A stretch of DNA of 36,711 nucleotides from a virus: positions 1 through 36,711 of IMG/VR virus record IMGVR_UViG_3300044639_000652, one strand, 5' to 3'. A program made the position numbers and the translations under genes. Shown here one piece after another: positions 1 through 36,711 of this stretch. Numbering within the stretch: position 1 is the stretch's first letter; the number at the start of each line of letters is the position of its first letter. The notes below the pieces were generated by a model. That model was not told the DNA's origin. It saw nothing but the letters and a program-made list of their open reading frames with translations, and did not search any database.

Positions 1-119
1 CATTGTAATGCATGAACATTATTTGGAATTCCAGCTTGCGACAAATCACACTCATATACGCCCTGATCTCTATATACAGTGGAGTCAGCTGGTATAACAG
101 TTAAACGTTTACTCTCCAT
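1..119 (-). CDS. Hypothetical phage protein, N-terminal part (truncated by window edge)
   Basis: An open frame reads leftward from ATG at 117-119 to the window edge, giving 39 residues that start MESKRLTVIPADSTVYRDQG and continue without a stop. The start is supported by a GAGGAT ribosome site just upstream and by an 11-base overlap with the end of the preceding gene, typical of this tightly coupled operon. The pattern (valine/isoleucine, PADSTVY, then a Gly-Ile-Pro plus His-Ala-Leu-Gln segment) resembles the N-terminus of small proteins often found beside phage tail-fiber genes, but I recall this only as a general likeness. A tail-associated or fiber-assembly role is inferred from position alone. 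Confidence 0.6.
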   Translation of the reverse strand, partial: MESKRLTVIPADSTVYRDQGVYECDLSQAGIPNNVHALQ

Positions 120-435
120 TTTTATCCTCTATAGTTAATATATCATTTGGTAATTGATCCAATCTATTTGTAGCCATTGCTAAGAATAGTTGTTGACTTG
201 CTTCTGTAGACTTTACCATTTCATTTCTGAAACTTTCTACGGCTGCACCAGTTTGACGTTGCATCCCTGAATTTTCAATCAGTAACATTGGCAACATTGC
301 AATAGAGCAATTCCACTCATCTACTCTATTGCCGGTATTAATATCATACCCTTCTATTTTCATGAACCAGGCACATTTTAATTTAACACATTCTTTTTTA
401 AGAAGTGGGCAAAAATTCTCACGTTCTAATTGCAT
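109..435 (-). CDS. Conserved hypothetical phage protein with clustered cysteines (108 aa)
   Basis: This 108-residue protein has four cysteines in its first half (C9, C16, C21, C43), spaced C-x6-C-x4-C-x21-C, followed by a segment rich in Met/Leu (residues 44-57) and a polar helical tail. The Cys pattern could bind a metal or an Fe-S cluster, but no known motif is matched exactly. It has no signal peptide. It sits at the end of the leftward late adhesin operon, 27 bases after the last tail-tip gene and overlapping the next gene by 11 bases. I recall similar proteins from other large phages, none with a function I can name. It may be a chaperone or assembly factor for the fibers; this is inference from position. 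Confidence 0.75.
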   Translation of the reverse strand: MQLERENFCPLLKKECVKLKCAWFMKIEGYDINTGNRVDEWNCSIAMLPMLLIENSGMQRQTGAAVESFRNEMVKSTEASQQLFLAMATNRLDQLPNDILTIEDKNGE

Positions 436-462
436 ATTATAATCCTCAGTTATGTACTTATT

Positions 463-990
463 TTAATTTTTGGTTGCCAAAATTAAATCTACGTACTTAA
501 TTGAAAAATTATAACTACCAGCTGTCCAATTGTAAGTTATTGCACCAGGAACTGAACTAGATGCTGGGTGAGTATGAGCAGAAGCAACTCCTGGTCCTGG
601 AGCACCACCTGCTCCGCTGAAATCGACCATTTGAGGAGTTGGTGCAGTGTAAAAAGATATACCCCCTCCTGAAACAAAATTATATGGGGTAGCTGCCGGC
701 CCGGGAGCCGGCTGCGTTGTAAACCAGTTAGGTTTACTATGTGTATGATCAGCCATAGTACTAGCGTCTATTATAGTAGGCGCTATAGTTTCTCCACCTG
801 CACTAGATACTGTTCCTCCCCAAGTACCTGAAGTAAACACCGAACTAAAATTAACAGACCCACCGCTACTAGCGGTACTATTTACTACCCTTAATGAATG
901 TTCATTATAATTAGACGTATCTTTTGTCCAACCAGTGCCGGCAGATGTGTTTTGAAAAATAGTTTTAGTACCTGATGCAAAAGCTGGCAT
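463..990 (-). CDS. Tail-tip/collar-like adhesin, paralogue 3 (175 aa)
   Basis: Last of three tandem paralogous proteins. The N-terminal block (about residues 10-55) carries the pattern aromatic-x-x-T-x-A-G-T-GWTKDTSNYNEHSLRVV, then a GGSVNFSSVF block, shared with the two genes upstream. Two His-x-His motifs follow, DHTHS in the middle and AHTHP nearer the C-terminus, and the protein ends with KYVDLILA. In T4 the short tail fiber gp12 uses His-x-His residues to bind metal along a trimeric receptor-binding tip; these motifs suggest the same kind of metal-stabilised knitted trimer. The region between the two motifs is Gly/Pro/Ala-rich and is the least conserved part. AGGAGAG lies just upstream of the ATG. 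A host-binding tip or baseplate protein is likely; which structure it decorates is not known. Confidence 0.75.
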   Translation of the reverse strand: MPAFASGTKTIFQNTSAGTGWTKDTSNYNEHSLRVVNSTASSGGSVNFSSVFTSGTWGGTVSSAGGETIAPTIIDASTMADHTHSKPNWFTTQPAPGPAATPYNFVSGGGISFYTAPTPQMVDFSGAGGAPGPGVASAHTHPASSSVPGAITYNWTAGSYNFSIKYVDLILATKN

Positions 991-991
991 G

Positions 992-1474
992 TTAATCTCT
1001 CCTAGCTAATATTATATCAACATATTTTACGGCTAGTGATATACTTGTTCCAGTAAATGTTGAATTAGCAGAATCAAGCAATAGTGGGTGAGAATGCGAC
1101 CCGCCTGAGCCACCACCGCTGGCGGTATACGGCTCTGAAATAGTTCTTGATAAATAACGATAAAATGGGTAATTATATGTTCCATTCCCACCAGCCGCAC
1201 TAGCGCCTACTGGATTGTGTTTTATATACGAATGAGTATGACTAGGAATATCATTAACAGTTAAGGTAGTACTACCGGTGGTGTTAGAAACTGAAACTGT
1301 CCCTGCGGGTGTTTGTGTACTACATACGGTAGTGAAATTAACCGAGCCGCCTGTACTAACTGATCCAGTAACTATACGTAATGCATAGTCATCGTATGAG
1401 GTGACTTTAGTCCACCCAAGTTGTGCTGTGGTTTGTTTAAATACAGTAGTTTGTCCTGAAGCTATTTCTGGCAT
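992..1474 (-). CDS. Tail-tip/collar-like adhesin, paralogue 2 (160 aa)
   Basis: Middle member of the three-gene tandem set. It shares the N-terminal block (QLGWTKVTSYDDYALRIV, then GGSVNFTTV), two His-x-His motifs (SHTHS and SHSHP) and the C-terminal end VKYVDIILA with its neighbours. The sequence between the His motifs is Gly/Ser/Tyr-rich and unrelated in detail to the paralogues, as expected for a receptor-contact region under diversifying selection. AAGGAAAA precedes the ATG. The gene follows the upstream paralogue with a 9-base gap and is followed by the next after one base, so all three should be translated from the same late message. The metal-binding trimeric tip is inferred from the gp12-like His motifs. 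Confidence 0.75.
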   Translation of the reverse strand: MPEIASGQTTVFKQTTAQLGWTKVTSYDDYALRIVTGSVSTGGSVNFTTVCSTQTPAGTVSVSNTTGSTTLTVNDIPSHTHSYIKHNPVGASAAGGNGTYNYPFYRYLSRTISEPYTASGGGSGGSHSHPLLLDSANSTFTGTSISLAVKYVDIILARRD

Positions 1475-1483
1475 TATTTTTCC

Positions 1484-2125
1484 TTAAACCGGGTATGAAG
1501 CAATAATCATATCTAGATATTTAACTGCCATATTCAAATTGATACCCGTGAATGTTCCACCGGGAGAGTTTGACACTGTATGTGAATGACCGGCCCCTGA
1601 TGCAGCGGTTGGCCCTAAAGTTGAGAAACTACTAGGTGAAAATGCTGGGTTTGTTGATACCCCACTCGCCGGGTTGCCTGGCTGCGCCATAAAACCTGTT
1701 TGCCCACCAGGCCCCCCTGTTTGTCCTTGACCTGCCACCCCTGCAACATATGTTGGCGAAGATACCGGCACACTTGGACCAGAATATGTTGCAGGGTTTG
1801 TATACGTATGACTATGACTAGGAAGTTGGGCAGCAGTTAATGCAGTGGTACCAGTTGTAGCTTGCAATAAACTACCACCTGGAAATGAACCTGCTACCGA
1901 TCTGCTGGCAAATGCAGTAGAAAAATTAACCGAGCCCCCAGTAGATACTGTACCACTTGTTATTCTTAGAGCATAATCATCATATGTAGTATCTTTAGTC
2001 CAGCCAGTTGGGGCAGCAGTTTGTGCAAACAACATTACAGCACCTTTATATTCATTGGGATTATCTCCGCTGACTAACGCACTGAAACCGCCAAACCCAC
2101 CATTGAACGCATTTATTCTAGACAT
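1484..2125 (-). CDS. Tail-tip/collar-like adhesin, paralogue 1 (213 aa)
   Basis: Largest of the three tandem paralogues. It has an extra N-terminal segment of about 25 residues (SRINAFNGGFGGFSALVSGD), then the shared block APTGWTKDTTYDDYALRIT and GGSVNFSTAF. His-x-His motifs SHSHT and GHSHT bracket a long Gly/Pro/Ser-rich stretch, and the protein ends with AVKYLDMIIA. The glycine-rich middle section (roughly residues 110-175) recalls the glycine-rich loops of phage adhesins that contact receptors. It starts three bases after the stop of the 910-residue fiber, with GGAT upstream. The extra N-terminus may anchor this paralogue to the fiber or baseplate while the others attach to it; that is inference. 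Confidence 0.75.
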   Translation of the reverse strand: MSRINAFNGGFGGFSALVSGDNPNEYKGAVMLFAQTAAPTGWTKDTTYDDYALRITSGTVSTGGSVNFSTAFASRSVAGSFPGGSLLQATTGTTALTAAQLPSHSHTYTNPATYSGPSVPVSSPTYVAGVAGQGQTGGPGGQTGFMAQPGNPASGVSTNPAFSPSSFSTLGPTAASGAGHSHTVSNSPGGTFTGINLNMAVKYLDMIIASYPV

Positions 2126-2128
2126 TGA

Positions 2129-4861
2129 TTATCCAAACGTTGCTGCTTGACCTAGTACTGTCCAGGCACTTGAAGTTCTAACTAAGCTGAAGTTTACAAC
2201 ATCAATTTTACTTGCAGTGCCAGTGGGCGCTATACCGTATAACCAATTAATAGTATTATTTGCACCCTCAATTTGAATGTTTGCCGTAGCAGTCGGCATA
2301 TAAGGAGTAGCACCCTGAACTATTATTAAACTCACAATAGTGGTAGTGTTTGCTGTAACTGTGACGTTAGTGAAGTTTGGCGTAAAGTTAGCAGATGGAG
2401 TGGTATGGTAGAATGTAGGTCCATTTGATACGTTATGCACTACAATGCCAGTAGCACTAGTGATTGTGCTAAACGATTCTTGCGAAATACTAGATACTGT
2501 TAGATATTTTGTATATAAATTATTTGTCAATGCTGCATTATTTGAATAGAATGTACCTGATGTCGCATTTGCTACTAATGAAGCGTTAGCATATTCTTGC
2601 ACATTCCCAGTCAAGGCATTAACCATATTAATATAGTAATTACCTGTACTAGCAGTACTTACTGCGCTATAATCTGACACGTTTGCATAAGCAACGTTTA
2701 AATTAGCAACACGTGTTGTACTTGTGACCGTAAACGGTGCAGTTCCTGTTGCTACGTTACTTACTAAGAAACTAGCAGTTATATTACCAGCTGTTGCAAA
2801 ATTACCTGATGTAGTAGTCCCAGTAACACCTAAACTTGCTAATGTACCGACTGATGTAATATTACCTTGAATTGCGGTAGTTAATGTACCAGTTAAGTAT
2901 GTGCCACTAATTAAGTTAGCACCACTTATCCTTGATAAAGTGCCACTCATCGTGATATTGCCATTAGCTGTAGTAGTTACATAATTAGCACTTATTAAGT
3001 TAGGACCGCTTATCTGTGATAGTGATCCACTCATTGTAACATTGGCATTAGCAGCCAATGTTATAGATGCCATTGTACCTACACTTGTAATATTACCTTG
3101 AGCCGCAGTTGTTAATGTACCAGTTAAGTAAGTAGCACTTACTAAATTACCACCACTTAATGAGTTACTTGAACCCATTAATGTATTAATTAATGTACCG
3201 AGACTTGTAATGTTTGGTTGAGCCGCAGTTGTTAATGTACCGGTTAGATATGTGCCACTAATTAAGTTAGCACCACTTATCCTTGATAAAGTGCCACTCA
3301 TCGTGATATTGCCATTAGCTGTAGTAGTTACATAATTAGCACTTACTAAATTAGGACCACTTATTTGAGATAATGATCCACTCATTGTAATATTGGCATT
3401 AGCCGCATGCGTTACGGTTGCTAATGTACCAACTGATGTAATATTTGGTTGCGCCGCAGTTGTTAATGTACCTGTTAAGTAAGTAGCACTTACTAAGTTG
3501 CCACCTGTAAAGCTATTTGCACTTCCTAGTGTTGTATTGATTAATGTTCCAACTGATGTAATATTTGGTTGCGCCGCAGTTGTTAGCGTACCTGTAAAAT
3601 AATTTGATGTAACTAAGTTACCTAAATTAGCATTACCACTTGAGATATTAGCAGTAACTGTCAAACTTGCTAATGTACCAACTGAAGTGATATTACTTTG
3701 TATTGCATTTACTATGTTACCGGCAAAATTTGCATAGTTCGCATTTCCAGTAGTTGCAGTAATACCGGTTAACTGACTACCATTGCCTATAAAATAATTA
3801 GCACGGATATTACCAAAACTATTAAATGTCACTACCTCACTTGTTACTGATATATTACTACCAAAAGCAAATTCAGCATTTGAATTGTCCCAGCCCATAA
3901 ATGCATCAACAACACCAGTAGTGTAGTAATGCAATATCGAACCGCGATCTTTCCCGTCATTACTTGTTAACGCTGCTCCATTTATCCCACCGCCTAGTTC
4001 AATGATTGGATCTTCAACTCTAAATGTTTCTACATTAATATATGTAGTATTACCACCTACTGTAAAGTTACCAGTAACCGTAGCATCACCGCTGACAGTT
4101 AGAGCAGACAATGAACCTACTGAAGTTATGTTTGGTTGAGCCGCTGTAGTTAATGTACCTGTTAAGTATGTAGCACTTACTAAATTAGCACCACTAATCC
4201 TTGATAAAGCACCGCTCATTGTAACATTGGCATTTGCAGATATAGTATGTGTGCCGCTAGTTAAAGTAGTTAATGTACCGACACTTGTAATGTTTGGCTG
4301 TGCATTTGTATAGACAGTGCCGGCAACTAGTGCATTAGCTACTTGTCCAGTGATATTACTTGATGTTATATTTGATATATAACCACCGTCACCAATAAAA
4401 AATCCAGTACCGCTAGTGCCTACATTTAAATTTCCATATATACCAACATCACCTGAAACACTATTGTATTTGGTTGTTATAGTAATAGTTCCGCTACTAT
4501 CTTGTATATTCGCTGCCTTAAGTCCAGTACCGGTCGCTGTAATTAATCCAGAAACAGTTAAACTGTTTAATTGTCCTACACTTGTAATATTAGGTTGTGC
4601 ATTAGTATAGACAGTACCTGCAATTAATGCATTGGCTACCTGAGTACTCCAAGTTAAACCACCAGATCCGTTGGTTGTTAAAACTCCGCCGCTTGAGCCT
4701 CCGGTAATACGCACAGTTGCATTAGAACCTAAACTTACATTACTAGCACCGATAAAATTGACATTACCGTTATTGGTTATATTTGCAGTTACCAATACAT
4801 TTGCAAATGTGTAATTTGCACTAGTATTCACTCCAAAGGGTTCTAAATAGGTTACTGACAT
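2129..4861 (-). CDS. Repeat-rich long tail fiber protein (910 aa)
   Basis: A 910-residue protein almost wholly built of beta-type repeats rich in Thr, Asn, Gly and Ser. The clearest unit, NITSVGTL with a preceding TLTTAAQP or VYTNAQP, occurs nine times with small changes, mixed with NVTMSG-x-LS-x-ISG-x-NL units. This is the look of a trimeric beta-helical fiber shaft. A non-repeat insert of about 98 residues (TFRVEDPIIELGGG through FGNIRAN) is shared almost unchanged with the 1174-residue fiber, as is a C-terminal domain of about 115 residues (FYHTTPSANFTPNFTNV, then SLIIVQGATPYMPTA). A late-type octamer and a TAAGGAAT ribosome site lie upstream. It probably forms a long tail fiber; phage virion location is inferred from context and repeat type. 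Confidence 0.8.
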   Translation of the reverse strand: MSVTYLEPFGVNTSANYTFANVLVTANITNNGNVNFIGASNVSLGSNATVRITGGSSGGVLTTNGSGGLTWSTQVANALIAGTVYTNAQPNITSVGQLNSLTVSGLITATGTGLKAANIQDSSGTITITTKYNSVSGDVGIYGNLNVGTSGTGFFIGDGGYISNITSSNITGQVANALVAGTVYTNAQPNITSVGTLTTLTSGTHTISANANVTMSGALSRISGANLVSATYLTGTLTTAAQPNITSVGSLSALTVSGDATVTGNFTVGGNTTYINVETFRVEDPIIELGGGINGAALTSNDGKDRGSILHYYTTGVVDAFMGWDNSNAEFAFGSNISVTSEVVTFNSFGNIRANYFIGNGSQLTGITATTGNANYANFAGNIVNAIQSNITSVGTLASLTVTANISSGNANLGNLVTSNYFTGTLTTAAQPNITSVGTLINTTLGSANSFTGGNLVSATYLTGTLTTAAQPNITSVGTLATVTHAANANITMSGSLSQISGPNLVSANYVTTTANGNITMSGTLSRISGANLISGTYLTGTLTTAAQPNITSLGTLINTLMGSSNSLSGGNLVSATYLTGTLTTAAQGNITSVGTMASITLAANANVTMSGSLSQISGPNLISANYVTTTANGNITMSGTLSRISGANLISGTYLTGTLTTAIQGNITSVGTLASLGVTGTTTSGNFATAGNITASFLVSNVATGTAPFTVTSTTRVANLNVAYANVSDYSAVSTASTGNYYINMVNALTGNVQEYANASLVANATSGTFYSNNAALTNNLYTKYLTVSSISQESFSTITSATGIVVHNVSNGPTFYHTTPSANFTPNFTNVTVTANTTTIVSLIIVQGATPYMPTATANIQIEGANNTINWLYGIAPTGTASKIDVVNFSLVRTSSAWTVLGQAATFG
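2898..2994. repeat. 97-nt perfect direct repeat, copy 1 (partner 3249-3345)
   Basis: These 97 bases match 3249-3345 without a mismatch by direct reading. The offset is 351 bases, exactly 117 codons, so recombination between the copies would remove or add one in-frame block of the fiber shaft. Confidence 0.9.
3249..3345. repeat. 97-nt perfect direct repeat, copy 2 (partner 2898-2994)
   Basis: Second copy of the in-frame repeat in the 910-residue fiber gene. Sequence outside the copy on either side remains similar but no longer identical, as expected from older duplication with local homogenisation. Confidence 0.9.
3801..4096. repeat. Shared fiber insert module, copy A (partner 8966-9261)
   Basis: This roughly 296-base segment encodes the non-repeat insert around residues VEDPIIELGGG and HYYTTGVVDAFMGWDNSN. 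The 1174-residue fiber gene carries the same module at 8966-9261 with scattered, mostly synonymous changes. Its near-identity compared with the diverged shafts suggests strong constraint or gene conversion between the two fibers. Confidence 0.85.
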
Positions 4862-4881
4862 AAATTTTTATTCCTTATTAC

Positions 4882-4889
4882 TATTTAGT
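4882..4889 (-). promoter_or_regulatory. Late-type promoter octamer ACTAAATA
   Basis: On the minus strand ACTAAATA matches the core of the T4 late promoter TATAAATA. It lies about 20 bases upstream of the 910-residue fiber start, with a TAAGGAAT ribosome site in between. The predicted start of transcription leaves a short leader. It would provide a second late entry point inside the adhesin operon. Confidence 0.55.
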
Positions 4890-4895
4890 GATATT

Positions 4896-7241
4896 TTAAG
4901 CAGTTGGTTTGCCGTAAGTTGTGGCCGACCAGCCTGGTCTAGCATCATAACCTACATAAAGACCAGTTTGGGCCAAACCTGTTGCAATCTGAACCGGACT
5001 GCTTCTGCGAACAGTGTCACCTGTTCCTAATTGACCATATGTATTTTCACCCCATGCATATAAAGTGCCATTAATATCGGTTGCAATTGTATAGTCACTC
5101 CCACCGTATACTCGTCCCCACTGAGTATCCGTACCTATTTGTATAGGACTTGATGTGTAACTATATGTAGCTACTGCAGAGGATGCAGTTGGTATTTGTA
5201 CAGGACTACTCATTTGCGGAACAGTTACACTAGGAGAAGTACCGAAATTGTAACTACCGTTATGTCCCCATGAATATAGTTGTCCGCCTTTGATTCCGTG
5301 CGCGGGTTGAGTACTGGCCGGGCTTGGGTGAAGGCCCGTGCTGGCCCCGGCCATTAAGATAGTCCAAGAACCTAAACCACTTTGAACTAGGACCGGGCTA
5401 CTTCTATACCAATTAGCAGTATTACCTCCAGGCCAAGCTAAATCGCCCCATTGACCGTAAATAGACGTACCCCAAGCAAATACTCTGCCATCATTTGTTT
5501 GACCAAGGGTAAACCCTTCACCTCCACTAATTAATGACCAAGTACTAGTACCTATTGCTGTAGGACTACTGCGATTTATGCTCGTCGCTGTATTAGAACC
5601 TACTTGTCCCCAGGTATTAAGCCCCCAAGCAAATAATCTACCTATACTAGTAATCCCCAACATATGATAGCCACCGGAACTTACTTGACTAAAACTACTG
5701 ACGGCTAGAACGGCTACCATACTGGATCTATTAGTAGTTGTATTATCTCCTATGGTACCGTACTGATTAAATCCCCATGCAAATAATTTATCATTACTTC
5801 TCACCACGTGAAAAGTTCTATCAGCACTTGATTCAACTAATTTGTATCCAGTAACAGCACCTACTTGAAATAGGTTACTTCTTCTAACCGTAGTTCCATC
5901 ACCATTTCCAAATCCCCATCCGCCGGTAATCCATAGTGCTCCGTTAGTATCCAATTGCAAGGCACCACTTACTTGAATCCAGCTACCTGGAAGTTGTGTG
6001 GGTGTGCTACGATTTTGAGTGTCACCTGTACCTAAAGTGCCATTTATGTTATATCCCCATTTGTAGAGTCTACCGTCGGTTTTAATAGCAGCGGCGTTAC
6101 CTTCCGGCATACCTCTATATAATATAGCCCAATCAGTATCTGTCCCTATTTGAGTCGGACTAGCCCTACGAGTTGTATCGCCTACTCCTAACTCTCCTCG
6201 TCTATTTTCTCCCCACGCCCACATTGTACCGTCACTCCGTAGAGCATGTACACTGGTTGAGGAGGATACACCTACACCAGCTGGTGTGCTCCTTATACCC
6301 ATAGTTCTTGCCATACTAGTCCATGACAATGCAGCCGGGGAAAAATTAGGTGTACCAATCTGTCCAACGTTATTTTGACCCCAACCCCATAATGTACCGT
6401 CATTTTTGACTCCAAACCCATTAGTAAAAGTTGTGGCGCCATGGCTCCACAGGTCAAGACCCACTTGAACCGGAGAACTACGATTTAGTGTGTCACCTAA
6501 ACCTAGTTGCCCGGTATTATTATAGCCCCAGCCCCATAGAGTACTATCAGTTTTTTGTCCTAACACACTATAACCGTTGACTGCTACAAAAGGCATTTGA
6601 TTTAGGGAAAAGACAGGAAGTTGTACTGGGGAACTACGAGCAATTACGTCATTCAAACCAAGTTGACCATAGAAGTTATTCCCCCATGTATAAATCAAAG
6701 CTGAACCTGATCGCTGTGCAAATACATATTGTCTGGTTATCCGCCCGGCCGGCACTACATCTTCCCATAAATCTCCTCCTACTTGTACAGGAGAACTATA
6801 ATATAAAGTGGTCCTACTATTCAATCCAAGATATCCATCTGAGTTCTCTCCCCAGGCCCATAATGTTCTATCAGATTTAACTCCAAAAGCCATTTCATAT
6901 CCCACTCTTACTCTATACCAGCTATCTGTACCTACTTTTACTGGACTACTACGATCTACAGTTGTTCCACTACCTAATTGCCCGGCATTATTCCGTCCCC
7001 AGGTCCATAAACTACCATCGCTTTGTATTCCACTTGAAGAATAACCATAGTTACTAAACATTAACCAGCTAACGCCTGATGATAATAGTGAGGGAGAACT
7101 ACGATTTATTGTATCACCCAAACCTAGTTGGCCATATGTGTTAAGTCCAGTAGTATATAAATAATAATTAATAGCAGGGGGAGGAGTTGGTCCACTGTTT
7201 GTAAAATAAGTTGCAGTACCGATTACTGTATATATTGGCAT
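4896..7241 (-). CDS. RCC1-repeat (double beta-propeller) tail protein (781 aa)
   Basis: The protein is a chain of RCC1 (regulator of chromosome condensation) repeats: units of about 50 residues with patterns such as WGxNxxGQLGxGDTxxRSSPVQVG. I count 14 units, some decayed (for example GGWGFGNGDGTTVRRSN), which equals two seven-bladed propellers. A short N-terminal segment with a PTPPP stretch precedes them and a short tail ends in TTYGKPTA. In cells RCC1 repeats form protein- or ligand-binding discs; in a phage between two fibers a receptor-binding or spacer role is likely. The ATG follows the stop of the 1174-residue fiber by one base with no clear ribosome site, so translation is probably coupled. 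The domain call is firm; the virion role is inferred. Confidence 0.88.
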   Translation of the reverse strand: MPIYTVIGTATYFTNSGPTPPPAINYYLYTTGLNTYGQLGLGDTINRSSPSLLSSGVSWLMFSNYGYSSSGIQSDGSLWTWGRNNAGQLGSGTTVDRSSPVKVGTDSWYRVRVGYEMAFGVKSDRTLWAWGENSDGYLGLNSRTTLYYSSPVQVGGDLWEDVVPAGRITRQYVFAQRSGSALIYTWGNNFYGQLGLNDVIARSSPVQLPVFSLNQMPFVAVNGYSVLGQKTDSTLWGWGYNNTGQLGLGDTLNRSSPVQVGLDLWSHGATTFTNGFGVKNDGTLWGWGQNNVGQIGTPNFSPAALSWTSMARTMGIRSTPAGVGVSSSTSVHALRSDGTMWAWGENRRGELGVGDTTRRASPTQIGTDTDWAILYRGMPEGNAAAIKTDGRLYKWGYNINGTLGTGDTQNRSTPTQLPGSWIQVSGALQLDTNGALWITGGWGFGNGDGTTVRRSNLFQVGAVTGYKLVESSADRTFHVVRSNDKLFAWGFNQYGTIGDNTTTNRSSMVAVLAVSSFSQVSSGGYHMLGITSIGRLFAWGLNTWGQVGSNTATSINRSSPTAIGTSTWSLISGGEGFTLGQTNDGRVFAWGTSIYGQWGDLAWPGGNTANWYRSSPVLVQSGLGSWTILMAGASTGLHPSPASTQPAHGIKGGQLYSWGHNGSYNFGTSPSVTVPQMSSPVQIPTASSAVATYSYTSSPIQIGTDTQWGRVYGGSDYTIATDINGTLYAWGENTYGQLGTGDTVRRSSPVQIATGLAQTGLYVGYDARPGWSATTYGKPTA

Positions 7242-7242
7242 A

Positions 7243-10200
7243 TTAGCTAAACGACCCCATTACTCCAGTTACTGACCAAGCTGAACTTACTCTAAATAAT
7301 GCAAATGTTACGGTGTTTACTACGCTAGCAGTTCCGGTTGGTGCCGCGCCACCAGACCATTTAATAGTCTGGGCCACACCTGCAATTTGTACTGCTGTTG
7401 GTAAATATGGAGTACCACCTTGAACAATTATTAAAGATATCACGATTACTCTATTATCAGTCGTAGGCACGTTTGTGAAGTTAGCTGTAAAATTAGCAGA
7501 GACACTAGTATGATAAAATACTGCGCCTGTACTAAAATCATGGTCTACTGTACCTGTCGCTGATGTTTTTGTATTTAGTACCTCAATTGATTGTTGTATA
7601 GAAGTTTGTCCAGATATTATTAAACTTGATAAATTACCAGTTGATGTGATATTTGGTTGAGCCGCAGTAGTTAGTGTGCCTGTTAGATACGTACCACTGA
7701 TTAAGTTAGCACCACTTATTTGAGATAGAGTACCGCTCATCAAGATATTGCCATTAGCAGCAGTAGTTACAAAATTAGCACTTACTAAGTTAGCACCTGA
7801 TAACTGTGATAGTGAGCCACTCATTGAGATATTGGCATTTAAAGATACAGTATGTGTACCGCTGGTTAAAGTTGTTAGAGTACCAACTGATGTAATATTT
7901 GGTTGAGCACCTGTTGTTAGTGTACCTGTAAAATAGTTAGCACTTACTAAATTAGCACCAGATATACTTCCACCGCTGCCACTACCAATAATAGCATTTC
8001 CTGATGTAATATTTCCGGTTACTGTTAAACTTGCTAATGTGCCAACTGATGTGATGTTTGGCTGTGCATTTGTATATACTGTACCAGCTACAAGTGCGTT
8101 ACCTACTTGACCACTTACATTGCCACCTGTAAGTCCTGATAGATAACTACCATTGCCAACAAAGAATCCAGTACCACTAGTACCAGCTGTTATGTTTCCG
8201 TATATACCAACTGCACCTGACACACTCCCATAACCAGTAACTATAGTAATAGTTCCACTGCTATCTTGTATGTTTGATGTTTTAATCCCGGTACCTGTGT
8301 TAGTAATTAATCCAGTAACTGTTAAACTACCTAGCGACCCAACACTGGTAATATTGGGTTGGGCACCTGTTGTTAGTGTCCCGCCTAGATAAGTAGCACT
8401 TGCTAGGTTACCTAAACTAGCATTTCCACTAGTGATATTACCTGTTACCGTTAAACTCGCTAATGTACCAACTGTTGTGATGTTTGGTTGAACTGCGGTT
8501 GTTAATGTGCCGGTTAGATAATTAGCAGTCACATAATTCAATCCGCTAATATTTCCACCTGTACCTGATCCAGTAATTAAATTGCCAGTCATAACTACGT
8601 TACCGGTAGTTTTGTCAAAGGTAAATGCCGAATTGCCACCAAAGCTACCGTTATCATTAAATTGAACTTGTGTGTTGCTTCCGCCAGGTGTTCCGCCTCC
8701 GCCTCCGGATTGTGCTATCCAACTTAGTGTACCTGACCCGTCAGTTTTTAATACATACCCGTCTGTACCACCTGATATATGTAAGTTTGCAACTGAGCCT
8801 AACGTCACGTTGGCAGTAGTAGTAAAATCAATAACACCTGTTGCATTGCTTACGGTCAATCCCGACAAAGAACCAACTGATGTAATGTTTGGTTGTGCAT
8901 TAGTGGTAACAGTACCTGCGGTTGTTGCTGATCCAGCAGTAGTAGATGTACCTAAGAAATTATTAGCACGGATATTACCAAAACTATTGAATGTTACCAC
9001 CTCACTGGATACCGATACATTGCTACCAAATGCAAATTCACCATTAGAGTTATCCCAACCCATGAATGCATCAACAACACCAGTTGTGTAGTAATGTAGT
9101 AATGTACCGCGGTCTTTCCCGTCATTACTTATTAACGCCGCGCCATTTACCCCGCCGCCTAGTTCAATTATTGGATCCTCGACTCTAAATGTTTCTACAT
9201 TAATGTAAGTGGTGTTACCACCTACAGTAAAGTTACCAGTGACAGTGGCATCTCCGCTTACACTTAGACTTACCAATGTACCAAGACTTGTAATATTTGG
9301 TTGTGCATTAGTGTAAACTGTACCAGCTACTAATGCATTTCCTACTTGACCACTCACATTGCCACCGGCTACTGAGTTAGCAATATTTGCATAATGACTT
9401 TGAATAGCACTAGTAACATTACCGTTTACATTACTACCGGTAATATATGTTAAGGTTGCACCATTTCCAATGAAGTAATTTGCAGAGACATTACCGGTAT
9501 ACGTTGGTAGATAATCAGCAACATTGCTATTTCCATAACTACTACCACCTCCACCTGATTGTGCTACCCAGCTTAATGTACCTGACCCATCTGTACTTAA
9601 CACATAACCTGACGTACCACCTGTTATATGTACATTACCTACAGCACCCAATGCTACATTACTTGTTCCTGTTAAATTAAATAACCCTGTACCAGTAAGT
9701 CCTGCCAATGTGCCAACACTTGTAATATTTGGTTGAGCATTAGTTGTTACGGTGCCTGCTGTTGTAGCACTACCTGCTGTACCGGCACTTGTCGCATACG
9801 TTGCATTTGCTACTATACCCGATACATTAGCACCTGCAATGTTAGAGATGAATATACCATTACCACTAAAATATGTAGCTGATGCTAAGTTACCTAAGCT
9901 AGCATTGCCTGATGTGATATTAGCAGTAACAGTTAAACTTGCTAATGTACCAACTGATGTGATGTTTGGTTGAGCATTTGTGTAAACTGTACCGGCTACT
10001 AATGCATTGCCTACTTGCCCATTTACATTTCCACCTGTTACATAAGTTAATGTACTTCCATTACCGATAAAGTAGTTGGCACTTACATTACCAGTATATA
10101 CAGGAAGATAATCAGCAACATTACTATTTCCATAACTACTACCACCTCCACCTGATTGTGCTACCCAGCTTAATGTACCTGACCCATCTGTACTTAATAC

Positions 10201-10767
10201 ATAACCTGATGTTCCGCCTGCTATATGTAAATTGCTTATTGCGCCTAGGGTGACATTTGCAGTAGTTGTAAAATTAACAACACCTGTTGCATTACTTACT
10301 GTTAGTCCTGATAAAGAACCAACACTAGTGATATTTGGTTGTGCGGCTGTTGTAACAGTACCGGCAGTTGATACTGTAATTCCGGTCAATAATGAGCCAT
10401 TGCCGCTGAAATAGTTTGCTGTCGCTAAATTACCTAAGTTAGAGTTATTTGACGTAACATTTCCACCAACTACTAAACTGTTTGTTGATTTATTGAATGT
10501 GAAAGCGCCCACGCCACCAAAATTTCCACCGTCGTTAAACTGAACATAGGTATCAATGCCCCCGGGTGATCCAGCCCCGCCCCCGCCACCTGCGGCCCAT
10601 GCTAAGTTGCCAGCACCGTCTGTTTGTAGATACTGTCCAGAACTTCCGCCAGTAATAACCACATTGGCAACATCTCCTAGGTTGGCAGTGTTGGTTACAT
10701 TAATGTTAGCAAATGTGAAAGTAGCGGTGGTATTGACACTATTCGGCTGTAATTTGGTTAGTGACAT
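7243..10767 (-). CDS. Repeat-rich long tail fiber protein (1174 aa)
   Basis: First gene of the leftward adhesin operon. The N-terminus (SLTKLQPNSVNTTATFTFAN) resembles that of the 910-residue fiber. The shaft holds ten NITSVGTL-type units plus recurring GGTSGYVLSTDGSGTLSWV and Gly-rich SGGGGSSYGNSNVADYLP blocks, consistent with a trimeric beta-structured fiber. It shares the VEDPIIELGGG insert and a C-terminal domain of about 115 residues (FYHTSVSANFTANFTNV, then SLIIVQGGTPYLPTA) with the 910-residue paralogue. TAAGGAT and a late-type octamer lie upstream of the ATG. It is probably the long tail fiber proximal or distal part, with the RCC1 protein made immediately after it. The virion role rests on repeat type and context. 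Confidence 0.8.
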   Translation of the reverse strand: MSLTKLQPNSVNTTATFTFANINVTNTANLGDVANVVITGGSSGQYLQTDGAGNLAWAAGGGGGAGSPGGIDTYVQFNDGGNFGGVGAFTFNKSTNSLVVGGNVTSNNSNLGNLATANYFSGNGSLLTGITVSTAGTVTTAAQPNITSVGSLSGLTVSNATGVVNFTTTANVTLGAISNLHIAGGTSGYVLSTDGSGTLSWVAQSGGGGSSYGNSNVADYLPVYTGNVSANYFIGNGSTLTYVTGGNVNGQVGNALVAGTVYTNAQPNITSVGTLASLTVTANITSGNASLGNLASATYFSGNGIFISNIAGANVSGIVANATYATSAGTAGSATTAGTVTTNAQPNITSVGTLAGLTGTGLFNLTGTSNVALGAVGNVHITGGTSGYVLSTDGSGTLSWVAQSGGGGSSYGNSNVADYLPTYTGNVSANYFIGNGATLTYITGSNVNGNVTSAIQSHYANIANSVAGGNVSGQVGNALVAGTVYTNAQPNITSLGTLVSLSVSGDATVTGNFTVGGNTTYINVETFRVEDPIIELGGGVNGAALISNDGKDRGTLLHYYTTGVVDAFMGWDNSNGEFAFGSNVSVSSEVVTFNSFGNIRANNFLGTSTTAGSATTAGTVTTNAQPNITSVGSLSGLTVSNATGVIDFTTTANVTLGSVANLHISGGTDGYVLKTDGSGTLSWIAQSGGGGGTPGGSNTQVQFNDNGSFGGNSAFTFDKTTGNVVMTGNLITGSGTGGNISGLNYVTANYLTGTLTTAVQPNITTVGTLASLTVTGNITSGNASLGNLASATYLGGTLTTGAQPNITSVGSLGSLTVTGLITNTGTGIKTSNIQDSSGTITIVTGYGSVSGAVGIYGNITAGTSGTGFFVGNGSYLSGLTGGNVSGQVGNALVAGTVYTNAQPNITSVGTLASLTVTGNITSGNAIIGSGSGGSISGANLVSANYFTGTLTTGAQPNITSVGTLTTLTSGTHTVSLNANISMSGSLSQLSGANLVSANFVTTAANGNILMSGTLSQISGANLISGTYLTGTLTTAAQPNITSTGNLSSLIISGQTSIQQSIEVLNTKTSATGTVDHDFSTGAVFYHTSVSANFTANFTNVPTTDNRVIVISLIIVQGGTPYLPTAVQIAGVAQTIKWSGGAAPTGTASVVNTVTFALFRVSSAWSVTGVMGSFS
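8966..9261. repeat. Shared fiber insert module, copy B (partner 3801-4096)
   Basis: Encodes the same non-repeat insert as 3801-4096 in the other large fiber, with only about ten residue changes over some 98 codons. Both copies begin next to a codon run for FGNIRAN and end near GDATVTGNFTVGGNTTYIN. Confidence 0.85.
9527..9600. repeat. 74-nt perfect direct repeat, copy 1 (partner 10124-10197)
   Basis: These 74 bases are identical to 10124-10197. The offset is 597 bases (199 codons), in frame, within the 1174-residue fiber gene. It encodes the Gly-rich block and the start of the STDGSGTLSWV block. Confidence 0.88.
10124..10197. repeat. 74-nt perfect direct repeat, copy 2 (partner 9527-9600)
   Basis: Second copy of the in-frame repeat in the 1174-residue fiber. 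A third, more diverged version of the same block is visible near 8690-8780. Confidence 0.88.
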
Positions 10768-10788
10768 TCAAAAATCCTTAATACTTAG

Positions 10789-10796
10789 TATTTAGC
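10789..10796 (-). promoter_or_regulatory. Late-type promoter octamer GCTAAATA for the adhesin operon
   Basis: GCTAAATA followed by CTAAG reads leftward, about 21 bases before the start of the 1174-residue fiber, with TAAGGAT as ribosome site between. It shares the TAAATA core of T4 late promoters. It lies only nine bases from the -35 box of the rightward early promoter, so this 72-base gap holds back-to-back late and early promoters. Confidence 0.6.
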
Positions 10797-10804
10797 TTTC
10801 TAGG

Positions 10805-10833
10805 TTGACAATAAATCCAGTCTGTAGTATACT
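10805..10833 (+). promoter_or_regulatory. Early-type promoter for SprT-like gene
   Basis: TTGACA at 10805-10810 and TATACT at 10828-10833 with a 17-base spacer that begins ATAAATCC. Same architecture as four other promoters in the window. Counting from the -10 box, transcription should start at about 10840, the A of the ATG, so the message may have no leader. Confidence 0.8.
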
Positions 10834-10839
10834 TACAGT

Positions 10840-11295
10840 ATGGAAATAAAAACTCTCTCTTACAGTAAGAACCGCAAAGAAATCATACAAAAGTGTGCAG
10901 AATTCTTTGCGGACGAACTTAATTTGAAAAATAGTACTTATAAAGTATTCATTTGTACTGACCCAACTCTCATGCGGGAACGACGGAACAACGGTGTAGC
11001 ATGTAAGACGGGGGATAAGGAAATTACTATTGCGGTAGATAGTCGGTTACCTATCAAAAAATTGTTCTATACTCTTGCCCATGAAATGGTTCATGCAAAG
11101 CAATTTGCTCGAGGGCAGTACCGTAGCGAAAAAGCCCGAAATGGTAAATATCGCAGATACTGGTGCGGAAAACGGGTAGTTGCTGATTATGTGGATCAGC
11201 CCTGGGAAATTGAGGCTTTTAGTCGTGAAAGTATTTTAGTAGAGCGGTTATTAGCTGTCTTGACCAAAAATATGAAAAAGGCGCAAATGAGTTAA
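10840..11295 (+). CDS. SprT-like zinc metalloprotease (151 aa)
   Basis: The active-site helix TLAHEMVHAKQFARG holds the HExxH zinc motif (H81, E82, H85). A likely third ligand lies in PWEIEAFSRE near residue 127, and a CG-type strand precedes the helix. Length and layout fit small SprT-like/WLM-type proteases. Family members process DNA-protein crosslinks (Spartan/SprT in cells); in a phage the substrate is unknown. There is no signal peptide, so it acts in the cytoplasm. The start is the first ATG after a strong early promoter; no ribosome site precedes it and the transcript may begin on the ATG itself. It is followed by the MoxR and VWA genes, each with its own copy of the same promoter. 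Confidence 0.85.
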   Translation: MEIKTLSYSKNRKEIIQKCAEFFADELNLKNSTYKVFICTDPTLMRERRNNGVACKTGDKEITIAVDSRLPIKKLFYTLAHEMVHAKQFARGQYRSEKARNGKYRRYWCGKRVVADYVDQPWEIEAFSRESILVERLLAVLTKNMKKAQMS

Positions 11296-11303
11296 AGTAG
11301 CAC

Positions 11304-11332
11304 TTGACAATAAATCCATTCTGATATATACT
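11304..11332 (+). promoter_or_regulatory. Early-type promoter for MoxR-type ATPase gene
   Basis: TTGACA at 11304-11309, 17-base spacer beginning ATAAATCC, TATACT at 11327-11332. The first 14 bases are identical to the promoter at 10805. The leader is about 39 bases and ends with AGGAG (11367-11371) before the ATG. Confidence 0.85.
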
Positions 11333-11377
11333 ATCATCTGTTTTCAACAAGCCATCCAACTAACATAGGAGTCATCA

Positions 11378-12481
11378 ATGGCATCACAAGTAAGTGACAA
11401 TCACACTATCACTAGTGTTCAAACCCGCAAAGCAATGCTTAGTGCATTCAAAACTCAACGACCCGTTTTTCTCTGGGGCCCTCCCGGTATCGGTAAGTCC
11501 GACGTTGTTTCAGAGATTACTGAGGAACTCGGTGGTCTTATGATTGATTTGCGTATGGCGCAAATGGAACCAACTGACATTCGTGGTATCCCTTTCTTCA
11601 ATCGTGAGAATGGTAAAATGGATTGGGCTCCCCCAGTTGATTTGCCCGATCAGGAACTCGCAAGCAAGTATCCTGTGGTTGTTCTATTCCTAGATGAAAT
11701 GAACTCAGCCCCGCCCGCAGTACAAGCGGCAGGTTATCAATTGGTGTTGAATCGCCGCGTTGGTAAATATTACTTGCCCGATAATGTTGTTATTGTGGCT
11801 GCAGGTAATCGTGACAGTGACAAAGGTGTTACTTATCGTATGCCAATGCCCCTTGCTAATCGTTTCATTCACTTGGAAATGCGAGCCGACTTTTCTTCAT
11901 GGCAGACATGGGCTGTGAAAAACAACATTCACAAAGACGTTGTTGGTTACTTGTCATTCGCAAAACAAGATATGTACGACTTTGATAGTAAATCAAGTAG
12001 CCGTGCATTTGCGACACCTCGCAGTTGGTGTTTCGTTAGTGACTTGTTGAATGACGAGGCTAACATGGATACCGATACGCAATTCAACTTGATTGCAGGT
12101 GCAGTTGGTGAGGGTCTTGCCGTTAAGTTCTCAGCACACCGCAAAATTTCTGGCAGGATGCCCGAACCAGAAGATATTCTGTCAGGTAAAGTCAAGGACT
12201 TGGCTGTCAAGGAAATCAGTGCTATGTATGCATTGACTATTGCTATGTGTTACGAATTGAAAGATGTAACACAAAACAAAAAAGTGGATAGCAAAAAGTT
12301 CCATGATATGACTCAAAACTTCTTTGATTATATGATGAACAACTTTGAAACTGAGTTGGTTGTTATGGGTGCAAAAATTGCATTGAAAACATACGAACTG
12401 CCTATCGAACCTAGTCAGTTGAAAAACTTTGATGAATTTCACAAGAAGTACGGCAAGTACATTGTGGAAGCAGGTAACTGA
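11378..12481 (+). CDS. MoxR-family AAA+ ATPase (367 aa)
   Basis: Walker A GPPGIGKS at residues 34-41, Walker B VVLFLDE at 101-107, sensor-1 Asn in AAGNR (N144) and an Arg finger in NRFIHLE (R162). The 60s segment MAQMEPTDIRGIP and the APPAVQAAGYQLVLNRRVG stretch are typical of MoxR/RavA-like ATPases, which remodel or activate partner proteins and usually pair with a VWA-domain protein. The next gene is exactly such a partner. It should form a hexameric ring in the cytoplasm. AGGAG precedes the ATG. The gene ends at a hairpin terminator, so it is a separate transcription unit from its partner. Codons ending in C for Phe and Asn and TTG for Leu are common, suggesting high expression. Confidence 0.9.
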   Translation: MASQVSDNHTITSVQTRKAMLSAFKTQRPVFLWGPPGIGKSDVVSEITEELGGLMIDLRMAQMEPTDIRGIPFFNRENGKMDWAPPVDLPDQELASKYPVVVLFLDEMNSAPPAVQAAGYQLVLNRRVGKYYLPDNVVIVAAGNRDSDKGVTYRMPMPLANRFIHLEMRADFSSWQTWAVKNNIHKDVVGYLSFAKQDMYDFDSKSSSRAFATPRSWCFVSDLLNDEANMDTDTQFNLIAGAVGEGLAVKFSAHRKISGRMPEPEDILSGKVKDLAVKEISAMYALTIAMCYELKDVTQNKKVDSKKFHDMTQNFFDYMMNNFETELVVMGAKIALKTYELPIEPSQLKNFDEFHKKYGKYIVEAGN

Positions 12482-12482
12482 T

Positions 12483-12510
12483 AGAAAGGGCTTAGGCCCT
12501 TTCTACTTTT
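12483..12510 (+). terminator. Rho-independent terminator after MoxR gene
   Basis: AGAAAGGGC pairs with GCCCTTTCT in a perfect 9-bp stem with loop TTAG, followed by ACTTTTG. It begins two bases after the stop codon and ends just before the next early promoter. Confidence 0.85.
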
Positions 12511-12513
12511 GTA

Positions 12514-12542
12514 TTGACATTAAATATATTGTGTGATACAAT
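12514..12542 (+). promoter_or_regulatory. Early-type promoter for VWA/metallopeptidase-like gene
   Basis: TTGACA at 12514-12519, 17-base spacer beginning TTAAAT, TACAAT at 12537-12542. It directly follows the terminator of the MoxR gene. A short leader with AAAAAGGA precedes the ATG at 12568. Confidence 0.8.
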
Positions 12543-12567
12543 ACACTATTGTTAAAAAGGAATCAAA

Positions 12568-13836
12568 ATGTCAGAAGTAATTGCCCCAACTAAAAAACGT
12601 AAACGTAGCAAAAAATTTGAAAATCTTGTAGGACCTACTGATCCTAAAGTTGACAATCAAGCCCGTGAGCGACTAGTTGCCGCACGTATTGGATTGTTGT
12701 TGCGTCATAGTTTTTTTGGCAATCTTGCTACTCGCATGAAATTGGTTAACGCTGATGAATGGTGTAGTACTGCGGCAACTGATGGATTGAAATTCTATTA
12801 CAATAGCCGTTTCATTATGATGTTGAAACCTAAAGAAGTTGAGTTCTTAGTTGGTCATGAAGTATTGCACGTGGTGTATGACCATATGGGTCGTAGAAAT
12901 GATCGTGATCCTCAAATTTGGAACATCGCTGATGACTATGCAGTTAACGCTGATTTGAAACGTCACAAAGTAGGCCAATTCATTACTACCGTTCCTTGCT
13001 TATACGAATCAAAATATGATGGTAAGCCAGCAGAGGAAATCTATGATGACCTGATGAAGAATGTGCAAAAAATCTCTATTGATGATTTGGTTGACCAAAT
13101 GATTGATGATCACATGGATGGTGAGGGAGAAGAAGGTCAAGATGGCGACAAAGAAGGAAAAGGTCGTCCGAAAATGTCACCAGAAGAACGTGAACGTGCC
13201 CGTCAAGAAATGAAACAAGCTATCATTCAAGCGGCACAAAGTGCAGAGGCAGGTACTCTTCCTAAAGGTGTTGAACGTCTTATCAAAGAGGCTGTTGACC
13301 CTGTAATGCCCTGGCGTGAACTGATTCAGACTAACTTGACAAGTGCGATTCGCAATGACTATTCTTGGATGCGCCCCTCACGTAGAAGTTGGCACATGGA
13401 TGCTATCATGCCCGGTATGACTCCCGGCGAAGAAATTGATGTTGTCGTTTCACTTGATATGTCAGGTAGTATCAGCGACAAACAAGCCAGAGCATTCTTG
13501 GGTGAGATTGCTGGTATGATGAATAGTTTCGATGGTTACAAGGTGCATGTATTCTGTTTTGATACTGATACATACAATCCTCAAGACTTTGATAGTGAGA
13601 ACATGGATAGTATTGAAGAATATGAACCCCAAGGTGGCGGTGGCACTGACTTTGATTGTATCTTTGATTACTTGAAGGAAAACGCTATTGAACCTAAACG
13701 ATTAATTGTGTTTACTGATGGCTATCCTTGTGGTTCTTGGGGTGACCCTGACTATTGTGATACAACGTGGATCATTCACGGTGATACAAATCCTAATCCC
13801 CCATTCGGTACTTACGCTATCTATGATGAAAAGTGA
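12568..13836 (+). CDS. DUF2201-type metallopeptidase-like / VWA domain protein (422 aa)
   Basis: N-terminal half: a basic start (KKRKRSKK) and a putative metallopeptidase domain with LVGHEVLHVVYDH (HExxH at 97-101). The middle, about residues 180-225, is highly charged and Gly-rich. The C-terminal half is a VWA-like domain with the metal-ion-dependent adhesion site DMSGS at 297-301, a T in GGGGTDF and FTDG near the end. This two-part structure matches DUF2201 proteins, which are usually encoded next to MoxR-type ATPases, as here. The likely role is a substrate-binding or protease partner of the ATPase in the cytoplasm; the target is unknown. AAAAAGGA lies upstream of the ATG. Confidence 0.88.
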   Translation: MSEVIAPTKKRKRSKKFENLVGPTDPKVDNQARERLVAARIGLLLRHSFFGNLATRMKLVNADEWCSTAATDGLKFYYNSRFIMMLKPKEVEFLVGHEVLHVVYDHMGRRNDRDPQIWNIADDYAVNADLKRHKVGQFITTVPCLYESKYDGKPAEEIYDDLMKNVQKISIDDLVDQMIDDHMDGEGEEGQDGDKEGKGRPKMSPEERERARQEMKQAIIQAAQSAEAGTLPKGVERLIKEAVDPVMPWRELIQTNLTSAIRNDYSWMRPSRRSWHMDAIMPGMTPGEEIDVVVSLDMSGSISDKQARAFLGEIAGMMNSFDGYKVHVFCFDTDTYNPQDFDSENMDSIEEYEPQGGGGTDFDCIFDYLKENAIEPKRLIVFTDGYPCGSWGDPDYCDTTWIIHGDTNPNPPFGTYAIYDEK

Positions 13837-13846
13837 AAGGTAGTGT

Positions 13847-14170
13847 ATGAAACAATATCTTGCAATGTGGGATATGTACGGGCTTGAATTTATATTTGAT
13901 ACCAGTAAGTGGGAGAAAGAATACATGTGGAGTATTCTTTCTGAAAAACCCAAGCCAACTACACCTAGTATTCAAATGATGATACTACGAGCAAAAGCAA
14001 ATAGCCAACGATGTTATGAAATTTATTCATTCAATGCAGATGATGATTTGACTGAGGAATCAATTAAGTTAGCATTTGAAAGTTCCCCTCAGGGCATAGT
14101 AGATTTTATTCGTGCTAATGGTTCTAAAATTTACAGCGACCGTGCAGAAAAGAAAGCAATAATTATATGA
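13847..14170 (+). CDS. Hypothetical protein (107 aa)
   Basis: I do not recognise this protein. It is 107 residues, starts MKQYLAMWDMYGLEFIFD, is soluble-looking with mixed helix and strand character and several aromatic residues, and has no membrane segment or known motif. AAGGTAGTGT precedes the ATG, ten bases after the VWA gene stops. It overlaps the next gene by ATGA, so the two are translationally coupled. It is probably read from the VWA promoter, since no other promoter is visible; a link to the MoxR/VWA pair is possible but unproven. Confidence 0.75.
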   Translation: MKQYLAMWDMYGLEFIFDTSKWEKEYMWSILSEKPKPTTPSIQMMILRAKANSQRCYEIYSFNADDDLTEESIKLAFESSPQGIVDFIRANGSKIYSDRAEKKAIII

Positions 14171-14577
14171 TGTATATTGGCACTAGTTTGGGTGGGTGCT
14201 TACTTAGCCTTATGAACAACGAAGTGTCCGAGGATGAGGTTATGGTAATCATAACCCGCACCGATGCACCTGACTATGAAAAATATATTAATGTAGTAAC
14301 GTCATACCATTTACAAGGTAATCCTTTTGCCACTAATCCTGAACGGTATGAATTAAACGATTATAAATTAGAAGATGTACTTACACTCGCCGAGAGATTA
14401 TGGTATTATGGCAAGATTCATCAACCTAGAAGTTTTGTTGAATCTACCGGTTATCGACACCCATTTCAGAATGGTGACAAACTTTGGTTTGAAGTAGTGC
14501 CTACTCTTGACAATTCTACTCCAGCAGTTGTAGATGCATATGAAAAATACAAGATGCTGAATATATTGACTAAGTAA
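14167..14577 (+). CDS. Conserved hypothetical phage protein (136 aa)
   Basis: A 136-residue protein starting MMYIGTSLGGCLLSL, with a charged segment SEDEVMVIITRTDAPDYEKY and a C-terminal half containing ERLWYYGKIHQPRSF and HPFQNGDKLWFEVVPT. I recall related proteins in other large phages without a known function. It has no HExxH, Walker or Cys-cluster motif. It overlaps the preceding gene by ATGA and is followed after 15 bases by a 40-residue membrane protein gene. Cytoplasmic location is inferred from composition. Confidence 0.75.
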   Translation: MMYIGTSLGGCLLSLMNNEVSEDEVMVIITRTDAPDYEKYINVVTSYHLQGNPFATNPERYELNDYKLEDVLTLAERLWYYGKIHQPRSFVESTGYRHPFQNGDKLWFEVVPTLDNSTPAVVDAYEKYKMLNILTK

Positions 14578-14592
14578 ATTTAAGGAGAAAGT

Positions 14593-14715
14593 ATGGAAAC
14601 TCTTTTTAATGTACTAGGTTACGGTATACTTTTTGGTGTCTTGTTTGGAATATTTTATATATTTGTTAGACTATTGAGTACTGCCTTTGAAGCACTAACA
14701 CACCATGACGATTGA
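14593..14715 (+). CDS. Small single-pass membrane protein (40 aa)
   Basis: METLFNVLGYGILFGVLFGI begins a 40-residue frame that continues through IFVRLL to a polar end HHDD and stops at TGA 14713-14715. Residues 5-28 form one hydrophobic helix containing glycines. A very good ribosome site, TAAGGAGA, lies five bases upstream of the ATG, which makes this short gene credible. Its stop is followed by AATGG, the start of the next gene. The role is unknown; small phage membrane proteins can act in lysis control, superinfection exclusion or membrane remodelling. Confidence 0.65.
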   Translation: METLFNVLGYGILFGVLFGIFYIFVRLLSTAFEALTHHDD

Positions 14716-14717
14716 TA

Positions 14718-14972
14718 ATGGAAGAAATAAATTTAAACATTTGGTTTAAAGACCGAGAGTTAAAAACTGTCCCGCCACATTTTATCAAGGGACAAACTCA
14801 ACTAACTCAAGAAGGATATTTTTGGGCAAAGTCAAAACTATCAGGGCGTTTTGCTGTCAGTGAAGATGAAAGCAAGATAGAAGATTTTTTATTTGAAACA
14901 TCACAACGTATCTATTTTGAAGAGCCACATGAAGCTATGATATACGAATTGCGTTGGTCAGGAAGTAAATAA
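14718..14972 (+). CDS. Hypothetical protein (84 aa)
   Basis: 84 residues starting MEEINLNIWFKDRELKTVPP, with a middle segment FAVSEDESKIEDFLFET and an end IYELRWSGSK. I chose ATG 14718, two bases after the stop of the 40-residue gene (TGATAATGG), because that gives stop-restart coupling; a TTG six bases earlier is possible but has no better ribosome site. It has no recognisable domain or membrane segment. It ends a small run of unknown genes before a late-type promoter element. Confidence 0.65.
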   Translation: MEEINLNIWFKDRELKTVPPHFIKGQTQLTQEGYFWAKSKLSGRFAVSEDESKIEDFLFETSQRIYFEEPHEAMIYELRWSGSK

Positions 14973-14993
14973 ATTTCTATCTTACAAATTCAT

Positions 14994-15001
14994 ATTAAAT
15001 A
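14994..15001 (+). promoter_or_regulatory. Late-type promoter octamer ATTAAATA
   Basis: ATTAAATA followed by ACTGTAT. The same TAAATAACTGTAT string is found before the spanin-like gene at 18138. A 19-base leader with TAAGGAGA then leads to the ATG at 15026. Confidence 0.45.
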
Positions 15002-15025
15002 ACTGTATCCTTAAGGAGATATATT

Positions 15026-15709
15026 ATGAGTTTTTTAAGACATGTGGGTAAGATCGGTGATCGCAAAGTTGCTATCATATTCCGCGAAGTTCCAGGTGAA
15101 CAACATATGTGTTTAGTAACGTATACGGAGACACTTAACCAGCATATACATGATGCTATGATGAAGGCTATCGAAAGTCAAATTGGACAGAGTGCTGAAA
15201 ATTTGGCAGATGCTTTAAATCGGTCTTACACAAAAGAAGGTAAAGTCATATTGCAAGTTCTTCATAAAGAAGGTCTTTTGAAAAAGGTTCAAACATCACA
15301 AGTTGTTGTCACACCTAATTCTACTACCAAGATCAAACTTGATGAATTAAATAAAATGTTAGATGAAATGCAACAAGGCGAAACTGCTGTTAAGAAGTTA
15401 GCTGAAATGGATTCTAGTTTAGGTATGCAAATTCCAAGTGATGTTGCCCGTAGAATGCGTGGTGATCAACCACTGACTATTCCAAATGCACCTGATGGTG
15501 TTTTAGCTGACAATGCTATTGCTAGTAATCTGATTCAACAAGCACAACGCATGGCTGCTGAGGCAAAAGGCTTGTTAGCAGAAAGTGCAAGACTTGAACA
15601 ACAGGCTAATGTAATGTTAGGTATCCCAACTTCAACACAAACTACAACTTCAGAAGCACCAGTTGCTAAAAAGAGAGGTCGCCCTGCAAAGGCAACAGTA
15701 ACAGCATAA
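15026..15709 (+). CDS. Conserved hypothetical phage protein with AT-hook-like C-terminus (227 aa)
   Basis: The N-terminal domain (about 1-105: SFLRHVGKIGDRKVAIIFRE and onward) is mixed alpha/beta and resembles proteins I recall from T4-like marine phages with no assigned function. A helical middle section follows (KLDELNKMLDEMQQGETAVKK) and then an Ala/Gln-rich coiled-coil-prone helix at about 172-195. The last residues contain KKRGRPAKA (215-223), an AT-hook-like RGRP core that binds the minor groove of AT-rich DNA in other proteins. TAAGGAGA upstream decides the start. It could bind the phage's own AT-rich DNA; that is inference. The gene is eight bases from the next one. Confidence 0.78.
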   Translation: MSFLRHVGKIGDRKVAIIFREVPGEQHMCLVTYTETLNQHIHDAMMKAIESQIGQSAENLADALNRSYTKEGKVILQVLHKEGLLKKVQTSQVVVTPNSTTKIKLDELNKMLDEMQQGETAVKKLAEMDSSLGMQIPSDVARRMRGDQPLTIPNAPDGVLADNAIASNLIQQAQRMAAEAKGLLAESARLEQQANVMLGIPTSTQTTTSEAPVAKKRGRPAKATVTA

Positions 15710-15716
15710 TAAGATA

Positions 15717-16019
15717 ATGTCAATCACACCAGACTACATCCGAAAGTGGGAACACATCCTTGAAGATGTTGAAAAGAGTAAAGTCCCTATACAATTTATT
15801 AAAAAAATTGTAGTTAAAATGGTTGGTAAAAAACAACATACTATCAACATACAAAATTTACTCAAGCAAGGATTAGATCCTGATGAAGTCGAAGAGGTAG
15901 TCAGTAGGAAATTGAATGAGTTAGATCCACTCATAACAAGTTTTGAGTTTGTATTAAATGTAGAAACTATTGCAGAAACTGTACAACCTGAAACAGATAG
16001 ATTACTTAATAAACTATGA
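15717..16019 (+). CDS. Hypothetical helical protein (100 aa)
   Basis: 100 residues starting MSITPDYIRKWEHILEDVEK, with a segment FIKKIVVKMVGKKQHTINIQ and an acidic helix GLDPDEVEEVVSRKLNELD. It looks like a compact helical protein with alternating basic and acidic faces; I cannot assign it to a family. It follows the AT-hook-like gene by seven bases and overlaps thymidylate synthase by ATGA. No promoter of its own is seen. An adaptor role with its upstream neighbour is possible from their close pairing only. Confidence 0.75.
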   Translation: MSITPDYIRKWEHILEDVEKSKVPIQFIKKIVVKMVGKKQHTINIQNLLKQGLDPDEVEEVVSRKLNELDPLITSFEFVLNVETIAETVQPETDRLLNKL

Positions 16020-16921
16020 AACAGTATCACGATTTACTACAAGACATTTTAGATAACGGAGAAATGAAAGATGACAGAACTGGCGTTGGCACTATTAGTG
16101 TTTTTGGACGTAATCTTCGCTTTGATTTGCGTAGGGGCTTTCCAGCTATCACTACCAAACGACTCGCATGGAAAGCCGTCTGCGGTGAACTACTCTGGTT
16201 CATCGAAGGTTCGCAAGATGAGAGGCGGCTTGCGGAGATCACGCATGGCAGCAAAGAAGGCACTGTAACAATCTGGACACCAAACGCACTTGCACCTTAT
16301 TGGAAAAATAAGGCAAAGTTTGAAGGCGACTTGGGTAGAGTATACGGTGTTCAATGGCGACATTGGAAAAAATACGATGAGATGAAGGATATGGGTCCGG
16401 CTCATCTTAAACCAACTGCAAATCGTATATCTACAGATAGGCACGAAATAGATCAACTTAAAAATCTATTAGAAGGGCTAGAAAAAGATCCTAATAGTCG
16501 CAGACATATACTCAGTGCATGGAATGTGGGTGAAATGGATCAAATGGCTTTGCCGCCATGTCATGTAATGAGTCAATTCTATGTCAACAAAAATAAAGAA
16601 TTATCTTGCCATATGTATCAGCGTAGCGTTGATGTTTTTCTGGGCTTACCTTTCAATATTGCTTCTTACGCATTGCTTACACATTTATTGGCGCATCACA
16701 CTAATTTAAAAGTGGGTGAATTAATTATTAGCACAGGCGATACACACATATACACAGATCACATTGAACAAGTTAAAGAACAATTAACACGTGAAGAATT
16801 TCCGTTGCCGACGTTGATGTTAAACTCAATGAAGAATAATATCTTTGAAATGACAATGCAAGATATACATTTAGAGAATTATCAAAGTCATGGCGCAATC
16901 AAAGCAAAAATGGCCGTCTGA
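16016..16921 (+). CDS. thyA: Thymidylate synthase (301 aa)
   Basis: Catalyses methylation of dUMP to dTMP with methylene-tetrahydrofolate, supplying thymidine nucleotides for phage replication. Visible family features are R22 in DDRTGVGTISVFG, the paired arginines in DPNSRRHILSAWN (162-163), the catalytic Cys182 in ALPPCHVMSQF, the folate/dUMP segment RSVDVFLGLPFNIASYA, and HIYTDHIEQV near the end. At 301 residues it is longer than the usual 264, mainly from an insert between WRHW and DQL (about residues 116-147). All key residues appear intact, so it should be active. It overlaps neighbours at both ends: ATGA with the gene before and 32 bases with the gene after. Confidence 0.96.
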   Translation: MKQYHDLLQDILDNGEMKDDRTGVGTISVFGRNLRFDLRRGFPAITTKRLAWKAVCGELLWFIEGSQDERRLAEITHGSKEGTVTIWTPNALAPYWKNKAKFEGDLGRVYGVQWRHWKKYDEMKDMGPAHLKPTANRISTDRHEIDQLKNLLEGLEKDPNSRRHILSAWNVGEMDQMALPPCHVMSQFYVNKNKELSCHMYQRSVDVFLGLPFNIASYALLTHLLAHHTNLKVGELIISTGDTHIYTDHIEQVKEQLTREEFPLPTLMLNSMKNNIFEMTMQDIHLENYQSHGAIKAKMAV

Positions 16922-17174
16922 CGAGGATCAAAAAACAATTGAATATATTGTTCACTCTATAAAAATGGGTGATGTGGAAGATCCCGACTTATTTGTAGCA
17001 GAACCCATATACAATTGGCAACAAACAGAAGCAGGTAAGTATGTGATGAAGAATAGCAAGCCTGCACCAATGTGGGTTAGGACTGTGGATTACAACTCAT
17101 ATGGGCAGTTATATGCAATTAAAGCATACTTTACACCACACCAATTAACATATTATAAGTTGAGATTTGAATGA
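16890..17174 (+). CDS. Conserved hypothetical phage protein (94 aa)
   Basis: 94 residues starting MAQSKQKWPSDEDQKTIEYI, with a conserved-looking core DPDLFVAEPIYNWQQTEAGK and an end DYNSYGQLYAIKAYFTPHQL. The assigned start overlaps thymidylate synthase by 32 bases; a later in-frame ATG near 16965 (MGDVEDPDLF) would remove the overlap but lose the N-terminal helix. No strong ribosome site supports either. I recall similar short proteins in other T4-like phages, function unknown. It overlaps the following epimerase-like gene by ATGA. Confidence 0.7.
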   Translation: MAQSKQKWPSDEDQKTIEYIVHSIKMGDVEDPDLFVAEPIYNWQQTEAGKYVMKNSKPAPMWVRTVDYNSYGQLYAIKAYFTPHQLTYYKLRFE

Positions 17175-18133
17175 ACATTTTAGTAACAGGCGGTCTAGGC
17201 CTTATTGGACACAATGTAGTTAAACGGCTACAGGATCAAGGACATAACGTATCAATCATTGATACAAAAACAAATTATGGAATTATCCCAAAAGAAGAAA
17301 TTGACTATCTATTATATCATCGTATGAAAAAGATAGATGAATATAAGGGTTTTGTTTATACAAAAGATATTTCAAGTAATGATATTGATAGTATATTCCA
17401 GATCGAGGAACCTGAAATTGTTATTCACCTAGCTAGCTTCCCTAGACAGAAAGTTGTGAATGCAAATCCAGCGTTAGGTAGTCGTACTATGAGTGAAGGA
17501 TTACTTAATTTATTGGAACACAGCAATAAATATGAGGTAAGAAAGTTCATTTATATCAGTAGTTCAATGGTATATGGAGACTTTACTGATGATGTAACAG
17601 AAGATGCTATTTGTAATCCTCAAGGTCAATATGGCATAATGAAATTAGCAGGGGAGTGGCTCGTCCGTGATTATTCTCGTAGGACTAATCTTGTCCATAC
17701 TATTATTCGCCCTAGTGCTGTATACGGACCTTTGGATGTAGAAGACCGTGTCATAAGTAAGTTTTTGCTTACAGCAATGCGTGGGGAAATATTAAAAGTC
17801 AATGGTATCAATGAGACACTAGACTTTACCTACGTTGATGATGCCGCAGATGGAATCGTAGCTGCCGCACTATCAGATAACACAGAAAACAAAACTTACA
17901 ATATTACAAAGAGCCACAGTGTTACATTGCATGAGGCTGCACAAATGGCTATTAAATTAGTAGGCAAGGGTAGTATAGAAATCAGAGAAAAAGATATTAA
18001 TTTCCCTAGTAGAGGTAGACTGAATATTGATGCGGCCCGCAACGATTTTGATTTTAATCCTAAGGTTGACGTAGCTGAGGGGTTTCAAATATACTATGAT
18101 TGGTTAAAAGGATCCTCATACTTTAATAAATAA
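17171..18133 (+). CDS. NAD-dependent epimerase/dehydratase, extended SDR family (320 aa)
   Basis: Rossmann-fold start MNILVTGGLGLIGHNVVKRL with the GxxGxxG nucleotide motif at residues 7-13, a serine-rich strand FIYISSSMVYG (127-136) and the catalytic YxxxK at Y154-K158 (QYGIMKLAGEW). Later motifs VRPSAVYGP-like (IIRPSAVYGPLD) and DFTYVDDAADG are typical of UDP-glucose 4-epimerase and dTDP-glucose 4,6-dehydratase relatives. Exact substrate cannot be told. Phages carry such enzymes to alter host surface sugars or to make sugars for glycosylation of phage DNA or virions; which applies here is unknown. The start overlaps the previous gene by ATGA and the stop lies within the late octamer of the spanin-like gene. 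Confidence 0.88.
   Translation: MNILVTGGLGLIGHNVVKRLQDQGHNVSIIDTKTNYGIIPKEEIDYLLYHRMKKIDEYKGFVYTKDISSNDIDSIFQIEEPEIVIHLASFPRQKVVNANPALGSRTMSEGLLNLLEHSNKYEVRKFIYISSSMVYGDFTDDVTEDAICNPQGQYGIMKLAGEWLVRDYSRRTNLVHTIIRPSAVYGPLDVEDRVISKFLLTAMRGEILKVNGINETLDFTYVDDAADGIVAAALSDNTENKTYNITKSHSVTLHEAAQMAIKLVGKGSIEIREKDINFPSRGRLNIDAARNDFDFNPKVDVAEGFQIYYDWLKGSSYFNK
18125..18132 (+). promoter_or_regulatory. Late-type promoter octamer AATAAATA placed 13 bases before ATG
   Basis: AATAAATA followed by ACTGT and then the ATG at 18138. If the octamer occupies -13 to -6 as in T4 late promoters, transcription starts on the ATG. No ribosome site is present. The octamer also contains the stop codon of the epimerase-like gene. 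Confidence 0.5.
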
Positions 18134-18137
18134 CTGT

Positions 18138-18584
18138 ATGTGGATCATTAATTTTTTACCAGATTGGGTATTTCATACATTATTTGCTATAGGATTGTTG
18201 GGTACAATTGCCGGATTCTTATTAGGCTTTATACCCTTCATCAAAAAATATGTTTTAGTAATACAAGTTTGTAGCATATTAATTCTTGTTCTTGGTGTAT
18301 TTTTGGAAGGCGCAATGTCAGATAATAAAGAATGGGTAGCAAGAGTTAAAGAAATGGAAGCTAAAGTTGCTGCCGCAGAAGCTAACTCACAAAAGGTTAA
18401 TGTTGAAATAATTGAAAAAGTAGTAAAGAAAACAGAATATATTAAATTACGCGGGCAAGAGATTATCAAATATGTTGACCGTGATATAGTTAAATATGAT
18501 ACCAGATTTGCGCCCGGTGGTCAATGTGAAATTCCAAAAGAATTCATAACATTACATAACAAAGCGGCTGAGGCTCCAAAATGA
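18138..18584 (+). CDS. Inner-membrane spanin-like (Rz-like) protein (148 aa)
   Basis: Two hydrophobic segments at about residues 12-34 and 38-58 are followed by a long coiled-coil-prone helix (EWVARVKEMEAKVAAAEANS) and a polar end with RFAPGGQCEIPKEF. The next gene overlaps by ATGA and encodes a small lipoprotein with related context. An inner-membrane coiled-coil protein plus an outer-membrane lipoprotein is the layout of i-spanin/o-spanin pairs that fuse the two membranes in the last step of lysis. Classic i-spanins have one membrane helix; two here is unusual. A C-terminal Cys could form disulphide-linked dimers. The spanin call is inferred from architecture and pairing, not from sequence identity that I can verify. 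Confidence 0.7.
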   Translation: MWIINFLPDWVFHTLFAIGLLGTIAGFLLGFIPFIKKYVLVIQVCSILILVLGVFLEGAMSDNKEWVARVKEMEAKVAAAEANSQKVNVEIIEKVVKKTEYIKLRGQEIIKYVDRDIVKYDTRFAPGGQCEIPKEFITLHNKAAEAPK

Positions 18585-18889
18585 AGGATATTGAAAAACA
18601 ACAAAAGATTAGTACTATATTGTTTGTTATAATAACAGCAATCTTTTTCATTGCAATGTTTACTGGCTGCACAACTGTACCAGTGACAAGTAAATTCCCC
18701 GATGGGCCTGGACAATTAGTTATGTCACGTTGTCCTGACTTACAAAAATTAAATGATGACAGTAAATTAAGTGATATTAGTAAAACAATTACTGTAAATT
18801 ACACTACATACTATGAATGCGCTATCAAAGTAGATAGCTGGATTAAATGGTATACCGATCAAAAAGTTATTTTTGATTCAATAAAATAA
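18581..18889 (+). CDS. Small lipoprotein, o-spanin-like (102 aa)
   Basis: A charged N-terminus (KDIEKQQKIS) leads into a hydrophobic signal segment (about 11-28) ending in MFTGC, a lipobox-like site with lipidated Cys at residue 30. The mature part has about 73 residues, with CPDLQKLNDDSKLSD and, near the end, YYECAIKVDSWIKWYTDQK. The two remaining Cys may form a disulphide in the periplasm. It overlaps the preceding coiled-coil membrane protein gene by ATGA, so the pair fits an i-spanin/o-spanin system for outer-membrane disruption. It abuts the convergent endonuclease gene with no bases between the stop codons and no visible terminator. Confidence 0.72.
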   Translation: MKDIEKQQKISTILFVIITAIFFIAMFTGCTTVPVTSKFPDGPGQLVMSRCPDLQKLNDDSKLSDISKTITVNYTTYYECAIKVDSWIKWYTDQKVIFDSIK

Positions 18890-19705
18890 TTACTCAACGT
18901 TTGCTCCGCACTTGGCTCGTTTGGCTCTAGTTAACGCACCAAAGTCTACTTTCCACTCTTGTCCAGGCTGTACCTCGGTAGCATTCTTTGGGAAAGCATA
19001 AGTTACCCCTGCTCGTTTCTGTATGTCACCTACTGATACACGAAACTTAGTCAAATCATTCCCCAAGTTGACATACGGTTTAGTGTGTGGGAATACCCAT
19101 CCAGCAACTTGTCCTGTAGTTTGATTGATCACAATCTTATAGTAAGCATGGGGTACAATAACACCTTTGCCGATAGTCAAATCACCAGCGCCATACATAG
19201 CGCCAACGTATACTGTAAGTGGTTGGTTCAATTGCACAGCCCATCCCCTGACACTTGTTTCTAGTAATTTCCAGATTCCACGGTTTAAACTGCCGTGCTG
19301 GGGATACATGTTTGTCATTAAGAAACTTTCATATTCTACTATTTCACTCCAGCTTAAATCACCATCAGGAACTGCATGACCTTTGTCGTATCCTGTACCT
19401 GCATAGTCATCTGGGACAGCACCACCGACTATACTTTTATCTGCAACAAACGCATTAGTGCGTGGCCAGCATCCTAATGCGTTTTGTGGTAATAAAGTAT
19501 ATGCTACATAAGCAGGAATCTTTACAGGAGCATCATATGCCACTAGATATGCTTCGCGGCAAATTGGACTTGCTGGTCTAGCAGTTTGTGCAAACCCATA
19601 CGGGCTATGAACTTGACAACTTTGTACTGGTAGTGGGGGACGCTGGTCCCAAGCCCCTATGTTAGTAGTAATGAAAAATAGAGATACCAGTAGAAATTTA
19701 CGCAT
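18890..19705 (-). CDS. Secreted DNA/RNA non-specific endonuclease (NUC1 family, 271 aa)
   Basis: A cleavable signal peptide (RKFLLVSLFFITTNIGAWD) precedes a NUC1-type domain. The family active-site motif DRGH appears as YDKGHAVPDGDLSW with general-base H110, and the metal-binding Asn and the supporting Glu lie in SLNRGIWKLLE (N141, E149). These enzymes cut DNA and RNA without sequence preference using one Mg ion. Five cysteines fit an extracytoplasmic protein. It is the only minus-strand gene between 10.8 kb and the right end, has a late-type octamer and TAAGGAAC upstream, and meets the spanin-like lipoprotein head-on. Export to the periplasm or medium suggests attack on released or incoming DNA rather than on the host chromosome. 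Confidence 0.9.
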   Translation of the reverse strand: MRKFLLVSLFFITTNIGAWDQRPPLPVQSCQVHSPYGFAQTARPASPICREAYLVAYDAPVKIPAYVAYTLLPQNALGCWPRTNAFVADKSIVGGAVPDDYAGTGYDKGHAVPDGDLSWSEIVEYESFLMTNMYPQHGSLNRGIWKLLETSVRGWAVQLNQPLTVYVGAMYGAGDLTIGKGVIVPHAYYKIVINQTTGQVAGWVFPHTKPYVNLGNDLTKFRVSVGDIQKRAGVTYAFPKNATEVQPGQEWKVDFGALTRAKRAKCGANVE

Positions 19706-19726
19706 ATTTGTTCCTTAATATACATA

Positions 19727-19734
19727 TATTTATG
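19727..19734 (-). promoter_or_regulatory. Late-type promoter octamer CATAAATA (endonuclease)
   Basis: CATAAATA on the minus strand, 21 bases before the endonuclease ATG, with TTAAGGAAC between. Together with the rightward octamer at 19759 it forms a divergent late promoter pair in an 81-base gap. Confidence 0.5.
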
Positions 19735-19758
19735 TTTGGGTAGATATAATTCTTTAGC

Positions 19759-19766
19759 GATAAATA
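19759..19766 (+). promoter_or_regulatory. Late-type promoter octamer GATAAATA
   Basis: GATAAATA followed by TATTATAATGGGATAG and the ATG at 19787. The predicted leader is about 15 bases with a weak GGGAT ribosome site. Confidence 0.5.
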
Positions 19767-19786
19767 TATTATAATGGGATAGTAAC

Positions 19787-20566
19787 ATGACAATCACAAC
19801 GGCAAATATTGACATTGGCGATTTACCGAATGACGGGACTGGTGACCCGTTACGCACGGCCTTTGAAAAGATTAATGAAAATTTCGCAGAACTCGTAAAC
19901 GCACTGCCAGAAGGTCCTGAAGGGTCGTTCCAATTTAATTCAGCAGGAACATCATTAGGTACAGCAAACTTTGCATATGTAGAAGGTACTAATATTATTA
20001 ATATTGGTGCAAATGTAGTACCAATTGCAAACATATCAATAGGAACCACTGGTAATAGAATAGCTAATCTTTTTGTAGGGAACGCATCCTTAAAAATTGG
20101 GAATATTTCAGTTGAAGAATCAAGCAACACACTTAGTTTCCCAATCACAGTATTACCGACAAGTAAAGCTAGCTTTGCAGTTAACAATTTAACAGCAGAC
20201 GGTAACGGAGTATTTGCAGGTTCTGTAAGTGTAGGTAATACAATTCATGCTACATTTACTGCTACCACTAGTAACAATGACACAAATCAAGTATTGTTTC
20301 AAACGTCAGTCGTTGGTTTCAGATCAGGATTGTTTTACATCACAAGCCGCGAAAGCGGTAGCAATAACTCACAAACTGCTACAGTATCAGTTATGAAAAA
20401 TACAAATAATAATACTGCTAATTACAGTGTTTATGGAACATTATTTCAAGGTAACGCAATAACTAATTATAATTCAGATGTAGGTTTTAGTAATGTACGA
20501 TTTATGGTAAGTCCGTTTAATAGTACTACAATAACTCACACAGTAACATATCAAATAACACCTTAA
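19787..20566 (+). CDS. Virion structural protein, fiber/appendage type (259 aa)
   Basis: The N-terminus ANIDIGDLPNDGTGDPLRTA followed by FEKINENFAEL is a module I know from phage structural proteins, where it begins fibers or decoration proteins. The middle contains beta-type Asn/Gly/Ile-rich segments (NIINIGANVVPIANISIG, NLFVGNASLKIGNISVEESS) similar in style to the large fibers on the minus strand. The C-terminal half, about residues 145-259, looks like a compact beta domain with FQTSVVGFRSGLFYITSRES. It is the first gene of the rightward late cluster, behind a late-type octamer. The exact place in the virion is unknown. Confidence 0.7.
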   Translation: MTITTANIDIGDLPNDGTGDPLRTAFEKINENFAELVNALPEGPEGSFQFNSAGTSLGTANFAYVEGTNIINIGANVVPIANISIGTTGNRIANLFVGNASLKIGNISVEESSNTLSFPITVLPTSKASFAVNNLTADGNGVFAGSVSVGNTIHATFTATTSNNDTNQVLFQTSVVGFRSGLFYITSRESGSNNSQTATVSVMKNTNNNTANYSVYGTLFQGNAITNYNSDVGFSNVRFMVSPFNSTTITHTVTYQITP

Positions 20567-20567
20567 T

Positions 20568-20936
20568 ATGAGAGCAAACGAATTTATTAGTGAGAGTAGG
20601 GGCAAATTAAGCAAACGGCAAGATCAATCAACAATTGGAGTTGACTTGTTCCGTGATCCGGATGGGTATGATAGAACATACGAATTAAATAGAATGATGA
20701 TGGCGGTGGCATGTGCCAGTGGTGATGGTTCCCCTCTAAGCATAGATTCAGAAAGTTGGGTAGGAAAAGATAATTCTGCACACCCGTATACTAAGTTAGA
20801 ACAAGACATGTTGAAGCAAGCTGCCAAAGCAATTGGAACAACTTTAAAAGACCTTAATAAAGGTGATTTGCGTAGTAAAGAATTGGATAGTACATATACT
20901 ACTAGTCCGGTTCAAGGTTTTAAAGGTTTTAAATAA
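20568..20936 (+). CDS. Hypothetical protein with MRANEFISE N-terminus, possible capsid-internal protein (122 aa)
   Basis: The start MRANEFISES resembles the capsid-targeting start of T4 internal proteins (Met-Lys-x-x-x-Glu-Phe-Ile-x-Glu), and a second gene here, at 21958, starts MRATEFIRG. The rest includes SKRQDQSTIGVDLFRDPDGY, a Met-rich helix ELNRMMMAVACASGD, and an end TYTTSPVQGFKGFK. I recall close relatives with the same layout in other phages, function unassigned. It follows the structural gene by one base and has no promoter of its own. Packaging inside the head and injection into the host is a hypothesis from the tag only. Confidence 0.7.
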   Translation: MRANEFISESRGKLSKRQDQSTIGVDLFRDPDGYDRTYELNRMMMAVACASGDGSPLSIDSESWVGKDNSAHPYTKLEQDMLKQAAKAIGTTLKDLNKGDLRSKELDSTYTTSPVQGFKGFK

Positions 20937-20961
20937 AAAAATAATAGATACATATTTTCCG

Positions 20962-20969
20962 ACTAAGTA
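20962..20969 (+). promoter_or_regulatory. Variant late-type octamer ACTAAGTA
   Basis: ACTAAGTA with TATT just after, before the methyltransferase gene; a G replaces the second-last A of the usual core. A 17-base leader holds GTAGGAAAAAC. The call is weak. Confidence 0.3.
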
Positions 20970-20991
20970 AGTATTATTTCGTAGGAAAAAC

Positions 20992-21675
20992 ATGATTGAC
21001 ATTAACAAAACGCTAGACATTATTAAGTTAAAATTTTACAACGAATGGTTGTATGCTAGTCATTTATATGATGAAGCAGAAACTGACATTCACAAACGAA
21101 TTACCGGTGAAGTTGTAAAAAACTATGTCGATCCATTAGAATTACCAAAAGATGCTAATATCCTAGATATCGGATGTAGTGTTGGGTATTTTCTTGATGA
21201 GATGAAAGAACGTGGCTACACTAAAGTAGTAGGGACTACATTAAGCGAAACTAATGCAAAACAATGTAGAGACAAAGGACATACTGTAAAAGAATATGAT
21301 CCTAGTTTTATCCCACACGCAGAAGGATACCATGATGAGAGCGTAGATTTTATATTTTTACGGCATAGCTTACATCACAGCCCATATCCAATTTTCAGTT
21401 TAATTGAATACAATAGGTTACTAAAAGATAAAGGTAAAATATATATTGAAGTTCCTGCTCCGGATTGTGCCCGTGGCCATGAATATAATAAAAATCATTA
21501 TAGTATTTTGGGTGCCAGACAATTGGACGCATTGTTACAGCGTACTGGATTTAAAATTGATAAAATGAATGACATTGATTTTGAAATTAAAACTGGAGCA
21601 GAAGATGATTCAGTTGTTATGGAAAAGTATTTTTGTATAGTAGCAACTAAAACGGGTCCACTAGATATTAAATAA
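20992..21675 (+). CDS. Class I SAM-dependent methyltransferase (227 aa)
   Basis: SAM-binding motif I is clear at residues 57-66 (ILDIGCSVGY), followed by an acidic-strand region (VVGTTLSETNAKQC), motif IV-like VDFIFLRHSLHHSPYP and a helix-strand pair LLKDKGKIYIEVPAPDC. This is the layout of Methyltransf_11/23-type small-molecule or sugar methyltransferases; it lacks the DPPY-type motif of DNA adenine methylases. The substrate is unknown; an O-methyl sugar or a structural-protein modification is possible. TAGGAAAAAC precedes the ATG. The stop lies inside a late-type octamer that serves the next gene. Confidence 0.85.
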   Translation: MIDINKTLDIIKLKFYNEWLYASHLYDEAETDIHKRITGEVVKNYVDPLELPKDANILDIGCSVGYFLDEMKERGYTKVVGTTLSETNAKQCRDKGHTVKEYDPSFIPHAEGYHDESVDFIFLRHSLHHSPYPIFSLIEYNRLLKDKGKIYIEVPAPDCARGHEYNKNHYSILGARQLDALLQRTGFKIDKMNDIDFEIKTGAEDDSVVMEKYFCIVATKTGPLDIK

Positions 21676-21678
21676 ATA
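21671..21678 (+). promoter_or_regulatory. Late-type promoter octamer AATAAATA
   Basis: AATAAATA overlaps the methyltransferase stop and ends four bases before the next ATG (21683). The predicted start of transcription is one base from the ATG. No ribosome site is visible. Confidence 0.45.
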
Positions 21679-21682
21679 CATC

Positions 21683-21943
21683 ATGACCTTTGATGTATGG
21701 AAACAAAGTAATTTAATGAACGGTCTGTCTCAAATACAGACCGTTCCTACACAGGCTCCCATTGACAATTTAGATGATTTAAAAAGATTAGCTGGGGTTA
21801 ATACAAGCATGGGTGAAGAAATGAGTGAACAGGGCACTAATTTAGGACAGATTCAACGTGAACGAAACATACAACCCGGTACAGATGAGTGGTTTAGATT
21901 GTGGTTTGCCAAGCCTAAACTGACCGGCGAGAAGCCATATTAA
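21683..21943 (+). CDS. Small virion-associated protein, paralogue A of 25055-25330 (86 aa)
   Basis: 86 residues beginning MTFDVWKQSNLMNGLSQIQT. It shares three blocks with the 91-residue protein at 25055: an N-terminal F-D-x-(W/F)-KQS start, a middle motif DLKRLAG (DELKRLSG in the other), and an end RNIQPGTDEWFRLWFAKPKL followed by TGE-x-P. No known domain is recognised. Both copies lie in the late structural/packaging cluster and one directly precedes the terminase gene, so a role in head assembly or packaging is plausible. Late-type octamer just upstream; the message would be nearly leaderless. Confidence 0.75.
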   Translation: MTFDVWKQSNLMNGLSQIQTVPTQAPIDNLDDLKRLAGVNTSMGEEMSEQGTNLGQIQRERNIQPGTDEWFRLWFAKPKLTGEKPY

Positions 21944-21944
21944 G

Positions 21945-21952
21945 ACTAAATA
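21945..21952 (+). promoter_or_regulatory. Late-type promoter ACTAAATA followed by CTATT
   Basis: ACTAAATACTATT matches the TAAATACTATT part of strong T4 late promoters. The octamer begins exactly 13 bases before the ATG at 21958, predicting a transcript that starts at the A of the ATG. Confidence 0.6.
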
Positions 21953-21957
21953 CTATT

Positions 21958-22227
21958 ATGAGAGCTACCGAATTTATACGTGGTCTATTGGACCTTATTG
22001 ATAGTGTTGAATCACATGAAGAAACACCTAGTGATTATGTGGATGAAGTACCTGAAGTTGATGTAGAGATTGATACACAATATTCTAATAGTCCTGATGA
22101 AATGTACGCTGATGAAGATACACTATTTTCTATAGGAAATGATATTAATAAACCCAAACATCCTAGTGATTTGAGAACAGACAGTTTCTCATTATATCCT
22201 AATATGCAATATAAGTCTGGAAAATAA
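21958..22227 (+). CDS. Small acidic protein with MRATEFI N-terminus (89 aa)
   Basis: 89 residues starting MRATEFIRGLLDLIDSVESH. The first seven residues match the start of the 122-residue protein at 20568 except for one position. The rest is strongly acidic and Ser/Thr/Tyr-rich (DYVDEVPEVDVEIDTQYSNS), with no predicted fold, and ends NMQYKSGK. A basic-tagged, acidic, disordered protein next to packaging genes is consistent with a scaffold/core or internal head protein directed by the N-terminal tag. No ribosome site is present; the late-type octamer is placed so that the message may be leaderless. The function remains a hypothesis. Confidence 0.68.
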   Translation: MRATEFIRGLLDLIDSVESHEETPSDYVDEVPEVDVEIDTQYSNSPDEMYADEDTLFSIGNDINKPKHPSDLRTDSFSLYPNMQYKSGK

Positions 22228-22229
22228 TC

Positions 22230-22922
22230 ATGGCTACAATAAACATAACGGTACAAAGTTTATTAAATGCCGCACAATATGATGCATATGCTGTAGATAA
22301 TGCAGGAACTATTGGTGAACTTAAAGATTCTATTGAAGCTACTACAGATTGTTCTATAGATTGGTTTGACCTAGTATTTAACGAAGAATTATTAGATACT
22401 GCAAATACAATTGCTTCTTATGGAATTGTAGAAGGATCTAGCTTAAGAACACATAATAAAATTTCTCGCTTAACAACATTACAAGATAGACAAGTTGCCA
22501 AGTTAAACTTAGCACAATTAGAAAGAATAGAATTATCTAATCCATATCCAACTTATTATATTGACGAATTGCCCACTCAATACGATGGTAATGTTGTGGT
22601 AGATAATCCAAATTCAGGCGGGCTAGTTCAAGGACGGCCTTGGGCGACCCCAGTGGTATACGAGGATTTGATTTTTACCTACGGTGAAGCCACAATCAGT
22701 TTTACCCTAACCGGTGGAGTTTTTAGTAATGTTACTTGCCCATATGGTGCCGGTGGATATTCGGCTAGTAGTGGACAAATCCTTATGCCTGGTAACCAAC
22801 TCAATAGTGGAACTACACCAGATAATGATATATTATGGAACTATGTGTGTGCGGCCGACGATGGTGTAATAACAGGCTTTACTTACAATTCAGGTACTCC
22901 TCCTCCGTATACACCTACTTAA
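22230..22922 (+). CDS. Virion-type protein with N-terminal ubiquitin-like domain (230 aa)
   Basis: Residues 3-78 read as a ubiquitin-like beta-grasp domain: a first strand pair around residues 3-22, then TIGELKDSIEA (the ubiquitin helix, compare TIENVKAKIQD), WFDLVFNEELLD (compare QRLIFAGKQLED) and TIASYGIVEGSSL (compare TLSDYNIQKESTL). There is no terminal Gly-Gly at the domain end; it continues ISRLTTLQDRQVAKLNLAQL into a linker. The C-terminal half (about 115-230) is Gly/Asn/Thr-rich with TYGEATISFTLTGGVFSNVT and ends PPPYTPT, like a beta-structured virion appendage. It lies between small head-type genes and a large structural protein gene, 30 bases apart. The domain is therefore probably a structural docking module, not a conjugated tag. 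Confidence 0.72.
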   Translation: MATINITVQSLLNAAQYDAYAVDNAGTIGELKDSIEATTDCSIDWFDLVFNEELLDTANTIASYGIVEGSSLRTHNKISRLTTLQDRQVAKLNLAQLERIELSNPYPTYYIDELPTQYDGNVVVDNPNSGGLVQGRPWATPVVYEDLIFTYGEATISFTLTGGVFSNVTCPYGAGGYSASSGQILMPGNQLNSGTTPDNDILWNYVCAADDGVITGFTYNSGTPPPYTPT

Positions 22923-22952
22923 TTAGTATTGAAACCTGCCTAAGGATATAAT

Positions 22953-25052
22953 ATGTCATCAGTACCAGATCCAGAACACGTTAAGCCGTGGTATCTTAGA
23001 AATATAACAGAAGCACTAGCATTAGATGAAGCTAGTGGTAACGTCTATGTACGCACTGGATTTGTTGGTAACATTATTATTAGCGGTAATGTAAATATAC
23101 CAGGTAACATACAAGTTTACAGTACACCTGAAGATCCTGTACATACTCATATAACAGAGGTAGGTACAAGTGGACTACTAGAAGTACCTTATATGCCTAT
23201 TAGTGGTAACGTAATTGTTAATGAGGGAAACATTACAATTACGAATACTAGTATTGAAGTGACACAGGGTACTGACCCGTGGCAAGTTAATGGCACTATG
23301 TATATTAATAGTATGCCTTCTATTACCGGTAATGTAAATGCGAACGTAAGTGGTAATGTTGTTATAACTAGTGGCAACGTCAATGCTAATGTAACTGGTA
23401 ACGTAGTATTAACTAGTGGCAATGTAAATGCTAATGTCAGTGGTAATGTTAATGCAAATGTAAGTGGTAATATAGTTGTATCCAGTGGCAATATAAACGC
23501 AAATGTAACACAAGGAACTGATCCATGGCATGTAGATGGAAATGTAAATGCCAATGTATCTGGTAACGTGGGTGTTACCGGTAATGTTAACATTGGTACG
23601 ATGCCAAATGTCAACGCCGCAGTAACCGGTACTGTAACAGTAAGCACTATATCATCTAATGTTACTGTAGTAGATGGTGGTGGCAGTTTAACTATTGACG
23701 GCAATGTTGGAGTTACTGGTAATGTAAATATAGGCACAATGCCAGCAATTACAGGCAATGTCAACGCTAATATCACAGGTGGTAATGTAACTGTAGGTCA
23801 GGGTACAAGTCCTTGGGTAGTATCAGGTAATGTAGGAGTTACCGGTACCGCAAATGTATCACTGGGTGGTGCACAACTAGATGCATTTGGTCGTCTACGA
23901 GTATCAAATCCAGTAACACTATTTGACAGTCAGAATCGTTATCTTTCAGGACAGCAATTTAGTAACGTTACCGCTACCGGTGGCAATGTAGTATATGTAG
24001 CCAACGAAAGCAGTTTCAATCTCAATGTAAGTACTGCTAACGGATCAAGCGCAATTCAACAAGCCAAATTTGTTCAACCATATCAACCGGGCAAGAGTAT
24101 GTTGGTTATGGAAAGTTTCTGTATGAGTGCTTTACAAGCCAACTGTCGCCAGCGTGTGGGATACTTTACTACTAACGACGGTATATACTTTGAAGCAGAC
24201 GGAACCAGTTTGTATCTTGTTATTCGTAGCAGTGCTTCAGGTGCAGTCGTAGAAGAACGCATTGCACAAGCAAATTGGAACACTAATAGTTTTAGCAATT
24301 CCGTAGGTACTAACCCAAGCGGTATAAATTTAAACCCAGCACTTACTAATATTTTCTGGTGTGATATTGAATGGCTTGGTGTAGGTAGTGTAAGAACTGG
24401 ATTTATTGTCAACGGTCAATTTATCGTAGCACATACTTTCCACCACGCTAATCAATCAGGTAACACAAAAGTCTACATGACTACTGCTACATTGAATCCA
24501 AGATACGAGATAACAAACACTGGTACAACCGCAAGCAACTCAACATTCAAACAAATATGTAGTACTGTGATTTCTGAAGGTGGTTATACACCGGCAACTA
24601 CTGAAAATTATGTTAGTAGCGGCATAACTCCAACTAGGGTCGGCCCTGGAAATGCGTATGTTGCATTAACAAGTATAAGATTAAATCCTGCATATCCTGA
24701 TGCGGTTGTATTACCAAGTCAATTAGATTTGTTACTAACTGATGTACAGTATGGACAATATCAATTGGTTCTTAATGCAAGTAATGTATTGGCAAACACT
24801 GCTTGGAGTAATGTTGCTAATTCAGTAGTTCAAACGAATTCATCACCGTTAGTGATAAGTGATGGTACTGTACTATTCGGTGGAGTAACAAGTAGTAGAG
24901 ATACTTTAATAGTTACTAATGATGTTAAAGCAAGACTTCAGTTGAGCAGACAAGCTGATGGCACAACGGACACATTGACATTATGTGTAGGATATGGAAA
25001 CCCCAACGCTGACCTGTTATGGCGATTTGGTTGGGAAGAAATCACTAACTAA
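22953..25052 (+). CDS. Large repeat-containing virion structural protein (699 aa)
   Basis: N-terminal domain SSVPDPEHVKPWYLRNITEA, then a long shaft (about residues 45-305) of short Gly-Asn-Val repeats such as SGNVNANVSGNVVITSGN and TGNVNIGTMP, interrupted by TQGTDPWQV/HV blocks. The C-terminal domain starts AQLDAFGRLRVSNPVTLFDS and runs about 390 residues, with several Cys and FWCDIEWLGVGSVRTGFIVN. The DAFGRLRVS domain is one I know from virion structural proteins of T4-like phages. The whole is probably a trimeric fiber or spike with a beta-helical stem and globular head. AAGGAT precedes the ATG. It is followed after two bases by the 91-residue gene. Confidence 0.8.
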   Translation: MSSVPDPEHVKPWYLRNITEALALDEASGNVYVRTGFVGNIIISGNVNIPGNIQVYSTPEDPVHTHITEVGTSGLLEVPYMPISGNVIVNEGNITITNTSIEVTQGTDPWQVNGTMYINSMPSITGNVNANVSGNVVITSGNVNANVTGNVVLTSGNVNANVSGNVNANVSGNIVVSSGNINANVTQGTDPWHVDGNVNANVSGNVGVTGNVNIGTMPNVNAAVTGTVTVSTISSNVTVVDGGGSLTIDGNVGVTGNVNIGTMPAITGNVNANITGGNVTVGQGTSPWVVSGNVGVTGTANVSLGGAQLDAFGRLRVSNPVTLFDSQNRYLSGQQFSNVTATGGNVVYVANESSFNLNVSTANGSSAIQQAKFVQPYQPGKSMLVMESFCMSALQANCRQRVGYFTTNDGIYFEADGTSLYLVIRSSASGAVVEERIAQANWNTNSFSNSVGTNPSGINLNPALTNIFWCDIEWLGVGSVRTGFIVNGQFIVAHTFHHANQSGNTKVYMTTATLNPRYEITNTGTTASNSTFKQICSTVISEGGYTPATTENYVSSGITPTRVGPGNAYVALTSIRLNPAYPDAVVLPSQLDLLLTDVQYGQYQLVLNASNVLANTAWSNVANSVVQTNSSPLVISDGTVLFGGVTSSRDTLIVTNDVKARLQLSRQADGTTDTLTLCVGYGNPNADLLWRFGWEEITN

Positions 25053-25054
25053 TT

Positions 25055-25330
25055 ATGTTTGATCCCTTTAAACAATCAAAGCTACAATCGGCATATTCTA
25101 ATCTAAAGAATGTAGCAGTCCCTGAAAAGGACATGTCACTTGATGAGTTAAAACGTTTGAGTGGATCAGGTAAAATTACAGGCGAAGTTAATTCTACTCC
25201 CAACCATGAACTTGCAGCCAAAAAGGCTCAATACATGCGTGAGAACAACATCAAGCCCGGTGACAAAGAGTGGTTTAAAGTAATGTTTGCTAAGCCACAT
25301 CTAACCGGCGAGAACCCTTTTTCAAAATAG
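25055..25330 (+). CDS. Small virion-associated protein, paralogue B of 21683-21943 (91 aa)
   Basis: 91 residues starting MFDPFKQSKLQSAYSNLKNV. It shares with the 86-residue protein at 21683 the F-D-x-F-KQS start, the motif LDELKRLSG, and the end NNIKPGDKEWFKVMFAKPHL followed by TGENPF. The middle differs and is richer in Lys/Ala. It lies two bases after the large structural gene and 25 bases before terminase. A small packaging or head-completion role is possible from position; the size is also near that of some small terminase subunits, but no DNA-binding motif supports that call. Confidence 0.75.
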   Translation: MFDPFKQSKLQSAYSNLKNVAVPEKDMSLDELKRLSGSGKITGEVNSTPNHELAAKKAQYMRENNIKPGDKEWFKVMFAKPHLTGENPFSK

Positions 25331-25342
25331 TATCAGTTAATC

Positions 25343-25350
25343 TATAAATA
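25343..25350 (+). promoter_or_regulatory. Perfect T4-type late promoter octamer TATAAATA
   Basis: An exact TATAAATA, the T4 late consensus, begins 13 bases before the terminase ATG at 25356. The expected transcription start is the A of that ATG and no ribosome site is found in the 25-base gap. Confidence 0.65.
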
Positions 25351-25355
25351 TTTAT

Positions 25356-26903
25356 ATGGCAAATCCTGCAACTCTAGTAAAAGACCCTTATGTAAAAACT
25401 AAATTTGAAACGCAAAAGGAGCTTGACGATTTCATAAAATGTTGTGACCCTATAACAGGTCCAATGTATTTCTTAGATAATTTTTTCTATATACAACATC
25501 CTACACGCGGTAGCATGGTGTATCATCCTTGGGATTATCAAAAACGACTAATTAATACATATCATCAATATCGCTACTCAATCAGTTTGATGCCTCGGCA
25601 AACAGGTAAATCAACAAGTGCAGCCGGATATCTACTTTGGTATGCAATGTTTGTACCAGACAGTACAATTTTAATTGCGGCACACAAATACACAGGCGCA
25701 CAAGAGATTATGCAACGTATACGTTATGCATACGAAAATTGCCCAACACACATCAAAGCAGGTGTAACAACATACAACAAAGGCTCATTAGACTTTGAGA
25801 ACGGTAGTCGTATTGTAAGTGCAACAACTACTGAAAATACAGGTCGTGGTATGTCTATATCACTATTGTATGCTGACGAATTTGCCTTTGTCCGACCAAC
25901 CATTGCACAAGAATTTTGGACTGCTATGGCACCGACGTTGGCAACAGGTGGTAAATGTATTATCACAAGTACACCAAACAGTGATGAAGACCAATTCGCA
26001 TTGATTTGGAAGGGTGCTAACAAAACAGAAGATGAATTCGGAAACAAAACGGATGTGGGCGTTAACGGATTCAAAGCATATCGTAGTTATTGGCAAGAGC
26101 ATCCCGACCGTGATGAGAAATGGGCTGAGGAGATGAAGTCACAATTAGGTCTAGATAGATTTAGACGAGAGATTGGTTGTGAGTTCATTATCGCTGATGA
26201 GACATTGATTAACGCTACTACATTGTTAGATTTAGAGGGAAGAGAACCTGATTATCGTCAAGGACAAATACGTTGGTATAAGAGACCTGAAAAGGGTAAC
26301 ATATATATTGTAGCATTAGATCCTGCTGTAGGTACTGGCGGTGACAATGCGGCAATACAGATTTATGAAGCAAACACCACTACACAAGTAGGGGAGTGGA
26401 AACACAATCGTACCGATATCCCAAATCAAGTTAAGTTAATAGCACAAATAAACAAGTATATTGCTGAATGTACAGGTGAACCTAATAACTTGTATTATTC
26501 AGTAGAGGTAAATGGCGTAGGTGAGGCAGCATTAGTCTCATTAAACGAATACGGATATCATAATATCCCGGGCGTATTTACTAGTGAGCCCGGTAAGAAA
26601 AAACGCGGATTCAATACAACCAACAAGTCTAAATTAACAGCGTGTGCTAAATTCAAAACTTTAGTAGAGAGTAAGAAGATGACTGTTAGTAGTCGTAGTT
26701 TGGTATCAGAATTAAAGAATTTTGTAGCCTTAGGTGGTAGTTATCAGGCTAAAATCGGAGAGTCTGATGATTTAGTTACCAGTTCTTTGTTAGTTGTACG
26801 CATGTTACAGCAAATTAGCGACTTTAATTATGATTTAGACCAGCATATTCGTGACCATGACGAAATTATAGAGCCATTGCCCTTTTACGCAGTCTTTGGA
26901 TAA
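25356..26903 (+). CDS. terL: Terminase large subunit (515 aa)
   Basis: Packaging motor ATPase plus headful nuclease, T4 gp17 type. The ATPase domain has Walker A PRQTGKST at residues 80-87 and Walker B with catalytic Glu in SLLYADEFAF (D174, E175), followed by a coupling-motif-like ITSTPN (203-208). The RNaseH-like nuclease domain has first acidic residue D322 in IVALDPAVGTGGD, a second in YYSVEVNGVGEAAL and a third in GESDDLVTSSLL. Length is shorter than T4 gp17 (610) but usual for relatives. It should act at the portal of the prohead, cutting concatemeric DNA. The perfect late octamer upstream fits late expression. No small subunit gene is recognised in the window. Confidence 0.96.
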   Translation: MANPATLVKDPYVKTKFETQKELDDFIKCCDPITGPMYFLDNFFYIQHPTRGSMVYHPWDYQKRLINTYHQYRYSISLMPRQTGKSTSAAGYLLWYAMFVPDSTILIAAHKYTGAQEIMQRIRYAYENCPTHIKAGVTTYNKGSLDFENGSRIVSATTTENTGRGMSISLLYADEFAFVRPTIAQEFWTAMAPTLATGGKCIITSTPNSDEDQFALIWKGANKTEDEFGNKTDVGVNGFKAYRSYWQEHPDRDEKWAEEMKSQLGLDRFRREIGCEFIIADETLINATTLLDLEGREPDYRQGQIRWYKRPEKGNIYIVALDPAVGTGGDNAAIQIYEANTTTQVGEWKHNRTDIPNQVKLIAQINKYIAECTGEPNNLYYSVEVNGVGEAALVSLNEYGYHNIPGVFTSEPGKKKRGFNTTNKSKLTACAKFKTLVESKKMTVSSRSLVSELKNFVALGGSYQAKIGESDDLVTSSLLVVRMLQQISDFNYDLDQHIRDHDEIIEPLPFYAVFG

Positions 26904-26905
26904 TT

Positions 26906-26913
26906 GATAAATA
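26906..26913 (+). promoter_or_regulatory. Late-type promoter octamer GATAAATA
   Basis: GATAAATA three bases after the terminase stop, followed by TATAATTACGAGATAAATT and the ATG at 26933. Predicted leader of about 14 bases; GAG is the only ribosome-site-like string. Confidence 0.5.
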
Positions 26914-26932
26914 TATAATTACGAGATAAATT

Positions 26933-28483
26933 ATGCCAGTACAACAAGAATCAATCAATCGTGACCTATACGGAATCCTTAAAAGTAGGGGATATCGTCC
27001 GGACATGTATACCAGTGCAGGTAAAAAAGTAGCCATTCCTGACGAAGCTGAAGTGTTTCAGTTTGACTTTATCAAGGATGGCGAAAACTACGGTAAAGTT
27101 ACAGCGTCAATTGACGGTCTACATAGATTGGTACTTTATTATGGTGCTGATGTTGCTAGTAGCCCTAAATCAGCAGAAGATGGCGAATCATTTACTCATC
27201 TACTAAAGCATTTAAAAAGATTTGCAAAGAATAAACAACTTGGTTTTGAATTAAGCGACCAAGATGACTTGGAGCCCGATATGGCAAAACGTGAACATAC
27301 TAAATCTGAAGGACTTAATGAGGCATATTACGCAATGGGCAAGAAAGCCAGCTATAGCGACAATGTACCTACTACAAAAATCATTCTTCAACACACTAAA
27401 CAGATTGAAGAAGGTGAACAACGATATCGCAATATTGCAAAAATCTTTGTTGAGAATACAAATGGTGAAAGATTTTTAGTCCCTACAAATAAACCCGGAC
27501 TAGCACGTGTCTATGCTAGACATATTGCAGAAGGTGGCACCCCTTATGATGAACGCGGCCACCACATTACAAGTCTATGTGAAGAATATGGCAAAATGGC
27601 AGGCTTTGTTAGAGCCACACGCAATAAACAATTCAACGAATCTGCACAGAAATTAGTTGTAGAGGGAATCAATCATTATGTTAGTTTGCGTGAAACATTA
27701 CATAAAATGTCAGGCAAGCGTGGCTACACAGAATACTTCAACAATTACAATCCTCCATTAATGGAAGATGAAGAACACACTGACTTGAGCGAGATGTTTA
27801 TGTCTAGCAGTTTGGATCCACGCATTGAAAGTGTAATGCCCATACTAAGCAAATTAAGTAAGAACATTACTGAAACAGCAGAGATTGCAGAAGTTAAAGA
27901 ATTAGAAGAATGGGCAGATAGTGTAACTGAAGGTGAAGATGATATATTAGAAGCTAAGCCTGATTTTGCTAAAATGTTCAATAAGAAAATTGATAAGAAT
28001 AACAAAGCAGTAGTTCAAACTAAAAAAGAAATTGGTAGTAGAATTGCTGATATTGGTGCCGGTGGCAAAGAACATAATGTAAAGACTGACAAAGAGTGGG
28101 ACAAACAAAAAGGCGTAACAGAAATGGACAAGAGCCAAACTCCTCCAGGACGTGATGGTGGCAATGACGAAGCCTCTAAAAAGGAATACACTGCTAAATT
28201 AATTACTCCTAAAAAAGTAACTAAAGATGGCGAAGAGATCCTAAACAAAATCTTTCCAGAGATACCTAAGAAGAAAGATGTGGATGAAGGCAAAAGAGAT
28301 GATGGCTTAATTGCTGGTCGTTATACACCGGATGAATGGGCCGAAATGTTACAGCGTGTTAAACAATTAGCACATAAACAAGAAGCTGAAAAGAAAGCTA
28401 AACAAACACAACAAAAACCAGAACATAAAACTGATGAAAGTGCTGATTTGGCAAGTATTAGAAAATTATCAGGACTTCAATAA
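26933..28483 (+). CDS. Conserved large-phage protein next to terminase (516 aa)
   Basis: The N-terminal 110 residues (SINRDLYGILKSRGYRPDMY and on) look like a compact mixed domain. A second globular part has NTNGERFLVPTNKPGLARVY and a His/Cys-bearing segment YDERGHHITSLCEEYGKMAG. From about residue 280 it is acidic and low complexity, with KELEEWADSV at 322-331, a Lys-rich stretch and a C-terminal helix ending SADLASIRKLSGLQ. The last motif recalls LKRLSG/LKRLAG in the two small paralogues at 21683 and 25055. I recall relatives beside terminase genes in other T4-like phages, unassigned. A head or tail structural role is likely. It overlaps the next gene by one base (TAATG). Confidence 0.75.
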   Translation: MPVQQESINRDLYGILKSRGYRPDMYTSAGKKVAIPDEAEVFQFDFIKDGENYGKVTASIDGLHRLVLYYGADVASSPKSAEDGESFTHLLKHLKRFAKNKQLGFELSDQDDLEPDMAKREHTKSEGLNEAYYAMGKKASYSDNVPTTKIILQHTKQIEEGEQRYRNIAKIFVENTNGERFLVPTNKPGLARVYARHIAEGGTPYDERGHHITSLCEEYGKMAGFVRATRNKQFNESAQKLVVEGINHYVSLRETLHKMSGKRGYTEYFNNYNPPLMEDEEHTDLSEMFMSSSLDPRIESVMPILSKLSKNITETAEIAEVKELEEWADSVTEGEDDILEAKPDFAKMFNKKIDKNNKAVVQTKKEIGSRIADIGAGGKEHNVKTDKEWDKQKGVTEMDKSQTPPGRDGGNDEASKKEYTAKLITPKKVTKDGEEILNKIFPEIPKKKDVDEGKRDDGLIAGRYTPDEWAEMLQRVKQLAHKQEAEKKAKQTQQKPEHKTDESADLASIRKLSGLQ

Positions 28484-29799
28484 TGAAAGAATTACTTGAA
28501 TTAGAGTCTTGGGCTAATCGTATTGTCACACGTGAGGCAATACAAGATAGACCATTGGCTCGTAATCAAGATATTCAATATCAAGCAAGCAGAAAGTATC
28601 CAGATCGTAGTCCAGAGCAAGCATTGAATTTGTATGTTGCAGATAAAATGAATGACAACGATACAATGAACTTAAATCAGAATAAGTTAATAAATTCGCA
28701 AAAACGTGAAAATGAAAAATTATCACGTACAGTACAAGAGTTAGGTCAAGAATTACATGACCATGAAAGAGTAGCACAGGATACCGGTAAAGAATTAGAC
28801 AGACTAAAACAACTCAGTGCCCAGTTAAAGCCTGCAGGAGAGATTCAACAACAAGTGGCAAAAGCAAGTGCTGATAAAGTACAGTCAATGTTGGATGATT
28901 TGCAGAAACTTGAAAACAAACCTGGCATTGATGACAGACAATTCAAAGAACTAAGTGATAAAATTAATAAGATTAAATCACAACCGGTAGACAACAAAGA
29001 GATATCAAAAATTCAATCAATGCTATCTTCATTAGACCAACGCCAATCAGTTGATGATGGGATGTTTAATAAAGTCATGGGTAGACTAGAAACTACTGAA
29101 AAAGAATTGGCAGCTAAAGAAGAAAGATTCAAAACTAGTATAAAGAAAAGCAGAGATAAGGTATCACAAATGGGAGCACAATATGCACCATTAGCTAATG
29201 ATATCAAAGACATGCAACAGAAAATGGATCAAATAAAATCTACTAGTGAAGTAATTTTTCGTGACTTGGATGCTAAGACAGTAGAAGCAGAAAGAGCAGC
29301 CAAAAAGTTGAACATCATTATGCCACATGTAAAAAATATATTAGCACAACCTAGTAGTGCCCAGCCAAGAACTGATAATGTTGTTCGTTTAAACCCACAA
29401 AGATTGGGCGGCCCTGATTTGTCTACATTTGCAGATAATGAAAAAAATGTTGCAGTAAACGAAGATATAAGAACCTCAGATGTTGAATATAAAAATTGGC
29501 TAAAGAACAATACACCGATCGTAGTGAAAATGTTCAAAAGAAGATTTCCCAATATCAATACTACATATAATGATGACCAAATAGTTGACCAAATACAAGA
29601 TAATTTAATTTATCTTTACAGACTAGAAGAAGTATCTCAAAAGATTATGAATGACTTCTTAGATGTGATTTATTACAACTTGGAAGAGGAAGGTCCTGAT
29701 CCTCAGCGAGACCTATTCACAGCAACCAGCCTAGATGAAACCTATGAACGAATGTTAGACACCGTTATTGGGTTACCAGAAATCTTCAAAAAACACTAG
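28483..29799 (+). CDS. Coiled-coil protein with C-terminal helical domain (438 aa)
   Basis: Starts MKELLELESWANRIVTREAI, then a disordered Gln/Asn-rich segment. From about residue 65 to 290 it is almost entirely coiled-coil-prone (SQKRENEKLSRTVQELGQEL, ETTEKELAAKEERFKTS). The C-terminal 100 residues form a globular helical domain with NWLKNNTPIVVKMFKRRFPN, acidic LEEEGPDPQRDLFTATS and an end PEIFKKH. The first 15 residues resemble KELEEWADSV of the preceding protein, suggesting a shared docking peptide. It may be an elongated scaffold, tape-measure-like or core protein; at 438 residues it seems short for a myovirus tape measure. No assigned family. Confidence 0.75.
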   Translation: MKELLELESWANRIVTREAIQDRPLARNQDIQYQASRKYPDRSPEQALNLYVADKMNDNDTMNLNQNKLINSQKRENEKLSRTVQELGQELHDHERVAQDTGKELDRLKQLSAQLKPAGEIQQQVAKASADKVQSMLDDLQKLENKPGIDDRQFKELSDKINKIKSQPVDNKEISKIQSMLSSLDQRQSVDDGMFNKVMGRLETTEKELAAKEERFKTSIKKSRDKVSQMGAQYAPLANDIKDMQQKMDQIKSTSEVIFRDLDAKTVEAERAAKKLNIIMPHVKNILAQPSSAQPRTDNVVRLNPQRLGGPDLSTFADNEKNVAVNEDIRTSDVEYKNWLKNNTPIVVKMFKRRFPNINTTYNDDQIVDQIQDNLIYLYRLEEVSQKIMNDFLDVIYYNLEEEGPDPQRDLFTATSLDETYERMLDTVIGLPEIFKKH

Positions 29800-29807
29800 A
29801 AAAAAAT

Positions 29808-29834
29808 GTATTTACCCTCAATTGGGATAAATAC
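29808..29834. promoter_or_regulatory. Inverted repeat containing late-promoter core on both strands
   Basis: GTATTTACCC pairs with GGG-A-TAAATAC (one bulged A, loop TCAATT). The right arm is a late octamer; the left arm reads GTAAATAC on the other strand. Leftward, the hairpin is followed by a T run, so it could also end transcription in that direction. Confidence 0.5.
29826..29833 (+). promoter_or_regulatory. Late-type promoter GATAAATA followed by CTATT
   Basis: GATAAATACTATT matches the extended T4 late promoter. It ends three bases before a sigma-70-like -35 box, giving the ssDNA-binding protein gene both late and early entry points. Confidence 0.55.
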
Positions 29835-29836
29835 TA

Positions 29837-29864
29837 TTGACATGTGAGAAAAGTATGTTATACT
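29837..29864 (+). promoter_or_regulatory. Sigma-70-like promoter of the gp32 gene
   Basis: TTGACA at 29837-29842 and TATACT at 29859-29864 with a 16-base spacer. It lacks the TAAAT extension found in the five other early promoters, and so may be regulated differently. The leader is about 70 bases. Confidence 0.7.
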
Positions 29865-29877
29865 TCATCATGTGTTA

Positions 29878-29898
29878 GTCGTTTCATAGGGAAACGGC
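29878..29898 (+). promoter_or_regulatory. Leader hairpin of the gp32 gene, possible autoregulatory site
   Basis: GTCGTTTC pairs with GAAACGGC (one T-G wobble) around loop ATAGG, in the leader of the gp32 gene. It is followed by an AT-rich unstructured stretch up to TAAGGAGA. In T4, gp32 represses its own mRNA by nucleating on a leader pseudoknot and coating the unstructured region; the layout here is similar. A pseudoknot partner for the loop was not found. Confidence 0.5.
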
Positions 29899-29941
29899 GA
29901 ATATTAAACAAAGACCATCTTAATGAAATAAGGAGAATATT

Positions 29942-30946
29942 ATGGCCTCATTAGCAGAAATTCGTGCCCGTATCGCGGCACAAGAAAATAAGTCAACTGG
30001 TTCAAGCAACCAACAATCTGACAACTCAATCTACCCCCACTGGAATATGGACGAAGGTACTACAGCTACTTTACGTTTGTTGCCAGACGCAGATAGTAAG
30101 AATACTTTCTTCTGGGTAGAACGTCAAATCATCAAACTACCATTCAATGGTGTTAAAGGTGATCCAAACGTAAAACAAATTCAAGTACAAGTACCTTGCG
30201 TTGAAATGTACAATGACGGATCAACATGTCCAGTATTGGCAGAAGTTCGCCCCTGGTATAAAGACGAAAGTTTGAAAGAAATGGCAAACAAGTATTGGAA
30301 GAAACGTAGTTATCTATTCCAAGGTTTTGTTCGTCAAAATCCACTAGGTGATGACAAGCAACCTGCGAATCCAATTCGTAGATTTGTTATCAGTCCACAA
30401 ATCTTTACAATCATCAAATCAAGTTTGATGGACCCTGAGATGGAAGAATTGCCAACTGACTATATGCGTGGTCTTGACTTCAACGTTAAGAAAACAAGTA
30501 AAGGTGGTTATGCAGATTACTCAACAAGTAATTGGGCACGTAAAGAAAGTGCATTGACCGAAGCAGAAATGGCAGCGATTGAAGCACATGGTTTGTTCAA
30601 TATGTCTGATTTCTTGCCTAAGAAGCCAGGTGAAGCAGAACTACGCATTATCAAAGAAATGTTTGAGGCAAGCGTAGATGGACAACCTTACGACAATGAA
30701 CGTTGGGGTAATTATTATAGACCATATGGTCTTGACGCTCCTAGTGGGTCAAATGCGGCAGCAACACAAGCGCCTGCTGATACCAGCGCCCCCGCATCAG
30801 CACCCGTTGTAGAGTCAGCACCGTGGTCAGATGATGAGCCAGAAGCGGCTTCAACACCGATCACAGTTCCAAAAGCAACTCCTAGTAGTGATAAGGCACA
30901 GGACATTCTAGCAATGATTCGTGCCCGTCAAACTAAAACTGCTTAA
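29942..30946 (+). CDS. 32: Single-stranded DNA-binding protein, T4 gp32 type (334 aa)
   Basis: Coats single-stranded DNA in replication and recombination and loads UvsX with UvsY. The N-terminal segment ASLAEIRARIAAQENK is basic/helical as for cooperative binding. The core holds YPHWNMDEGTTATLRLLPDA, FFWVERQIIKLPFNG and RRFVISPQIFTIIKSS, typical of gp32-like OB folds. Only two cysteines (C86, C96) remain in the region where T4 has a His-Cys3 zinc site, so zinc binding is probably lost or changed. The C-terminal tail contains an acidic stretch (WSDDEPEAAS) after Ala/Pro-rich linker, as in the T4 protein-interaction domain. TAAGGAGA precedes the ATG. First gene of the recombination module. Confidence 0.92.
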   Translation: MASLAEIRARIAAQENKSTGSSNQQSDNSIYPHWNMDEGTTATLRLLPDADSKNTFFWVERQIIKLPFNGVKGDPNVKQIQVQVPCVEMYNDGSTCPVLAEVRPWYKDESLKEMANKYWKKRSYLFQGFVRQNPLGDDKQPANPIRRFVISPQIFTIIKSSLMDPEMEELPTDYMRGLDFNVKKTSKGGYADYSTSNWARKESALTEAEMAAIEAHGLFNMSDFLPKKPGEAELRIIKEMFEASVDGQPYDNERWGNYYRPYGLDAPSGSNAAATQAPADTSAPASAPVVESAPWSDDEPEAASTPITVPKATPSSDKAQDILAMIRARQTKTA

Positions 30947-30953
30947 ATGAAAT

Positions 30954-30973
30954 GGGAGAGGGAAACCTCTCCC
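30954..30973 (+). terminator. Strong GAAA-loop hairpin after gp32 gene
   Basis: GGGAGAGG pairs with CCTCTCCC in a perfect 8-bp stem capped by GAAA, a stable GNRA loop. It is followed by TATTAAGGAG rather than a T run, so it is more likely an mRNA-stabilising or partial attenuation element than a full terminator. Confidence 0.6.
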
Positions 30974-30988
30974 TATTAAGGAGAAGTT

Positions 30989-31234
30989 ATGACACTACCA
31001 GATGAAAGATACCGAGCCATTAAGCAAGGTAAAAAATTATTGGAAGAACTATGCGACCCTGGCAAAACACCCAGAGTTCCTAGTATAGTTCGTGACCGCG
31101 CAAGAGCGGCATTGAGACATTATCCCCTTGACTATGAATTAGATGCAATTGCGGATAATTGTCCCGAGTTACTTGATAAACAACCGTTTAGCGTGTATAC
31201 TAATGGAAAGATGATTGGAGATAAAATTGGGTAA
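30989..31234 (+). CDS. BPSL0761 family protein (81 aa)
   Basis: Pattern TLPDERYRAIKQGKKLLEEL, then RVPSIVRDRARAALRHYPLD, matches the short BPSL0761 family (PDERxRA ... RVPxxVRxxA ... LRHYP), which I know from beta- and gammaproteobacterial genomes and mobile elements; no function is established. This copy has about 30 extra C-terminal residues with CPELLDKQPFSVYTNG. It lies between gp32 and uvsX, and its last codons overlap the UvsX start, so it is made together with the recombination proteins. AAGGAG precedes the ATG. Confidence 0.78.
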   Translation: MTLPDERYRAIKQGKKLLEELCDPGKTPRVPSIVRDRARAALRHYPLDYELDAIADNCPELLDKQPFSVYTNGKMIGDKIG

Positions 31235-32291
31235 GCCATTCGACGTAAGTAAATTTAGAAAAGAAATAACAAAAAGTATAGAAGGATTAAGCATTGGATT
31301 TAACGACCCAACTGATTGGATTAACACAGGAAATTACGCACTTAACTATCTTATTAGTGGTGATTTTAATAAAGGTGTACCATTGGGCAAAGTTACTGTA
31401 TTTGCTGGAGAGTCAGGTTCTGGGAAAAGTTTTATCTGTTCTGGGAACTTGGTACGCCATGCTCAACAACAAGGTATCTTTGTTGTACTCATTGATTCGG
31501 AAAACGCATTAGATGAGAAATGGTTACACGCCTTAGGTGTTGATACCTCAGAAAGTAAACTATTAAAACTAAACATGGCTATGATTGATGATGTAGCCAA
31601 GACAATCAGTAAATTTGTGACTGATTATAAAACACTCCCGCAAGAAGACAGACCTAAAGTATTGTTTGTCATTGATAGCTTGGGAATGTTATTGACTCCA
31701 ACTGATGTAAATCAGTTTGAGGCAGGTGATATGAAGGGCGACATGGGTCGTAAGCCTAAAGCATTGGCTGCACTTGTTCGTAACTCTGTTAACATGTTCG
31801 GTAGTTTGAACATTGGTATGGTTGCAACTAATCATACATATGCAAGTCAGGATATGTTTGATCCAGATGACAAAGTATCAGGTGGTCAAGGCTTTGTGTA
31901 CGCAAGTAGTATTCTTGTTGCTATGAAGAAACTCAAACTCAAAGAAGATGAAGATGGTAACAAAGTCTCAGAAGTAAAAGGTATTCGTGCCGCATGTAAG
32001 ATTATGAAAACACGATATTCTAAACCTTTTGAAACATTACAGATTAAGATTCCATACGAAACCGGTATGAACCCGTATAGCGGTCTGCTTGATTTGTTTG
32101 AGAAGAACGAACTCTTAACTAAAGAAGGTAATCGTTTATCATATACAACTGATGACGGAGAAATATTAAAGATGTTCCGTAAAGGTTGGGAGTCAAATGA
32201 AGGTGGTTGCTTAGATAAAGTCATGGAAGAGTTTAGCAAAAATCATGGAAAAAAGCTAAGTACTGAAGCAACAGAGGAGCCTGAAGAATGA
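31227..32291 (+). CDS. uvsX: UvsX-type RecA recombinase (354 aa)
   Basis: Strand-exchange ATPase for recombination-dependent replication and repair. Walker A GESGSGKS at residues 61-68 (numbered from the start used here), Walker B VLFVID at 145-150, SENALDEKWL after the second strand, and loop regions FEAGDMKGDMGRKPKALAAL and ATNHTYASQDMFDPDDKVSG as in UvsX/RecA. I use TTG 31227 as start because GGAG at 31217-31220 sits six bases before it; a TTG 12 bases earlier lacks such a site. It overlaps the end of the BPSL0761-type gene, and the following gene by ATGA. Length fits T4 UvsX (about 390) minus part of the C-terminus. Confidence 0.93.
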   Translation: MGKPFDVSKFRKEITKSIEGLSIGFNDPTDWINTGNYALNYLISGDFNKGVPLGKVTVFAGESGSGKSFICSGNLVRHAQQQGIFVVLIDSENALDEKWLHALGVDTSESKLLKLNMAMIDDVAKTISKFVTDYKTLPQEDRPKVLFVIDSLGMLLTPTDVNQFEAGDMKGDMGRKPKALAALVRNSVNMFGSLNIGMVATNHTYASQDMFDPDDKVSGGQGFVYASSILVAMKKLKLKEDEDGNKVSEVKGIRAACKIMKTRYSKPFETLQIKIPYETGMNPYSGLLDLFEKNELLTKEGNRLSYTTDDGEILKMFRKGWESNEGGCLDKVMEEFSKNHGKKLSTEATEEPEE

Positions 32292-32530
32292 AACTAGATT
32301 TGATTGCCGAAGTTTGGGATGCATTACGTGACCATATTGATTTGATTGATCGCGGTGATGCCGCAGATACATTAGTCAATTTGTTGATTGATAACAATTA
32401 TGAGGTCGATGAAATTAAAGATACCTTTAAGGACAAAGATATCACTACCGCGTTAAAAGGTTATGCTGAACAGCATTTCCAAGATGAAGAATACGAAGAA
32501 GAAGAACAAGATACCGACGAGTGGGATTAA
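32288..32530 (+). CDS. Small acidic protein between uvsX and uvsY (80 aa)
   Basis: 80 residues starting MKLDLIAEVWDALRDHIDLI, predicted as a small helical bundle, then a very acidic end (DEEYEEEEQDTDEWD). No family assigned. It overlaps UvsX by ATGA and directly abuts UvsY. The acidic tail could mimic DNA or bind the basic face of recombination proteins; this is inferred from charge and position only. I recall small acidic genes next to uvsX in other T4-like phages. Confidence 0.75.
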   Translation: MKLDLIAEVWDALRDHIDLIDRGDAADTLVNLLIDNNYEVDEIKDTFKDKDITTALKGYAEQHFQDEEYEEEEQDTDEWD

Positions 32531-32986
32531 ATGAATTGGTATACCCGTATTAGCAGTGACCTAACTGTAATACCGGATTTCATATCTCAATATGAAATAG
32601 AATTAAGTTCAGCAAAAAGTGATGTTAAGATTTACGGTAACGTAGAAAAGAACATCGCGGCCTTGCCCGGCGTTACGGAACATAGGTTCAATCAACTTCA
32701 AGAAATTGAAGCAGTATTAAATTACCTAAATATTCAATTACGGAAAATTCGCCGAAAACATTTTCAAAAATATTTAGAAGCGTATAATAGAGCATTGACA
32801 AGCCGTGATGCAGAAAAGTATGTAGACGGCGAAGATGAAGTGATTGACTACGAAACCTTAATTAACGAAGTAGCATATTTGCGTAATCGTTGGTTAGGTA
32901 TTATGAAGGGTCTTGAAGCCAAGCAATGGCAGATGGGACATATCGTGCGTTTACGCACAGCAGGAATGGAAGATATTTCAATATGA
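32531..32986 (+). CDS. uvsY: UvsY-type recombination mediator (151 aa)
   Basis: Loads UvsX on gp32-covered single-stranded DNA. The core KIRRKHFQKYLEAYNRALTS followed by RDAEKYVDGEDEVIDYETLI is characteristic of UvsY, and the protein is almost all helical with a basic middle. Length fits (T4 UvsY 137). The C-terminal VAYLRNRWLGIMKGLEAKQW matches the region for hexamer formation. It starts on ATG directly after the TAA of the acidic gene (TTAAATG) and ends overlapping the next gene by ATGA. Together with gp32 and UvsX it completes the presynaptic set. Confidence 0.9.
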   Translation: MNWYTRISSDLTVIPDFISQYEIELSSAKSDVKIYGNVEKNIAALPGVTEHRFNQLQEIEAVLNYLNIQLRKIRRKHFQKYLEAYNRALTSRDAEKYVDGEDEVIDYETLINEVAYLRNRWLGIMKGLEAKQWQMGHIVRLRTAGMEDISI

Positions 32987-33816
32987 GTTATTCAAATATA
33001 ACATCAAATAATTTTGTTAACCTTAGCCCAGTTAGTTTAACAAATACATCACTTACACCTAAACAGTTACACGCAATTCAACCTTTGGCTCAGTTAAATG
33101 GATCATTTATGTTTTCTTCGGAAAACAATTTGCATCCTCATGTCAAAAAGTATGAAGTATATGAAACACCAACTGATGTACTAGCATTAAGTGTTGCTTG
33201 GAAAAGACTACGTGATAATGGTCACTCAGGTATAGGCAAGCTATTACAGGATGAATTGTTTAGTAAGGTCGCCGATGCCGATATTGAAATGGCTAAGAAA
33301 ATTCGTGACTACTACAGTAAAAAAATTATGATGTTAACATTGCGAAATGACAATCCGAATATGACCGCATATCGTAAGGATCTAAACACATTTGTACATG
33401 GTGATGGTCGTATGGTTAGAGAAAACATGTTAGGCTTAGCATACTATCTACCTATATTTTATGAGTACGATGTTAACATTGATGAAGTTCGGTGTGCAGT
33501 TGATGCAAATCAAAACTTTAAAAAATTAGACAAAGAAAACAAGCCTAAACTATTGAAACTTTCTGTAGAATTGCAACCATTGAAGATGATAGTTAGAAAA
33601 ACTAAACGAATTACTACTAATCAATATTGGCTCAAGGATCTTAAGCTAAATGCTGGTGTACTAATTAGTATTCAACTTAGTAATCCTTTAGAACATATTT
33701 GGAATGATATGTTTCTTAATACAAAAGTACTACAAGTTAATGGTTCTTTTTGTAGACGCACAATAGACAATTTTGAATACTTTAGTGTTGATAAATGGCA
33801 TCTAGCAAAAGGTTGA
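32983..33816 (+). CDS. Hypothetical protein after uvsY (277 aa)
   Basis: I start it at ATG 32983 (SYSNITSNNFVNLSPVSLTN), which overlaps UvsY by ATGA like its neighbours; an earlier in-frame start inside uvsY would give a 57-base overlap with no ribosome site. The first 45 residues look disordered (Ser/Thr/Asn), followed by an alpha/beta domain with TPTDVLALSVAWKRLRDNGH, YSKKIMMLTLRN and VHGDGRMVRENMLGLAYYLP. The C-terminal third is Lys-rich with strand pattern. No family recognised. The stop lies within the -35 box of the next early promoter. It may belong to the replication/recombination module by position. Confidence 0.75.
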   Translation: MSYSNITSNNFVNLSPVSLTNTSLTPKQLHAIQPLAQLNGSFMFSSENNLHPHVKKYEVYETPTDVLALSVAWKRLRDNGHSGIGKLLQDELFSKVADADIEMAKKIRDYYSKKIMMLTLRNDNPNMTAYRKDLNTFVHGDGRMVRENMLGLAYYLPIFYEYDVNIDEVRCAVDANQNFKKLDKENKPKLLKLSVELQPLKMIVRKTKRITTNQYWLKDLKLNAGVLISIQLSNPLEHIWNDMFLNTKVLQVNGSFCRRTIDNFEYFSVDKWHLAKG

Positions 33817-33841
33817 CATTAAATCACTTTGGCTATATAAT
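33813..33841 (+). promoter_or_regulatory. Early-type promoter for the 55-residue gene
   Basis: TTGACA at 33813-33818, 17-base spacer beginning TTAAATCA, TATAAT at 33836-33841. Same extended consensus as at 10805, 11304, 12514 and 34044. Confidence 0.85.
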
Positions 33842-33870
33842 ACATGTATTGATTGATTAAAGGAACTCTA

Positions 33871-34038
33871 ATGAAATTGGAAACCGCTCTCAACGTGATA
33901 GCTAAAGAAGGTAAATTTTTAGGATTGACCTCTTTTGCAATGATGCAATTCATAGCAAAGAATCCTTTGGCACAACCTAAAAAGACATTAGAAGCCTTTA
34001 AGGTTGTAAAAGAAAGTACTACAAATACATTTGCATAA
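33871..34038 (+). CDS. Small protein of early-promoter unit (55 aa)
   Basis: 55 residues starting MKLETALNVIAKEGKFLGLT. ATG 33871 is chosen because AAAGGA sits seven bases upstream; an in-frame TTG 18 bases earlier has none. It looks like two amphipathic helices joined by a turn (FAMMQFIAKNPL) with a Lys-rich C-terminal part. No family recognised. It has its own strong early promoter and is followed by another such promoter for the AAA+ gene, so it is expressed with the ATPase/protease group. It could be a regulator or adaptor for these ATPases; this is inferred from co-regulation only. Confidence 0.68.
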   Translation: MKLETALNVIAKEGKFLGLTSFAMMQFIAKNPLAQPKKTLEAFKVVKESTTNTFA

Positions 34039-34043
34039 AACGG

Positions 34044-34072
34044 TTGACAATAAATCAACTAGGGTGTATAAT
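34044..34072 (+). promoter_or_regulatory. Early-type promoter for the second AAA+ gene
   Basis: TTGACA at 34044-34049, 17-base spacer beginning ATAAATCA, TATAAT at 34067-34072. The leader is about 25 bases with AGGAG at 34095-34099. Confidence 0.88.
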
Positions 34073-34104
34073 TGTATTTTTCAGTGACTAATATAGGAGT
34101 TTAA

Positions 34105-35115
34105 ATGTCTACTGTTCGCATTGTTTCTGGCACATATCGCAATCAGCCGATTGCTAATCAAGTGTTCACATTGGTGAAAGGGTATCAAACAGGTACGAAA
34201 GGTGGGTTTGTTACAGTGAAAAATGAAGGTCAATTCCCGGGACGTAGTGGTCTTATCAGGGTTAATGTTGATACGCAAAATGATTTGCAATTTGTGTCAG
34301 GCACTGAGCCTGTTGTTGCAGTTGAACCAGAGGTTACTGAGTCTGAGGTAGAGGCAATGGATCGCATTGCTAGCCGATTCAATGTGCTTGATGAAATGAG
34401 TGCCGCATGTATTGCAGGCAACATTCGTGCTATGATTGTGTCAGGTCCCCCTGGAGTCGGCAAATCACACGGTGTCTCTTTGCAAATGGAAAAAGCAAGT
34501 TTGTTTGATAAAATTGCAGGCAAGCGTCCTCGCTTTGACATTGTGAAAGGCGCAATGTCAGGTATTGGTTTGTTCTCTAAACTGTACAAATATTCTGACA
34601 GTAAGAATGTTTTGGTCTTTGATGACTGCGACATTTGGGAAGACCCTGATGCATTGAATGTGTTGAAAGGTGCTTTGGATTCAGGCAAAACTCGCCGAAT
34701 CAGTTGGAACAAAGACAGTCGCATTTTGCGTGAAGAAGGTATCCCTAATACTTTCAACTTCAATGGCTCGGTGATCTTTATCACTAACTTGAATTTTGCT
34801 GACCGTCGTAGCAACAAAATCAAGGCTCACTTGGATGCATTGCAAAGTCGTTGTCACTATCTGGACCTCACTATCAACAGTGAACGTGACAAAATGTTGC
34901 GTATCAAGCAGGTTCATCGTGATGCTGATGGCGGTCTGTTTGCTGACTATGATTTATCCGATGAACAATCATCGGATGTTATGAGTTACATGTGGGACAA
35001 TCACAACAAATTGCGTGAAGTGTCCTTGCGTATGGCATTGAAGGTTGCAGACTTGGTCAAGATTAGTCCGAGCAATTGGCAGAATCTTGCTAAGGCAACT
35101 TGCATGAAAGTTTAA
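34105..35115 (+). CDS. AAA+ ATPase with N-terminal beta domain (336 aa)
   Basis: Residues 1-65 form a small beta-type domain (VRIVSGTYRNQPIANQVFTL, FPGRSGLIRVNV), then an acidic linker, then an AAA+ module: Walker A SGPPGVGKSHG (P-loop 114-121), Walker B VLVFDDCD (169-176), sensor-1 Asn in IFITNLNF and an Arg-rich segment DALQSRCHYLDL that may give the Arg finger. The C-terminal lid has REVSLRMALKVADLVK. It is not a clamp loader or helicase that I can name. It carries the same early promoter as the MoxR and SprT-like genes 22 kb away. It ends before a strong terminator. The target is unknown; a remodelling ATPase acting on a host or phage complex early in infection is the broad inference. Confidence 0.88.
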   Translation: MSTVRIVSGTYRNQPIANQVFTLVKGYQTGTKGGFVTVKNEGQFPGRSGLIRVNVDTQNDLQFVSGTEPVVAVEPEVTESEVEAMDRIASRFNVLDEMSAACIAGNIRAMIVSGPPGVGKSHGVSLQMEKASLFDKIAGKRPRFDIVKGAMSGIGLFSKLYKYSDSKNVLVFDDCDIWEDPDALNVLKGALDSGKTRRISWNKDSRILREEGIPNTFNFNGSVIFITNLNFADRRSNKIKAHLDALQSRCHYLDLTINSERDKMLRIKQVHRDADGGLFADYDLSDEQSSDVMSYMWDNHNKLREVSLRMALKVADLVKISPSNWQNLAKATCMKV

Positions 35116-35163
35116 CGCCGTGTGAAGGCCGGGGCAATGTCAATAAGTCCCCACCCTATTTTT

Positions 35164-35186
35164 GGAGACTACGGTCTCCTTTTTTT
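35164..35186 (+). terminator. Rho-independent terminator with TACG loop
   Basis: GGAGAC pairs with GTCTCC around TACG, a C(UNCG)G-type extra-stable loop, followed by seven T. It ends the AAA+ transcription unit about 48 bases after the stop codon. The 116-base gap holds nothing else clear apart from a late-type variant octamer. Confidence 0.92.
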
Positions 35187-35210
35187 GCCTTTGTGTTTGC
35201 TTTATCCATG

Positions 35211-35218
35211 CATAAGTA
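35211..35218 (+). promoter_or_regulatory. Variant late-type octamer CATAAGTA
   Basis: CATAAGTA followed by TTATAATAAC before the ATG at 35232. It has the same A-to-G change as the element at 20962. Without other support this is a weak call. Confidence 0.3.
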
Positions 35219-35231
35219 TTATAATAACTAG

Positions 35232-36266
35232 ATGATATCAAAACCGAAAACTAAAGAACAATTAATTTATTTTCTTGTATCAACAATAAAGTTAGGTACT
35301 TATGATAAAAGGTTCCTATCCAACTTAGAAACAATGCATTTGGTCAATAAAAAACCATTGACTACTAATCAAGCATCGTTGCTGGATAAGATTACATCTA
35401 GATATAAAAAACAAATAGAAAAATTAGAAATTCATGTTGATGAATTGTTAAACTTGCCGTGGGACAACATTCCTATTCCAAGTTTACCTCAATTCACCGA
35501 AGTGCATTTGTTATTGGTTGATGATGAATTGATTTTGCGTAGTCCATATAAAAAAGATTTTGTTTCTGAATTTAGAAATTTAGAAATAAATCCTATTTGG
35601 AATAGAGAAGATAGATTTTGGAGAATGCCAGCAAATAGTTATACACTAAAGGTCACTAAGGCATCTATTGAAAAACATTACACTAAAATTAATTACTGTG
35701 ACAATATAAACTCTATGTTGGATTCTACCTCTGTCTATGATGCAAAAATATGGAACCCTACATTCTGTTATGTAAATAACAACTTCTATGTAGTTGCCAC
35801 TTCAAATACATTGCAACAGGCTATAAAACATTTATCTTTTGAAATTGATATTGCGTTACTACCTAGATTGAAACGATCCGGAATCAATATTGATCAGTCT
35901 GTGATTGATGAATACTTAAACAAGTTTTCACAGGCAGAAATTGATTTTGCAATAAATGACATAGTTGAATTCAATTACCGAGATGAAAAATTAGTAGATT
36001 ATCTGTTACAGATAAAACCTGATCTGATTATATTGAATGAATCATTTAAGATAGGCTATCTACATAAGGCTAAGTCATTGATAGAAAATAAAATAACATG
36101 TGTTATTAGGAATAAAGATACACAGATACTCAGTGATATAAATCAATACGAATTTCCTGTACTGATAACTGGCAAGGTGGCCACAGCAAATTACGCATTA
36201 AAATATGCGTATGGCACCAGTAAAGTGATACACATAGTAAACAACGACCCGGTAACAATACAATGA
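35232..36266 (+). CDS. Hypothetical protein upstream of uvsW (344 aa)
   Basis: 344 residues starting MISKPKTKEQLIYFLVSTIK. The first 80 residues are helical with many Lys; the middle has strand-rich parts VHLLLVDDELILRSPYK and RFWRMPANSYTLKVTKAS, and the last third has a nucleotide-binding-like look, strand-helix-strand VDYLLQIKPDLIILNESFKI then NKITCVIRNKDTQIL and VLITGKVATANYALKYAYG, without a Walker A motif. It might be a degenerate helicase-type or regulator of UvsW; this is only inference. It overlaps UvsW by ATG/TGA (CAATGA). More AT-rich in codon use than the AAA+ gene before it. No ribosome site is evident. Confidence 0.72.
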   Translation: MISKPKTKEQLIYFLVSTIKLGTYDKRFLSNLETMHLVNKKPLTTNQASLLDKITSRYKKQIEKLEIHVDELLNLPWDNIPIPSLPQFTEVHLLLVDDELILRSPYKKDFVSEFRNLEINPIWNREDRFWRMPANSYTLKVTKASIEKHYTKINYCDNINSMLDSTSVYDAKIWNPTFCYVNNNFYVVATSNTLQQAIKHLSFEIDIALLPRLKRSGINIDQSVIDEYLNKFSQAEIDFAINDIVEFNYRDEKLVDYLLQIKPDLIILNESFKIGYLHKAKSLIENKITCVIRNKDTQILSDINQYEFPVLITGKVATANYALKYAYGTSKVIHIVNNDPVTIQ

Positions 36267-36711
36267 GAGAATGCAAACTAATAATTAAAGATGAAGTCAA
36301 TGTAAAGATTGAAGGCCTAGAACTAGGTGACCGCAAAGCATTGATGAAGAAATTTGAATATGAGAAGCCAGGCGCAAGGTATTTGCCAAGTGTCCGACTT
36401 GGTCGTTGGAATGGTAAAATCAGTTTCTTTAGTCTAGGTGGTAGTACATTTGTAAACCTATTACCAGAGATTCTCCCCATTCTAGATAGTGCAGGGTATG
36501 ACATTCAGTTGGAAGATTTGCGGACATACAGCACAACATTCAATTTTAAACAGATTGAAGAGGATACTTTTAGTCATTGTAGTTGGTCAAAAGGTCATCC
36601 TAAAGAAGGTGAGCCCGTTAAGTTTAGAGATTATCAACTTACCGTAGTAAACGAATTCTTAGCTAACCCTCAGTCAATACAAGAGGTAGCAACAGGCGCA
36701 GGCAAAACACT
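36264..36711 (+). CDS. uvsW: UvsW-type DNA/RNA helicase, N-terminal part (cut by window edge)
   Basis: Open from ATG 36264 to the window end, 149 codons visible. The N-terminal domain (FEYEKPGARYLPSVRLGRWN, GKISFFSLGG) matches the substrate-binding domain of T4 UvsW, which processes recombination intermediates and R-loops. The helicase part begins with FRDYQLTVVN, a Q-type motif, and motif I ATGAGKT at 143-149. The rest of the superfamily 2 core lies outside the window. It overlaps the preceding gene by ATGA. Together with gp32, UvsX and UvsY this puts the T4-type recombination set within about 7 kb. Confidence 0.9.

Follow-up and report, generated by a model that had tools for sequence, protein, structure and literature searches.

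The RCC1-repeat gene described here lies between two fibre-like genes of a T4-type phage fragment and encodes a 14-bladed protein that most likely folds as two seven-bladed discs. We consider it probable that this protein is a virion tail adhesin, with both discs on or beside the fibres and binding a ligand on the host surface; that it is present in this virion, attaches to the fibres and binds a receptor is what we infer. RCC1 proteins are already known in phages, also as virion proteins. The new part is the variation of copy number in whole discs together with cassette exchange, and within the open-access literature we found no papers on RCC1 disc number or its variation.

Gene neighbourhood and repeats of the RCC1 protein

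The window, i.e., the whole stretch of viral DNA analyzed (36,711 bases), represents part of the genome of a T4-type phage. Judged by the terminase, its closest named relatives are jumbo phages, the large terminase sharing 49.5% identity with that of the Pseudomonas jumbo phage PA5oct and 44% with that of the Cronobacter jumbo phage GAP32. No phage matches to positions 1–20000 were found by megablast. The window contains a single RCC1 gene, separated by 1 nt from the 1174-aa fibre-like gene and by 34 nt from the 910-aa one, all on the same strand; three small genes on that strand, one of a tail family, follow downstream of the fibre-like genes. The RCC1 gene is thus encoded with fibre genes, as is looked for in a tail fibre or receptor-binding protein. 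The genes of this run are as follows:

4896..7241, minus strand: RCC1-repeat protein, 781 aa, 14 blades, ATG start
7243..10767, minus strand: 1174-aa fibre-like protein upstream of the RCC1 gene, with weak similarity to a tail-fibre family (phrog_6942, E=6.3e-6)
2129..4861, minus strand: 910-aa fibre-like protein downstream of the RCC1 gene, with weak similarity to the same tail-fibre family (phrog_6942, E=2.3e-4)
1484..2125, minus strand: 213-aa protein belonging to this gene run, identity 88% in L212 and 97% in L211
992..1474, minus strand: 160-aa tail-family protein (phrog_5795, E=1.1e-4), identity 96% in L212

The 213-, 160- and 175-aa proteins (window 463–2125, minus strand) are tandem paralogues with 32–50% identity in parts. 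Both fibre starts are preceded, at a distance of ~20 nt, by the sequence CTAAATA, but this motif is not enriched. The RCC1 gene is richer in GC (43.5%) than the window as a whole (38.3%).

The RCC1 assignment is far beyond chance. Pfam RCC1 (PF00415) matched in 13 stretches with E=5.8e-85 (280 bits against a curated value of 21.7), and the RCC1-like domain PF25390 matched with E=4.5e-101 (339 bits against a curated 150). Using an HMM of 50 columns, we located 14 blade starts at aa 28, 78, 127, 183, 235, 284, 340, 392, 436/437, 486, 536, 587, 655 and 727. The ORF, Pfam and the blade HMM therefore agree with the earlier, sequence-only reading of this DNA, which had described an RCC1 protein with 14 repeats between two tail fibres. 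That reading had also called units 6, 9, 12 and 13 decayed, and the same four score lowest with the blade HMM, the remaining ten scoring 42–67 bits. The regions of the protein are listed below:

7161..7241, minus strand: N-terminal tail, aa 1–27, net charge 0, low model confidence at aa 1–18
6069..7160, minus strand: blades 1–7 (aa 28–391), predicted N-terminal disc, blade 6 region modelled poorly
4899..6068, minus strand: blades 8–14 (aa 392–781), predicted C-terminal disc, structural boundary at ~aa 370–392
6225..6392, minus strand: weak blade 6, aa 284–339, 25.6 bits, pLDDT < 50 at aa 297–328
5787..5936, minus strand: weak blade 9, aa 436–485, 28.5 bits
5280..5483, minus strand: weak blade 12, aa 587–654, 9.7 bits
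5064..5279, minus strand: weak blade 13, aa 655–726, 16.6 bits

Neither a signal-peptide-like nor a T7-anchor sequence was found in aa 1–27. Eukaryotic RCC1, the Ran exchange factor on chromatin, has a basic N-terminal tail for histone and DNA binding, whereas the uncharged tail of the window protein has no such character. Searches with Pfam and PHROGs found neither PF03906 nor another tail domain that could act as a virion anchor.

Recent internal duplication, which had been suggested from the nearly consensus appearance of some blades, is not supported, given the low identity between blades (mean 37% and maximum 57% at the amino acid level, and at most 73% for DNA). Blades i and i+7 share 41% identity, barely above the 36% of other pairs between the halves, and recent copying of blades or of discs was rejected. 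Judged from the sequence, the consensus look is that of the family. Because the blades are so diverged, a collapse of the assembly is also unlikely.

Predicted disc structure and blade number

To model the protein, we supplied AlphaFold with the window sequence and 59 in-phase 14-blade segments of relatives, and obtained a pLDDT of 79.7 and a pTM of 0.52 (an earlier model from 11 homologues, with a pLDDT of 55, was discarded). HERC1, HERC2, UVR8 and RPGR all have seven-bladed discs onto which VIA-align superimposed model residues ~370–780 (Z 28–30 over 310–345 residues); residues 26–309 matched most of another disc, 7w5z_BP, with Z 24.4. The RCC1-like domains of HERC1 and HERC2, as well as UVR8, are solved seven-bladed discs and share their fold with the C-terminal half; they are, however, eukaryotic cellular proteins with only ~20–24% identity to the window protein. 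Structure prediction, which had been named as a check on the idea of two seven-bladed propellers, thus returned a C-terminal half that matches closed seven-bladed discs and an N-terminal half that does so only in part. Around blade 6 the model of the first disc is uncertain, and the two-disc model is of moderate quality overall. Its low pTM would fit two discs of undefined relative orientation, although it does not prove them.

Blade numbers among viral relatives point to the same architecture. An exact multiple of seven blades was found in 91 of 98 non-redundant complete viral RCC1 ORFs, namely 7 (61 ORFs), 14 (13), 21 (3), 28 (6), and 35, 42, 49 and 56 (2 each). Among the 34 ORFs with more than seven blades, 30 are multiples of seven, the exceptions having 8, 8, 22 and 40; the 14 blades of the window protein conform to the multiple of seven expected of a two-disc propeller. 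A first-pass HMM, constructed from a smaller set of blades, gave 28/32 multiples of seven (binomial p 4e-20, uncorrected for relatedness), and all but one of its higher outliers became multiples of seven under the broader HMM. These counts are not independent, because the sequences are related and were gathered by searches seeded with the window protein. Bacterial relatives analyzed by the identical HMM procedure had 13, 14, 15, 16 and other numbers of blades; therefore, the counting method does not impose multiples of seven.

It is unlikely that the 14 blades instead close into a single large ring or run on as a continuous spiral. Such a shape would agree with the pTM and with the spacing of the blades, since a search for a longer spacer where blade 7 meets blade 8 (52 residues), or at the seventh positions in relatives, found none. 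Neither a ring nor a spiral, however, demands that blade counts concentrate at multiples of seven, as they do up to 56, and both are at odds with a close relative that has exactly seven blades and with the fit of the second half of the model to closed discs. The two propellers proposed earlier are therefore upheld by the quantised blade numbers, by the halved number in that relative and by the C-terminal half of the model, with the N-terminal disc being less certain.

The most variable positions of the blade are WGxNxxG and two residues of GxxHT (columns 14, 16–17 and 47–48 of 50), which we take to correspond to the interaction-face motif GWRHT of UVR8.

Turnover of the RCC1 gene among related phages

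The relative with seven blades is contig L212 (IMGVR_UViG_3300021963_004528), whose DNA is ~95% identical to the window over positions 1–3661. Its small proteins are 88–100% identical to those of the window, and its second fibre is 96% identical over the last 508 residues. At the identical site, between the same fibres, L212 encodes an RCC1 protein of 393 aa that shares only 33% identity with the window protein. The 3' edge of the divergence is sharp and falls at the RCC1 stop codon, the RCC1 genes themselves being without DNA similarity, and near-identity restarts ~30 nt before the start codon of the downstream 910-aa fibre gene. On the 5' side, the divergence also takes in the end of the 1174-aa fibre gene, with 57% DNA identity over ~400 columns. 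Based on these edges, the fibre end and the RCC1 gene diverge jointly, whereas the downstream region is almost unchanged.

A second group of relatives, assigned to the T4 type by the portal detected on contigs L047 and L077, has flanking proteins that are 88–98% identical and RCC1 proteins that are only ~50% identical. Its members carry 21 (L046, L096), 35 (L074, L076), 42 (L058) and 49 (L069) blades. Comparison of blade number between related phages, which had been proposed along with the first description, thus revealed whole steps of seven, and the patterns in L212 and in this clade indicate that disc number shifts by whole units between near relatives.

Among more distant relatives, no recognisable RCC1 repeat was detected in any of the 17 larger contigs that share 77–84% terminase identity with the window, one of them 524 kb long and several of them fragments. 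As these more distant terminase relatives lack RCC1, the gene is accessory, and it has the behaviour of a part that was acquired and can be exchanged. Terminase relatives with an adjacent ATPase gene were considered as the ancestral locus and rejected, as they have unrelated genes at the fibre position. In these distant relatives other genes lie beside the ATPase gene (L256:5726-12325, L257:2750-8318, L255:6752-11966), among which a pair of large ORFs, starting with MNYIGIS.GFHDAA and MLRDVFYYGKKPN, recurs in several contigs.

Probable function of phage RCC1 discs

According to the mechanism we propose, the two consecutive RCC1 discs would lie on the tail fibres of the flanking genes, or next to them, and would attach to a ligand on the surface of the host. 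Selection on host recognition would then swap the RCC1 gene, along with the 3' end of the 1174-aa fibre gene, as a cassette, and whole discs would be gained or lost because stable ring closure needs multiples of seven blades. The idea of a host-recognition head had been raised from the position of the gene, and the evidence for it is indirect: the site between fibres, the turnover of the cassette against near-identical flanks, and fibres of the T7 type that are tipped with RCC1. Both the cassette turnover and these RCC1 heads favour a tail adhesin.

The RCC1-tipped fibres belong to the T7-like Pseudomonas phages PollyC and SeaP3, in which RCC1 is the distal part of a fibre at the usual fibre position of the genome, so that RCC1 occurs within a fibre locus as in the window. 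These fibres consist of a T7 N-terminus (PF03906, E ~7e-5, just below the Pfam cut-off), an Ala-rich stalk and an RCC1 head of about one disc, in contrast to the separate two-disc window protein, which lacks the T7 anchor. Littlefix is a further example, with a protein annotated as 'tail fiber protein'. Kyanoviridae cyanophages, a phage group different from that of the window, have stand-alone RCC1 genes whose annotations read BNR repeat protein or 'regulator of chromosome condensation': BUCT-ZZ01 has one with 14 blades, like the window, at 34% identity, and S-SRM01 has genes with 6, 7 and 7 blades. In both cyanophages and in the Clostridioides phage LIBA6276, RCC1 genes adjoin annotated fibre or baseplate genes, and tail-fibre PHROGs are the most frequent matches among 72 genes directly upstream of viral RCC1 genes. 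By a simple heuristic, 4/98 viral RCC1 proteins look secreted as against 56/72 bacterial ones, which is expected if the viral proteins are assembled into particles in the cytoplasm. The papers PMC8557907 (S-SRM01) and PMC12206443 (Saccharibacteria pili) do not cover the function of phage RCC1.

The statement that RCC1 is not a standard phage tail part proved partly true. PHROGs contains three RCC1 phage families under DNA/RNA metabolism and one as 'tail protein', and RCC1-like proteins were identified by mass spectrometry as virion components of the jumbo phages GAP32 and phAPEC6 (PMC5259590, PMC7247149). The Rak2-type proteins of this kind, annotated for 'DNA condensation' (GAP32 gp1, 121Q, PBECO4, phAPEC6), are mostly 370–400 aa long and occur in tandem arrays separate from fibre genes, unlike the single gene of the window, and their blades are too divergent for counting by HMM.

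These virion proteins raise the alternative of a particle protein with a job other than receptor binding, such as packing or ordering the DNA in the head, which we regard as improbable for the window protein. The mass-spectrometric detection, which includes several Table 1 entries for phAPEC6, would agree with this role, as would the slightly basic pI of 9.0. Ordering of head DNA was suggested for phAPEC6 because eukaryotic RCC1 binds chromatin (PMC7247149), so that the published support is the family name alone; the window protein lacks a basic tail and has a net charge of only +5 in 781 aa. Its gene lies between fibres and is swapped among near-identical phages, unlike core head genes, and elsewhere RCC1 is fused to T7-type fibres. 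The DNA-ordering idea may still hold for the Rak2-type arrays, which are located away from fibres. A cell-surface or intracellular accessory protein, involved in host takeover or superinfection control and present in the fibre cluster by chance, would fit the sporadic distribution of RCC1 and the secreted appearance of many of its bacterial relatives. This, too, is rather unlikely, as a signal-peptide-like start is missing from the window protein and from 94/98 viral homologues, and the gene lies 1 nt from a fibre stop codon in an association with fibre genes that recurs.

Several points nevertheless speak against a tail adhesin: the window protein has no recognisable fibre-anchor domain, the virion RCC1 array of the Rak2 type lies away from fibres and has a proposed role in DNA packing (PMC7247149), the predicted structure has a pTM of only 0.52 and an uncertain first disc, and the more distant terminase relatives are without RCC1.

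A broader and more tentative proposal, which we hold to be possible but somewhat doubtful, is that T4-type phages possess 'poly-propeller' adhesins whose valency or specificity would be adjusted as whole discs are gained or lost (complete ORFs span 1 to at least 8) and as cassettes are replaced between phages that are otherwise almost identical, forming a modular host-range system based on RCC1 discs. Annotations of phage RCC1 proteins refer to DNA or chromosomes, and in one paper a role in packing head DNA was proposed from the name alone; genome context, fibre fusions and cassette turnover point toward host recognition instead. If this is true, RCC1 discs constitute a repeatedly used class of phage adhesins, and disc number is a discrete, easily read trait that can be tested directly against host range.

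Very large RCC1 ORFs were also observed. Complete ones of 5117, 3105, 3286 and 4384 aa occur among L272/L273 (contig G037), L268/L269 (G036) and L270 (G031), and one further frame in this set, of at least 8626 aa, runs off its contig. These candidate phage contigs yielded no match to a T4 portal or a terminase. In addition, a sulfotransferase-like ORF (start ...FLSGIPRSGSTVLAAILNQ) is repeatedly located between or adjoining viral RCC1 genes, at L009:11439, L056:8290, L068:4160, L070:7473, L090:3992, L098:8249, L103:8364, L109:4124 and L115:8272, and as gp345 of S-SRM01.
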